DNA of 51,999 nucleotides from assembly GCA_039961735.1 (NCBI GenBank), contig JABRVX010000042.1, positions 1-51,999 on the forward strand, given 5' to 3'. The position numbers and the translations under genes are program-made. Shown here piece after piece: positions 1-51,999 of this stretch. The DNA is from Fimbriimonadia bacterium. GTDB lineage: Bacteria; Armatimonadota; Fimbriimonadia; Fimbriimonadales; JABRVX01. Within the stretch, counting starts at the first letter, position 1; each line of letters opens with the position of its first letter. The notes below the pieces were generated by a model. That model did no database searches and was not told the DNA's origin. It saw nothing but the letters and a program-made list of their open reading frames with translations.

Positions 1-3000
1 ACCCGACCTATGGGCCGGGTGCTACCGGGCGGGTTCGGATTTCCCCCCGAGACTCAGGTGGTGTTTCAATCCTCACCCGACCTATGGGCCGGGTGCTACG
101 CTTACCAGTGGCACCAGGATCGCCACGACCTTACTGTTTCAATCCTCACCCGACCTATGGGCCGGGTGCTACCTGGTACGCCACTTAGCAGGACTAGATT
201 GCACGAACAGTTTCAATCCTCACCCGACCTATGGGCCGGGTGCTACCTTGGCGGAGTGCGGCTTTCATCGCAGTCGGCAAGCCGTTTCAATCCTCACCCG
301 ACCTATGGGCCGGGTGCTACCTTGTCGTTGGCGGAATGGGTCACTTGTGCCCATGTGTTTCAATCCTCACCCGACCTATGGGCCGGGTGCTACTTAGAAG
401 CAGGTGAGAATGATGAAGACTAGTACGTGGTTTCAATCCTCACCCGACCTATGGGCCGGGTGCTACCTGCATATATCACGTAGATGCGACCGCCGGCGTC
501 AGTTTCAATCCTCACCCGACCTATGGGCCGGGTGCTACAAGGAATAGAGCCCGTCTCGAAGGACTGGCTCAAGAGGTTTCAATCCTCACCCGACCTATGG
601 GCCGGGTGCTACGTTTCCAAATAATCGCATTCGTCAGGTCGTTGAGTTTCAATCCTCACCCGACCTATGGGCCGGGTGCTACTTGGGATCCTGCGCGCTG
701 AGATACACAACGGGGCCCTCGTTTCAATCCTCACCCGACCTATGGGCCGGGTGCTACCGGTAGAGCATCTTTCGCGAGCGAGGCGGAAGCGAGTTTCAAT
801 CCTCACCCGACCTATGGGCCGGGTGCTACCTGATGTATGCCATCGACCTGGCGGCATCATGCGGAGTTTCAATCCTCACCCGACCTATGGGCCGGGTGCT
901 ACTCAACTACCTCAATTAGCCGCTTCACTTCGTTCTCTAGTTTCAATCCTCACCCGACCTATGGGCCGGGTGCTACTCGCCTTCTTGAGGGATACCACCC
1001 ATTAGCACGTTGTTTCAATCCTCACCCGACCTATGGGCCGGGTGCTACTCCCAGAGAGCCCAGAGGGTGTGGCCAAGGACGTGTTTCAATCCTCACCCGA
1101 CCTATGGGCCGGGTGCTACGTAAGAAACTTGCTCAACCGCCTGGCGGCTGCAGTTTCAATCCTCACCCGACCTATGGGCCGGGTGCTACGCGTGCGGTGA
1201 TGCGAGTAGTGACTGCTGGATATATGTTTCAATCCTCACCCGACCTATGGGCCGGGTGCTACCCGAGCCACGCCCCGCCGCGCCTAGCCGGGCCGAGCCA
1301 CGCCTCGTTTCAATCCTCACCCGACCTATGGGCCGGGTGCTACCTGGGTGCTCCATAACATACTTCTCGCAGGCCCTAAAGTTTCAATCCTCACCCGACC
1401 TATGGGCCGGGTGCTACGAGAGTGGATGCTGGGATATGTGTTGGCTGTGGGTTTCAATCCTCACCCGACCTATGGGCCGGGTGCTACTCGCCACTACCCG
1501 GTGATGACGGGTGACGGTGGTCCGGTTTCAATCCTCACCCGACCTATGGGCCGGGTGCTACACCCGACCGCCACTATTCTGTGCACACCGTTGTCCAGTT
1601 TCAATCCTCACCCGACCTATGGGCCGGGTGCTACGACCCTTGGTCAGAAAAGTTATCTAAACTTTGGTCGGTTTCAATCCTCACCCGACCTATGGGCCGG
1701 GTGCTACCCAGGCCGGGGCGGCACCTGGCGTGGAAGTGCGCCTGTTTCAATCCTCACCCGACCTATGGGCCGGGTGCTACGCGCTGACGGGCGAGGTGTA
1801 TCAAGATGACGCCCAGTTTCAATCCTCACCCGACCTATGGGCCGGGTGCTACATCACGTTCTGCGACGCAGACAACGTGTGGCGCGCCGTTTCAATCCTC
1901 ACCCGACCTATGGGCCGGGTGCTACCCGGCACGACGTGATCGATGCCGACCCGATGCTGCTGTTTCAATCCTCACCCGACCTATGGGCCGGGTGCTACCG
2001 GATTTCCACCGGACTTGTCGACGAGTGTGATGTTGTTTCAATCCTCACCCGACCTATGGGCCGGGTGCTACGGGTTCGCGTGACTCCGAGCCTCAAGCCG
2101 CAGATGGTGTTTCAATCCTCACCCGACCTATGGGCCGGGTGCTACGCGCCCGACGAGGGAGTGACCCTCGAGGTCGCCGTGTTTCAATCCTCACCCGACC
2201 TATGGGCCGGGTGCTACCGCAGCCGAGGGCCTGGTGTACGACGCCTGGGACCCGTTTCAATCCTCACCCGACCTATGGGCCGGGTGCTACACGCTCGCCG
2301 TGACCGAGCGTACGGTTCCGATTCGGTTTCAATCCTCACCCGACCTATGGGCCGGGTGCTACCCGTACCTCCACAGCGGGAAAGCTCGGGGGTGTCTGTT
2401 TCAATCCTCACCCGACCTATGGGCCGGGTGCTACGGCAACAGTTACCACCTATGGTACACCCCCCCTGCGTTTCAATCCTCACCCGACCTATGGGCCGGG
2501 TGCTACTAGCACACAACGCCTTCCCGTCGCCAATCGGACTGGTGTTTCAATCCTCACCCGACCTATGGGCCGGGTGCTACCTGCGAGGTATCTATACGGC
2601 CAGTCGCGCATGTCCGAGGCGTTGTTTCAATCCTCACCCGACCTATGGGCCGGGTGCTACTCGCAGGACCCGATGCTCACCATCATGCCTGATGATGTTT
2701 CAATCCTCACCCGACCTATGGGCCGGGTGCTACGATGATGTGAGTGCCGATCCAACACTTCCACCTGCCGTTTCAATCCTCACCCGACCTATGGGCCGGG
2801 TGCTACAGATGGGATCGGATTGACACGCATGCTCTACCGGGTTTCAATCCTCACCCGACCTATGGGCCGGGTGCTACGTTAAGCAAGCAAGCGGACAGTT
2901 GTCTGCCTTAGAGGTTTCAATCCTCACCCGACCTATGGGCCGGGTGCTACACGACTGTTCCAGGGTGGTCTGGTGGGTGCCCATAAGTTTCAATCCTCAC

Positions 3001-3023
3001 CCGACCTATGGGCCGGGTGCTAC
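1..3023 (-). CRISPR. Type I-C CRISPR array, 42 repeats visible
   Basis: The array has 41 complete 37-bp repeats plus a 25-bp partial repeat at the left edge, so it continues outside the window. Complete repeats start at 63, 136, 210 and so on up to 2987. On the plus strand each repeat begins GTTTCAATCC and ends GGGTGCTAC. The minus-strand form therefore ends GGATTGAAAC, as is usual for type I-C crRNA handles, and transcription should run leftward from the cas2 side. The repeat holds an 8-bp hairpin, ACCCGGCC/GGTCGGGT with one wobble pair and a CATA loop. All copies look identical by eye. The 41 spacers are mostly 33-38 nt. Two are longer: 44 nt (1263-1306) and 43 nt (2581-2623). No degenerate terminal repeat is seen, as expected because the old end is off the window. 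ORFs drawn through the array are artefacts of a repeat length not divisible by three. Confidence 0.99.
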
Positions 3024-3179
3024 AGCCGGTTTGTACCCTACAATTGGCTTGCGCAGCCGCATCGCACACGGGCTCCGGCTCTGCAAGATGTTTGCTCCCG
3101 GTGCGCACTGAAGCGAACCGAGTGGACCTAGAGCCAAGCGCGAACCTCTGGTTCACGGGCTCACCACCGGGGGTTCGCG
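3024..3179 (-). promoter_or_regulatory. CRISPR leader region with a perfect inverted repeat
   Basis: This 156-bp gap lies between the cas2 stop and the newest repeat and is the expected leader. It is not AT-rich. A perfect 9-bp inverted repeat, GCGCGAACC (3138-3146) and GGTTCGCGC (3172-3180), separated by 25 nt, sits directly after cas2 and touches its stop codon. It could be an attenuator or terminator-like hairpin between cas2 and the array, or a leader element for spacer integration. No T-tract follows it. The leader role is inferred from position and repeat polarity. Confidence 0.55.
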
Positions 3180-3482
3180 CTACACGACCAGCGGGCCCTC
3201 GAAGTCAATCCATCTGTCCCTGCCGTAGACCTCAAGGTGCTCCTCACGCGGCTGCCGCAGGCGATAGATGCGCAAGCTGTCCTCGGCTGACTCCAGCACG
3301 TCTAACAGTTTGCGGCGCAACTTCTCGAGATCCATGTCGGATACACAGCACTCGAAGACCGAGTACTGAACGCGCTGACCGAATGCCGTGCATACCTTTG
3401 CGACCCTGCGTAACCGACGCCGACCAGCAGCAGATGTAGTATCCACATCGTATGAAACCAGGATATCGTGTGTCCGCCTCAT
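3180..3482 (-). CDS. cas2: CRISPR-associated endonuclease Cas2
   Basis: This 100-residue protein begins MRRTHDILVSYDV, with the ferredoxin-like first strand and conserved Asp of Cas2 (VSYDVDT). It continues with the usual RRLRRVAKVCTAFGQRVQYSVFEC segment. Its length is typical. Cas2 dimers bridge two Cas1 dimers in the spacer-integration complex. The start at 3482 was chosen because the longer upstream reading frame would run into cas1 and lacks similarity. It is the last cas gene before the array and lies 7 nt from the end of cas1. It ends in TAG, so TAG is used as a normal stop in this locus. Confidence 0.95.
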   Translation of the reverse strand: MRRTHDILVSYDVDTTSAAGRRRLRRVAKVCTAFGQRVQYSVFECCVSDMDLEKLRRKLLDVLESAEDSLRIYRLRQPREEHLEVYGRDRWIDFEGPLVV

Positions 3483-3489
3483 TGGTGGC

Positions 3490-4521
3490 TCATCTCGGCA
3501 CGAACGGCGCGTAGTGGTCGATGTCGCCGCGGAATAAGCGAGCCATGACACGCGCCTGTATGTGGGGCAACAAGCCAATGGGGACCTTCTGCTTGAGCAG
3601 TGGATGCGAGGTTTCCTCCTGTTTCCGCTTCTGGTAGGCGACGAGCACCAGACGCCTTCCCTCTTCATTCAGCATCACGCTCTCACCGGGCCGTACATCG
3701 AAGTGGGCAGCGGTGACTTGCTTGCGGTTGATCAGCGTCAAGCAGAGTCGGTCCAGGATAATGTGTCGGAACTCCTCGACGAGGTCCAGTGCCAGCCCCG
3801 GCCTACCAGGGCGGACCGAATGGAGAATACCTAGCTGCGGGTCGAGTCCGACGCCTTCCAGCGCAGACACGCAGTCGTTGGTCCACATGCTATACAGGAA
3901 GGAAAGCAGGGCGTTCGCACGATCGCGCGGGGGCCTTCGGGAGCGCGCGGTGAAGCGGAAATCCGTCCGCTGTGCGAGGATCATGGAATCAAAGGTCGCG
4001 AAGTACGCATGGGCAGCCGCACCTTCGCAACCACGTACTTGGTCGAGCGTTTGGGCGGCGCGCAGGTCCTGGATCAGGTCTGCGTGTTCCTACGCGGCAG
4101 CCACCAGAGCGTCTCTGCCCCCGCGATGATCTTCACGCGCTGCTCGGAGCAGCACTTGGCGAGCGTTCTGCAGTTTGCCAGCGACGACGCACTTGGCGTA
4201 GCAGAGCGCACGCTCTGCGTCATCGTGAAAGCCCAGTTGCGCCATACGTAGGAGGATATTACCGGTAGTCGGGCCCGACACGCGTGCTTTGAACCGACCG
4301 TGTCGATCCATCATTACTACAGTCCGACCATCCTCGGCACAGCGTATCATCAGCGGCTGAGAAAGGGTGACTCTGCCCAATGTGCATATGGTGCCGAGAT
4401 GGTGCAGTGGGGTCTGAATCAGCTTCTGCCCTTCGCACTCCACCTTGACCGTGTCTCCTTCGAGGCTTGCGTAGGCCCCTTCCGTCATTATGAACAAAGT
4501 GTTGAGATACTGCTTGATCAC
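3490..4521 (-). pseudogene. cas1: cas1 with an in-frame amber (TAG) codon at residue 144
   Basis: Read straight through, this frame gives 343 residues, the normal length for type I-C Cas1. It is similar to the family on both sides of a TAG codon at 4092-4090. The N-terminal part (MIKQYLNTLFIMTEGAYASLEGD...) holds the beta-sandwich. The catalytic residues all lie after the stop: Glu166 in VRGCEGAAA, His234 in GILHSVRPGRP and Asp246 in LALDLVEEF. No frameshift occurs; the reading frame is unchanged on both sides. A protein ending at residue 143 could not integrate spacers. The start overlaps the cas4 stop as ATGA, so the gene is translationally coupled. Possible explanations are a recent nonsense mutation, amber readthrough or a base-calling error. 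Other genes here end in TAG, which argues against genome-wide recoding. Confidence 0.9.
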
Positions 4522-5162
4522 GGCAGTTCCCTTTCAGCACGCGGCAGGAAGAGATCGTCGAACCGGATGGTTGTTCCAATCAACTCAGGCAGGCACGCGT
4601 CTTGCAGGGAGCAGTTGCGGCAGCGGGGGTCGTAGACTGCGGGAGGGACTTCGAGGGTCCTCTGAGCAACACGGATTGCCTCAACGATCTTCAGAGTGGC
4701 ACGGCGCAGTTGCTGGTCCAGATCACGTTCCACCCGTCGTCGCGTCGCTGCATAGTAAACAGCTCCCCTTGGAACGGCAACGCCTAGCATCTCCTCGAGA
4801 CACAGGGATTGCGCACACAGCTGCGCGAACTCGTGGATGTGACCCCGCGGGCGCCCACTCTTATATTCGACAGGGAAGGGGACACCATCTCCATCGAATT
4901 CGACAACGTCCGCCTTCCCTATCAGGCCGTACTGGTCGGACCATATCGGCACGGCACGCTCCACCCGGACATCGTGCTCATACCGGGCATGTGGATCGTC
5001 TACCCGCTCATGCGTGAACCGCCCTCGGAGGGTGAATAGGTTTTCATCGAAGGTGCTCTCAATGTGGATAAGGGCATACTGGCGCGGGCAGTAGGAGTAG
5101 TGCTCAATGGCGCTAACTAGCACGACCTCGTCCTCCTGCCACCCGCGCATAACGTCCGTCAT
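4518..5162 (-). CDS. cas4: CRISPR-associated exonuclease Cas4
   Basis: This is a 214-residue RecB-type nuclease. It has an N-terminal cluster cysteine (YSYCPRQYAL, Cys25) and a C-terminal CRNCSLQDAC group, together the four cysteines of the Cas4 [4Fe-4S] cluster. The nuclease core is visible as GLIGKADVVEF, then PVEYKSGRPRG with the catalytic Lys, then an AQLCAQ segment for the QxxxY-like motif. In type I-C systems Cas4 works with Cas1-Cas2 to select PAM-containing prespacers and trim them. It overlaps cas7c and cas1 by ATGA at both ends, which indicates one translationally coupled operon. With Cas1 broken, its known partner may be missing. Confidence 0.95.
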   Translation of the reverse strand: MTDVMRGWQEDEVVLVSAIEHYSYCPRQYALIHIESTFDENLFTLRGRFTHERVDDPHARYEHDVRVERAVPIWSDQYGLIGKADVVEFDGDGVPFPVEYKSGRPRGHIHEFAQLCAQSLCLEEMLGVAVPRGAVYYAATRRRVERDLDQQLRRATLKIVEAIRVAQRTLEVPPAVYDPRCRNCSLQDACLPELIGTTIRFDDLFLPRAERELP

Positions 5163-6076
5163 CCCAGCAGCTTCACCAAGGTGACACCCTCTGGCATGTT
5201 GGCCTCCACGATATCTATGACGTAGTCGTCGAACCGCCGAGCAACCTGCACCTCTGGTCTACGCTGAACGCGGAGTCGCGAGAACAGCGGGCCGGAGGGC
5301 GCATTCCCCAGCGGGTTGTCGTGTCGGAACACGTATATGCCGTGCATCTCCATGTAGCCCCGAGCGGCCGACCGGTCGTGCTCGAACATCCCGACGAGGG
5401 CCCGCCAGAACAGCTCTAGGTCCTCCCGAGATACGCCGGTTTGAGCAGCGAGGGCAGGTGAGTAGAAGCCCTTACCAAGGTAGAGGCCGTATGGCACCAA
5501 GGCCTTGCGCCCCATCTCGGTCTCTTTACCACCACGGGTCTCGCCCGCGTCAGAGACTGCAACGTCAGCGTCTTCCTTGCGGGTGACAGCAACGCGGGTG
5601 ATGGATACATCCTGCGGTGCAACGGGATCGACCGAGCGAGCGAAGGTCAGCTGCACGGGGCCGCGGACCTGACCGCAGTTAACGCCGGTGGTCATGACAG
5701 CCCCGAACATGCGGATGTCGTAGTAGTTCGCGCACATCCAGTCGCGCGCCCTATTGGCGTCGGCCCGGCTTTGTTTGCTGCCTGTGGACGTCAGGCTCAG
5801 CGACTTGTAGGCACGCTCGTGCTTCTCGTTGAGCGCTACGCCGCTGTCGCGGACGTACACCTTGAGCTCTGCATCGGCACCGAAGTGAAGCTCCACGAAG
5901 TTGCGTATCTTGCGCTTAAGGCATACGTCGGTCACGATGCCCTGCATGGTCTCGGGGTCCACGCGCGGGAGGTTGCCAGCGTCGGGGTCACCATTCGGAT
6001 TGCCGTCGGTGACATCGAACAGGAGTAGGAAGTCGTAGCGCTTCCCGGGGTCAGTGATCTCTTGTAGGTTGAACAT
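5159..6076 (-). CDS. cas7c: Type I-C Cascade backbone protein Cas7 (Csd2)
   Basis: This is a 305-residue Cas7 of the Csd2/Csh2 family. The N-terminus, YDFLLLFDVTDGNPNGDPDAGNLPR, is the family hallmark. Multiple copies polymerise along the crRNA spacer in the effector complex. The start at 6076 follows an AAGGAGG ribosome binding site that overlaps the end of cas8c. The gene lies 3 nt from cas8c and overlaps cas4 by 4 nt. Nothing looks truncated, so interference is probably intact even though adaptation may not be. Confidence 0.96.
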   Translation of the reverse strand: MFNLQEITDPGKRYDFLLLFDVTDGNPNGDPDAGNLPRVDPETMQGIVTDVCLKRKIRNFVELHFGADAELKVYVRDSGVALNEKHERAYKSLSLTSTGSKQSRADANRARDWMCANYYDIRMFGAVMTTGVNCGQVRGPVQLTFARSVDPVAPQDVSITRVAVTRKEDADVAVSDAGETRGGKETEMGRKALVPYGLYLGKGFYSPALAAQTGVSREDLELFWRALVGMFEHDRSAARGYMEMHGIYVFRHDNPLGNAPSGPLFSRLRVQRRPEVQVARRFDDYVIDIVEANMPEGVTLVKLLG

Positions 6077-6079
6077 TTT

Positions 6080-6496
6080 CTAATCCTCCTTATCGGTGGT
6101 GGCGTCGTCAGCGAGATCTTGCAACTCCTTGCGCGCTCGGGCCTCTGCGCGGTCGTGCGCCTTCTGGTGGTAGAAGCCCAACGAGAACAGCGCTTGCTGC
6201 TGGAGCGTAAGAGTGGGTGGGAAGCCTCGAAGCGGCTCCATTGTTTCGACAATCCGCCGCTCAAGAGCATGGAAGACCGGCTCGCGCGTCTTTCGTAGCT
6301 TGGCCAGGTGAGGTTGCGTCATTCGCAACAGGTTGCCGAACACGGAAGCCGGAGTGGACGAGGCCGAGCCATAGTAGCGGTCCACGAGTGTCGCCTTGAT
6401 TCCGGGGCTCGCAGCCCGTTGGGCGGACTCCAGGATCGCCAACAGGCGGCCGCAGAGATAGCCAGGATCGGTGTTGTTGTGTTCGAGGGACTGCAA
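6080..6496 (-). CDS. cas11c: Cas11c small subunit from an internal start inside cas8c
   Basis: Type I-C systems are known to make their small subunit, Cas11, from an internal translation start within cas8c. Here a perfect GAGGAGG motif (6511-6505) lies 8 nt before an in-frame TTG (6496-6494). Translation from it gives a 138-residue all-helical protein beginning LQSLEHNNTDPGYLCGR. The position just upstream of the DPGYLCGRLLAILE helix matches where the Cas11c start is expected. A GAGGAGG inside coding sequence could simply encode Glu-Glu, but its spacing to the TTG makes an internal start likely. The exact start codon is inferred from sequence alone. Confidence 0.75.
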   Translation of the reverse strand: MQSLEHNNTDPGYLCGRLLAILESAQRAASPGIKATLVDRYYGSASSTPASVFGNLLRMTQPHLAKLRKTREPVFHALERRIVETMEPLRGFPPTLTLQQQALFSLGFYHQKAHDRAEARARKELQDLADDATTDKED

Positions 6497-7813
6497 GGTG
6501 TTGACCTCCTCTTGTGGTCTGTGCGATAGGTAGACGGCTTTGATAAGCGATAGGCGGGCAAGCGAGATGACCTTCCGGCCCTGCAGCATGTAGAACGGGC
6601 CTTGTGTGGCGATGTTGCGCCTGAGTGCCTGCATCAGCAGAGAGCTGGGTATCGGGGCACCTGTGAGGGCCGATCGCAGGAGTGCCGCAGGTATGGATGG
6701 CACGATGTTTTTGTTCGGATCGAGGTAGAGAGAGGCAGCGAGTTGGTAGATGCCGAATTGCCGCAGTTCGCCCGTCCCCCAATCCCGGATCTGATGCGTG
6801 CGGAACCAAACAGTGAGTGAGTTCTTGACAGCCGGGATCGTCGTCTCCAAGTAGTCGCGGATCGCGGTACGACCGCTATTTCCGGAGAGGCAGAGGGCGT
6901 AAAAGTCCTGTGCTTCCGCAGCATCGCTGTTTGAGCCCGAAACAGGTGACTTCAGCATGTCTCGAACGAGTTGAGGGTCTGGAGCATCAAGGAAGGACAT
7001 CACGTCAAAGGCTGTTTCTTCTCGCGTCCAGAACAGGTACACGCTTTTCGAGCCGAGTCGCAGGTGGTGCTTGCGCTCGCCCACCATGAAGTTGATTGCG
7101 TTCGCGAAAGCCTCACCGGCGCGCTTGCTGATGGGGGAGTTGAGTGCGGCTTTAAGTCCGTACGACTCGAAAGCCGGAGCGTTCACTGCCACAAGTGCGG
7201 AACCAGAAGACTGGCCCCCTGGGATGCCCTTCAGCTTGACGGGCATGCGGTCCTCTACAGGCATCAGTTCGCCCGTCACGAGGCAGCGCTGGGTGCCCTG
7301 CGCGGCTGCTGCCGGACCTGCCCAGAACCGCTGGACGTCACCGAGATCGGTGAGCACGGTACCGCCGACCTCGAAGTTCAGCTCATCACCAGGCTGCACA
7401 TTGGCACGAGCATCGCCAATCGCCGTTTCCTTCGCGCAGAGCCACCGCCACAGCGCTTCCACCTCGGGGATGCCCGTTGCGTGTGCACACCTTTTGACCA
7501 AGTCGACGTATGCTTGGTGGCGCTCTTGGGCGCGACGCCGGGCTTTCTCGTTCTGGTCCTTTGGGATGCCCAGGACGTACTCTGGGTTGTCAGCGATCAG
7601 GTTTGGTCTTGTCGACGAGGAACGGACCACGCGTGGTACTGACATGACCTTGCCTTCGCGCTGACCCCTCTTGTCACCTGAGAGGGTGATCACATCTCTA
7701 AGGGTCCCGTCAGCGTTGAGACGGATCATCTTGCTGATCAGCGCGTTCTGGTAGCCCGGGGGCAGCGATAGGGCACCGCGTTCCCAGAACTCGACCAGTC
7801 GTTTGAGGATCAC
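6080..7813 (-). CDS. cas8c: Type I-C Cascade large subunit Cas8c (Csd1)
   Basis: This 577-residue protein starts MILKRLVEFWERG and is about the usual length for Cas8c/Csd1. Family traits include an early tyrosine/arginine-rich segment, the central VYLFWTREETAFDVMSFL segment, and the C-terminal helical domain DPGYLCGRLLAILESAQ. Cas8c recognises the PAM and recruits Cas3. The gene lies between cas5c, whose 3' end it overlaps by ATGA, and cas7c. Its last 138 codons are probably also translated separately as Cas11c (see that entry). Confidence 0.95.
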   Translation of the reverse strand: MILKRLVEFWERGALSLPPGYQNALISKMIRLNADGTLRDVITLSGDKRGQREGKVMSVPRVVRSSSTRPNLIADNPEYVLGIPKDQNEKARRRAQERHQAYVDLVKRCAHATGIPEVEALWRWLCAKETAIGDARANVQPGDELNFEVGGTVLTDLGDVQRFWAGPAAAAQGTQRCLVTGELMPVEDRMPVKLKGIPGGQSSGSALVAVNAPAFESYGLKAALNSPISKRAGEAFANAINFMVGERKHHLRLGSKSVYLFWTREETAFDVMSFLDAPDPQLVRDMLKSPVSGSNSDAAEAQDFYALCLSGNSGRTAIRDYLETTIPAVKNSLTVWFRTHQIRDWGTGELRQFGIYQLAASLYLDPNKNIVPSIPAALLRSALTGAPIPSSLLMQALRRNIATQGPFYMLQGRKVISLARLSLIKAVYLSHRPQEEVNTLQSLEHNNTDPGYLCGRLLAILESAQRAASPGIKATLVDRYYGSASSTPASVFGNLLRMTQPHLAKLRKTREPVFHALERRIVETMEPLRGFPPTLTLQQQALFSLGFYHQKAHDRAEARARKELQDLADDATTDKED

Positions 7814-8448
7814 TCCGCACCTCCGTTCCGGGGCACGCTCAGTACGCCTCGGTCGAGCCTCGCCTCAAAGAACAACGGCGTAAACGGCGGCTTCCCGCTT
7901 CCGTAGTCGAGGTCTAAGAGCATCCACCCGAGGTCCTCCGTGTGATCGATAGGTTTGGTGTCATCGGCCGGGCCGAACTCGGCTGCGAACTCGCGACAGC
8001 CGAGGGCAGGACGGTGAAAGCACTGGCCGCGTTGCACACGCCGCCGAAACTGGTCGCGGAACTTAGCCACGTCATCTGCGACACCTGGGTTGACGACGGG
8101 CTCGGCGTAGATCCGGTACGCCACGTCGCGAAGAACGACCGAGTGCCGCTGCGCGCGATTCTCGACGAGATCCGCATAGAAGCTCTTACCCTCGCCGAGA
8201 GCCGCTTTGGAGTTGACTTCATTCCGGAGAATGGAGACGTAGCGAATCGGTTTCAGCACATGGATCTCGAGCACCCTCCAGGTGAACTGAGGGTGCCAGA
8301 ACACCGCCTCGAGGACCCCTCGTGCGGCAGATGGCGTCATGACCGGGTAGGTAACGCGCTCCACCTTGAATTCGGGCCGAGTGAAGCACGCGAAGTCGGA
8401 TGAGACCTGAACTGATAGGCAGTGGTTGAGCACCTTTCCTCCTTCCAT
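7810..8448 (-). CDS. cas5c: Type I-C Cas5 (Cas5c/Cas5d), pre-crRNA processing nuclease
   Basis: This 212-residue RAMP protein has the Cas5d N-terminus (VSSDFACFTRPEFKVERVTYPVMTPSAARGVLEAVFW) and the later QRHSVVLRDVAYRIYAEP block. In type I-C, Cas5 replaces Cas6 and cuts the repeat hairpin, using Tyr, Lys and His residues in related enzymes. It then stays bound to the 5' handle. Start choice is uncertain. ATG at 8448 abuts the cas3 stop but lacks a ribosome binding site, while a GTG at 8433 follows a GGAGG. The gene overlaps cas8c by 4 nt. Confidence 0.93.
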   Translation of the reverse strand: MEGGKVLNHCLSVQVSSDFACFTRPEFKVERVTYPVMTPSAARGVLEAVFWHPQFTWRVLEIHVLKPIRYVSILRNEVNSKAALGEGKSFYADLVENRAQRHSVVLRDVAYRIYAEPVVNPGVADDVAKFRDQFRRRVQRGQCFHRPALGCREFAAEFGPADDTKPIDHTEDLGWMLLDLDYGSGKPPFTPLFFEARLDRGVLSVPRNGGAE

Positions 8449-10605
8449 TCAGACTACAAGGTCGGCAGGATCGGCAATGCTGGTTCCGCCGATCCCAGTT
8501 CTCTGGTCGTAGGCCCCTTCCCATACCAGGAGCCCAGGTACCGGCTCCGTTACGGTTCCGTCCCGAAGGTGCCTCTGCAAGTCGTGCTGGTAGATTGCGA
8601 CAGAGTGGGGATGAAGCCGACGGGCCACATCGCGGGTAATCGATCCGATTCGACGCGCCTCTACCAGTAGATCGTCAACCTGATCTGCATACCGGACCAC
8701 AACAGCCTTCGTCGCCTCAGGTATGAGCCGGAATCTATCAGCGACCTCTCGAAACCGGGGACCCGAGCCGCCATCAGTGCGCAGGGCATGGATGCCCTGC
8801 GCATCCGTATCGCAGTTGGCGTACAGGTCTGCGAAGTACCGCTGAAACGTGTCTGGATTGTGCAGGGCTGACGGATCTTCCGTGAGGATCGTACGCGCCA
8901 AGTCGGTACCGGTAGTGTACTCGCCTCGCAGGCTGGTTCCACCGGCAAGATCGAAGATGACACACCTGCCGGGCGAGCTGAGTGTCCCCTCTCGATTGCA
9001 GCGTCCTGCCGCCTGTCCGATTCGGTCGAGTGGCGCGATGGCGCGGTATACGACGGGGAAATCGAGGTCAACGCCGGCCTCGACAACTTGGGTTGACACC
9101 AGACGGCACGACAGGCCCTGGCTAAGCCGACTGCGCACTTCGGCAAGTACCGCTCGTCGGTGGAGCGGACACATGAGCGTGGAGAGGTGGAACGCGTTGG
9201 GGTCCTCGCCGAGTTCAGCGACTACGGTCAGTGCGTCCCTTCTGCCGTTTACGATGCATAGGACCTGCTCAAGGTCCCGAAGAGCGTCGGCGACCTCGGC
9301 GGGTTCGACCGCTTGGGTTGGCCGCTCGAACTCCACGCGGCGGAGTTGGGCGTAGTATCGCTCCGGATGCGGGACGATGTCAGTTGCGGTCTCTAGCGTT
9401 GGCAGCTGAAGGGCCTCGAAGGCCGGTTGCGTCGCCGTACACAGCACCACGGTGCAACCTGCCTGTGACACCAGTTGATGGAGCATTGCGACCACAGCTT
9501 TGGTGAGCGTTACGGGCAGCACCTGCACTTCGTCAAGGATAATCACGCTTCGGGCGATGTTATGGAGCTTCCTGCACTTTGATGGGCGGTTCGCGAAGAG
9601 GCTCTCGAAGAGCTGGACATTGGTCGTTACAACTAGGGGCACATCCCAGTTCTCTGCTGCAAGCCGACGGCGCAGCTCACGCTCTTCCTGTCCCTCGTCG
9701 GCTGCATCGAATTCCGCTGTCGCGGAGTGATGCTCCAAGACGTGTTCACGACCAAAGATGCCTGCGTATACCTCTGCGGTCTGTTCGATAATGCTGGTGT
9801 AAGGGATCGCCACGATGACTCGGTCTAACCTGTGTCGAACGGCGTGCCGGAGCGCGAAGGCGACACTTGACAGAGTCTTGCCTCCGCCTGTCGGTACCGT
9901 TAGCCTAAAGAGCCCGGGGCTCCGCTCCGCCGCGCGACAGCAGTGGTCGAGTATCTCGCAGCGCATGGTGTTGACCGGAGAACCTGCAGCTGAGATCCGC
10001 AGGTGCGTGAGGTGTCGGTCGAGTTCGTCGAGATAGTCGGAGAACGGCTTTAGCGCGGCTCGGTGCGCAGTAGCACTGGGATCAAAGTGTGCTTCGGTGT
10101 CCAGGAAGTCCGCATCGACCAGCGCAGAGAACGCCATGCGGATAAGGAACTCCATCTCAAGCGGGTCGTTGGCGGGGAGCATTTCGCGCGTGAAGGCCGG
10201 CTCGACTCCGAGCTCAGCGAGGATGTTTAGGGCGTGGGATGCCGACTCGGAGTAGTCGCGCTGTAGAGCCTGGACGACCTCACTTCTATCATGAAGCCCC
10301 GCGTGGTGGCCAAGAAGTGGAAACACGGCTGGGCTGCAGCTCCTCGCTATCCAGGCAGCAATTGGCGCGTGGGGCGCCTTCTTGGCTGGTGCGTAACCCA
10401 TGGCGCACTGCCGAATGTACTGCTGAAATGCAGGGCTGCTCTTTCCGATATCGTGTAGCCATCCAAGCAACTCACAGAATGGGCCCGCTCCGAACTTGTC
10501 CCCAATCCCCTTTGCGTTCGCGGCGACTGCGGACAGGTGCTCGACTAGATCATGCCAATTGCCACCCGGGCCAGGTGTGTGTGCAGCCAACGGCAAGCCG
10601 CTCAT
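8449..10605 (-). CDS. cas3: CRISPR-associated helicase-nuclease Cas3
   Basis: This 718-residue protein fuses an N-terminal HD nuclease to a superfamily 2 helicase. HD-domain ligands are seen in DLVEHLSAVAANA, GWLHDIGKSS and PLLGHHAGLHD. The helicase motifs are VPTGGGKTLSS (Walker A), IILDEVQVLP (DExx box), LCTATQPAF (motif III), and STQVVEAGVDLDFP followed by DRIGQAAGRCNREG (motifs V-VI). Cas3 is recruited by Cas8c after target binding and degrades the displaced DNA. It is the first gene of the minus-strand cas operon. The 279 bp upstream, facing the divergent small gene at 10,885, should hold the cas promoter. Confidence 0.97.
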   Translation of the reverse strand: MSGLPLAAHTPGPGGNWHDLVEHLSAVAANAKGIGDKFGAGPFCELLGWLHDIGKSSPAFQQYIRQCAMGYAPAKKAPHAPIAAWIARSCSPAVFPLLGHHAGLHDRSEVVQALQRDYSESASHALNILAELGVEPAFTREMLPANDPLEMEFLIRMAFSALVDADFLDTEAHFDPSATAHRAALKPFSDYLDELDRHLTHLRISAAGSPVNTMRCEILDHCCRAAERSPGLFRLTVPTGGGKTLSSVAFALRHAVRHRLDRVIVAIPYTSIIEQTAEVYAGIFGREHVLEHHSATAEFDAADEGQEERELRRRLAAENWDVPLVVTTNVQLFESLFANRPSKCRKLHNIARSVIILDEVQVLPVTLTKAVVAMLHQLVSQAGCTVVLCTATQPAFEALQLPTLETATDIVPHPERYYAQLRRVEFERPTQAVEPAEVADALRDLEQVLCIVNGRRDALTVVAELGEDPNAFHLSTLMCPLHRRAVLAEVRSRLSQGLSCRLVSTQVVEAGVDLDFPVVYRAIAPLDRIGQAAGRCNREGTLSSPGRCVIFDLAGGTSLRGEYTTGTDLARTILTEDPSALHNPDTFQRYFADLYANCDTDAQGIHALRTDGGSGPRFREVADRFRLIPEATKAVVVRYADQVDDLLVEARRIGSITRDVARRLHPHSVAIYQHDLQRHLRDGTVTEPVPGLLVWEGAYDQRTGIGGTSIADPADLVV

Positions 10606-10884
10606 GGTTAGAAAGGTTCGGTTCTAGTCGCTACGGTTCCTGCATGCTCCGGTCCTTTGTATTGGACACGACTCGAGTGCTGCCGCTAGCCGAGAAGGTC
10701 GACAAGAACCGTCGATCGCCAACGCCCTTTGCGGGAAGACTGGTGACGCCCATACTGCCGCGGCAACAACAGAGCGCGAGCAGAACGGTGTTCGCGGCGG
10801 CTAGGATCCCGTGCCGGCTGCTTCGTCGCGAAGAGGGTGCCCAATGGGTCAGCGTCGAATCCCGTACGGCGGAGGCGATTCTAC

Positions 10885-11139
10885 TTGAGCAAGTATAGGG
10901 GTACGACCGCGTTTCATCTCGTCTACGCCGAACTCATCCAGGCGGTACGATACCGCGGATTGACGACTTACCAAAGGGTCGCGCGCATCGGCGGCCTGCC
11001 CGAGAGCGGCAACGCCATGGGCAGGGAGACTGGCGAGGTGCTCGGTCTGATCTGCCGGCAGGAGGTCGGCGAGGGACGCGCGATGCTCAGCCTGGACGGC
11101 GCGATCGAGCAGAGCCTTGCAGCTCTGGGGTGGGAGTAA
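10885..11139 (+). CDS. Small conserved protein of unknown function, apparently shortened
   Basis: This 84-residue frame has a TTG start, preferred because GGAGG precedes it by 9 nt. Its core (LTTYQRVARIGGLPESGNAMGRETGEVLGLICRQEVGEGRAML) recalls a widespread small bacterial domain of the pattern TTYxxxAxxxGLPxxGxxMGxExGxxLGxIxxxExxxGRPxLS. I know no established function for that domain. Its usual C-terminal part after the RPxLS motif is replaced here by about 15 unrelated residues, so the gene may be truncated. It is coupled (TAATG) to the next gene and divergent from cas3. Function is not known and none is proposed. Confidence 0.6.
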   Translation: MSKYRGTTAFHLVYAELIQAVRYRGLTTYQRVARIGGLPESGNAMGRETGEVLGLICRQEVGEGRAMLSLDGAIEQSLAALGWE

Positions 11140-11450
11140 TGACGTTGGAGGAGCGTTTTCGGGCCGACTTGCTCCGCACGTACGTGGACGCGGCGAAGCG
11201 TGGCTATCACGCGACCTACTTCATGCAGATGCTTGAGACGTATGGCGGCGTGGAGATGGCCAAGAGACTGCTTGACGATGACCAGGTGCAATCCGGTCTC
11301 TATCGGCTTGCGGAACTGGGCTTGCTTCGTCTCAGCGTCGAGAATCTCGTGCTCAACCCCGTCTACGATGAGTTGTTCCTGTCGAGTGTCAAGAACGCCG
11401 CGCGCAAACGCCTTGAGGACCTAGGGTTCGAACCAGGAGGCTGGGACTGA
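11139..11450 (+). CDS. Conserved hypothetical protein next to the cas operon
   Basis: This 103-residue protein starts at an ATG that overlaps the previous stop (TAATG), with GGGTGGGAG just upstream. The sequence YHATYFMQMLETYGGVEMAKRLL followed by LAELGLLRLSVENLVLNPVYDELF resembles a common bacterial domain with the pattern YxPTxFLQMxxxxGGVExARRLL...LWELGRLDLSVExLVL. That domain is often found beside or fused to the one encoded upstream, so the pair is probably a functional unit. It has no signal peptide or membrane segment. Its biochemical role is unknown to me. Its place between cas3 and the tRNA remnant suggests accessory or island DNA. Confidence 0.65.
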   Translation: MTLEERFRADLLRTYVDAAKRGYHATYFMQMLETYGGVEMAKRLLDDDQVQSGLYRLAELGLLRLSVENLVLNPVYDELFLSSVKNAARKRLEDLGFEPGGWD

Positions 11451-11693
11451 TTCTACGCTTCGGGAACACGGCGGCAGCTAGAAGCGGTACGGTGCATCGA
11501 GGCGATCGAGATGTAGGCCGAGTGGCCTGCGACCACCGAGTAGCCGTCGGCTTGAGCCGGTGGCCAGCTGACAGCCACACTGACAGCCAAGAGCGTGGAG
11601 CTCAGTGGAACCTAGGGCACTTGGTGGACTAGGAGGGGCCGCGAGCCGTACGCAGAGGCACGCGGGTGCACTCCGTGGACGGCCTCCGGTCGA

Positions 11694-11739
11694 ACTGTGG
11701 CTCAGGGGGTCGCGGGTTCAAGCCCCGTTCGCCGCCCCA
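11694..11739 (+). tRNA. tRNA-His 3' half only (possible attachment-site remnant)
   Basis: From about position 31 to the end this matches a bacterial tRNA-His. There is an anticodon loop CTGTGGC with the GTG anticodon, then 3' anticodon stem TCAGG and a 5-nt variable loop. The T-arm follows as GCGGG/TTCAAGC/CCCGT, then the 3' acceptor strand TCGCCGC, discriminator C and an encoded CCA. A C73 discriminator is diagnostic of tRNA-His. The 5' half is missing: the sequence before the anticodon does not pair with TCAGG, and no GGCGGCGA acceptor lies at the right distance. Such 3' halves are typical of integration sites of tyrosine recombinases. The remnant cannot make a functional tRNA. Confidence 0.7.
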
Positions 11740-11883
11740 AACTCCCTCTTACGATCGCGCATCTCGTTGTCTGGTGCCCTGTGGCCAGGATTGGTCGAGG
11801 GATCGGTAGTAGAGCTGCTACGCTGATTGCAGAGGCCTGGGCCACCTTCGCGGATGACTGCTCAATCCTGCCCTCACGGCTTT

Positions 11884-11908
11884 GTCTCGCCAAAGAGGAA
11901 GGCGAGAC
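11884..11908 (+). other. 8-bp perfect inverted repeat before the GH106-like gene
   Basis: GTCTCGCC (11884-11891) and GGCGAGAC (11901-11908) are separated by AAAGAGGAA. There is no T-tract, so a terminator is not well supported. It could be an operator or an mRNA leader hairpin 42 bp before the start of the next gene. Confidence 0.4.
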
Positions 11909-11950
11909 GATCGCCAGAATCCCATAGGCGATAGAAGGGGTGGAGCCCAG

Positions 11951-14900
11951 ATGAGTGCATTCATCGCGATCGCTTGGTTCGTTCTATCCTGCACCTATCA
12001 GGCTGTTCCGACGGCGGACGTGCAAGATCTCGAGGCTGGCTTCGCGCGTCCACCCGCCAGTGCGCGCCCATGGGTGTATTGGTTCTGGCTAAACGGTAAC
12101 ATCACCCGCGAGGGAATCACCGCGGATCTGGAAGCGATGCGCAGGGTGGGTATCGGCGGTGTGCTGATTATGGAAGTGGATCAAGGCGCTCCTGCCGGGC
12201 CTGTTGTGTTTGCCAGCCCCGCATGGCGCGAGCTCTTCCGGCACGTAGTATCGGAGGCCGACCGGCTCGGCCTGCAAGTCAATATGAACAACGATGCCGG
12301 CTGGACCGGGAGCGGCGGCCCGTGGATAACACCGGACCTCGCCATGCAGAAGGTGGTATGGACCGAAACCACGGTGCAGGGACCCACCAGGCTCGGCCCG
12401 GCATTGGCGGAGCCGCAGAGATTCGCCAACTACTACCGGGACATCGCGGTCCTTGCTTTTCCCACGCCTGGTGAGTACCGGATCGAAGGGGTCGCGGGCA
12501 AGTCGGCACTGGTGAGACAGGAGGTGATTCCCCAGTCCACCTATCCGGAGTTGCCTGCCGGGCAGGTGGTCGAGTCGCAAGCGATCTTGGATCTCACATC
12601 GCGCATGCGGCCGAATGGCACCCTCGACTGGGACGTGCCGGAGGGTCAGTGGACGATTCTGCGCATTGGCCACACGACTACCGGAGCGATCAACCTACCC
12701 GCGCCTGCCGCTGCGCAGGGCTTGGAATGCGACAAGATGAGCAAGGTTGCAGTGGAAACGCACTTCAGTGCGTTGATGGGTAAGCTGATCGCCGACGTCG
12801 GCCCGCTGGCGGGCAAGACACTGGTCTCCACACACATCGACAGTTGGGAGGTGGGATCGCAGAACTGGACGCCGCGTTTTCGCGAGGAGTTTCTGCGTCT
12901 GCGCGGATACGATCTGCTGCCATACCTGCCCGTGGTGACGGGCATAGTAGTAGACAGCTTAGAGGTCTCCGAGCGCTTCCTGTGGGATCTCAGGCAGACG
13001 ATCTCGGACCTGATCGTCGAGAACTACGCGGGTCACATGGCGAAGCTGGCCAACGACCACGGCATGCGACTCTCCATAGAGGCATATGACGGTAATCCGT
13101 GTGATGATATGACCTATGCGGGCCGTGCGGACGAGCCGATGGCGGAGTTCTGGTCTTGGCCTAACAACTTCACATCGTATAGCTGTACTCAGATGGCCTC
13201 AGCGGCACACGTATACGGCAAGCGCATCCTCGGCGCCGAGGCGTTCACGGCGACGGACGGCGAAAGGTGGTTGCATCATCCGGCTTCCATCAAAGCACTC
13301 GGTGATTGGGCGTTCTGCGAGGGTATCAATCGCTTCGTGTTTCACCGTTACGCGCTCCAACCATGGCTCGACGTGCAGCCGGGGATGTCTATGGGGCCTT
13401 GGGGTTTGCACTACGAACGCACACAGACGTGGTGGGAGCAATCGGCAGCATGGCACCGATATCTGGCAAGGTGTCAGTACTTGCTTCAGCAGGGATTGTT
13501 CGTTGCCGACATCTGCTATCTCGCGCCGGAGCGCTCCCCGCAGCGGTTCGTAGTGCCGAGACCGCACGGCACGGAGCGTCCGCCATACAACTTCGACGGA
13601 TGCACTCCGGAGGTGGTGATCGAGCGGATGCAGGTACGTGACGGGTGCCTCGTGCTGCCGGATGGCATGAGCTATCGGCTTCTGGTCCTTCCGGACGTGC
13701 CCACCATGACCCCACGGCTGCTCGCCAAGATAGGTGATCTGGTGAGAGCGGGAGCCACCGTCGTGGGGGCGCCGCCGCTCGAATCCCCCAGCCTCTCGGG
13801 GTATCCGGGGTGTGATGACGAGGTGCGGAGACTCGCTGCCGAAATATGGGGAGACTGTGACGGACAGAAAGTCAAGGAGCGGCGCTACGGGAAGGGCAAG
13901 GTCGTGTGGGGCATAGCACCCGAGCGCGTGCTCGAACGCATGGGTGTGCCAGCGGACTTCAGCTATCACACCCTATCCGGACGCTCGAGCCTGCGGTACA
14001 TCCATCGCGCACTGGGCGACACGCAGGTGTACTTCGTCGCTAACAAGTCAGCGCAGTCAGAGGATGCCGTCTGTACCTTTCGCGTGTCGGGCATGCGACC
14101 GGAGCTATGGTGGCCGGGATCGGGCGAGATCGAGAAGCTGGCGGTGTACGATCAGAGAAATGGGCTAACGCACTTGCCTCTACACCTGGAAGCGACGGAA
14201 TCCGTATTCGTGATCTTCCGGCCGGGGCAGCCAGTCGAGCAAGACCGCATCGTCAGCGTATCGCTGGAGGGCGAGGTGGTACTGGATGCACGTCCGAAGC
14301 CTCGGCTTCGCCTGGACACCGATAACAACGCGCGCATCACGAACAACTTCACGATGGCTGCTTGGGTGCGCCCCGATGCACCCACCGGACTGCCACAAGA
14401 GGCAGATTCCGGTGCAGGAGGGCTCGGGGTAGTGCGCAACGAGGTGCTCTACCCGCCCCCTGGCCACGAGGTTTATTCGGACGATGGCCATGCCGGAGCA
14501 GGCTTCTCGGTAGGTACGAACGGCGTGTGCGTTTACGAACACAGTGCCGACTACTTCGCACCAGTGTTAGTATATGGTCAGTCTATCTCCGGCTGGGTGC
14601 ACGTGGTAATCGTGTATCGAGACGCGTGCCCGAGTCTGTATCTGAACGGCAGACTGGTGCACACGGGACTCACCAGCAAGCATTCCGTGCATCCGGGCGT
14701 CGGGGTGCAGCACACTCGAGCGGTGGACCCGTTCCGAGGGGACGTAGGTGAGCTTCAGATGTTCGACAGGGCGCTGTCGGAGACGGAGATCGCGAGGTTG
14801 GCGGCAGAGACGCCGATTCCGAAAGCACGTCCAGGCACAGCCAGCATAGAGCTGAGACGCGTCCGAGGCGGGCAGATCGAAGCCGATGTCTGGCAGCCTG

Positions 14901-15541
14901 GCAAGTATGTGCTGAGGACTGCCGACGGTAGGAAGCACATTGTGGAGATAGGTGACTTGCCAGCGCCCCTGATGCTCGAAGGGCCTTGGGAGGTGCGGTT
15001 CGAAGCGGGCATCGGTGCACCAGAGTCTGTTACGTTCGACAAGCTGATATCCTGGAGCATACACGATGATCCCGAGATACGCTACTACTCGGGCGCGGCG
15101 ACGTATTATAAGACCTTCTCCATTCCACAGGATCTGCTGGCACCCGACAAGCGGCTGCTGCTGGAGCTTGGGAGGGTCGAGGTAATCGCGGAGGTTAGGC
15201 TCAACGGTAGGCTTCTCGGCACAGTCTGGAAACCACCCTATCGCGTTGACGTGACCGGCATGGCGAGGCCGGGCGAGAACACGCTCGAGGTGAAGGTGGC
15301 GAACCTGTGGGTAAACCGCATGATCGGCGATGAGAACCTGCCCGAAGACAGCCGGCGCCACCCCGACGGCAGGCTGGTGGAGTGGCCTCAGTGGCTCTTG
15401 GACGGCAGCCCGAGTCCGACGGGGAGGCGCACGTTCAGCTCGTGGAAGCTGTGGCGCAAGGACGAGCCGCTCCAGCCATCCGGCCTGCTGGGACCGGTGG
15501 AGGTTAGAGCTTACGCGCGAGTGGAGCTGCCAGCCAAGTAG
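11951..15541 (+). CDS. Secreted GH106-like alpha-L-rhamnosidase with inserted LamG domain
   Basis: This is a 1196-residue protein starting at ATG 11951 after GGGGTGGAG. A short hydrophobic N-terminus ending VLSC looks like a lipoprotein signal. The block RPWVYWFWLNGNITREGITADLEAMRRVGIGGVLIMEV is typical of glycoside hydrolase family 106 and related TIM-barrel enzymes, whose known members are alpha-L-rhamnosidases. Around residues 780-960 lies a LamG/concanavalin-like sandwich (FTMAAWVRPD, WVHVVIVYRD, PSLYLNGRLV). The C-terminus has the GH2-type sugar-binding sandwich (YKTFSIPQDLL, EVRLNGRLLGTVWKPPYRVDVT, GENTLEVKVANLWVNR). It probably releases rhamnose or a related sugar outside the cell. The exact substrate cannot be told from sequence. 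Confidence 0.85.
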   Translation: MSAFIAIAWFVLSCTYQAVPTADVQDLEAGFARPPASARPWVYWFWLNGNITREGITADLEAMRRVGIGGVLIMEVDQGAPAGPVVFASPAWRELFRHVVSEADRLGLQVNMNNDAGWTGSGGPWITPDLAMQKVVWTETTVQGPTRLGPALAEPQRFANYYRDIAVLAFPTPGEYRIEGVAGKSALVRQEVIPQSTYPELPAGQVVESQAILDLTSRMRPNGTLDWDVPEGQWTILRIGHTTTGAINLPAPAAAQGLECDKMSKVAVETHFSALMGKLIADVGPLAGKTLVSTHIDSWEVGSQNWTPRFREEFLRLRGYDLLPYLPVVTGIVVDSLEVSERFLWDLRQTISDLIVENYAGHMAKLANDHGMRLSIEAYDGNPCDDMTYAGRADEPMAEFWSWPNNFTSYSCTQMASAAHVYGKRILGAEAFTATDGERWLHHPASIKALGDWAFCEGINRFVFHRYALQPWLDVQPGMSMGPWGLHYERTQTWWEQSAAWHRYLARCQYLLQQGLFVADICYLAPERSPQRFVVPRPHGTERPPYNFDGCTPEVVIERMQVRDGCLVLPDGMSYRLLVLPDVPTMTPRLLAKIGDLVRAGATVVGAPPLESPSLSGYPGCDDEVRRLAAEIWGDCDGQKVKERRYGKGKVVWGIAPERVLERMGVPADFSYHTLSGRSSLRYIHRALGDTQVYFVANKSAQSEDAVCTFRVSGMRPELWWPGSGEIEKLAVYDQRNGLTHLPLHLEATESVFVIFRPGQPVEQDRIVSVSLEGEVVLDARPKPRLRLDTDNNARITNNFTMAAWVRPDAPTGLPQEADSGAGGLGVVRNEVLYPPPGHEVYSDDGHAGAGFSVGTNGVCVYEHSADYFAPVLVYGQSISGWVHVVIVYRDACPSLYLNGRLVHTGLTSKHSVHPGVGVQHTRAVDPFRGDVGELQMFDRALSETEIARLAAETPIPKARPGTASIELRRVRGGQIEADVWQPGKYVLRTADGRKHIVEIGDLPAPLMLEGPWEVRFEAGIGAPESVTFDKLISWSIHDDPEIRYYSGAATYYKTFSIPQDLLAPDKRLLLELGRVEVIAEVRLNGRLLGTVWKPPYRVDVTGMARPGENTLEVKVANLWVNRMIGDENLPEDSRRHPDGRLVEWPQWLLDGSPSPTGRRTFSSWKLWRKDEPLQPSGLLGPVEVRAYARVELPAK

Positions 15542-15588
15542 GCAGCACGCCGTGCAGTCGAGATCGTGGGCTTCTACGACCCCTCAGA

Positions 15589-16467
15589 CTACTCGACAGT
15601 ATCCCAGTGGCATTCTTGGGCGTTGGAGATCTTCTGGTCCGCAGCTGACACTCCGGCCATCAGCTGCTGCCTAGTCCGAGACTGCACATGACCGTCCAGA
15701 TAGGACACCGTAAAGGTCTGGCCTGGGTGGAAAGGATAGCAGTAGCCGTACGCCTGTGGGTGTGAACGGCAGTAGGTGCTGGATTCCTCGCCGCCACCCA
15801 TCGTGTAGCAGAGCCAGCCGCCGAGTCCCTCTTTCTTAGCTGGTAGCGGTCCCCAAAAAACGCCGATGTGCGGGCGAATCGGCGCGTCGGCAAGATAACG
15901 CCCACCGCCCGTCGGCTTGCCACTCGCATCGCGAGACCACGCTGTGTCTATGAACAGCACGGTCATCGCAGGTGCGGCGACTTTGCTTTGGGTGGTAGGC
16001 ATCACGACCCTGCGGTCCCCGAGCATCGCTTCTGGACACAGCCACACGTGGTTGTAACCCAGGTTAGTCCGGTAAAGCGTCGCCGACAGGCGCAGGTGCT
16101 TCCCGGCCTTCTCAGGAAGGGCCTCGTCGGTGCGAGGATCACGCTCGAGCGCCTCGCGCTTACCAGCCGTCGGATCCGAGGGACAGAAGAAGATATCCAG
16201 GCTCTTGGAGTAAGGCATGATCGAGGCTACCCAGGTGGTGCCTTGGCCGGTCTCGGGAAGCGTTCCCCATTCCGGATTGCCGATTCCGGCCTGATCGGCT
16301 ATCGCGAGAAAGGCATCGTTGTCGTTAGCGTACATGATCATGGCCTTGATGGCCTGGTTGTGGTTGTGCTGACATGCCGACTCGCGTGCCTGCTCTTGGT
16401 CCTGCATCGCGGACAGCCAAAGGGCTGCCGCTGCGAGCACTGCAGCCGCAACGAGAACTCGTTTCAT
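15589..16467 (-). CDS. DUF1559-like secreted protein, pseudopilin relative without a pilin N-terminus
   Basis: This is a 292-residue protein with a clear AGGAGG before the start at 16467. Residues 28-55 (ESACQHNHNQAIKAMIMYANDND) match the segment following the hydrophobic helix in DUF1559/type II pseudopilin-like proteins of Armatimonadota and Planctomycetes. The C-terminal FTVSYLDGHVQS is their DGHV motif. The usual prepilin head (GFTLIELLVV) is absent and is replaced by a short signal-like stretch rich in Ala and Leu. It is therefore probably exported rather than processed as a pilin. The gene is convergent with the GH106-like gene and divergent from the NHL gene. Confidence 0.8.
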   Translation of the reverse strand: MKRVLVAAAVLAAAALWLSAMQDQEQARESACQHNHNQAIKAMIMYANDNDAFLAIADQAGIGNPEWGTLPETGQGTTWVASIMPYSKSLDIFFCPSDPTAGKREALERDPRTDEALPEKAGKHLRLSATLYRTNLGYNHVWLCPEAMLGDRRVVMPTTQSKVAAPAMTVLFIDTAWSRDASGKPTGGGRYLADAPIRPHIGVFWGPLPAKKEGLGGWLCYTMGGGEESSTYCRSHPQAYGYCYPFHPGQTFTVSYLDGHVQSRTRQQLMAGVSAADQKISNAQECHWDTVE

Positions 16468-16593
16468 GGTGTGCCTCCTACCTACTTTGCAGGACGAGTT
16501 GTGCCGCCTGAATCGTTCGTGCAGGCATCCGAGGAAGCCTGCTGATCGGCGTCGAACCACAGGCCAGTCGCTGAGAGGTGCGGAGGTACCCCC

Positions 16594-19500
16594 ATGTTGC
16601 TGTTCGCGATTCTCGCCGCTTTCGCTTCCGGCACTTCGCAAGCTGCCGGTGAGATCTCCCTCTCTGGCCCGCAGGGGCTTACGTTCGACGCCAAGGACAA
16701 CCTGTACGTGGCCGATACGGGTAACCACCGCGTCCTGGTCTTCGGCCCCGACCTGTCGCTTCGGCGAACAATCGGTGGCGGGCCAGGCGTCGGGGACGGC
16801 CGGTTCAACGAGCCGTTCGACGTAGCCGTGGATTCGAAGGGGCGGGTGATTGTCGCCGACACCCGCAATCACCGGATTCAGGTGTTCGATGCCTCCGGCG
16901 GCTTTCTGTTCGCCTTCGGCCGGCAGGGACAGGCCGACGGCGAGTTGAATGGGCCGAGCAACGTGACGGTGGACGACAGAGACAACCTGATCGTGACGGA
17001 TCGGTGGAACCACCGGTTGCAGGTGTTCGACCGCACGGGAAAGCACCTGTTCACGCTGGCCAACGAGACGGGGGAGAAGAGCGCGGCCAGGATGGAGCAG
17101 GAACGCCAGTGGGCTTTGGCAGACGGGAAGAGACCCGAGGAGGTCGCCGTCAACCCGCGATGGGAAAACACGGACGTGGGACAGTGCAACGAGCCGGGCG
17201 GCACTTTCTTCGACGGCAAGCTGAAGCGCGTGTACCTGGCCAACGGATGGAACTGCCGGCTGGAGGTATTCGACTACGATTCTGCTACCGGCAAGCTCAC
17301 CCGACGCGGGCCACGCGAGGGCATCATCTGGGGGTTCTGGCTCACACGGTCTGTTACTGGCGACGCGCAGGGCAACCTCTACGGCTGCGATACCAACTTC
17401 GGGAACATCAACATCTTTGCTAACCGAGCTTCGCTCAACAACGAGAGCCAGCGTGCTAGGACAGAGAGTGGCGGCGCCTATGGAGCGATGCGCAACGTGA
17501 CGGACATCGCCATCAACTCGAAGGGTGACGTGGCCGTTGCGGACGCAGGCAACAATCGCATCGTCATCTTCGACAAGGAGTTCAGTAAGCCGGGCTCCCC
17601 TCGCATAAGTCAGCGCGCGGCCACCACCGCTACCATCGAGTGGAAGACACGTTCGAAGTCGCGAACTGCGGCGATCTACCGTCAGAGCGATATATGCGAA
17701 CTGACTCCCGGGAACGACAGGCCGTGGGAGACCGAGAAGGTGACGAAGGTCGAGGGCCGGGGAGCCGAGACCACCACTCACAAGCTGATGCTGACCGGAC
17801 TGGAGCCTGGCAAGCGCTACTTCTATAAGCTGCGCATGCCGGACGCAAGAACTATCCCAGGTGGTGGGTGGTCGCGTGAGTATGCGATTGCCACCATGCC
17901 ACCCAAGGGCCAGATGGCGTACGTGCACATCCCAGTCAAGCTGCTGTTGGTTGCCAACGTGATGCACACGGAGTCGTTGCGTCCCGACACGCCTTGGCCC
18001 ACGCCGATGCCCGCATCCGAAGTACACACGTATCGCGAGGCGATCGACGAGACCGTCCTGTTCTACTGGATGAACTCAGCGATGCGTTACTTCACCGATG
18101 TCACGTTCGTAGTGGACTCCACCATGTATCGCTCGGGCCGGATCGCTTCGACAACGGAAAAGCTGACGGATAACACTTGGAGGGTGAACGGCGGGTCGAA
18201 CTTCGGCTTCGAGACCGGAATGAAGGGCAAGCTATGCTACCTTCGTGACGGCGCATCCGTGGTAGTGGCGGACGCGGAGGTCACCGACGTTGAAGGAGAA
18301 CGGGCGACGATCCGGGTTGACGACGTGACCGAAGAGGTGCGGCCTGGCCTGAGCTTCCTCTTCGAACCGAGATACCTGGCACTACCCGAACAGAACCATG
18401 ACAAGTCCTTCGCCGAGGGGCTCAGGTCACTGGGGAGGGATAACCAGGTGTGGACGGGCCAGGTGATCGTGGAGTGCGAACGGCGCTGGAATCCCGGGAG
18501 AAGGGAGTGGCACTATCAGGGCTCCGGAGGAGGTACCTATGGTGTGGAGTGGCCGACTCCGGGGCGAAGCTTCTTCCTCGGGGGCAGCGACATAGCGTGG
18601 CTCATGTGTCACGAGTTCAAGCACCAGATCGAATCTCAGTACAACAACTCCGGCTTGGACCGCGAAGATGATCGCATGTGGTTCTGTCACTTCGCTCCTA
18701 AGTATGACAATCCCGATCCCGCCATCGGCACATGGCAATGGGACACGGCAGCGAAACACGGAGAGCACTGGGATGGCATTGCGTGGCAGTTTCGCCACAT
18801 GAACGCGGGTCAGTGGATGCGTAACATGTATGGAGAAGTGCGGCTTGCGAAGGACTCGGACGGTGACGGCATTCCTGACGACGCACCACATCTGCCGATG
18901 GACGAAAAGCGATTCGGCTCCGATCCCGCGAAGGTCGACACCGATAACGATGGGCTAAGCGACATGCGCGAAGTGCTGGCGAGCACCTGGGTCACCGCAC
19001 TGAACACGGACATACGGGTTCGGACGGGGCGGGAGTACATCCGCCCGAACCCGAGACATGCCGACACCGACGAAGATGGCGTGCCGGACGGCAAGGACAA
19101 GTATCCGCTGTATCCCTTCGCCACCACCGTTTCGGCTGGCGAGGTCGAGGTGGATGGCACCCTTGGTGAGTGGCCCACCACCAAACCGTGGGTGTGGATG
19201 GAGTCTCATGGCATCAGACTGAACGGGTGGTCCACATATGATGCCGATTACCTGTACTTCGCATTCGAGATGAGCGGCCCGTGGACTCGCATCTCCATAG
19301 TGACAGACCAGAATGCCGACGGGTTCTACTGCGGGAACGACAATGTGTATGTGCGGGTGGTCGGGGACAAGACGAACGGCCCCAGGTTGGAGAGCGCTCG
19401 CGTACACTTGTGCGCGATGAACCGTTGGCCGTACTTCGATGACAAGCAGGAGCACTTCCGGCAGGATGATACGTTGTTCGCCGGTAGCGTGTCAGACGGT

Positions 19501-19659
19501 AAGCAGGTGTTCGAGATGGCGATCCCGCGAAACCCGAGACTCGGGCTGGATCTAAAGAAGGGCGAAGAGATCGGGCTCATGGTGTACGTGGGACTGGAGA
19601 ACGGTGCGTCGCTGGCTCTATTCGAGCCATGGGCAATCTTCGACTTCGAGTTGAGGTAG
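16594..19659 (+). CDS. Secreted NHL-repeat / HExxH / thrombospondin-3 / CBM9-like protein
   Basis: This is a 1021-residue protein with a signal peptide (MLLFAILAAFASGTSQAAG) and GGAGG before the ATG. Residues 24-335 contain NHL beta-propeller repeats of the type NLYVADTGNHRVLVF, VIVADTRNHRIQVF, LIVTDRWNHRLQVF and VAVADAGNNRIVIF. Residues 340-435 form a fibronectin-III-like domain. Residues 440-760 hold a domain with HEFKH at 673-677, a zinc-peptidase-type HExxH motif. Calcium-binding thrombospondin type-3 repeats follow (DSDGDGIPDDA, DTDNDGLSD, DTDEDGVPDGKD). The C-terminus is a CBM9/DOMON-like sandwich starting near DGTLGEW. It is probably a large extracellular enzyme or surface protein. Proteolytic activity is inferred only from HExxH. 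Confidence 0.8.
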   Translation: MLLFAILAAFASGTSQAAGEISLSGPQGLTFDAKDNLYVADTGNHRVLVFGPDLSLRRTIGGGPGVGDGRFNEPFDVAVDSKGRVIVADTRNHRIQVFDASGGFLFAFGRQGQADGELNGPSNVTVDDRDNLIVTDRWNHRLQVFDRTGKHLFTLANETGEKSAARMEQERQWALADGKRPEEVAVNPRWENTDVGQCNEPGGTFFDGKLKRVYLANGWNCRLEVFDYDSATGKLTRRGPREGIIWGFWLTRSVTGDAQGNLYGCDTNFGNINIFANRASLNNESQRARTESGGAYGAMRNVTDIAINSKGDVAVADAGNNRIVIFDKEFSKPGSPRISQRAATTATIEWKTRSKSRTAAIYRQSDICELTPGNDRPWETEKVTKVEGRGAETTTHKLMLTGLEPGKRYFYKLRMPDARTIPGGGWSREYAIATMPPKGQMAYVHIPVKLLLVANVMHTESLRPDTPWPTPMPASEVHTYREAIDETVLFYWMNSAMRYFTDVTFVVDSTMYRSGRIASTTEKLTDNTWRVNGGSNFGFETGMKGKLCYLRDGASVVVADAEVTDVEGERATIRVDDVTEEVRPGLSFLFEPRYLALPEQNHDKSFAEGLRSLGRDNQVWTGQVIVECERRWNPGRREWHYQGSGGGTYGVEWPTPGRSFFLGGSDIAWLMCHEFKHQIESQYNNSGLDREDDRMWFCHFAPKYDNPDPAIGTWQWDTAAKHGEHWDGIAWQFRHMNAGQWMRNMYGEVRLAKDSDGDGIPDDAPHLPMDEKRFGSDPAKVDTDNDGLSDMREVLASTWVTALNTDIRVRTGREYIRPNPRHADTDEDGVPDGKDKYPLYPFATTVSAGEVEVDGTLGEWPTTKPWVWMESHGIRLNGWSTYDADYLYFAFEMSGPWTRISIVTDQNADGFYCGNDNVYVRVVGDKTNGPRLESARVHLCAMNRWPYFDDKQEHFRQDDTLFAGSVSDGKQVFEMAIPRNPRLGLDLKKGEEIGLMVYVGLENGASLALFEPWAIFDFELR

Positions 19660-19668
19660 ACACCCGGG

Positions 19669-19914
19669 CTACTCGGGGCCGTGACTCTCGGCAGCCCGAA
19701 GAGCCGCCTCCCGGACCGTCATGGAGAACGTGCGCTCGCCGTAGCGCTCGTGGAAGTACTCGATGAGATTACCGTCGCCCTCGATGACCGTCTGCTCGTC
19801 GAGGCAGATGCACCGGACGAGAATCTGGTCGCCGTTCGGCTCCTCGACGATGACCTCGATTCCTTCAGCCGGATCACCGTGGCCGACTGCGAAGGCCTTG
19901 ATCGGTCCGTTCAT
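19669..19914 (-). CDS. Hypothetical protein, 81 residues
   Basis: The predicted 81-residue acidic protein begins MNGPIKAFAVGHGDPAEGIEVIVEEPNGDQILVRCI. It has mixed alpha/beta character, no signal peptide and no motif I recognise. No strong ribosome binding site precedes the ATG. It is convergent with the NHL gene, ending 9 bp beyond its stop, and divergent from the metallopeptidase gene. The codon pattern is compatible with a real gene, but it could be spurious. Confidence 0.45.
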   Translation of the reverse strand: MNGPIKAFAVGHGDPAEGIEVIVEEPNGDQILVRCICLDEQTVIEGDGNLIEYFHERYGERTFSMTVREAALRAAESHGPE

Positions 19915-20036
19915 GGTACTTGAGATTCAGGATGCGCCGCACTCTTCCTGCATTCCTGGCGGTCCCGTCCATCGGCGCGGGGGCCGCTGCCCAAGCCGGA
20001 GAGAGTGTGCGAACGCGCCCGGGGTATGCTTCCAAC

Positions 20037-21092
20037 ATGCTCGTCCGTGCCATTCTCATCGCATTCGGACTAGCGGGCTCGGCTCTCTGCACCCGCGTCG
20101 GCCTCGCTGCTCAAGAGGGATCGAGGGTCCGCACGATTGACCCTCCCGAGCGCGGTTTCTTCTCGAAGGTGCTGGACTATCGGGGCATTCCGATCAAGGC
20201 GCACCGCGACGTGTCGGATGAAGCGCTCGTGATGGCCCATGCGCGACTGAGGCGGATGCTGTCACAGGCCCCGACCATAGTTGCAAATCTGCGTACCGAG
20301 GCGGTGGAACTGCATATCATCGGCAAGGATCAGGTTACATCCGACCTCCCATACCTGCGTCACTACAAAGGCAAGCCGTTCGACGGGGATCTGACGATAG
20401 ACGAACGCACGCGTGGCGTCGGCGGACAGCTCGTTTCCTGCGGCGAGGAAAACCTACTAAGGCTGCCAGGCGACAGATATGCAGGCCGTGACATCTGCGT
20501 GCACGAGTTCGCTCATGCCATTCTCACCTATGGCCTCGACGATGCCACACGCGCCCGCATCGAGGACCAGTATCACCGTTCGCTTGCATCAGGTCTTTGG
20601 GTGTCGGCCTTTGCCGCCACCAATGTGCAGGAGTTCTTCGCGGAGTTGAGCATGTGGTACTTCGGTACGCGAGGGGATCACGGCAAGATGTCGCCACCAC
20701 CCGAGCTCGGTCGCGATGGATTGCGGACTTATGACCCCGAGGCCTTCCGTTTGCTGGACGACATCTACTCCGGCCGCATCGAGGTCACGCCCTTGAAGTT
20801 GGTCGAGTTACAGCCAGTCGAGCCGAGGCTGTGGGCACAGCAGCGATCATCGGACGGCACAGCCACTACTATTCGCTTTCGCAACTGCACAGACGAGAGG
20901 CTTCAGCTCTTGTGGGTGGATGGCGACGGTGGCCGCACCCCGTACGGGGAGTTGGAACCCGGCGAGCAGCGGAGGCACGCCACATTTGCCGGACACGTGT
21001 GGGTGCTCGTCGGGCCAGACGCCAGAGACGTAGCGATGTTCGTGGCGACGGCCGAGCCCGGGCTTGCCATCGTGACGAGGGCCGGCAGCTAA
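20037..21092 (+). CDS. Secreted lethal-factor-like metallopeptidase with C-terminal VHL-beta-like domain
   Basis: Starting at ATG 20037 this is a 351-residue protein with a signal peptide (MLVRAILIAFGLAGSALC). An earlier in-frame ATG at 19920 gives an implausible N-terminus. The zinc motif HEFAH is at residues 156-160, and a later NVQEFFAELSMWYFG supplies the Glu ligand in the pattern of the anthrax-lethal-factor-like peptidase fold. Residues 277-326 (TIRFRNCTDERLQLLWVDGDG, PYGELEPGEQRRHATFAGHVW) follow the VHL beta-domain pattern: F-N, L-x-W-x-D-G, Y-x-x-L-x-P-G, T-x-x-G-H-x-W. I infer an extracytoplasmic peptidase. The substrate is unknown. Confidence 0.75.
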   Translation: MLVRAILIAFGLAGSALCTRVGLAAQEGSRVRTIDPPERGFFSKVLDYRGIPIKAHRDVSDEALVMAHARLRRMLSQAPTIVANLRTEAVELHIIGKDQVTSDLPYLRHYKGKPFDGDLTIDERTRGVGGQLVSCGEENLLRLPGDRYAGRDICVHEFAHAILTYGLDDATRARIEDQYHRSLASGLWVSAFAATNVQEFFAELSMWYFGTRGDHGKMSPPPELGRDGLRTYDPEAFRLLDDIYSGRIEVTPLKLVELQPVEPRLWAQQRSSDGTATTIRFRNCTDERLQLLWVDGDGGRTPYGELEPGEQRRHATFAGHVWVLVGPDARDVAMFVATAEPGLAIVTRAGS

Positions 21093-21102
21093 CAGGTTGC
21101 TA

Positions 21103-22452
21103 CTACCGCTCGGTGACCGAGTTCGCTTCCTGCTTCACGTTCTTGCTATCCAGTACTTCCACGCTCTTCTCGTGTCGCGCGTCGAAGGAGTTGCTCGACA
21201 CGGTGCTATCGGCCACTCCCACCAACCGCACACCGGTCCGATTGTTCGAGAAGGTGTTCTGCGTGATGGTATAGTCCCGACAAGCCGTTTTGCCCACGAT
21301 GGCATCCTGCCCCCACCACCCATTCCCGGTGATGCCGTGGACGCCGATGCGATTCGCATCGAACGTGTTGCCCATAATCGTATAGGTGTACGAGTCGATC
21401 ATCTCCGGCCATCCTGCGCCGAAGTGCGCCTCGCCGTCCGACCACAGCAGCACCCCGTCGCGGTTCGACGCTATCGTGTTATTCTCGATGCGAGTGGTGT
21501 TGCCGTGTTCGATAGCGATGCCGGCAATACGATTGCCACGGATCTCGTTTCCCTCGATGGTGTTCTTCCACGAGTACCCTAGCCAGAAGCCGAAGTTGGA
21601 GTTGTTCGCCTTGTTGTTGCGGAACACGTTGCCCTCGCAGAAGGTAGCTTCGAAGGCGTTGTTAGGACTAAGCGAGCAATCGTTGTCCTCGAAGAGGTTG
21701 TCGTTACAGGGCGCCTTCAGGTCGGGGGCGCGGAACCCGGCCACGAACACGCCGTCGCCTCCGCCGCGGAAGTAGTTACGTATCACCTTGTTACGGTTGC
21801 TGTTCATGATCATCAGAAGGCCGGTGGCATCCGCGCCCGCGTGATACGCCCTGGAACCGCGTTCTTGCACACGGATGCAGAAATCCGCCGTGTTGTTCTC
21901 TACCACGCTGTCGCTCGTCTCGTACAAGCTGATGCCCCACCCGCTGTTGAACGAGGCGTTATTACGCGATATGGTCATCTTCTCGCACTCGTACAGCAGG
22001 ATTCCATTCTGCTGATGCTGTAGCTGATTGCGTGTCACCTTGCCGTTCTTGGCCTTCCATATCATAATGGCGCCGCCGTATGCGTTCTCGGGGGGAGTCC
22101 AGATGTTGAGGAAGGTGCCGCCCGGCGGCAGCTCCGCGGTGCGATGTATGGAACAGCCTTCGATGGTCAGGTCGTCCGCGTTCTTGGCGTAGATGCCCCA
22201 ACGGAAGCGCTCGATCTTCAGGTTCTCGATCGTCACGCTCTTGCGCCCTTCGATGCTGACACCCTTGCCAGTGTCGTCGTAGCCGATGAGGGTTGCACCC
22301 GCGCCGTCCAGCGTAACGTTGTCGGCTGCGATCGTGAGGCCCTGCTTCAGCAGGTAGGTACCGGGTTCGAGCACGGTGTCCTGGGTGATGACAAGCCCGT
22401 CGGTGGGGACGACTGCAGCGAGCGGAAGCATGGCGAGCGCTAGGCACAACAT
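21103..22452 (-). CDS. Secreted right-handed parallel beta-helix protein (NosD-like repeats)
   Basis: A signal peptide (MLCLALAMLPLAAV) at the ATG 22452 supports that start. A longer form from 22503 would add 17 basic residues and run to the divergent ABC gene. The mature protein (about 430 residues) consists of PbH1-type coils rich in N and G, for example VIENNTADFC, NKVIRNYFRGGG, NLFEDNDCS, NVFRNNKANNSNFG, TIEGNEIRGNRIAGIAIEHGN and TRIENNTIASNRDGV. Such proteins are polysaccharide lyases, epimerases or NosD-like factors. No catalytic signature lets me choose. It may act on polysaccharides together with the importer next door. Confidence 0.8.
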   Translation of the reverse strand: MLCLALAMLPLAAVVPTDGLVITQDTVLEPGTYLLKQGLTIAADNVTLDGAGATLIGYDDTGKGVSIEGRKSVTIENLKIERFRWGIYAKNADDLTIEGCSIHRTAELPPGGTFLNIWTPPENAYGGAIMIWKAKNGKVTRNQLQHQQNGILLYECEKMTISRNNASFNSGWGISLYETSDSVVENNTADFCIRVQERGSRAYHAGADATGLLMIMNSNRNKVIRNYFRGGGDGVFVAGFRAPDLKAPCNDNLFEDNDCSLSPNNAFEATFCEGNVFRNNKANNSNFGFWLGYSWKNTIEGNEIRGNRIAGIAIEHGNTTRIENNTIASNRDGVLLWSDGEAHFGAGWPEMIDSYTYTIMGNTFDANRIGVHGITGNGWWGQDAIVGKTACRDYTITQNTFSNNRTGVRLVGVADSTVSSNSFDARHEKSVEVLDSKNVKQEANSVTER

Positions 22453-22520
22453 GCGGAACAGCCTACCCGAAATCAAGGGGCGCCGACGCCCGAGAGGGCG
22501 CAAGCGGGTATCTTTTGCCC

Positions 22521-23813
22521 ATGCGCTGGGCGGTGTTAGGCTTCTGTCTTGTTGCTGCCGCCGCGATTCTGGGCGGCTGCCTTCGTGGATCGGGGCAGGA
22601 CGGCGGGAAGATCGTGCTGCGAGTCGCCGACTGGGGTGGCGCGTCGGACGACGACGAGTTCAATCGCGTGAACCGCGAGGTGTACGCCAAGTTCGAGCGC
22701 ATGCACCCTGGCGTCAAGCTCAAGATAGAACACATCCCCGGTTCACAAGAATACGTCTTCAAGTTATTGGCCCAGCACGTCGCGGGCACAGCGCCGGACG
22801 TGGTGTTTCTGGATGCGTCTTCCTCCGCCGCATTCATCAACAATGGCGTGGTGACAGACCTAACACCTCTCATGCGCGCGGACCCCAAGTTCGATCCCGA
22901 CATCTTCTTCCCCAACGTATACGACATCGCGAAGAGGGGGGACAAGGTGTATGCGCTGCCGGGGAACTTCACACCGATGGTGGTGTACTACAACAAACGC
23001 GTGTTTCGCGAGCACGGCGTGCCCTATCCGCAGGAGGGTTGGACGTGGGGCGACTTCCTTCGGACCTGTAAGGCACTGAGCGATCCGGCCAGGGACCGCT
23101 ATGGGTTCTACTTCGTCAACTGGATGCCTGGGTGGATCACTTGGATATGGCAGAACGGTGGAGACGTGCTCAGCCCAGACGGTACACGTGCGACGGGGTA
23201 CCTCAATGGTCCGCGCAGCGTGGAGGCGGTGCAGTTCTTTACCGATCTCGTGACGAAGTACCGAGTAGCACCTACCATCTCGGAGAGCGCCGCGACAGGT
23301 ACCAACCTCTTCCAGAGCGGCGAAGCGGCCATGGAGATCAGCGGGCACTGGGCCATCGTCGGCTACAAGGCCGGGGAGACGGAAAAGTTTCGGTTCGCAG
23401 ACCTCGGCGTGGTAGGGCTGCCACGTCATCGCGAACGTGTGACCGTCATGTATGAATCCGGTCCTGCCATCACGCGCCAGTGCAGACACCCGAAGATGGC
23501 GTGGGAGTTCATCAAGTACTTCAGTGGAGCCGAAGTACAGGACAAGTTGTGCGGCAGTGGTCTCGCGATCGCTGCCGTGCGCTCCGTCGCAGAAGCGAGG
23601 CGCGACACTAGTTCCCTGGAACCGGTCTTCCTGAACGAGATTCAGTATGCACGTGCTCCGTGGGGCGCAAAGGTCGAAGGTTACGCATATGTGGAGGACG
23701 TCGGAAGAGATGCTATCGAGCGTATCATGATCGGCAAGGTACCCGTGCAGAAGGCACTCGACGATGCAGCGCGCAAGATCGACCACAAGCTGTTCGGGCT
23801 GGCAGGGCGCTGA
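22521..23813 (+). CDS. ABC sugar transporter substrate-binding lipoprotein
   Basis: This is a 430-residue protein starting MRWAVLGFCLV with a lipobox LGGC. A TTG at 22515 would add two residues. The sequence GGKIVLRVADWGG, the PGVKLKIEHIPGSQEYVFKLLAQ segment and the APDVVFLDASSSAAFINNGVVTDLTPLM region are typical of family 1 (MalE/UgpB) extracellular solute-binding proteins. It captures an oligosaccharide, glycoside or glycerol-phosphate-type ligand at the outer face of the membrane. It is the first gene of a three-gene operon and overlaps the first permease by TGATG. Confidence 0.93.
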   Translation: MRWAVLGFCLVAAAAILGGCLRGSGQDGGKIVLRVADWGGASDDDEFNRVNREVYAKFERMHPGVKLKIEHIPGSQEYVFKLLAQHVAGTAPDVVFLDASSSAAFINNGVVTDLTPLMRADPKFDPDIFFPNVYDIAKRGDKVYALPGNFTPMVVYYNKRVFREHGVPYPQEGWTWGDFLRTCKALSDPARDRYGFYFVNWMPGWITWIWQNGGDVLSPDGTRATGYLNGPRSVEAVQFFTDLVTKYRVAPTISESAATGTNLFQSGEAAMEISGHWAIVGYKAGETEKFRFADLGVVGLPRHRERVTVMYESGPAITRQCRHPKMAWEFIKYFSGAEVQDKLCGSGLAIAAVRSVAEARRDTSSLEPVFLNEIQYARAPWGAKVEGYAYVEDVGRDAIERIMIGKVPVQKALDDAARKIDHKLFGLAGR

Positions 23814-24697
23814 TGGGCGAGAGGCCGAACTGGCGTGGGTACCTTTTCATTCTGCCCGCCTTCGCTCATTTGGTAGTATTCGCTCTCATCCCCATCGTGT
23901 ATGCGGCTATCCTCAGCCTGCACCGATGGAACATCCTGAAGGAGGGAAAGCCGTTCGTCGGTCTAGGAAACTACCTTTTCCTCTTTCAGGATGCGGAGTT
24001 CTGGAATGCCGTGTGGAACTCGGCACGGTTCGCGCTCATGAGCGTACCGCTTGGCATGCTGGTTGCTCTGGCAGTTGCCATTCTGGTGAATCAGAAGCTG
24101 CGCGGCGTGACGCTGTTCCGAACCATCTTCTACGTCCCTGCCATCAGTTCCGGTGTCGCGATCTCCATGGTGTGGATATGGATCTACCTTCCACGCAACG
24201 GTCTCATCAATTTCATCGCCCAGCTCTTCGGCTTCTCCGGTACCACCGACTTCCTGAACGACCCCACGCTTGCCATGCCTGCGCTCGTGTTCATGAGCAT
24301 TTGGGTCGGGCTGGGGCCGAGAATGGTGTTGTTCATCGCAGGGCTCGCGGCTATCCCTCAGTCGTTCTATGAGGCCGCGCAGGTAGACGGCGCCACACGT
24401 TGGTCGTCCTTTCGACACGTCACCATACCGCTGCTACTTCCGACCACGTTCTTCGTGCTCGTTACGAGCACGATCGCCGCGCTGCAGGTGTTCACTCCCG
24501 TATACATGATGACGAAAGGCGGTCCGCTACAGACGACGGACGTGGTGGGCTATCACATCTACAATCAGGCTTGGCGGCAGTTCGAGATGGGCATGGCGAG
24601 CGCTCAGTCCTACATCCTGTTCGCACTGGTGCTTGGTATCACGTTGCTGCAGTTCAAGTTTCTCAGCAAGCGACTTCAGGGGTTCAGCATCGAATGA
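23813..24697 (+). CDS. ABC sugar transporter permease 1 (MalF/UgpA type)
   Basis: This is a 294-residue integral membrane protein whose ATG overlaps the binding-protein stop. About six hydrophobic segments are visible, starting with GYLFILPAFAHLVVFALIPIVY. The EAA loop that docks on the ATPase reads EAAQVDGATRWSSFRHVTIPLLLP. It forms the membrane channel with permease 2. The ATPase is not encoded here, so a shared MsiK/UgpC-like ATPase elsewhere is expected. Confidence 0.94.
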   Translation: MGERPNWRGYLFILPAFAHLVVFALIPIVYAAILSLHRWNILKEGKPFVGLGNYLFLFQDAEFWNAVWNSARFALMSVPLGMLVALAVAILVNQKLRGVTLFRTIFYVPAISSGVAISMVWIWIYLPRNGLINFIAQLFGFSGTTDFLNDPTLAMPALVFMSIWVGLGPRMVLFIAGLAAIPQSFYEAAQVDGATRWSSFRHVTIPLLLPTTFFVLVTSTIAALQVFTPVYMMTKGGPLQTTDVVGYHIYNQAWRQFEMGMASAQSYILFALVLGITLLQFKFLSKRLQGFSIE

Positions 24698-25515
24698 GGG
24701 CGACCATCAGCTATCTTGTAATGATTCTGTTGGCGGTGGCGCTGCTGGCGCCATTCGCATGGATGGTGGTGGCATCGCTCCACCCTTCCAAGGCCGCTCT
24801 ACCATCGCCGGCGCACTTGATGCCTCCGGACGGGAATTGGCACTTCGAGAACTACGTCAAAGTGATGACAATGCCGGATATTCCGTTCTGGCGGTTTCTG
24901 GTAAACACTTCGTTCGTGACCGTGGTAGTAGTCATCGGCCAGCTATTCGTCAGTTCGTTGGCGGCCTACGGGTTCTCGCGCATGCACTTCTGGGGCCGCG
25001 ACCTGCTCTTCTTCCTGTTCATTGCCACCATGATGATCCCCGGGCAAGTGACCATGATCCCCGTGTTCATCCTCGTCCGAAACTTCGGCTGGCTGGACAC
25101 GTATTGGGCACTGATTGTGCCGGGACTGTCGAGTGCGTTCGCTATCTTCCTTCTGCGCCAGTTCTTCCTCGGGATACCGAAAGAGCTCAGCGAAGCCGCA
25201 CGCTTGGACGGATGTGGCGACTTCGGCATCTACTGGTGGGTAGCGCTGCCGCTCACCAAGCCGGCACTGGCAACGCTTGCGGCCTTCAGCTTCGTGGCCA
25301 CATGGACCGACTTCTTCTGGCCATTACTCGTAACCAGCTCCATGGAAATGCGCACGTTAGAAGTAGGTCTGTCCGTCTTCAAGGACTCGTTTGGTGGCAC
25401 CAACTGGCCACTGCAGATGACAGCGGCGGTCATCGTACTGATACCCGTGCTGATCGTGTTTCTGTTCACGCAGCGGTTTTTCACCCGCGGTATCGCGCTG
25501 ACAGGCATGAAGTAG
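24694..25515 (+). CDS. ABC sugar transporter permease 2 (MalG/UgpE type)
   Basis: This is a 273-residue membrane protein whose start ATG overlaps the stop of permease 1 (ATGA). The signature N-terminus is LLAPFAWMVVASLHPSKAAL, and the EAA loop is EAARLDGCGDFGIYWWVALPLTKPAL. About six transmembrane helices are seen, and the C-terminus FTQRFFTRGIALTGMK is typical. It ends in TAG. Only 3 bp separate it from the convergent cytochrome b gene, leaving no room for a separate terminator. Confidence 0.94.
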   Translation: MRATISYLVMILLAVALLAPFAWMVVASLHPSKAALPSPAHLMPPDGNWHFENYVKVMTMPDIPFWRFLVNTSFVTVVVVIGQLFVSSLAAYGFSRMHFWGRDLLFFLFIATMMIPGQVTMIPVFILVRNFGWLDTYWALIVPGLSSAFAIFLLRQFFLGIPKELSEAARLDGCGDFGIYWWVALPLTKPALATLAAFSFVATWTDFFWPLLVTSSMEMRTLEVGLSVFKDSFGGTNWPLQMTAAVIVLIPVLIVFLFTQRFFTRGIALTGMK

Positions 25516-25518
25516 CAG

Positions 25519-26652
25519 TTAGTGCCCCGGCGGAGGTGTCTCCAGCAGTCCCTTCAGCGTCATTAGGCCGATCATCAGGATGATCAGCATGCCCGCCACG
25601 ATCACCCACTGCCTTCGTGCCGGGTGACGCGACTCCGAGCGGTCCAGCCAAGGCAGGAAGAACATGCCGATCGTAACCAGACCAGGGACTACCACGGTTG
25701 CAACCACTTCCCAACCCGGTGGCATGATCTTCAGAAGCTCATACAGCCCGAGGAAGTACCATTCGGGTCTGGGTGAGAAATCGGTCCCGGTCGGATCTGC
25801 GATAGCTTCCAGGCCAGGTGGGAGTGCTAGCGCAAGCGCGATGACCGCCCCGACGCCGAACAGCAGAACGACTGCGTCCTTGAATAGCTGCGTGGGGTAG
25901 AACGCCACGGGCTTGCCCTTCTGCGGCATGACGGGCCCTGCGATGTGATGTCGCCGCACCAGGTATAGGTGGAGCGCTACCAGGAACACCAACGCCGCGG
26001 GTAGCAGCATGATGTGGATCGCGTAGAAACGTGTCAGCGTCAATGCACCGACTTCCGGACCACCGCGAATGAGATGTAGGAGCGAATCGCCGATGAACGG
26101 GACAGTGGCCGCAATCCTCGTCCCCACGACCGTGGCCCAGTACGCCTTCTGGTCCCACGGCAGCAGATAGCCAGTGAACGAGAATGCCAGGATCACGTTG
26201 AAGATGATCACTCCTACTACCCACGTGAGCTCGCGTGGCTTCTTATAAGATCCCCAGAAGAAGACGCGAAGCGTGTGAAGCACGGTGACGATAACGATGG
26301 CCGTCGAGCCCCACACGTGCAGACCCCGCACGAACGACCCGAAGGATACGTTCTCGGTCAGATGCTTTACGCTCTGGTGCGCATGGTCGGGGCTGGGCGA
26401 GTAGAACATCGCGAGTGCCACACCCGTGACGAACTGGAAGACGAGCAGTGTTAGTAGCAAGTTGCCCAGCGTCTGCCACCACCCGACTCCGGGTGGCATG
26501 GGCTCGTCCAGGTTCTTGCGCACGAACCCCCACCAACCCAAGCGCAAGTCGAGCCAGTCCTTTAGGCCCGGTCGCGCTACGCGGAGCTCGGCTTCCGGTG
26601 TTAGGTCTTCGGTACGCGTTTCGACCGGTCGTTCCGGTGTCAGGGTCTTCAT
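25519..26652 (-). CDS. Cytochrome b (b6/subunit IV fusion) of a quinol-oxidising bc-type complex
   Basis: This is a 377-residue membrane protein. Heme-b ligands are seen as two pairs, His112/His126 and His213/His228. The 13- and 14-residue spacings match cytochrome b6. The Qo-site motif PEWY occurs in FSPRPEWYFLGLYELL. Both the b6 part (about residues 1-235) and a subunit IV-like part are in one chain. With the Rieske protein directly upstream it should oxidise quinol. It is the last gene of the operon that begins with the molybdenum oxidoreductase, suggesting that the complex feeds or replaces the membrane anchor of that reductase. Confidence 0.9.
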   Translation of the reverse strand: MKTLTPERPVETRTEDLTPEAELRVARPGLKDWLDLRLGWWGFVRKNLDEPMPPGVGWWQTLGNLLLTLLVFQFVTGVALAMFYSPSPDHAHQSVKHLTENVSFGSFVRGLHVWGSTAIVIVTVLHTLRVFFWGSYKKPRELTWVVGVIIFNVILAFSFTGYLLPWDQKAYWATVVGTRIAATVPFIGDSLLHLIRGGPEVGALTLTRFYAIHIMLLPAALVFLVALHLYLVRRHHIAGPVMPQKGKPVAFYPTQLFKDAVVLLFGVGAVIALALALPPGLEAIADPTGTDFSPRPEWYFLGLYELLKIMPPGWEVVATVVVPGLVTIGMFFLPWLDRSESRHPARRQWVIVAGMLIILMIGLMTLKGLLETPPPGH

Positions 26653-26653
26653 G

Positions 26654-27163
26654 CTACGCCTCCCTATACACCCATATCCGCCCGTCCTCCACCTTCACGG
26701 GGGCACGCTCGAGCGGCCTAGGGGGCGGACCGGATACGACCTTGCCCGCCTCGTCGAACACCCCGCCATGACACGGGCAGAGGAACCTATTCTTCTCTGG
26801 CTGATAGCGAACGCGGCAGCCGAGGTGTGTGCAGGCCGGGTCGAGTGCAATCACCCCGTCGGCATCCCGACGCAGGTAGAGTGTGTACTTCCGGTCGGCT
26901 ACCATGAACCCATCCTCGACACGAACGCTGAACGTGACTTCCTTCATCTCGCCCGACGGCACCTCGGCGGCGTTGGCGATGGGAATCCACTTTCCACTCC
27001 GTCGCTGGCGTAGGGGAGATGCCACGAAGCCTAGGACCGGCCCGAAGACGGCGAGCAGCAACGCTCCGTTGATGAGGCCCACGGCCCAACCCAGCAGTTT
27101 GCGCCGCTCGGGCTGCTCCACCTGTTGGGCTTCTCCGTTCCTGCTATGATCGGCTGCGCACAT
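26654..27163 (-). CDS. Rieske [2Fe-2S] protein
   Basis: This is a 169-residue protein. The N-terminus has RRKLLGWAVGLINGALLLAVFGPV, a membrane anchor preceded by twin arginines. The Rieske cluster motifs are CTHLGC and CPCHGG, and the flanking GVIALDPACTH and KVVSGPPPRPLE are typical of bc-complex Rieske proteins. It should transfer electrons from quinol at cytochrome b to a c-type cytochrome outside the membrane. It lies 1 bp from the cytochrome b gene. Reductase operons of haloarchaea (nar) are known to pair Rieske and cytochrome b genes with NarGH, and this arrangement is similar. Confidence 0.94.
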   Translation of the reverse strand: MCAADHSRNGEAQQVEQPERRKLLGWAVGLINGALLLAVFGPVLGFVASPLRQRRSGKWIPIANAAEVPSGEMKEVTFSVRVEDGFMVADRKYTLYLRRDADGVIALDPACTHLGCRVRYQPEKNRFLCPCHGGVFDEAGKVVSGPPPRPLERAPVKVEDGRIWVYREA

Positions 27164-27181
27164 GGTTATGTCCTCTCAGTA

Positions 27182-28315
27182 TCATGGGTAGTAGCGGAGC
27201 CGTACCTTGGCTTTGGTGCCCGGCTCCAGCGTTCTCATCACGCCCTCGGCGATCCGAAGCGACTTGTGGTGCCTGCCGGGAGAGGGTTCGCGAAGGAAAT
27301 CCAGATCACCGGACGCTGCCACGTTCTCGGTTAGGCGTGTGGAGGCGATCATCAGCGGCACGATCCAGGCATGCATGAACCGCGTGTAGGGAGCGGTCAA
27401 CACCAGCAGGGATACCGAAGCTAGGTGATATAGATAGACCGTCATCACCCAATCGGCTATCCCGGCTCTCTTGATGATGACTGTCAGGAAGCCGCTCAGA
27501 ACCGTGTGGAAGAGAAGGTTGACGAACAGGAAGTCGCGACCTTGCGTCAACCCGTTGTCAATGAACTCATCGGAACGGTAGCGGTACTGCACATAGAACA
27601 TGCCTAGCATCACCGCGAGCCCGGACACGATGGGGAGAAGCTTCAGGGGGTTATAGAGCGGCAGAGTGCCACGCGCCGGGTTGAAGATCGCCATCAGAAT
27701 GTCGGCTGCCAGCAGACCGAGGAAGCCGTAGAAGATCAGACCGTGCATCACCCACCGGAAGCGGTTCCTCCGATATAGTGACGCTACGCATAGCCCGTCC
27801 ACGACAAGTGAGCGCAACACGATCCAAGCAGAACGTGCGACCCCTAACCGTCTGATGCCAGGCCACAGATAACCGACAGACGCCAGCTTAAGCCAGTAGA
27901 GCGTGACGGGGATGGAAAGCAGGAAGGCGACGCCGAACACCACGAAGAAGATGATGCCCACATTGCGTGTGCTGAGGAACTGACCAACCTTGTACGCGAT
28001 AGGGATCAGCTCCGGGCGCCACGGCTTGTTGCGCAGTTCATCATAAATCGCTCGAACCTCGGCGTCGGACGCCTGCACGGCAGTGGTCGCAGGCATCATG
28101 CCCTTGCCTTCGCGCACAGTCTTGTGGAACTGTTCGAATGTCAGTTTCGTCTTGGCGATCGGGGGGCCCAGTCCACCCATTGCCGACTGACCATGACAAC
28201 CCATGCAGTTCGACGTGGAGTAATGGTCGTTGTCCGTGGCCTTCGGTAGCTGAGACCAGGCCTGCGTCGCAAGCAGAACGGCTAAGATCGCAACGCTACA
28301 CGCTAACGGTCTCAT
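27182..28315 (-). CDS. Fusion of a mono-heme cytochrome c domain with a NarI-like membrane domain
   Basis: The start at 28315 (MRPLACSVAILAVLLATQAWS) gives a signal peptide and a 377-residue protein. Its first 20 nt overlap the upstream gene, and GAGAGAGG precedes it. A CMGCH heme-c motif lies at residues 37-41, in a cytochrome c domain with the methionine-bearing GKGMMPAT segment as likely sixth-ligand region. From about residue 105 there are five or six membrane helices carrying conserved histidines (WVMHGLIFYGFLGLL, LLFHTVLSGFLTV, YLYHLASVS, RFMHAWIV). These resemble the heme-b subunits NarI, HdrE and DsrM. It may pass electrons between quinol or cytochrome c and the cytoplasmic NarGH-like subunits. 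Electron direction is inferred. Confidence 0.8.
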   Translation of the reverse strand: MRPLACSVAILAVLLATQAWSQLPKATDNDHYSTSNCMGCHGQSAMGGLGPPIAKTKLTFEQFHKTVREGKGMMPATTAVQASDAEVRAIYDELRNKPWRPELIPIAYKVGQFLSTRNVGIIFFVVFGVAFLLSIPVTLYWLKLASVGYLWPGIRRLGVARSAWIVLRSLVVDGLCVASLYRRNRFRWVMHGLIFYGFLGLLAADILMAIFNPARGTLPLYNPLKLLPIVSGLAVMLGMFYVQYRYRSDEFIDNGLTQGRDFLFVNLLFHTVLSGFLTVIIKRAGIADWVMTVYLYHLASVSLLVLTAPYTRFMHAWIVPLMIASTRLTENVAASGDLDFLREPSPGRHHKSLRIAEGVMRTLEPGTKAKVRLRYYP

Positions 28316-29003
28316 GTCCCTCTCTCTCTTCCACAGTGATCGCTCCCTCCAGCCCGAGCATGGATGGCATCTGATCACACATGGTAGCTAGGTAGCAGCC
28401 TGCTGGGTCGGTGCCTGCTTCCGGCAGCAAGTGGAACGGCTCCCTCTTCGTCGCCTCCCTCTGCTCGACGATGTAGCGCGAGACTTCGCTTTCGGGGTCC
28501 TCTAGGTCTCCGAAGATGCGGGCCTTGGTCGGGCAGGACACGACACAGGCGGGTTCCAGGCCAACGTCCACACGGTGCGCGCAGTAGGTGCACTTGCGCG
28601 CCACGTTCTCGTTCAGCCTGGGTCTTACATAGCGAGTCTCGTACGGCTCATCGTCCGGAAGGTACCAGCGGTCTTGTTGAGTCAGGAAGATGTTTCCGTA
28701 CGGACAAGCCGTCACACACGCGCCGGTTCCGCGGCAGCGGTCTTGATCGATCAACACGATGCCATCGGGACGCCGGAAGATCGCCTTGTTCGGACAGCTC
28801 TTAAGGCACGGCGCGTTGTCGCAGTGATTGCACAACACCGGAACGTACACGCGTTTCACGTTCGGGAACTCCCCCGCCTCGATGTTCAGAACGCGCGCGA
28901 AGAACACGTCCACCGGAGTGCCGTTCTCTTGCTTGCACGCCATCGTGCACGTGTCGCAACCGATGCAGCGTGTCAGATCGATGAGCATTGCCATGCGTGC
29001 CAT
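28296..29003 (-). CDS. NarH/DmsB-like electron-transfer subunit with four Fe-S clusters
   Basis: This is a 235-residue ferredoxin-like protein. Four cysteine groups are visible: CIGCDTCTMAC, CNHCDNAPCLKSC, CRGTGACVTAC and CTYCAHRVDVGLEPAC followed by CP. The third group has Thr93 where the second cluster cysteine normally stands. In E. coli NarH the same position is Trp and the cluster is [3Fe-4S], so a [3Fe-4S] cluster is likely here. It would carry electrons from the membrane subunit to the molybdenum subunit. There is no signal peptide, so it is cytoplasmic or a Tat passenger. The start directly follows the catalytic subunit stop (TGAATG). Confidence 0.9.
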   Translation of the reverse strand: MARMAMLIDLTRCIGCDTCTMACKQENGTPVDVFFARVLNIEAGEFPNVKRVYVPVLCNHCDNAPCLKSCPNKAIFRRPDGIVLIDQDRCRGTGACVTACPYGNIFLTQQDRWYLPDDEPYETRYVRPRLNENVARKCTYCAHRVDVGLEPACVVSCPTKARIFGDLEDPESEVSRYIVEQREATKREPFHLLPEAGTDPAGCYLATMCDQMPSMLGLEGAITVEEREGHETVSV

Positions 29004-31442
29004 TCAGTCCACCCTCCGGATGTCTACACGCGTATCCTTCCAGTGTTGCCCGGGTGCGTACACCGCCGGCAGGTAGTAGTTCTCGTGTGTGGGTTTCACT
29101 TTCTGATGGGTGTGCACGCTGTGGTACTTGCCCCCGCCGAGGTAACGGTCCCACCAGCCATGATCCACACACAGCACACCTGGCTTGATGCCTTCTGTGA
29201 GCAACGCCCAGAGCCGATATGACCCGTTGTTGTTGAACAGCTCTACCTGATCGCCATCACGAATACCTTTCTTTGCGGCGTCTCGTGGGTTGATCTCGAC
29301 TACGGCACCACGATTCAGGTTGAGCAGAGCGGTGTTGTTGCTGTGCGTCGAGTGCACGCGCCACTTGGAGTGAGGCGTGACGATAGCGAATGGCAGGCGC
29401 TGATCTTCCTCGGGCAGATGTTCGAAGGACGGGCGGTAGATGGGTACCGTCTCACCCAGCTTCTGGAAGACGTCTTCCTCCTTATAGAACTCCATGCGGC
29501 CGGTCTTCAGGAACTCGCGTTGCGCCCCCTCCGGGAATGGATAGGCTCGCGGTGGGAAAGGCTTGTACTCGTTAATCTGCTCGTCGAGACCACACTCCGG
29601 ATCCGGCACTCTTAGCCTAACCGGCCCCTCACGGAGTTGCTCGAGCGTGATACCCTCGCACTCCTTGCCACCCGTGGCCAGCAGGATGCGAATCGCCTCA
29701 CTCTCGTCGGGCTCCATCATCGGCAGCAGGCTGGCGTCCACGCGCCGTATCAGCTCTCGCGCGATCCACAGCTCGGTGCGGCTCTGGTGCCTAGGTGGTA
29801 TCACCTCTTGCTGAATCTGAAGGTACGGGTGGCAGCTCGTACCCACCAGATCCATCTTCTCCCAGAACGTCGGTGCCGGCAGCACGACATCCGAGTACTC
29901 GCACGTAGGTGACATAGAGAAGTCGATAGTGACAAACAGGTCCAGGTTGTCAATCGCACGCTTCATCGGTTCCGAGAACTCCGTAACCAGAGGATTTCCG
30001 TGCGATACGAACAGCGCCTTGAACCCGTGCTGGGGAAACTTGATCTTCGGGTTGATCGTTCCCGTAGGCTTCCCTAACACGAAGTAGTGCATCGGCACCA
30101 TGTTGGGCCGCTTGCCCCCAGGGAACCAGTAGCCGCTGACGTCTATGCGGAAGTGATGCTGGCCGGAGTAGATGGACACCGACTCGCCGGGCTTGCCGTG
30201 TGCACCTACCAAGGCGGAGAGCAGCAACACCGAGCGGATGGTCAGGTCCCCATGAAGGCGGTGGTTGATGCCCATCCCGATGATGATGGAGCTGGGTCTT
30301 CGGGTGGCATACTCGCGCGCGACCTGGCGGATCGTGTCGGCAGGTATGTCCGTGATACGTGCCACGTTCTCCGGGGTGTATTCGTCTCGCATGATCACGT
30401 CTTCGAGCAGCTGGTACACCGGAGTGACACGCACCTTCTGGCCTTGCACCTCGACCTCACGAGTGCCGGCCAGGGAGAGGCGCACACCTTCGGGAAGCCG
30501 CAGTGTTTCCGAAGGCAGCTTGAACAGCGAGTCGGTAGCTTCATCCCAAGCCATGAACTCCATGTCCGACCCCATCCCGACGTCGGAGGCTCGTAGGCGA
30601 CGTCCGTTATCCTCGCGGATAAGTGTGGGGCAATCGGTGAATGTGCGCAGAAAGTCGCGGTCCACGAGGTTCTCTTGCATCAGCACTTGACACATGGAAA
30701 GCGCGAGGGCGCCGTCGGTGCCGGGGTTGATGGGTAGCCACAGATCGGCGCCCTTCGCGGTTTGACTGCACCGAGGGTCAATGCAGACTATCTTGCAGTC
30801 GTTGAGCTGCTTAGCATATTGGGTCAAGAACTTCGCGTCTGGAATGCGGGTCTGGAAAACGTTGCTGGACCAGAGGATTGCGTACTTCGCGTGTGCCCAG
30901 CTCTTGGTCTCGCACTCCACACAATCGATCCCCACCGTGTGAGTGAACCCCATCGAGATGTCGCCATTGAAATCGTACGCGGTGGCGAAGGACATGCCGA
31001 GAAGCGCGGCCATGCGAATCTGCGCGCCCTTCTGCACGTAGCTGGTGCCGACGACCTGGTTGAAGAGCAGCATGCTCTCAGGGCCGTAGTTGTCCCGGAT
31101 GCGGATCATCCGTTCGGCGATGTAGTCGAGCGCCTCGTCCCAGGTTGCGGTCTTCCACTTACCCTCGCCACGCTCACCGGTTCGGATAAGCGGAGTGCGA
31201 ATGCGATCGGGGCCGTAGATTAGGTGGGTCATCGCCTGACCACGCAGGCAGCCTCGAGGATTGTAGTCGGCGCAGGGGTAGTCGGCCGCAGGCTTCAGGT
31301 CGACGATATCATCGTTCACCACCGTGGCGAGCCAGCCGCACGCGCCCGTACAGTTTGGGCTATCTGTCGTGCGAACTAGTCGCTCCTCCCCAACCGGAGC
31401 TTCTTGCTTGGCTCGGCCGGGTACCCGATACCGCGTTGCCAT
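29004..31442 (-). CDS. Type II DMSO-reductase-family molybdenum oxidoreductase, NarG-like catalytic subunit
   Basis: This 812-residue enzyme is much shorter than classical NarG (about 1240). The [4Fe-4S] region reads SPNCTGACGW, with the last cysteine in PRGCLRG. NarG has His four residues before the first Cys; here it is Asp27. Asp161 in FNGDISMGFTHTVG matches the aspartate that ligates Mo in NarG and other type II enzymes. The following blocks (AILWSSNVFQTRIPDAKFLT, WLPINPGTDGALALSMCQVL) fit that group. No twin-arginine signal is seen, suggesting a cytoplasmic location. Adjacent narK genes favour nitrate, but chlorate, selenate or another oxyanion cannot be excluded. No narJ-like chaperone gene was recognised. 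Confidence 0.85.
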   Translation of the reverse strand: MATRYRVPGRAKQEAPVGEERLVRTTDSPNCTGACGWLATVVNDDIVDLKPAADYPCADYNPRGCLRGQAMTHLIYGPDRIRTPLIRTGERGEGKWKTATWDEALDYIAERMIRIRDNYGPESMLLFNQVVGTSYVQKGAQIRMAALLGMSFATAYDFNGDISMGFTHTVGIDCVECETKSWAHAKYAILWSSNVFQTRIPDAKFLTQYAKQLNDCKIVCIDPRCSQTAKGADLWLPINPGTDGALALSMCQVLMQENLVDRDFLRTFTDCPTLIREDNGRRLRASDVGMGSDMEFMAWDEATDSLFKLPSETLRLPEGVRLSLAGTREVEVQGQKVRVTPVYQLLEDVIMRDEYTPENVARITDIPADTIRQVAREYATRRPSSIIIGMGINHRLHGDLTIRSVLLLSALVGAHGKPGESVSIYSGQHHFRIDVSGYWFPGGKRPNMVPMHYFVLGKPTGTINPKIKFPQHGFKALFVSHGNPLVTEFSEPMKRAIDNLDLFVTIDFSMSPTCEYSDVVLPAPTFWEKMDLVGTSCHPYLQIQQEVIPPRHQSRTELWIARELIRRVDASLLPMMEPDESEAIRILLATGGKECEGITLEQLREGPVRLRVPDPECGLDEQINEYKPFPPRAYPFPEGAQREFLKTGRMEFYKEEDVFQKLGETVPIYRPSFEHLPEEDQRLPFAIVTPHSKWRVHSTHSNNTALLNLNRGAVVEINPRDAAKKGIRDGDQVELFNNNGSYRLWALLTEGIKPGVLCVDHGWWDRYLGGGKYHSVHTHQKVKPTHENYYLPAVYAPGQHWKDTRVDIRRVD

Positions 31443-31514
31443 CTCCGCACCTCACAGCTTGCGCGCAAAGATTGCGCCTACGCTGCGATTCTCATGCGGC
31501 GGGCGATCGGCCCG

Positions 31515-31532
31515 CTATGACCGCCGTCATAG
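31515..31532. promoter_or_regulatory. Operator TATGAC-N4-GTCATA upstream of the reductase operon
   Basis: A perfect 7-bp inverted repeat, CTATGAC-CGCC-GTCATAG, is centred 81 bp before the start codon of the NarG-like gene. The same core occurs before both narK genes and, with two mismatches, before moaA. Its geometry (4-bp spacer) is that of Crp/Fnr family sites, and a Crp/Fnr regulator is encoded nearby. Confidence 0.8.
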
Positions 31533-31559
31533 GGGGGGCAAGGTGTTCGAAGAAAGCGG

Positions 31560-31886
31560 CTATGCCTCGCCGGCTCGGGCAGCGAGTACCTCGTCTACCC
31601 AGCTCAGGCCAGCCATCATGTTAGGGAAACCGACGGTAGTAGTGGCCTGAAGCGCGGCATGCCGGACCTCCTCGGGTGTGGCGCCGGCGTCCAGGGCTCT
31701 CCGCGTGTGGCTTCGGACCGCACTCTCCATCCGCGCACCCACCGAGACGCCGATTTTTACTAGCTCGCGCGTCTTGGCATCCAACGGCCCCGAGTTTGCG
31801 ACCGCCTCGCCTAGTGCGGTGTACGCTGCGCCCACCTCGGGGTAGTTCTTCAGGAACTCCGTGTATCGCTTGGGCAACTTCTCCAT
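31560..31886 (-). CDS. AhpD-like / carboxymuconolactone decarboxylase family protein
   Basis: This 108-residue protein starts MEKLPKRYTEFLKNYPEVGAAYTALG and continues LDAKTRELVKIGVSVGARMESAVRSHTRRALDAGATPEEVRHAAL, the family pattern. The CxxC pair of AhpD peroxidase reductants is absent: SHTRRA stands where CHTRRA usually does, so a thiol redox role is doubtful. It lies upstream of the reductase operon on the same strand but before its operator, so it probably has its own promoter. Confidence 0.88.
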   Translation of the reverse strand: MEKLPKRYTEFLKNYPEVGAAYTALGEAVANSGPLDAKTRELVKIGVSVGARMESAVRSHTRRALDAGATPEEVRHAALQATTTVGFPNMMAGLSWVDEVLAARAGEA

Positions 31887-31961
31887 ACACTCAGGATACT
31901 CCCCTCGGCATACATCCGCGCAACGTAGGAAGGAAGTGCCGCCCCGCCGAACTTTGGACGC

Positions 31962-32549
31962 GTGTACCTGGAAGCCGCCTTGCTCACCGGTGGAGCGAGC
32001 CGACGCATGGGGCGCGACAAGGCGACGCTCGAAATCGCCGGGCTCCCGCTGGCCGAAACCATCGCGTCGCGAATCCTGGCCGTCGGCGTACCCCTGACAG
32101 TGCTCGGTCCAGAGGCCATCCCTGGCTGCACTCTGCAGCAGGATGCGACCCCGCATGAAGGTCCGCTGGTTGCCCTGAGCAGATTCCGCCCTCGTGCGGA
32201 GTTCGTGTTCGTCTGTTCGTGCGATCTGCCGCTCTTGGATGCTCGAATCATCGAGGTCCTATCGGACCTCATCGAGGAGAGGGACGCCGCCATCCCGCTG
32301 AGCCAGGGTCGGCTTCAGCCGCTCTGCGCGCTCTACCGGGCCCAAGCGCTCGCTGGCTTGCCAGAGTGGCTGCGGCAGGGAAGCCGACGTGTGATGGAGT
32401 GGATCGAATGCCTCCACTACATCAGAGTGCCCGAGGAGGTTCTGGAGTCGCGAGGATTGTCGCGCTATTGCGTGCGCAGCGCGAACACTCCGGAAGAGCT
32501 AGAGCTTCTCCTCAGCCCAAAAGCAGCTCGTCTAGAGCCTGAGGCTTGA
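31962..32549 (+). CDS. mobA: Molybdenum cofactor guanylyltransferase MobA
   Basis: This 195-residue protein starts at GTG 31962. The nucleotide-binding signature LLTGGASRRMGRDKA is at residues 8-22, followed by HEGPLVAL and FVFVCSCDLPLL (metal-binding Asp). MobA attaches GMP to molybdopterin to make the bis-MGD cofactor needed by DMSO-reductase-family enzymes, which fits the adjacent reductase. It is divergent from the AhpD-like gene. Its last 38 nt overlap the convergent crp/fnr gene. Confidence 0.93.
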   Translation: MYLEAALLTGGASRRMGRDKATLEIAGLPLAETIASRILAVGVPLTVLGPEAIPGCTLQQDATPHEGPLVALSRFRPRAEFVFVCSCDLPLLDARIIEVLSDLIEERDAAIPLSQGRLQPLCALYRAQALAGLPEWLRQGSRRVMEWIECLHYIRVPEEVLESRGLSRYCVRSANTPEELELLLSPKAARLEPEA

Positions 32550-33249
32550 GAATCGTGATGACTTGGTGGTCGGTGGAGACTACACCCTCCTTCTGCCAAC
32601 GGCTCATCACTCGAATAGCGGTCTCCACCGTGGTGCCTGCCATCTCCGCCAGGTCGGCCCGGGTGAGAGGGACGGTCAGCCGCGTGCCCTCGGGGATCTT
32701 CTCGCCGTAGGAAAGCATCAAGATGATCAGCACTGCGGCGATGCGGTGCTCGACCTTGCAGGTGGACATTCGGGCCATCATGTCGTGTGCCTTGCGTAGC
32801 CGCGGGGCCAGTGAACGCAGCACCTGATCGCGCAAGCCGGCGCTTTCGCGATACACCTCCAACAAGGCAGGCACCGGGACCTTGAGGTACCAGACGTCGG
32901 TCACCGCGACCGCACTGAGAGGATACACCCTGCCCTCGATGGCACTGAGAAGCCCTGCGGCTTGCCCGGGTCCGAGCAGTTCCACGGCCACCTCGCTGCC
33001 CTGCGGCGTGGTCCGCGTCATCTTGATGAAGCCCGTGCCGACCACTGCGGCGAAGTGGGACGATGCACCTGCTACCCAGATGAACTCCCCTCGCTCCGCA
33101 TACGCCACGTACGAGGCATCAGCCAGCGTGCGTCGTTCTTCTGGCATGAGGGCGTTGAACAGCGAGCAGGCCTCGATGACCGCTAGATTGCTCGGGCGGT
33201 CCGGCACTTGCTCGACTTCATGTCGTCCGGTCTGTTGACTCGCTCCCAT
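32512..33249 (-). CDS. Crp/Fnr-family transcriptional regulator
   Basis: Starting at ATG 33249, preceded by GGGGGG, the protein has 245 residues. A longer form from ATG 33321 overlaps the narK stop as ATGA but lacks a ribosome binding site. Residues 20-145 form the cyclic-nucleotide-like sensory beta-roll (GSEVAVELLGPGQAAGLLSAIEG), followed by a dimer helix and a winged helix (PLTRADLAEMAGTTVETAIRVMSRWQKEGVV). The FNR Fe-S cysteines are absent, so it is not an FNR oxygen sensor. A DNR-like NO or heme sensor is possible. The recognition helix has Glu-Thr-Ala-Ile-Arg where FNR has Glu-Thr-Ile-Ser-Arg. It probably controls the TATGAC-N4-GTCATA sites, including its own operon. Confidence 0.9.
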   Translation of the reverse strand: MGASQQTGRHEVEQVPDRPSNLAVIEACSLFNALMPEERRTLADASYVAYAERGEFIWVAGASSHFAAVVGTGFIKMTRTTPQGSEVAVELLGPGQAAGLLSAIEGRVYPLSAVAVTDVWYLKVPVPALLEVYRESAGLRDQVLRSLAPRLRKAHDMMARMSTCKVEHRIAAVLIILMLSYGEKIPEGTRLTVPLTRADLAEMAGTTVETAIRVMSRWQKEGVVSTDHQVITILKPQALDELLLG

Positions 33250-33317
33250 CTGTCTTGCCCCCCAGGCGAGCTGGACCCGCCCGCTGCACTTCTCTTCATT
33301 GTGGATCGCACGTCGGC

Positions 33318-34643
33318 TCATTCGGCTGCGGCGGGAGCGGGGCTCGGCTGAGCGTCCATCACATGGATGCCCAGGTTCGCCTCCGCACGCTTCAGCGACC
33401 TCACGACCGCGTGCAGCCAGATTAGGCTCACTGCCGTAACCGCGAAGATTACCCAGAACATGGACTGCGGAGAGCCGCCCCACCGCGCTAAGTACGCGAA
33501 CAGCGGCGGCATGATGAACCCACCGAGGGCCGCGAGCGCTCCCACTAACCCGACCACCGCACCTACGTCCTTCGGGTAGTACTCGGGGATGTACTTGATC
33601 GTGGACGCCTTGCCGATTCCCTGGGCGATGCCGATGACCAAGACCATAGCGGCGAACGGATAGAGCCCGAGGGGAAGAAACAGCACCGCCGATGCCAGAA
33701 GACAAGACGTGAACACTACGTAGGTAACGCTGCGCGGCCCGAAGCGGTCGGAGAGATAGCCACCGAACGGGCGTAGTAGGCTGGACGCCAATATGAACGG
33801 CGTCGTGAGCAGCGCCGCAGTCGAGAGAGGCAGCCCGTACACGTCCACATAGTACTTGGGCAGCCAAACGGACATCGCGACGTAGGCGCCGAACACCACC
33901 GTGTAGTACAGGCTGAAGCGCCAGACACGCACCTCACGCAAGGGCCGCAGCATGTCGCCGAGAGGGCGATTCGCCGAAGGGCGCCTATCCGGGCGCGGGC
34001 TCAACCACCACATGAGGGCGACCATGATGGCGATAAGCACGCTGTACAGGAATGGGATAAAGCGCCACCCCCCGGGAATGAGCCCGCCGAGCAGCGGCAT
34101 CGGAACGAGCGCCATCAGCCCTGGACCGATGAACTTGGTGATAGACGCGCCGACGTTGCCCGCGCCGAAGAGGCCCATCGCGAACCCTTGCTTCTCCTTC
34201 GGGAACCATGCGGCGCACCACGCCGACCCGACGGCGAAGCTGTTGCCTGCAACGCCGACGAGAAACGCACCGAGCATCAGCTCGGTGTAAGAGGCAGCCC
34301 TGCCAACCACGAAGGAGGCAATCCCGGCGAACAGGAACGTACCGAGGAACACATTTCTACCCCCGAGGCGGTCGGAGAGGATGCCGAGTGCGAGCCGCCA
34401 CACGGCACCATTCAGGATCGCCACCGCTGAGAGCCACGCCAGTTGCTCGTCGGACAAGCCCAGCTCTTGCCGGATGGGTACACCCAACACACCGAACATC
34501 GTCCAAGCGCCGAAGAGGAGGGTGAAACCCGAGAAGGATAGCCACAGCACACGGTTCCGCCGAGCGATCGCTTCGGGGGACTCCGGCACGGGTGGCGCTC
34601 CAGCGGGGGCTAGGCGGTCACGGGATAGATTCGACTCAGGCAT
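33318..34643 (-). CDS. NarK-type nitrate/nitrite porter 1 (MFS, NNP family)
   Basis: This is a 441-residue 12-helix transporter. The nitrate signature region is GVAGNSFAVGSAWCAAWFPKEKQGFAMGLFGAGNVGASITKF, and the second half has LGGFIMPPLFAYL. NNP members import nitrate or exchange it for nitrite. It is followed directly by the Crp/Fnr regulator, so both are probably one transcript from the operator at 34678. It differs clearly from porter 2, recalling the NarK1/NarK2 pairs of denitrifiers. Confidence 0.9.
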   Translation of the reverse strand: MPESNLSRDRLAPAGAPPVPESPEAIARRNRVLWLSFSGFTLLFGAWTMFGVLGVPIRQELGLSDEQLAWLSAVAILNGAVWRLALGILSDRLGGRNVFLGTFLFAGIASFVVGRAASYTELMLGAFLVGVAGNSFAVGSAWCAAWFPKEKQGFAMGLFGAGNVGASITKFIGPGLMALVPMPLLGGLIPGGWRFIPFLYSVLIAIMVALMWWLSPRPDRRPSANRPLGDMLRPLREVRVWRFSLYYTVVFGAYVAMSVWLPKYYVDVYGLPLSTAALLTTPFILASSLLRPFGGYLSDRFGPRSVTYVVFTSCLLASAVLFLPLGLYPFAAMVLVIGIAQGIGKASTIKYIPEYYPKDVGAVVGLVGALAALGGFIMPPLFAYLARWGGSPQSMFWVIFAVTAVSLIWLHAVVRSLKRAEANLGIHVMDAQPSPAPAAAE

Positions 34644-34677
34644 GTGCCCATTCTCCGCCCGAACAGAGGCCCAGACC

Positions 34678-34693
34678 TATGACGGCTGTCATA
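34678..34693. promoter_or_regulatory. Operator TATGAC-N4-GTCATA upstream of narK1-crp
   Basis: TATGAC-GGCT-GTCATA is centred about 42 bp before the narK1 start, between the two porter genes. The bases after it (TCA) are shared with the site at 36102. Confidence 0.8.
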
Positions 34694-34709
34694 TCAGACC
34701 TGCGGTCTT

Positions 34710-36053
34710 CTAGCAGGGCTTCTCGGCGCCGCGCCGAGTGTAGAACCAGTAGTTCAGGAGCAGATTTGCGGCATAGAAGACCGCAGCACCGAGGAAGAAC
34801 GCCTGCGCGGAGCCCGTGCGCGCGATGATCCAGCCGAATAGCACGGAGAACACGAACGGCCCGTATGCGGCCACCGCTGAAGTCCATCCGATGACACCGC
34901 CCGCTTGCCTAGGCGGAAAGATCATCGGCATCTGTTTGAACGTGGACGCGTTGCCCGCCCCGCTGAAGAAGAACAACCCCAGCATGAGCCAAAGGAACTT
35001 TGGCCAGTTCTCCAGCGACGTCGGAGCGGTGTAAGGGCTGATGGCCAGAGCGCAGACGAGCAGCCCGATCCCGCTGAACATCGTGACTCGCGCTCCACCC
35101 AGCCGGTCGCTGATTGGCCCGAACAGCACGCGCACCAGAGCCCCGACCAAGGGACCGAGGAACGCATATTTCAGCGGATCCGGCCCCCCCGGAAAGCCAC
35201 CGTACAGGTTCTTGATCAGCAACGGAAACGACGCCGCATACCCACTGAACGAACCGAAGGTCATGATGTACAGCGACGTCATGAACCACGTGTGCTTGTC
35301 GCGAAAGATGTCTAGCTGCTCACGGAAGCTAGCCTTAACCGGCACCCGTCGCAGGCCGAACCATGCCGCGACCGTGCACACGGCGATGAATGGGACCCAC
35401 ACGAACGCTGCGTTCTGGAGCCAAATCTGGGAGGTTTGCCCTTTCGCCGAAAAGGTCTGAGGGGCACCCACCAGCGCTACTCCGATAACAGCCGGGATAA
35501 TGAACTGAGCCAAGCTCACCCCGAAGTTCCCTATGCCGGCCTGGATGCCGAGCGCTGTGCCTTGGAGCCTCTTAGGGAAGAACAACGAGGTGCTGGGCAT
35601 GAACGAGCTGAAGTTGCCGCCACCCAACCCTGCTAGGATGCCCAACAGCAAGAAAGTCCCGTAGCTGGTGTCGGGGTTCATCACGGCGAGACCCCAGCCG
35701 ATCGCAGGGAGCAAGAGCAGGAGCGTAGACACCGTGATCGTGTTGCGGGTCCCGAAGATGGGGATGAGGAACGTGTGCACGATCCGCAGAGTCCCGCCCG
35801 CGAGCCCGGGCATCGCGTTCAGCCAGAAGAGCTGCTGCGTGTCGAAGCGATAGCCTATTCCGGTCAGCTTCACCACGATGGCGCTGACCATGAACCACGT
35901 GGAGAACGAAAAGATCAGCCCGGCGGTCGTGATCCACAGCGTGCGCCAAGCGAGGCGTTTCCCTCCGGTCTCCCAGCAGGCAGGATCTTCCGGGTTCCAC
36001 TGGTCTGGGCTGGTAGCCGTCTGTGGCTCTTCTGCTACAGATTGTTGCGGCAT
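34710..36053 (-). CDS. NarK-type nitrate/nitrite porter 2 (MFS, NNP family)
   Basis: Starting at ATG 36053 after AAGGAG, this is a 447-residue 12-helix transporter. Upstream in-frame sequence is rejected as unlikely coding. The nitrate signature is textbook: GLGGGNFSSFMPSTSLFFPKRLQGTALGIQAGIGNFG. The second signature, GAGNASTFKQMPMIFPPRQAGGVIGWTSAVAAYGPF, is also present. It should move nitrate inward and/or nitrite outward for the cytoplasmic reductase. It has its own upstream operator and lies 66 bp before narK1. Confidence 0.93.
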   Translation of the reverse strand: MPQQSVAEEPQTATSPDQWNPEDPACWETGGKRLAWRTLWITTAGLIFSFSTWFMVSAIVVKLTGIGYRFDTQQLFWLNAMPGLAGGTLRIVHTFLIPIFGTRNTITVSTLLLLLPAIGWGLAVMNPDTSYGTFLLLGILAGLGGGNFSSFMPSTSLFFPKRLQGTALGIQAGIGNFGVSLAQFIIPAVIGVALVGAPQTFSAKGQTSQIWLQNAAFVWVPFIAVCTVAAWFGLRRVPVKASFREQLDIFRDKHTWFMTSLYIMTFGSFSGYAASFPLLIKNLYGGFPGGPDPLKYAFLGPLVGALVRVLFGPISDRLGGARVTMFSGIGLLVCALAISPYTAPTSLENWPKFLWLMLGLFFFSGAGNASTFKQMPMIFPPRQAGGVIGWTSAVAAYGPFVFSVLFGWIIARTGSAQAFFLGAAVFYAANLLLNYWFYTRRGAEKPC

Positions 36054-36420
36054 GGCGTCTCCTTCGTGGAACCAGCATCGGCGATGGGTCGGGGTGATGG
36101 GTATGACGCACGTCATATCACCACGGAATCGGCCAGGCGACAGCAATAAAGCGCGCCCGCCGAGCCGTCCGACCATGGCGCAAGCTCGCCTCGCTGTCAG
36201 GCGAGGCCAGGTCAGGAAACCCCACACGACGTGCACGAACGAGATTGGTGGACGACCTCGAAGGGTGGCTGCCAGCCTCAGCTGGGCTGACACAAGGCGA
36301 CCACTGCGGTAGTCAAGCACTAGGGTGAGGGGGGAGGGACCACCGCGATAGTCCTGCGCTCGACATCTGCGCAGTCGGCCGGTCAGGGCATCTTGTGCAA
36401 CGCCGACGCGATTCGAGAGC
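36054..36420 (-). other. Intergenic region upstream of narK2
   Basis: The 367-bp gap holds the operator at 36102-36117 and the narK2 promoter region. I see no further gene or repeat in it. Confidence 0.6.
36102..36117. promoter_or_regulatory. Operator TATGAC-N4-GTCATA upstream of narK2
   Basis: TATGAC-GCAC-GTCATA is centred about 56 bp before the narK2 start codon. It is a perfect 6-bp-arm palindrome with the same core as the other sites. Confidence 0.8.
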
Positions 36421-37779
36421 CTACTGTCTATCTCTCCAATAGTCCAACAGCTCGGCCAGCCTTCCGCCCGGTTCCCACATCTCCTGCGCCTCGTTCCCTG
36501 CGAACTGGGCCGGCGGTGCGTGTTCCGGGTCGTTACATAGCTTTGCCAGCATCCTCATCGCCGTGTGATAGATTTCGTGGCGGCAGTTCCGTAGGTAGGT
36601 CATGTCGGTGCCAGTGTCGTACTCTTCTCGTAGAGCGCGTTTGATGTCGGGAATGGACTTCGCAGTGGCCCACCCGGCCAGTCCCGCGACAGCGTAGCAC
36701 GTCCAGCCGGGATCGGGCAGGCCAGCGTCTAGGAGACGCAACCACAGGTTCTCTCGCTCTTCGGGGGCGAGCAACCAAATCGCGGTGCTCACGCCCGTCG
36801 TACAGCCTGGGGCGCCCTTGCGCGCCCGAGCCACCAGACGGGAGAGATATTCCTCTGCCAACTCACGACTCGGGCTGTACTGTAGCAGTACCGACAAGCC
36901 ATGCAGGGCATGGTATTCGTCGGTCGTATTGTCCACCCACGCGCGGAGCGCAGGCGCGACCCGGCCCCGACAGTAGGTGTCGTAGTCGGGCCACAGCGCC
37001 GTTGCGCGAAGTGCGGCGAGCTCCGTTTTCGGGACGTTGGCGCTAAGCCCCCCGAACTCACCGGGGCTCCCGAAGCCAAGCAGGGCCGCGAACGCGCTCG
37101 CCCTGTCAGGGTCTTTCGCATCACTGAGGCCCTTGAGGAGACATTCCAGCAATGCGCGCAGAGGGGGCCCCTGCTCCGTGACCGGCCAGCCCCCATCGGG
37201 CCTATGCACGATGTGGTAGCTACCGATCTCCGTGTTCAGCATCCCCCACACCCCGGGGCGGGGCCGCACTACATGGCACTCGCCAAAGTGCCCTTCAGGG
37301 CTGAATTCGGTGTACTCCTCTCGGGTCTCGAGACGCCCGCTATCATCCGGGGCTATCAGGTACACCAGGATGGCCTGTCCGGCCTCCACGGTTGCTGGGA
37401 ATGGGCGCGGGTACTGGGTGGGCACTAAGTCTGTGGCATAGCTGAGCACCTTGATCTCGGACAACTGCGGACCCTTGATCACTCGCTCCACTTCGCAGCG
37501 GATCTCCCGGAATGCGTCCTTGCCGAGTGGGATCTCGCCGTCCTTGTTCGGGGGAATGGGTTGGCCATCCGGAGCAAGGATGCTGGTCAAGTTGGCGTGA
37601 GGCTCCACCACGTCCAGCCAGATGGTCTCGGAGGCTTCGACGGGACGCACAAACCCCACAAAATCGCACCGATGCACCCAGGTAGCGAGGTGACGAGCTA
37701 CGCGCTCCTTCTTGGGAGGTCCGGCCTCCTGGGCCGAACAGAGCGCGAGAAGGGCAGCGACGGCTACAATCGTTGTCAT
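36421..37779 (-). CDS. Secreted hypothetical protein, 452 residues
   Basis: A short signal peptide (MTTIVAVAALLALCSAQ) is visible. The first half is beta-rich, with a segment (REIRCEVERVIKGP followed by IKVLSYATDL) resembling exported proteins of unknown function that report costs or effects of ligand binding. The second half is helical and could form HEAT-like repeats (LHGLSVLLQYSPSRELAEEYLSRLV, WTCYAVAGLAGWATAKSIPDIKRAL). I recognise no catalytic motif. It lies 12 bp downstream of the next hypothetical gene on the same strand, so the two are probably one transcript. Confidence 0.75.
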   Translation of the reverse strand: MTTIVAVAALLALCSAQEAGPPKKERVARHLATWVHRCDFVGFVRPVEASETIWLDVVEPHANLTSILAPDGQPIPPNKDGEIPLGKDAFREIRCEVERVIKGPQLSEIKVLSYATDLVPTQYPRPFPATVEAGQAILVYLIAPDDSGRLETREEYTEFSPEGHFGECHVVRPRPGVWGMLNTEIGSYHIVHRPDGGWPVTEQGPPLRALLECLLKGLSDAKDPDRASAFAALLGFGSPGEFGGLSANVPKTELAALRATALWPDYDTYCRGRVAPALRAWVDNTTDEYHALHGLSVLLQYSPSRELAEEYLSRLVARARKGAPGCTTGVSTAIWLLAPEERENLWLRLLDAGLPDPGWTCYAVAGLAGWATAKSIPDIKRALREEYDTGTDMTYLRNCRHEIYHTAMRMLAKLCNDPEHAPPAQFAGNEAQEMWEPGGRLAELLDYWRDRQ

Positions 37780-37791
37780 CGGTAACCTCCG

Positions 37792-39195
37792 TTATGGTAC
37801 GGACACGAATGCGTTTAGGGTCCCGTTGGTCCAGATGGTGATTCGGTAGGTGCCCACCTGGCACCCGCCCAAGCTGGGGAAGATGTTGACGGTTCCGCTG
37901 TGAAAGGTGTGGATCAGCTCTTTCGGCGGAACGGAGAGAGGCCGCACGAAAGGCCCAAAGGCCGCCTCACCGGGATGGTCGTACGCTGCGGGGCTACGCA
38001 CCCCGAGGATGTCCCTGAAGCAGGGCTTGTACTCGGGATCACCTCGGGGAGGTAGTCCAGGGATCACGTCGTTCCCGGTGATCCAGCTCATGCCTCTTGG
38101 GCGTGGCCAGTTCCCATTCCAGTGAAACTCCGCCGGCGTTCCGTCCGGAAACTGCGTCGGCACGCCGTTCGGAAAGCGCTCCTGCGCGCTTATGCCGTCC
38201 ATTGGCAAGTCGTGGTTATCTACGATGTAGAAGGCCCATCCCTCCTCGTAGATCCACTCCGGCGGACCAACGACGTTCTGCAACACCCACTGGTCCCTGG
38301 CAAGCGCAATCTCTGTGGGACGGTGACCCGTGAAGCTGCGGTAGTCCGGACTGGCTTCGTCGTGGTTGTTCGCCCTAGGCACAACATCGGTGTCGTCGCC
38401 CCACTCGAACGGCCACTCGAAGCCCGGCACTTGCAGCCGGTACGTCAGGTAGACCTTGATGGCACCTTGCGCGCTCGCCCCATTGGCCGCTACGAGGATC
38501 TGCGATACTCCCGATGGCTGGCCGCTCACCACCCCCGCCGTCAGGATGACGCCCGGCGCGAGCACCGTCCAGACGAATTGGGTGCCGGGAGGCTGCTCGC
38601 CCGCGCGATCCGCCGTGATCGTCGCCTTGTTGACGGTCTGGGCTCCCGCTGGCTTGGCTACGGCTGATGGACTGTAATCGAAGTACGTAAGATACCAAGG
38701 AGGGCGGTCGCCCAGTTCGTCATCCCAGACATGCCTGCACTCGCCCCCTTTGATTACTTCCACACTAAGCGGGCCGCCGAGGACATAGAACGTCTTCTGC
38801 CCGCGCCACACGTTGCCGCAGCCTTGAATTGGCGGGTCGTGCTGAGTGTCGGTGATCTCGACGCTTACGACGCAGACCCCTGCACTCGTGAATCGCACCG
38901 TGGGGTTCCAGTCCTGGCTCTCGGCAGGTTCGGCGCCGCAGCCCACGAAGGTCCAATGGATGGCTACAGGCATACACTCTACGATCACGGGCGGCTCCGC
39001 TTGCGCCGAGAAGGATGCCTCTGCCTCCTCGCGGGGCGGCTGGCGCTCAGCGTTCCACCACAGCCCGGTGTAATCGCCAACTGAGCACAGGATCGTAACC
39101 TCGTACTCCTCTGCCAACACGTACGGGCACGCCCCTACGGCAAGCGTAGCCGCGGCGAGGCACACTAACAACTCACGAACCTGGATCGGCTTCAT
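37792..39195 (-). CDS. Secreted hypothetical protein, 467 residues, Cys- and Trp-rich
   Basis: The N-terminus MKPIQVRELLVCLAAATLAVGACPYVLAEE is a signal peptide. The mature protein is beta-rich with Ig-like segments (VRFTSAGVCVVSVEITD and NKATITADRAGEQPPGTQFVWTVL). Several tryptophans and paired cysteines fit an extracytoplasmic protein. No family was recognised. It is the first gene of a likely two-gene transcript. Confidence 0.75.
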   Translation of the reverse strand: MKPIQVRELLVCLAAATLAVGACPYVLAEEYEVTILCSVGDYTGLWWNAERQPPREEAEASFSAQAEPPVIVECMPVAIHWTFVGCGAEPAESQDWNPTVRFTSAGVCVVSVEITDTQHDPPIQGCGNVWRGQKTFYVLGGPLSVEVIKGGECRHVWDDELGDRPPWYLTYFDYSPSAVAKPAGAQTVNKATITADRAGEQPPGTQFVWTVLAPGVILTAGVVSGQPSGVSQILVAANGASAQGAIKVYLTYRLQVPGFEWPFEWGDDTDVVPRANNHDEASPDYRSFTGHRPTEIALARDQWVLQNVVGPPEWIYEEGWAFYIVDNHDLPMDGISAQERFPNGVPTQFPDGTPAEFHWNGNWPRPRGMSWITGNDVIPGLPPRGDPEYKPCFRDILGVRSPAAYDHPGEAAFGPFVRPLSVPPKELIHTFHSGTVNIFPSLGGCQVGTYRITIWTNGTLNAFVSVP

Positions 39196-39615
39196 AGCCT
39201 GTTACCATCCGCTGATCTTATTATGGACTAGGATATGATATCACAATACCGGCGATTCTGCAAGGCCCCTATGCCAATCTGGCTTACTCGGCAGCGAGGA
39301 CTTCGCGGGTACCGCATCGAAGACGCCAGGCGGGAAGCTACGATCTCTGCCTCTGGCGTTGTTGAAAGAGCCTAGACGTCCTGGCCCGCGTCCGCAGCAC
39401 TGCACCCAGAGAACGAACGCTGGGAACCAAAGGACGGCGCCGGGGCGTGACACGGACGCGACAAGTCGGTGCACTTCGCGGCATTTTCGTCAGGCCCCTC
39501 TGCTAGGCTGAGGCGGAGCTGGGTGCTATGATCGAGGTCATGTCTGACGGCGATGCGATTGGGGAAGACTGGATCCATGTCTGGCGGCGAGGGACAACCA
39601 TCTGGGGAGACTAAC
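39196..39615 (+). other. Divergent intergenic region before moaA
   Basis: The 420-bp gap lies between two divergent genes and holds a variant operator (39527-39542). I looked for a molybdenum-cofactor riboswitch, which precedes moaA in some bacteria, but could not identify one with confidence. No other gene is supported. Confidence 0.5.
39527..39542. promoter_or_regulatory. Variant operator upstream of moaA
   Basis: TATGAT-CGAG-GTCATG matches TATGAC-N4-GTCATA with one mismatch in each arm. It is centred 81 bp before the proposed GTG start of moaA, the same distance as the site before the reductase operon. This would couple cofactor synthesis to reductase expression. Confidence 0.55.
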
Positions 39616-40608
39616 GTGGCGCTGCGGTCGCCGCTGTTCGACCGCTTCGGGCGCGTGCACTCGTATCTGCGAATCTCCGTAACGGACCGATGCAACTTTC
39701 GCTGCGTGTACTGCATGCCGGCGGAGGGCATCGAGTGGCGCCCGCGCGAGGATATCCTGACATTCGAGGAGATCGTTCGGGTCACGCGCGTTTTCGTTCG
39801 GCTCGGCGTGGATAAGGTGCGCCTCACCGGCGGCGAGCCGACGCTGCGCCGAGGCATAGAGCACCTCATTTCGGCACTAGCAGCGTTGCCCGGCGTGCGC
39901 ACCCTCGCGATGACCACCAACGGATTCCGGTTGCGGGAGCATGCTCACACCTATCGGGAGGCGGGCCTGACGGGGATCAACGTCAGTCTGGACTCGCTTC
40001 GACGCGAGCGCTTTCTGCAGATCACGCGACGCGACGCGCTGGATAACGTTCTCGCCGGCCTGGATGCAGCGCTGGCAGCGGGCTATGAGAAGGTGAAGCT
40101 GAACACCGTGGTGATGGCCGGCGTGAACGAAGACGAACTGCTCGACTTCGTGGAGCTGGCGCGCGACCGGCCGCTGCACGTGCGTTTCATCGAGTTCATG
40201 CCTTTTCATAACAATGGGTGGTCGGAGGGCGGCGTGTTCCCGCTGGCCCGCATGCGCGAGATCATTGGGAGCCGATACTCGCCGGAGCCCATGCACGTAG
40301 AGCCGAACGCTGTCGCTCGCGAGTGGCGCATCCCAGGGTTCCAGGGCACCATCGGCTTCATCGCTTCGATGACGGAGAGCTTCTGCTCGGGATGCAACCG
40401 GATACGACTTACCGCAGACGGCCAGGTGAAGTCGTGCCTCTTCTCGCCCGCAGAGAGCAACCTGCGAGACGTGCTGCGGTCGGGTGCGAGCGACGACGAG
40501 CTGGAGGAGCGCATCCGAACAGCGCTGTGGCTGAAGCCAAAGGAGCACCCACCGATGGAGGTGCTGTCCGCCCTGGAAAACCGTAGCATGATCGAGATCG
40601 GGGGCTAG
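39616..40608 (+). CDS. moaA: GTP 3',8-cyclase MoaA
   Basis: The radical-SAM enzyme has about 330 residues from GTG 39616, preferred because GGGGAGA precedes it and homologues begin near here. An ATG at 39553 would add 21 residues. The sequence YLRISVTDRCNFRCVYCMP carries the SAM cluster cysteines. The C-terminal cluster is FCSGCNRIRLTADGQVKSCL, and the chain ends in Gly-Gly. It makes the first Moco intermediate from GTP. MoaC, needed for the next step, is not encoded nearby. The first of four tightly spaced moa/moe genes. Confidence 0.96.
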   Translation: MALRSPLFDRFGRVHSYLRISVTDRCNFRCVYCMPAEGIEWRPREDILTFEEIVRVTRVFVRLGVDKVRLTGGEPTLRRGIEHLISALAALPGVRTLAMTTNGFRLREHAHTYREAGLTGINVSLDSLRRERFLQITRRDALDNVLAGLDAALAAGYEKVKLNTVVMAGVNEDELLDFVELARDRPLHVRFIEFMPFHNNGWSEGGVFPLARMREIIGSRYSPEPMHVEPNAVAREWRIPGFQGTIGFIASMTESFCSGCNRIRLTADGQVKSCLFSPAESNLRDVLRSGASDDELEERIRTALWLKPKEHPPMEVLSALENRSMIEIGG

Positions 40609-40612
40609 GGGA

Positions 40613-41836
40613 GTGATATCCTATGACGAAGCACTGAGCCTGCTTGCGGAACATGTCCGCCCACTCGGTGCCGAGCGGGTGTCGCTCGGGCAACTCCTCG
40701 GCCGGGTGATTGCGGAGCCGGTGACGGCGCGGTGTGACATGCCGAGGTTCGACAACTCCGCGGTGGATGGCTATGCGGTGAGTGGGTCGGACCTGCCCGC
40801 TCTGCAGCGAGGGGAGGTGACGCTGGAGCTCGCCGGCACGGTTCGCGCAGGGGAAGGCCCTCGTACACTGCGCCCAGGTGAGACGGTGCAGGTATTCACC
40901 GGCGCGCCCCTGCCGGAGGGCACCGCCGCGGTGGTGATGCAGGAAGACGTGGAACGGAGCGGCGATGGCGTGCGGCTGTCGGGGCCCGTACGAGATGGGC
41001 AGCACGTTCGGCGGAGAGGCGAGGAGTTTCGCGAGGGAGATATCGTCGTGCCTTCGGGCTGTCGAGCGACCCCGGCAGTCGTAGGGGCTGTCGCGTCGGC
41101 TGGTTGGGGCTCACTTGTGGTGTATCGCCTACCTCGCGTCGGAGTACTGGTCACCGGGAACGAACTGGTACCACCCGGAGAGACGTTGCGTGATAGTGCG
41201 ATCTACGACTCGAACACGCCGCTACTACTCGCGCTGCTCCGGTCGGTGGGCATCGAGGAGGTCATGGCCGCGCGGTGCGGAGACGATCCGAGTGCCACGC
41301 GTGCGGCTCTCGAGAAGTTGCTGACAGAGTGCAATGTTGTCATCACATCCGGCGGTGTGTCGGTGGGTGCGCACGATGTTGTGCGGCCTGCGCTACGCTC
41401 TCTCGGTGTGGACGAGGTGTTCTGGCGCGTAGCCATCAAGCCCGGCAAGCCCGTATTCTTCGGCGTCACCTCGGGTGAGGACCCGAAGTACGTTTTCGGA
41501 CTGCCGGGGAACCCCCTGTCGGTGGCAGTGACGTTCCTCACTCTAGCACTCCCGGCACTGCGCCGTCTCGAAGGTATCACGGTGCGTGATCCGTTCACAT
41601 GGCGCGCGCAACTTGCAGCACCCGCGAGGAAGAAGGTGGGGCGCGTGGAGTTCGTGCCGTGCGTGATCCGTGGCGATCGGTCGCTGACCGCTGAACCGAT
41701 CGCGGAGCGCGGATCGCACATGTTGGGTGGTTTCTCACGCGCTAACGGCATGTTCCGGTTCCCGCTGGAGTGCGAACTGCTGCACGAAGGCGAAGATGTG
41801 GCAGTGTGTACGCTGCCATGGGGGGTGCTCGAGTGA
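40613..41836 (+). CDS. moeA: Molybdopterin molybdenumtransferase MoeA
   Basis: This 407-residue protein starts at GTG 40613 after GGGGGCTAGGGG, 4 bp from the moaA stop. Family motifs are RFDNSAVDGYAVSG near residue 43, ITSGGVSVGAHD, KPGKPVFFG and GLPGNPLSV. MoeA inserts molybdate into adenylylated molybdopterin to give Moco. Its end overlaps moaD by GTGA, indicating translational coupling. Confidence 0.96.
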   Translation: MISYDEALSLLAEHVRPLGAERVSLGQLLGRVIAEPVTARCDMPRFDNSAVDGYAVSGSDLPALQRGEVTLELAGTVRAGEGPRTLRPGETVQVFTGAPLPEGTAAVVMQEDVERSGDGVRLSGPVRDGQHVRRRGEEFREGDIVVPSGCRATPAVVGAVASAGWGSLVVYRLPRVGVLVTGNELVPPGETLRDSAIYDSNTPLLLALLRSVGIEEVMAARCGDDPSATRAALEKLLTECNVVITSGGVSVGAHDVVRPALRSLGVDEVFWRVAIKPGKPVFFGVTSGEDPKYVFGLPGNPLSVAVTFLTLALPALRRLEGITVRDPFTWRAQLAAPARKKVGRVEFVPCVIRGDRSLTAEPIAERGSHMLGGFSRANGMFRFPLECELLHEGEDVAVCTLPWGVLE

Positions 41837-42078
41837 CCAAACATGTGCGTGTGCGCTATTTCGCGGTGCTGCGCGAGGAGCGAGGTCGAGACGTGGACGA
41901 GCTGGACACCAGTGTGCACACCTCCGGTGAGTTGTATGATGCGCTCGAGGCAAAGTACGGATTCAGTCTTCCACGGCACTTGGTAGGAGTTGCGGTGAAT
42001 GGGCGTCTGGTTACTAGGGAAACCGTCCTGAACGACGGTGACGAGGTGGTGTTCTTGCCACCGGTTGCAGGGGGATAA
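41833..42078 (+). CDS. moaD: Molybdopterin synthase sulfur carrier MoaD
   Basis: The 81-residue ubiquitin-like protein starts at GTG 41833, inside the moeA stop. It ends PPVAGG, with the Gly-Gly that is adenylated and turned into a thiocarboxylate. The pattern VRYFAVLREERGRDVDELDT...GDEVVFLPPVAGG fits the family. Its partners MoaE and the activating MoeB are encoded as one fused protein 1 bp downstream. Confidence 0.95.
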   Translation: MTKHVRVRYFAVLREERGRDVDELDTSVHTSGELYDALEAKYGFSLPRHLVGVAVNGRLVTRETVLNDGDEVVFLPPVAGG

Positions 42079-42079
42079 C

Positions 42080-43636
42080 ATGTTTCGCATCACTGCCGAT
42101 GTCATCCGAGAAGAATCGCCACTGGACCCGGCAGCAGGCGCCTACGTCGTGTTCGAAGGACGTGTGCGCGACACGAACCAAGGGCGCCGCGTGCTCGCCG
42201 TCGAGTATGAAGCGCACGAGGACCTCGCCTTCACCACGGGCGAGTCGGTGCTTGCGGAGGCTCGTAAGCGCTACGGGCTGCAGGACGCGAGGTGCGTGCA
42301 CCGCATAGGGCGGTTGAATGTGGGTGATACCGCCGTGTGGGTGTGCGCGGTGGCGGGCCATCGCTCGGAGGCATTCGCTGCCTGCCGCTATATCATAGAC
42401 GAAGTGAAGCGCAGAGTGCCCGTCTGGAAGAAAGAACACTATGAAGAAGGCGGCGCAGAGTGGCTCCGCGGTGAGCCGCTAGGTGCAGAAAGTTTGACCG
42501 AAGAAGCTTACTACTCCAGGCAGACGCTCCTCCCAGAGCTCGCGTCAGGAGGGCAGGAGCGACTTAGGAGTGCACGCGTGCTGGTAGTGGGTGCCGGCGG
42601 GCTAGGCTGCGCTGCCCTGCCCTATCTGGTTGCCGCTGGAGTGGGACAGGTGTCCGTGTGCGACTCGGATGTCTTGGACGTGAGCAACCTCCACCGACAG
42701 GTGCTCTACTCTGCGAGCGACATCGGACGATGGAAGGCGGAACTAGCAGCCGAAAGGCTAAAAGCCCTCAACCCGTTCGTATCCGTTGTGCCCCACCCCT
42801 ACAGGCTGACAGCTGATAATATTCTCGGGCTGGTTGACGAACATGACGTAGTGCTGGATTGCACGGACAACTTCGACACCAAGTTCCTCTTGAACGACGC
42901 TTGCGTAACCCTGAGTAAGCCGCTCGTTCAGGCTAGCATCTATCAGATGGAGGGGCAAGTGCAAGTGATCGCGCCTGGAGGCGCATGCCTGCGTTGTCAG
43001 TGGCCGGAGACCCCTCCCACCGGCTGTGTGGGGTCGTGTGCGGAGGTGGGGGTTCTGGGAGTGCTGCCCGGGTTCTTCGGTGTGCTGCAGGCCAGCGAGG
43101 CCATCAAACTGATCGTCTCCATCGGCGAATGCTTGACGAGCACGTTGCTGTTAGTGGATTTGCGGACATACCAGGCGGCTCGATTGGAGCGCCCTCGTAA
43201 CCCCTCCTGTCCATTGTGTGGATCCGGCACCACTCCCAATCATCGGCCGTCGCCGGCGACCACCCATCCCTCGCCACTTCCGACCTCCTACCCCTCACCA
43301 CTCGAAGTGATGAGGGGCGAGCGATGTGGAGATCCGTCTCCGACTTGGCTGGTGCGCGGAGACTGCCCGGAGCTAGGCTCGATGACCGTGATCGACCTGC
43401 GAGAACCGGACGAAGAGCGCGAGCCGGTTCCGCTCGTGGACACGAACACTACGAACATCCCCATGAGCCGCTTCTCGCGCGAACTCCCCCAGCTCGATCC
43501 TGCAAAACGCTACGTGCTGGTGTGCGCCCACGGCAACCGCGCGTTGCGCCTTGCCCGCCACCTCCACTCCCGAGGCTTCACCAATTTCCTCGCCCTGGAC
43601 CCGAAGGCATACGAAGAAAAGTGCTCGGAACCTTAG
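42080..43636 (+). CDS. moaE: MoaE-MoeB-rhodanese fusion: molybdopterin synthase, activating enzyme and sulfur donor in one chain
   Basis: This 518-residue protein starts at ATG 42080. Residues 1-140 are MoaE (AYVVFEGRVRDTNQGRRV, VWVCAVAGHRSEAF, RRVPVWKKEHY with catalytic lysines). Residues 145-385 are MoeB/ThiF: the nucleotide loop GAGGLGCAALPYL, the VLDCTDNFDTK motif, and zinc cysteine pairs CLRC and CPLC. Residues 420-518 are a rhodanese with active-site loop CAHGNRA. MoaD is adenylated by MoeB, sulfurated (rhodanese-type persulfide) and used by MoaE. The linker (about 388-420) is Pro/Ser-rich, and its DNA contains a near-perfect inverted repeat, CCCCTCACCACT/AGTGATGAGGGG. MoaE, MoeB and rhodanese are usually separate, so the three-domain fusion is unusual. 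Confidence 0.93.
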   Translation: MFRITADVIREESPLDPAAGAYVVFEGRVRDTNQGRRVLAVEYEAHEDLAFTTGESVLAEARKRYGLQDARCVHRIGRLNVGDTAVWVCAVAGHRSEAFAACRYIIDEVKRRVPVWKKEHYEEGGAEWLRGEPLGAESLTEEAYYSRQTLLPELASGGQERLRSARVLVVGAGGLGCAALPYLVAAGVGQVSVCDSDVLDVSNLHRQVLYSASDIGRWKAELAAERLKALNPFVSVVPHPYRLTADNILGLVDEHDVVLDCTDNFDTKFLLNDACVTLSKPLVQASIYQMEGQVQVIAPGGACLRCQWPETPPTGCVGSCAEVGVLGVLPGFFGVLQASEAIKLIVSIGECLTSTLLLVDLRTYQAARLERPRNPSCPLCGSGTTPNHRPSPATTHPSPLPTSYPSPLEVMRGERCGDPSPTWLVRGDCPELGSMTVIDLREPDEEREPVPLVDTNTTNIPMSRFSRELPQLDPAKRYVLVCAHGNRALRLARHLHSRGFTNFLALDPKAYEEKCSEP

Positions 43637-43745
43637 GCAGGCCTCAGTCGGCCACGCCCCATATCCGTTACCCTGAGTCTGTCGAAATATGCCCTCGCCG
43701 GCCGCTACCGTTGAACTCCCGGGTGTGAGCATGCGGCTCGAAGTG

Positions 43746-43772
43746 GTCATGCTTCGACGCGCTCAGCATGAC
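43746..43772 (+). terminator. Hairpin between convergent genes
   Basis: GTCATGCT (43746-43753) and AGCATGAC (43765-43772) form a perfect 8-bp stem with an 11-nt loop containing TTCGAC. It lies between the convergent moa cluster and mutase operon. No T-run follows, so it may be a repetitive (REP-like) element or a bidirectional, possibly Rho-assisted, terminator. Confidence 0.45.
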
Positions 43773-43848
43773 GGTATGAGTAGCACCCCATCACGTACGC
43801 TGCGCCGACTCTCACTGGCGGAGTAGTAGCTGTCCGCGCGAAAGTGCC

Positions 43849-44997
43849 CTACCCTCGTCCGTCCAGTAGCATATCCACCAGCTCCGGGATGCCTTCGCCC
43901 GTGGACGCGACTGTTTTCACCACCTTCGCCTCGCGCGAGATCTCCTGCCGAATCTGAGCCACCAGCACATCCGCGCCCGGCAGGTCGGACTTGTTCACCA
44001 CGAACACGTTGGCAATCTCGGTGATGCCGGCCTTCTGAAGCTGCAGGTCGTCACCCGCCCCAGGCATCATCACCAATACCACGGTTGCCGATACCTTCCG
44101 CACCTCCACGTCGTTCTGCCCGGCACCCACCGTCTCGACGAACAGCGCATCCATCCCTGCCAAGTCCATAGCTCGAAGCATGGCACCGGTCGTCGGTGCG
44201 AGACCACCCATCGCACCGCGGCTGGCCGATGAGCGCACGAAGACGTTGGGGTCTTCGGCAATCCCCGCCATACGCGCGCGGTCGCCTAACACGGCACCAC
44301 CCGTCAGGGGGCTTGCCGGGTCCACTGCTACCACGCCAATCCGCAGCCCGCGCCGACGGATCTCACGGAGCACCTGCCCGATAAGCGTGCTCTTGCCGAC
44401 GCCCGGCGCACCGGTCACTCCAATGCAAACAGCGCGGGTCGGCCCGGAGCCTAACAGCCGCTCCACTTCGTAGGTCGAAGCGTCCGACTCGATCCACGAA
44501 AGCAGCCTACCTAGTGCCGATAGGTCTCCCCTCTTCGTCTGCGCCACCCACTCCTCCGGGCTGCCGGTCACTGGCAGACGAGCTGGCCTGCCGTTCCGCA
44601 CACCTAGTGCCTTGACTTGCTCGATGATCGAATCCAGCGACACTTCGGGGCCGAAGATAGCTGCTACCCCGCAGTCCAGTAGGGTCTGCACGTCATGCGG
44701 CGGTATGATGCCACCCACCACCACCGGAACATGCCCCCTATCTCGTGCCCGCATCTCCTCGAACACCATCGGTACCAGTGTGTTATGAGCTGCGCTATGC
44801 AGGCTCAGCCCTAGGATGTCGGCATCTTCCTCCATGGCGGCTTTCGCGGCTGCAGCGGGGGTTTGCCACAGCCCTGTGTACACTACCTCGATACCGGCCT
44901 CGCGAAGTGCACGGTTGAGCACCTTGACTCCCCGGTCGTGTCCGTCCAGTCCGACTTTGGCTAACACCATCCGTATCGGCTTCGTCGCCACTACCAT
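43849..44997 (-). CDS. B12-binding domain fused to MeaB/MeaI-type G-protein chaperone
   Basis: Starting at ATG 44997, which overlaps the mutase stop, the protein has 382 residues. Residues 1-135 are a cobalamin-binding domain with the DGHDRG motif (Asp-x-His-x-x-Gly) and SLHSAAHNTLV. Residues 150-382 are a P-loop GTPase of the MeaB/ArgK/MeaI family: GAPGVGKSTLIGQ (Walker A), SSASRGAMGGL, FVETVGAGQND and NKSD. The G-protein guards cofactor loading of adenosylcobalamin mutases. In IcmF one chain carries B12 domain, G domain and mutase domain; here the first two are fused and the mutase is separate. Confidence 0.93.
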   Translation of the reverse strand: MVVATKPIRMVLAKVGLDGHDRGVKVLNRALREAGIEVVYTGLWQTPAAAAKAAMEEDADILGLSLHSAAHNTLVPMVFEEMRARDRGHVPVVVGGIIPPHDVQTLLDCGVAAIFGPEVSLDSIIEQVKALGVRNGRPARLPVTGSPEEWVAQTKRGDLSALGRLLSWIESDASTYEVERLLGSGPTRAVCIGVTGAPGVGKSTLIGQVLREIRRRGLRIGVVAVDPASPLTGGAVLGDRARMAGIAEDPNVFVRSSASRGAMGGLAPTTGAMLRAMDLAGMDALFVETVGAGQNDVEVRKVSATVVLVMMPGAGDDLQLQKAGITEIANVFVVNKSDLPGADVLVAQIRQEISREAKVVKTVASTGEGIPELVDMLLDGRG

Positions 44998-46595
44998 AGG
45001 GGCCCCCCATCGTACCTGCCGAACACATCCTCCATCGCTCGTGCCATCTCGCCCACCGTCGGGTAAGCCTTGCACCCTTCGATCAGGGCGGGCATTAAGT
45101 TTTCGCCTGCGCGGGCGGCTTCTCGTATGCGTTGCAGGGCGGTTTCTACGGCGGCGGGGTTGCGTTCGGCCTTCACCTTCCGCAGCCGCTCCACCTGTTC
45201 GTCTTCTGCTGCCTGTTCGATCTTCAATATCTCGATGGGTGGACCGGGATCCTCCTCGAAGGCGTTCACACCTACAACGATACGCTCTTGAGCATTCACG
45301 CGCTTGCTGTCCCGATAGGCCGCGTCGGCGATCTCCCGTCGCACATACCCCGACTCGATGGCACGCAGAATGCCACCCATCTCGTCGATCCGACGTATGT
45401 ACTCCCACGCTTCTTCTTCGATGTCCTTGGTAAGTCGCTCAATGAAGTAACTGCCACCTAGCGGGTCCACCGTGTTAGTCACACCGGTCTCGTATGCAAG
45501 CACCTGCTGAGTGCGCAATGCTAGGGTGACCGCGTTTTCCGTCGGGAGGCCCAGCGTTTCGTCCATGCTGTTCGTGTGCAGCGACTGACACCCACCCAGC
45601 ACCGCTGCCATCGCCTGATAAGCGGTACGCATCAGATTGACGTACGGCTGCTTGTTGTACAAGCTGCAACCCGCTGTCTGTGCATGGAATCGAAGCCACA
45701 TGCTGCGCGGGTTGTTGGACCCGAAGCGGTCACGCACCAGGTGCGCCCAAAGCCTCCGAGCGGCCCTGTACTTCGCAATCTCCTCGAAGAAGTCATTGTG
45801 TGCGTTGAAGAAGAAGCTGAGACGTGGCAGGAACTTATCCTTGTCGAGCCCGCGCTTGATACTCTCTTCGGCATAGGTGATACCATCGTATATGGTGAAC
45901 GCCAGCTCCTGTGCAGCCGTAGAGCCTGCCTCGCGTATGTGGTAGCCGCTAATACTAACAGGGTTATACTGCGGCATCTCGTTGGAGCAGAACTCGATGG
46001 TGTCGATCACCAGCTTGAGCGAAGGAGCGGGTGGGTAGATGAACTCGTTCTGCGCGTGAAACTCCTTCAGAATGTCGTTCTGACAGGTACCACGCAGCTT
46101 GTCCCTCGGCACGCCCTGCTTGTCCGCCGTCGCGATGTAAAAGGCCAGTACGATCGCGGCGGGGGCATTGATGGTCATCGAGACGCTGGCCTCACCGAGA
46201 TCGATGCCGTCGAAAAGGATTTCGAAATCCGCCAGCGTATCCACCGCGACGCCACATCGCCCGACCTCGCCCCTCGAGAGCGGATCGTCACTATCCCGCC
46301 CCATCAGCGTCGGCAGGTCGAAGGCGGTGGAAAGACCTGTCTGCCCCTGTCGGATGAGAAACTTGAACCGCTCGTTCGTCTGGTGGGGAGTTCCGAACCC
46401 CGCGAACTGCCGCATGGTCCACAGTCTGCCCCGATACATGTCGGCGTGGATGCCGCGTGTGAACGGGAAACACCCCGGCTCCCCGATGTCGCGGTCGTGG
46501 TCTATTCCAGCGACATCTTCCGGCCCATACACGCGCTGTACCGGTCGTCCGGAGATCGTAAGGAACTTCTCAAACTCTGTTACTTCGGTCGCCAT
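44991..46595 (-). CDS. Acyl-CoA mutase large subunit, isobutyryl-CoA-mutase-like signature
   Basis: Starting at ATG 46595 after GAGGGG, the TIM-barrel catalytic subunit has 534 residues. It is about the length of a B12-domain-less mutase. Substrate residues are Phe64 in TMRQFAGFGT and Gln182 in EFHAQNEFIYPP. Methylmalonyl-CoA mutase has Tyr and Arg there, while isobutyryl-CoA mutase has Phe and Gln. So isobutyryl-CoA/n-butyryl-CoA isomerisation or a related reaction is more likely than methylmalonyl-CoA. The B12-binding part is supplied by the overlapping downstream gene. Annotation pipelines would probably name it methylmalonyl-CoA mutase. Confidence 0.88.
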   Translation of the reverse strand: MATEVTEFEKFLTISGRPVQRVYGPEDVAGIDHDRDIGEPGCFPFTRGIHADMYRGRLWTMRQFAGFGTPHQTNERFKFLIRQGQTGLSTAFDLPTLMGRDSDDPLSRGEVGRCGVAVDTLADFEILFDGIDLGEASVSMTINAPAAIVLAFYIATADKQGVPRDKLRGTCQNDILKEFHAQNEFIYPPAPSLKLVIDTIEFCSNEMPQYNPVSISGYHIREAGSTAAQELAFTIYDGITYAEESIKRGLDKDKFLPRLSFFFNAHNDFFEEIAKYRAARRLWAHLVRDRFGSNNPRSMWLRFHAQTAGCSLYNKQPYVNLMRTAYQAMAAVLGGCQSLHTNSMDETLGLPTENAVTLALRTQQVLAYETGVTNTVDPLGGSYFIERLTKDIEEEAWEYIRRIDEMGGILRAIESGYVRREIADAAYRDSKRVNAQERIVVGVNAFEEDPGPPIEILKIEQAAEDEQVERLRKVKAERNPAAVETALQRIREAARAGENLMPALIEGCKAYPTVGEMARAMEDVFGRYDGGPLW

Positions 46596-46740
46596 TGCAC
46601 CCCTCGCAAGCACCATTGCATCGTCTTGGAGCCAGACCTCCGCTCAACGAGAGCGGCTCTCGTTGAGCGTGGCTCGACCTATTATGCTGCATCTACTGGT
46701 TGCGTAGTTCCGGCGTCCCGCCGGAACTACCGATCCATCA

Positions 46741-47375
46741 CGCGGTTTCGCCGTCCCGGCGATGCGGCAGGTCCGGCGAGGACGCCGGAACCACGAGGCC
46801 ACGCGTGGCCCAGAGCGTGGCAAGGTAGCGTCTATTGCCACAACGCTCGCGGCGCACGAACGCACGCTTCGACAGGCTCAGCGTGACGGTTTGGGAGCCC
46901 CCGGCACGCGCCCACGATGGGCTATCCACAACGCCGCCACTGGGGCAGCAGGCGGAATCGGCTCGCGAACGTGGCATCGCCGTCCCGGCGATGCTCCCAC
47001 CGTGGTTTCGCCGTCCCGGCGATGGGGCAGGTCCGGCGAGGACGCCGGAACCACGAGGCCACGCGTGGCCCAGAGCGTCGCAAGCTAGCGTCTATTGCCA
47101 CAACGCTCGAGGCGCACGAACGCACGCTTCGACAGGCTCAGCGTGACGGGAGGGCTGTCCACGGTACGCAGATACCCCCACCCACAACGCCACCGGGGCA
47201 GCAGGCGGAATCGGCGAACGTGGCATCGCCGTCCCGGCGATGCGGCCACCGTGGTTTCGCCGTCCCGGCGATGCGGCAGGTCCGGCGAGGACGCCGGAAC
47301 CACGGAACGCTGGAACCACCAAACCAGTGCCGTGGTTTCGCCGTCTCGGCGATGTGGTCCGGCGGGATGGCGGAG
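46741..47375. repeat. Intergenic field of direct and palindromic repeats
   Basis: Two 149-bp copies, 46741-46889 and 47001-47149, lie 260 bp apart and differ at about five positions. Shorter partial copies are at 47250-47304 and 47331-47375. Each copy is built of hairpin-forming pieces: CATCGCCG-TCC-CGGCGATG or a variant, TCCGGCG-AGGA-CGCCGGA and the perfect palindrome GGCCACGCGTGGCC. It ends with CTTCGACAGGCTCAGCGTG. The whole gap 46596-47383 lacks a credible gene; reading frames in it only reflect the repeats. Confidence 0.85.
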
Positions 47376-47383
47376 ATACCTCC

Positions 47384-49135
47384 TCAGTCGCGTGGCCAGT
47401 CGAGAACCTGGCCGGCCTCGACAAGGAGTAGGCGCAGATCGTCATAGCGGATCTCTTGAACGGCCGCGCCGGCCTCCAGCGCAAGGCACGCCGCGGCTCC
47501 CGCACTCTGCCCCAACACCATGTACACGGGCTCCATGCGGATAGATCCGAACGCGATGTGGGACGCCGACAGGCAAACCGGCACTAGCAAGTTCGTGCAC
47601 TCTCCTATTGGTGAAACGATGGCGCGGTAGGACACGGGGTAGGGTCCCGGCACCCTCACCTGCACGTCCCCCTCGTTCTGCGCAGCCCCGTTGTCTACGT
47701 ATCGCTGACAGTTGTGCGAATCCATCGTATAGGATGCGAGGCCAATCGACTCCGGCGCGATGCGAGTACCTAAGCAGTCATGCTCGGTCATTACGTAGTC
47801 CGACACCATCCTACGTGCCTCGCGGACATACAGCTGATGCGGCCACCCGCCCGTTTCCTGGAACTCGTCTCTCGGCAATCCCCACTCACTCACTCGCCGG
47901 CGAAGCGACTCGGGCACGCGAGGATCACTAACAAGAAACCACATCAGTCCCCTCTGATAGGTGACATGATCCTGGAAGATGCGTTCGCGCGTGTCGTAGT
48001 CCCCTTCTGGCCACTCGTAGTTTCGACCGATGTTGTCCGTAGAGAAAGCACCGTTGTTGTTCACGTCGGTCTTGTCGTTCGGCATACCAGGCGAGAAGTA
48101 AAGCACGTCCTGAGGTCCCTCCGAAAGGTAACGTGCTAGCAGTTCGTATCGGCGCGGGTCGTAGTCGTCGGGTCGGGTGAAAGGGATGCGGTTCTCTGGG
48201 CCACGTGTTAGGCACATGCGGAAGCAATAGGCTTGTACCCGATGGTCGCCTTCGCCGTGGTAGCCCGGGTGTTCACCCGAAACGCCCCATAACAAGCCGC
48301 TCGAAGGGTCTCCCTCACGCACGTAAGGGTCCACCGGGCGGACGAAGCGATGGAAGGGTCGCCCGAACTGCACACCGTTTAGCGTCTCGCCATACTGCTC
48401 GTTGGACTCTCTCCCGACCGTATAACTCACTCTCGCTTTCGCCATCAGGTCGCCTTCGTAGGTAGCATCTATGAACACACCCGCTCGGTAGGTGCTACCA
48501 TCTTCCATCTCGACTGTCACGATGCGACTGCCTTCCATCCGCACCGAGCGCAGCCGTTGTTCGAACCGCACCTCCACACCTGCGACGGAGAGCATACGAA
48601 GGAACGTCAGCTCGGCAATTCTCGGCTCGAAGGTCCATGCCTCGCCTTCCATGCGGTAGTACGCCCCCAGCCGGCGATAGAACTCGCGAGCGATCCCACC
48701 GATGGCCTGCTTGTTGCCGGTATCCGTCGCGCCGAGACCGCTGGCCGTCACGCCACCCACGTGCCTGCCGAACTCCGCGATGACCGTCCTCTTGCCCATC
48801 CTGCTCGTCTGAATGGCAGCGGCGATACCCGCCGGGGTAGCTCCGTAGATGCACACGTCTGTCTCTACGACTGGCGCGGGGTCCTTTCGAGGTACGGGGT
48901 AGTAGTAGCGAAGGTAGTTCATCGGCAGAACGACCTCCTTTCTATGTGGCAACTCGCGCTGGGCCGCGCCCTGCCTCCAGTGGCGCTCCGCATAGGGCAT
49001 CCAGCGGCTAGGATCGGCGACGCCCGTCGGTGGCCCCCCACTCGCCATGCCGACGGAGTACGGCAGCATCACGGCAAAGATCACGAGGCTCACAGGAGAG
49101 CGCAACCCACCAGTCCATGGTGTCCGCATATTCAT
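47384..49135 (-). CDS. Secreted FAD-dependent oxidoreductase
   Basis: Starting at ATG 49135 after GAGGAG, the 583-residue protein has a signal peptide (RSPVSLVIFAVMLPYSVGMA). A FAD Rossmann motif is seen as TDVCIYGATPAGIAAAIQTSRMGKRTVI. The following HVGGVTASGLGATD and GVFIDATYEGDL, with a late GQSAGAAACLALEAG, are typical of the FAD-dependent oxidoreductase family common in planctomycete and Armatimonadota secretomes. The substrate is unknown. It is divergent from the Nfn-like gene and its tail points into the repeat field. Confidence 0.88.
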   Translation of the reverse strand: MNMRTPWTGGLRSPVSLVIFAVMLPYSVGMASGGPPTGVADPSRWMPYAERHWRQGAAQRELPHRKEVVLPMNYLRYYYPVPRKDPAPVVETDVCIYGATPAGIAAAIQTSRMGKRTVIAEFGRHVGGVTASGLGATDTGNKQAIGGIAREFYRRLGAYYRMEGEAWTFEPRIAELTFLRMLSVAGVEVRFEQRLRSVRMEGSRIVTVEMEDGSTYRAGVFIDATYEGDLMAKARVSYTVGRESNEQYGETLNGVQFGRPFHRFVRPVDPYVREGDPSSGLLWGVSGEHPGYHGEGDHRVQAYCFRMCLTRGPENRIPFTRPDDYDPRRYELLARYLSEGPQDVLYFSPGMPNDKTDVNNNGAFSTDNIGRNYEWPEGDYDTRERIFQDHVTYQRGLMWFLVSDPRVPESLRRRVSEWGLPRDEFQETGGWPHQLYVREARRMVSDYVMTEHDCLGTRIAPESIGLASYTMDSHNCQRYVDNGAAQNEGDVQVRVPGPYPVSYRAIVSPIGECTNLLVPVCLSASHIAFGSIRMEPVYMVLGQSAGAAACLALEAGAAVQEIRYDDLRLLLVEAGQVLDWPRD

Positions 49136-49309
49136 CGCCGGCTCCTCATACGTCGTCCATGCCTTTCGGGCCTTCAAAGTAACCACTTTTCGCACGGATC
49201 GCCGCCCCTGTGAGCCTCACGCATCTGATACAATCAGTGCGGGAATCGTCGCGGTCTCGACGAAGAGCCGCAACTCGCGCATTCGTGCGCAAACGATGGA
49301 AGGACATCT

Positions 49310-51709
49310 ATGAGCAACCGCATTCTGCGCAAGACACGCTTGGCGGAGCGCATCTGGGAATTCGAAGTGGAAGCCCCGAGGATTGCCAAGCGAGCCGAAG
49401 CCGGCCAGTTCGTCGCACTGCGCTCGTCCGAGGTTGGCGAGCGCGTTCCGATTACCATCTCCGAGAAGGACCCCGAACGGGGCGTCATCACGCTCGTCGT
49501 GCAAGAAGCCGGAATGGAGACCCAGAGTCTGGGGAGCCTGAAGGAAGGCGAGGACATCCTGGATGTTCTCGGCCCGCTCGGCAAGCCCACCGAACTGCAG
49601 GCAGAGGGTACCTGTGTATGCATCGGAGGCGGCGTGGGCATCGCGATACTGCGCCCCATCGTCCGGGCGCTCAAAGAGAAGGGCAACCGTGTGGTGACCA
49701 TCTTGGGCGCGCGTGACCGCAGCCTGCTGATCCTGCGGAAGGAACTCGAGGCGCTGAGTGATGAGGTCCTGGTCTGCACCGATAACGGCTCCGAAGGCGT
49801 GCACGGAATGGTGACCGACGTACTTCGCCAATACCTGGACGGCGGAGGCAAGTGCGATCGGGTGTTCGCCATCGGCCCGCTGCGGATGATGTGGGCGGTG
49901 GGCGACATGACGACGGAGCGCGGCATTCCCTGTACGGTCAGCCTGAACCCAGTGATGCTCTGCGCCAGTGGCATGTGCGGTGCCTGCCGAGTCTCGGTCG
50001 GGGGCGAGACGCTCTTTGCATGCGTACACGGGCCGGAGTTCGAGGCGAGCAAGGTCAATTTCGCCGAGCTCCAGGCCAGGCAGATGATGTATCGCGAGGC
50101 GGAGGAGAGAATCCTTCGCGAGCACGCGACCTGCTCGCTCGAAGAACGCCACGCGGAGCTACCGGAGCGCGCCGCCAAGGAGATTCAGATGATTTCGGGC
50201 GCTGCGGAGGGCGAGCCGTCTAAGCGCAAGATCATCCCGAAGCACGTGCCGGTAACCATCCTCGAGCCGAAGGAGCGCATCAAAACCTTCGACGAGGTGA
50301 GCCTCGGCTATAACGAAGAGGAGGCTATCGCCGAGGCCAACCGCTGTATCGAGTGCAAGAACCCGGGCTGCGTCGCGGGATGCCCGGTCGGAGTAAATAT
50401 TCCGGCGTTCGTTTCGCTGATAGCGCAGGGCAAATTCGCCGAGGCCTATCAGGTGGTGTGCGAATCGCACATGTTGGGCGCGGTGTGCGGCCGGGTGTGT
50501 CCCCAGGAGACCCAGTGCGAGCAGCTCTGCGCATTGGGCAAGAAGTTCGACAGCGTGTGCATCGGCCGCCTGGAACGTTTCTGCGCGGACTGGGCCGCTG
50601 CGCACCCCGAAGCGATGGCTCGGGCAAACGGCCACCCCGTCGTGACTCCCGAATGGTGGTCGAAGGTCGCCGTCATCGGCTCAGGCCCCGCAGGCCTCTG
50701 CTGCGCAGCGGACCTCGCAAAGGCTGGCGTGAAGGTCACCATCTTCGAGGCGCTGCACCGTCCCGGCGGCGTGCTGGCCTATGGCATTCCGGAGTTCCGC
50801 CTTCCTCGCGGCGTGGTAGACCGCGAGGTGCAGCGGGTGAAAGACCTGGGCGTGGACATCGAGCTGAACGTCATCGTCGGGCGGACGGTTACACTGGACG
50901 AGCTGTTCGAGTCGGGCTACAAGGCGGTGTTCGTCGGCAGCGGAGCGGGCCTACCCACCTTCCTGAACATCCCCGGCGAGAACCTTAAGGGCGTGTTCTC
51001 CGCGAACGAGTTCCTTACTCGCGTGAACCTGATGCGCGCCCGGCTATTCCCCTTCTACCACACGCCGATCTACGTCGGTGACGTGACCTTCGTGTTCGGT
51101 GCGGGCAACACCGCGATGGATGCGGTCCGATGCGCCCTGAGGCTCGGCTCGCGCGACGCTCGCATCCTGTATCGCCGCTCGCGCGAGGAGGCCCCGGCGC
51201 GCCACGAGGAGCTGGAGCACGCAGAGGAAGAAGGCGTCCGCTTCGAGTTCCTGGTTGCACCGACGCGCTTCATCGGTAACGACGATGGCTGGGTGACAGG
51301 TGTGGAAATCCAACGGATGGAGCTGGGTGAACCGGACGCTTCAGGACGACGACGTCCGGTGCCCATCGGGGGCTCCGAGGAGATCTGGCCATGCGACTGT
51401 GCGATCGTGGCAGTCGGCCAATCGCCCAACCCGACGATCCCGCAGACCACGCCTGGGCTTGAGACGGGACGCCGCGGCGTGATCGTGGTGGACAAGGAGA
51501 CCCTGGCGACTAGTATTCCGGGCATCTATTCGGGTGGTGATGCGGTGTCGGGCGGCACTACGGTCATCGAGGCTGCAGGGCACGGCCGCAAGGCGGCGCG
51601 CTCGATACTGCGCTATCTGTGCAGCCTTCCCGGTGTGGCGCCGCCCCACGTCCTCGCACGCGTCGAGGCATTGGAGGCCGCCGCGGCAGGCGGCGGGACT
51701 GCGGAGTAG
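49310..51709 (+). CDS. Single-chain NfnA-NfnB fusion (NADH-dependent reduced ferredoxin:NADP+ oxidoreductase type)
   Basis: This is a 799-residue protein. Residues 1-285 are an NfnA/SudB-like ferredoxin-NADP reductase: GQFVALR for FAD, GGGVGIAILRP for NAD(H), and the [2Fe-2S] cysteines in CASGMCGACRV...FACVHGPE. Residues 300-799 are NfnB/GltD-like: two Fe-S sites (CIECKNPGCVAGCPVGVNIP and CGRVCPQETQCEQLC), FAD motif GSGPAGLCCAADLAKAG, a second GAGNTAMDAVR motif and the GIYSGGDAVSGGTTVIEA tail. Separate Nfn subunits perform flavin-based electron bifurcation linking NADH, NADPH and ferredoxin. The chain here joins both subunits. Physiological direction is inferred. Confidence 0.93.
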   Translation: MSNRILRKTRLAERIWEFEVEAPRIAKRAEAGQFVALRSSEVGERVPITISEKDPERGVITLVVQEAGMETQSLGSLKEGEDILDVLGPLGKPTELQAEGTCVCIGGGVGIAILRPIVRALKEKGNRVVTILGARDRSLLILRKELEALSDEVLVCTDNGSEGVHGMVTDVLRQYLDGGGKCDRVFAIGPLRMMWAVGDMTTERGIPCTVSLNPVMLCASGMCGACRVSVGGETLFACVHGPEFEASKVNFAELQARQMMYREAEERILREHATCSLEERHAELPERAAKEIQMISGAAEGEPSKRKIIPKHVPVTILEPKERIKTFDEVSLGYNEEEAIAEANRCIECKNPGCVAGCPVGVNIPAFVSLIAQGKFAEAYQVVCESHMLGAVCGRVCPQETQCEQLCALGKKFDSVCIGRLERFCADWAAAHPEAMARANGHPVVTPEWWSKVAVIGSGPAGLCCAADLAKAGVKVTIFEALHRPGGVLAYGIPEFRLPRGVVDREVQRVKDLGVDIELNVIVGRTVTLDELFESGYKAVFVGSGAGLPTFLNIPGENLKGVFSANEFLTRVNLMRARLFPFYHTPIYVGDVTFVFGAGNTAMDAVRCALRLGSRDARILYRRSREEAPARHEELEHAEEEGVRFEFLVAPTRFIGNDDGWVTGVEIQRMELGEPDASGRRRPVPIGGSEEIWPCDCAIVAVGQSPNPTIPQTTPGLETGRRGVIVVDKETLATSIPGIYSGGDAVSGGTTVIEAAGHGRKAARSILRYLCSLPGVAPPHVLARVEALEAAAAGGGTAE

Positions 51710-51999
51710 CCCGGCGGTTCGGGGATAGAGGCCCCTGTCTATGTCTCCACCGCTCGCGGTCGAAATTCCCGCGAACTCGCGCGGCAGCACCCACCCTCAT
51801 GCTGTCACTCCGAGGCGAAGCCGAGGAGCCTCTTCCTCAAGCTCCCACCTGCCGCCCCCGGTCGTGCTTCGGTCTTGCCGCTCCGCTCTGATACCGAAGC
51901 ATGGGGACCTTGCCCGCATTGTCCAAGAGGCCTTCGCATCCGCGAGGGCGAGCTTTTCCGCACAGATTCTCCCCACCCGCCTTCCAGCCCCCTCCCCAC
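51710..51999. other. Right-end intergenic sequence
   Basis: I see no supported gene in the last 290 bp. A stretch near 51803-51832 (TGTCACTCCGAGGCGAAGCC then GAGGAGCCTC) resembles common dispersed intergenic sequences. Confidence 0.4.

Follow-up and report, generated by a model that had tools for sequence, protein, structure and literature searches.

Members of the Fimbriimonadales are known almost solely from metagenomes, and we know of no earlier reconstruction of a regulon for anaerobic respiration in this order. The locus studied here, one entire contig of 51,999 nucleotides from a Fimbriimonadia bacterium (hereafter the window) out of a genome of 3.24 Mb and 98.9% completeness, carries the palindrome TATGAC-N4-GTCATA in front of respiratory and transporter genes and next to a gene for a Crp/Fnr-family protein. 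A sequence-only reading had proposed a respiratory regulon with this neighbouring protein as the reader of the operator. This raises the questions which protein recognises the palindrome, in which direction it acts and which residues determine the half-site.

Operator sites in the window and its genome

Genome-wide scoring was carried out by pattern searches, and genes were called with a simple caller trained on long open reading frames. Scanning of the window returned three exact copies of TATGAC-N4-GTCATA, at 31516–31531, 34678–34693 and 36102–36117, and a copy with two mismatches at 39527–39542, in agreement with the positions proposed earlier. The accumulation exceeds chance: with two mismatches allowed, dinucleotide-shuffled versions of the window contained a mean of 0.95 matches, and none of 100 shuffles reached four. 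Throughout the 3.24-Mb genome only four exact copies exist, three of them inside 4.6 kb of the window, and the reversed control pattern has no exact match in the same genome.

The first site (TATGACCGCCGTCATA, 31516–31531) belongs to a reductase operon on the reverse strand, comprising the alpha subunit of a type II molybdopterin reductase (NarG/perchlorate-reductase-like; 29004–31442), a 4Fe-4S electron-transfer subunit (28296–29003), a cytochrome c plus membrane subunit (QmoC/TcuB-like; 27182–28315), a Rieske protein (26654–27163) and cytochrome b (25519–26652). The assignment of this type II molybdenum enzyme to nitrate had been too firm: since its closest sequence is perchlorate reductase, followed by NarG, nitrate as the substrate is suggested through narK and nrfHA. 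Binding of the operator by the neighbouring protein had likewise been put too firmly. The second site (TATGACGGCTGTCATA, 34678–34693) is that of narK1 and the regulator gene, both on the reverse strand; narK1 (33318–34643) encodes a NarK-type nitrate/nitrite transporter (TIGR00886 with 219 bits, under the curated cut-off of 312), and the regulator (32512–33249) is a Crp/Fnr-family protein of 245 amino acids. This site sits in the gap directly past the stop codon of narK2. The latter gene (34710–36053, reverse strand; NarK/NarU-type transporter, TIGR00886 with 300 bits, cut-off 312) has its own site (TATGACGCACGTCATA, 36102–36117); its long-ORF start at 36320 was replaced by the ATG at 36053, which has a Shine-Dalgarno sequence. 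The variant site (TATGATCGAGGTCATG, 39527–39542) precedes moaA (39577–40608, forward strand).

From the end of the site to the start codon the distance is 48 bp in narK2, 73 bp in the reductase operon and exactly 34 bp in both narK1 (ATG 34643) and moaA (ATG 39577). The range of 42–81 bp given earlier holds when measured from the centre of the site, and becomes 34–73 bp from its end. Taken alone, the moaA site is not significant, as the genome contains 26 matches at up to two mismatches vs 29 for the control; it is supported by the nine of ten promoters of moaA orthologues that carry a site and by the exact 34-bp spacing. Both of its mismatches fall on the two variable positions of the operator.

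Elsewhere in the genome, the fourth exact copy (C30:10721) is flanked by a split feoB on one side and a gene for an ABC transporter on the other. It was read as a feoB site, supported by a feoA-like case in another genome (G003). Copies with one mismatch were found on four contigs, upstream of nrfHA (C48), of a gene for a hemerythrin-domain protein (C38) and of a pilin-like gene (C9), the last without an obvious link to the regulon, which counts against it. The match at C10:25712 lies inside a coding region and was discarded.

Conservation, promoter geometry and the probable reader of the operator

A search of 113 genomes from the order returned 105 exact copies of the palindrome, compared with two of the reversed control. 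It is promoter-specific: promoters hold 77 of the 89 exact sites and coding DNA holds six, where 86% of the DNA is coding. It lies before genes for nitrogen-oxide respiration and molybdenum cofactor (Moco) synthesis, as the sequence-only reading had anticipated. When perfect 6-bp palindromes were counted without preselection for every spacer of 0–12 bp at 41 regulator-centred loci, TATGAC-N4 ranked first (30 vs 0.02 expected), ranks two and three were shifted versions of it, and TATGAT-N4 came next (10 vs 0.01 expected). Promoter sites are fixed at positions 2–5 (ATGA, 98–99%), while position 6 is C in 77% and T in 21%, and position 1 is T in 86% and C in 11%. Expectations for the position weight matrix were derived from base composition. 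Because the matrix was trained on sites with at most two mismatches, it is informative only as to which substitutions are tolerated (T for C at position 6, C for T at position 1).

Orthologues were counted in clustered, regulator-centred loci, allowing up to two mismatches; loci around remote sites had been chosen for holding a site, a selection avoided by these counts. The site is kept before the same genes in relatives, namely narK1 (14/14), the reductase alpha gene (9/9), nrfH (4/4), moaA (9/10), narK2 (5/6), nnrS-like genes (13/15), an alginate-export porin gene (15/17), a carboxymuconolactone-decarboxylase-like gene (10/14), mobA (8/15) and regulator genes (8/29), the regulator gene itself being preceded by a site in several species. 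Other genes in these loci possess it in 32 of 341 cases at up to two mismatches and in 20 of 341 at up to one (target enrichment p=4e-30), and the control pattern was not found before any of the listed targets in the regulator-centred loci. Single sites were seen before hcp (G172), a truncated globin gene (G033), the feoA-like gene already mentioned (by eye), multihaem cytochrome genes and a gene for a SLAC1-type channel. Four genomes (G019, G020, G022, G033), three of which lack the regulator, have sites in mutS promoters. These sites were treated separately; they show no obvious link to the regulon and count against it.

Presence of the regulator was scored at E<1e-30 to its subfamily. Of the 60 genomes that carry the regulator, 47 contain an exact site, vs four of the 53 that do not carry it (Fisher p=3.5e-15), and the association persists inside the largest family (p=2.4e-9), which favours the neighbouring Crp/Fnr protein as reader, as claimed from the window. 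Exact sites of one family (f20, G188–190), considered as an exception, were rejected, since one-mismatch matches there are not above control and the regulators are not of the Ile type described below. In 178 genomes of the phylum outside the order, exact sites are about as frequent as matches to the control, the exceptions being genomes that possess this type of regulator. Against the model count the 13 of 60 regulator-bearing genomes without an exact site, some of which have TATGAT forms only, and the regulator paralogues of many genomes, which render the assignment of paralogue to site ambiguous.

It could be assumed that an unlinked regulator, for instance an NsrR-type Rrf2 protein, reads the palindrome and that the Crp/Fnr protein is a mere neighbour. 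Rrf2 was tried as a rival reader because the Rrf2-type NsrR of Thermus reads a related half-site: in gel shifts it needs the nic motif CTTGACCNNGGTCATGG, one half of which, GTCAT, is identical to the half-site found here according to the published motif, and which likewise lies upstream of nitrite and NO reductase operons (PMC5748679). Rrf2 genes are present in 107 of the 113 genomes, a few of them adjoining sites (G003). Yet this near-universal presence is independent of the motif, and one genome (G055) has site and regulator with no match to Rrf2, whereas the site follows the Crp/Fnr protein and shows Crp/Fnr spacing and a class II Crp/Fnr position. The other half of the Thermus motif differs (TTGAC). 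The motif also overlaps the footprint of the Crp-family protein DnrT, so that it may not be a motif of Rrf2 alone (PMC5748679). A foreign reader is regarded as very improbable; judged by these sequence comparisons, the Crp/Fnr protein appears the better candidate, to which Rrf2 may possibly contribute.

Promoter geometry was analysed in 155 promoter sites, each oriented toward the gene closest to it. The distance from the site to ATG/GTG codons has its maxima at 33 and 34 bp (28 and 34 cases vs about 4.4 expected), and TANNNT peaks at offset 21 (15/155 vs about 1 expected), a peak that stays at 21 in promoters with a more distant gene start (15/142); overall the -10 element is found 21–22 bp past the operator. 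In the window GAGAAT at offset 22–27 is common to the reductase promoter (31488–31493) and the narK1 promoter (34650–34655), where it was read directly as the predicted -10 element on the reverse strand. From these peaks the operator centre was placed at -41.5 relative to predicted transcription starts, and an operator at this distance together with a -10 element corresponds, on these predicted starts, to a class II Crp/Fnr-dependent promoter. In a large share of promoters, narK1 (ATG 34643) included, the predicted transcription start coincides with the start codon, i.e., the transcripts would be leaderless. TANNNT is enriched at -12/-13 before the start codons of genes without a site as well (28 vs about 7), and for this reason leaderless transcription appears to be general in the order.

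Crp/Fnr proteins can act as repressors, and a mainly repressing role is conceivable. It is nevertheless considered very improbable, since the spacing between operator and -10 element is constant whether a promoter is leaderless or leadered and puts the operator at -41.5, a phasing that repression does not need. The promoter layout thus makes activation the most likely mode of action, and the regulator very probably switches on genes of nitrate/nitrite respiration via TATGAC-N4-GTCATA. A dimer would bind TATGA(C/T)-N4-(G/A)TCATA centred 41.5 bp upstream of the transcription start and recruit RNA polymerase to the -10 element in class II manner, with many transcripts presumably beginning at the start codon itself. 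The predicted regulon would comprise, in the window, the reductase operon, narK1 with the regulator gene (autoregulation), narK2 and moaA and, elsewhere in the genome, nrfHA, feoB and the gene for the hemerythrin-like protein. Taken as a whole, the model of a local Crp/Fnr activator governing a nitrate/nitrite-respiration regulon through the TATGA(C/T) operator at class II promoters is, on the comparative evidence, held with high confidence.

The regulator and its recognition helix

Both PF00027 and PF13545 score over their cut-offs in the regulator, whose nearest named relatives stem from Armatimonadetes and Fimbriimonadia metagenome-assembled genomes (62–67% identity), which places the organism in the Fimbriimonadales or close by; with a sensor domain of the cNMP-binding type, an HTH_Crp domain and a palindromic operator of Crp/Fnr spacing it is a member of the Crp/Fnr superfamily. 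It is one of two clear Crp/Fnr proteins in the genome, the second (C67) having the helix GTTRETTTL. As claimed by the sequence-only reading, FNR-type cysteines are absent: the only cysteines, Cys28 and Cys164, are not conserved in an alignment of 43 sequences, nor does the sensor domain contain a conserved histidine in this alignment. No position could be assigned to the haem ligand Met68 of HcpR, while Met77 is conserved in 39 of 43 sequences. The closest solved folds to the structure model (pLDDT 92) are MtbCRP and GlxR (Z 25, rmsd 3.1–3.4 over 225 residues, 22% identity); their pocket GELSIFDPGPRTSSA with Glu and Arg differs from GLLSAIEGRVYPLSA here, where alignment with GlxR places Leu and Tyr instead of the cAMP-contacting residues, so that the cAMP contacts are lacking. 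The signal would probably be low oxygen or a nitrogen oxide, sensed by neither an FNR-type iron-sulphur cluster nor cAMP.

Residues 208–220 form the recognition helix in the model, and its sequence GTTVETAIR confirms the Glu-Thr-Ala-Ile-Arg reported before. E209, I212, R213, R197 and S216 are invariant in 37 members, down to 29% identity; in the 43-sequence alignment position 208 is V/T, 210 is T/S, 211 is A/S/T/C and 212 is always I. Correlations known within the family link CRP position 180 to base 3 and position 181 to base 6 (PMC1274295). Position 212 (CRP 184) came under suspicion because Val180, as in FNR, predicts T, yet the base is A. Ile212, in place of the FNR Ser212, would accordingly produce the ATGA(C/T) half-site in combination with Glu209 and Arg213.

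This proposal, already present in the sequence-only reading, was strengthened by the invariance of Ile212 and by regulators outside the order, where Ile-type proteins of 31–43% identity accompany the same site. An exact site adjoins the Ile-type regulator gene in G172 and G226, the TATGAT form in G229, and exact sites coexist with Ile-type regulators in G168 and G169; the last two were examined on account of their sites, and without them the test outside the order yields p=0.03. No TATGAC sites were found with the Val-type regulators of G173–175, nor in alphaproteobacterial plasmid relatives from denitrification clusters with the helix L-H-T-V-S-R. It might still be that regulon and regulator are correct while the A at position 2 depends on residues other than Ile212 or on DNA shape acting indirectly. 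Ile212 does not vary in the site-bearing family and is there inseparable from shared descent, and the known code covers CRP 180 and 181, excluding its position (PMC1274295). On the other hand, position 180 varies (V/T/L/P) across the family where Ile212 is constant, and the nearest relatives with Val212 (G173–175) or Ser are without the site. This alternative is therefore rather doubtful, albeit one to be taken seriously.

Relation to known regulators and meaning for the order

The general kind of system, a Crp/Fnr regulon for nitrogen-oxide respiration, is known; new are the operator, the helix and the predicted leaderless class II layout. E. coli-type FNR shares the fold, E209 and R213 of the helix, the 4-bp spacer, the class II promoter position and targets in anaerobic respiration, but differs in its box (TTGAT-N4-ATCAA vs TATGA(C/T)), its helix (E-x-x-S-R vs E-[TS]-x-I-R) and its iron-sulphur cysteines, which are missing here as they are in Thermus DnrT (PMC5748679). 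DNR/NnrR likewise target nitrogen-oxide respiration and nnrS genes, but through CTTGAT-N4-ATCAAG and ctTTGcg-N4-cgCAAag (PMC1274295). HcpR1/HcpR2 are Crp/Fnr proteins with nitrosative targets, and in G172 one site is common to the Ile-type regulator and hcp; their motifs are TTGAC-N4-GTCAA, TGTGA-N6-TCACA or GTAAC-N4-GTTAC (PMC1274295; PMC12750200), whereas the regulon described here is centred on nitrate/nitrite respiration and Moco. None of the published DNR, NnrR and HcpR operators (PMC1274295) equals the present one, and no report of a TATGAC half-site for any Crp/Fnr member was found in a literature search that was incomplete, so that an earlier mention is possible.

A wider proposal can be put forward tentatively, with a little less than even confidence: residue 212 may represent a third letter of the Crp/Fnr code, Ile together with Glu209/Arg213 specifying A as the second base (TATGAY), in a nitrogen-oxide regulon that would extend throughout the phylum Armatimonadota, respond through an undescribed kind of sensor and act on largely leaderless class II promoters. 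For the Fimbriimonadales the operator can be used in annotating genes for nitrate, nitrite and NO, and sequence alone suggests that some of the transcription in these organisms is leaderless. The protein-DNA code of the Crp/Fnr family, correlated so far at two positions (PMC1274295), would gain a testable third.

Reductase operon and additional palindromes

The minus-strand operon preceded by an exact copy of the operator TATGAC-N4-GTCATA (window 25519-31442) encodes a type II molybdenum enzyme and a cytochrome c/membrane subunit, along with a Rieske protein and a cytochrome b. The molybdenum enzyme, a putative nitrate reductase, is nearest in sequence to perchlorate reductase, with NarG second; inspection of the operon by eye found no obvious Tat signal. 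Elsewhere in the same genome, a one-mismatch site (G000:C9:177792, locus L006) is followed by TANNNT at offset 21 and lies 37 bp upstream of a type IV pilin-like (DUF1559-type) gene, which is a possible extra member of the regulon. Exact palindromes also adjoin or overlap the start of mutS in four genomes of genus g13 (loci L159, L160, L161 and L162). As three of these four genomes lack the regulator, the mutS-side sequence may be a conserved palindrome unrelated to the regulon.

CRISPR-cas region and split feoB

A CRISPR array is accompanied by a cas operon (window 1-10605) that, as judged by eye, resembles type I-C, with Cas4-, Cas7-, Cas8c-, Cas5- and Cas3-like ORFs likewise assigned by eye; the array doubles as a 328-aa open frame (window 1837-2823). 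On another contig (G000:C30, L005:5913-7938) feoB is divided between two ORFs that share roughly 20 bp; one encodes a 185-aa G domain and the other a 495-aa membrane part.

Start codons and probable leaderless transcription

The window start codons of narK1 (34643) and moaA (39577) are candidate examples of a leaderless pattern. Across all Fimbriimonadales loci, TANNNT was enriched 12-13 bp upstream of start codons in operator-free genes as well, and hence leaderless transcription seems to be general in the order.
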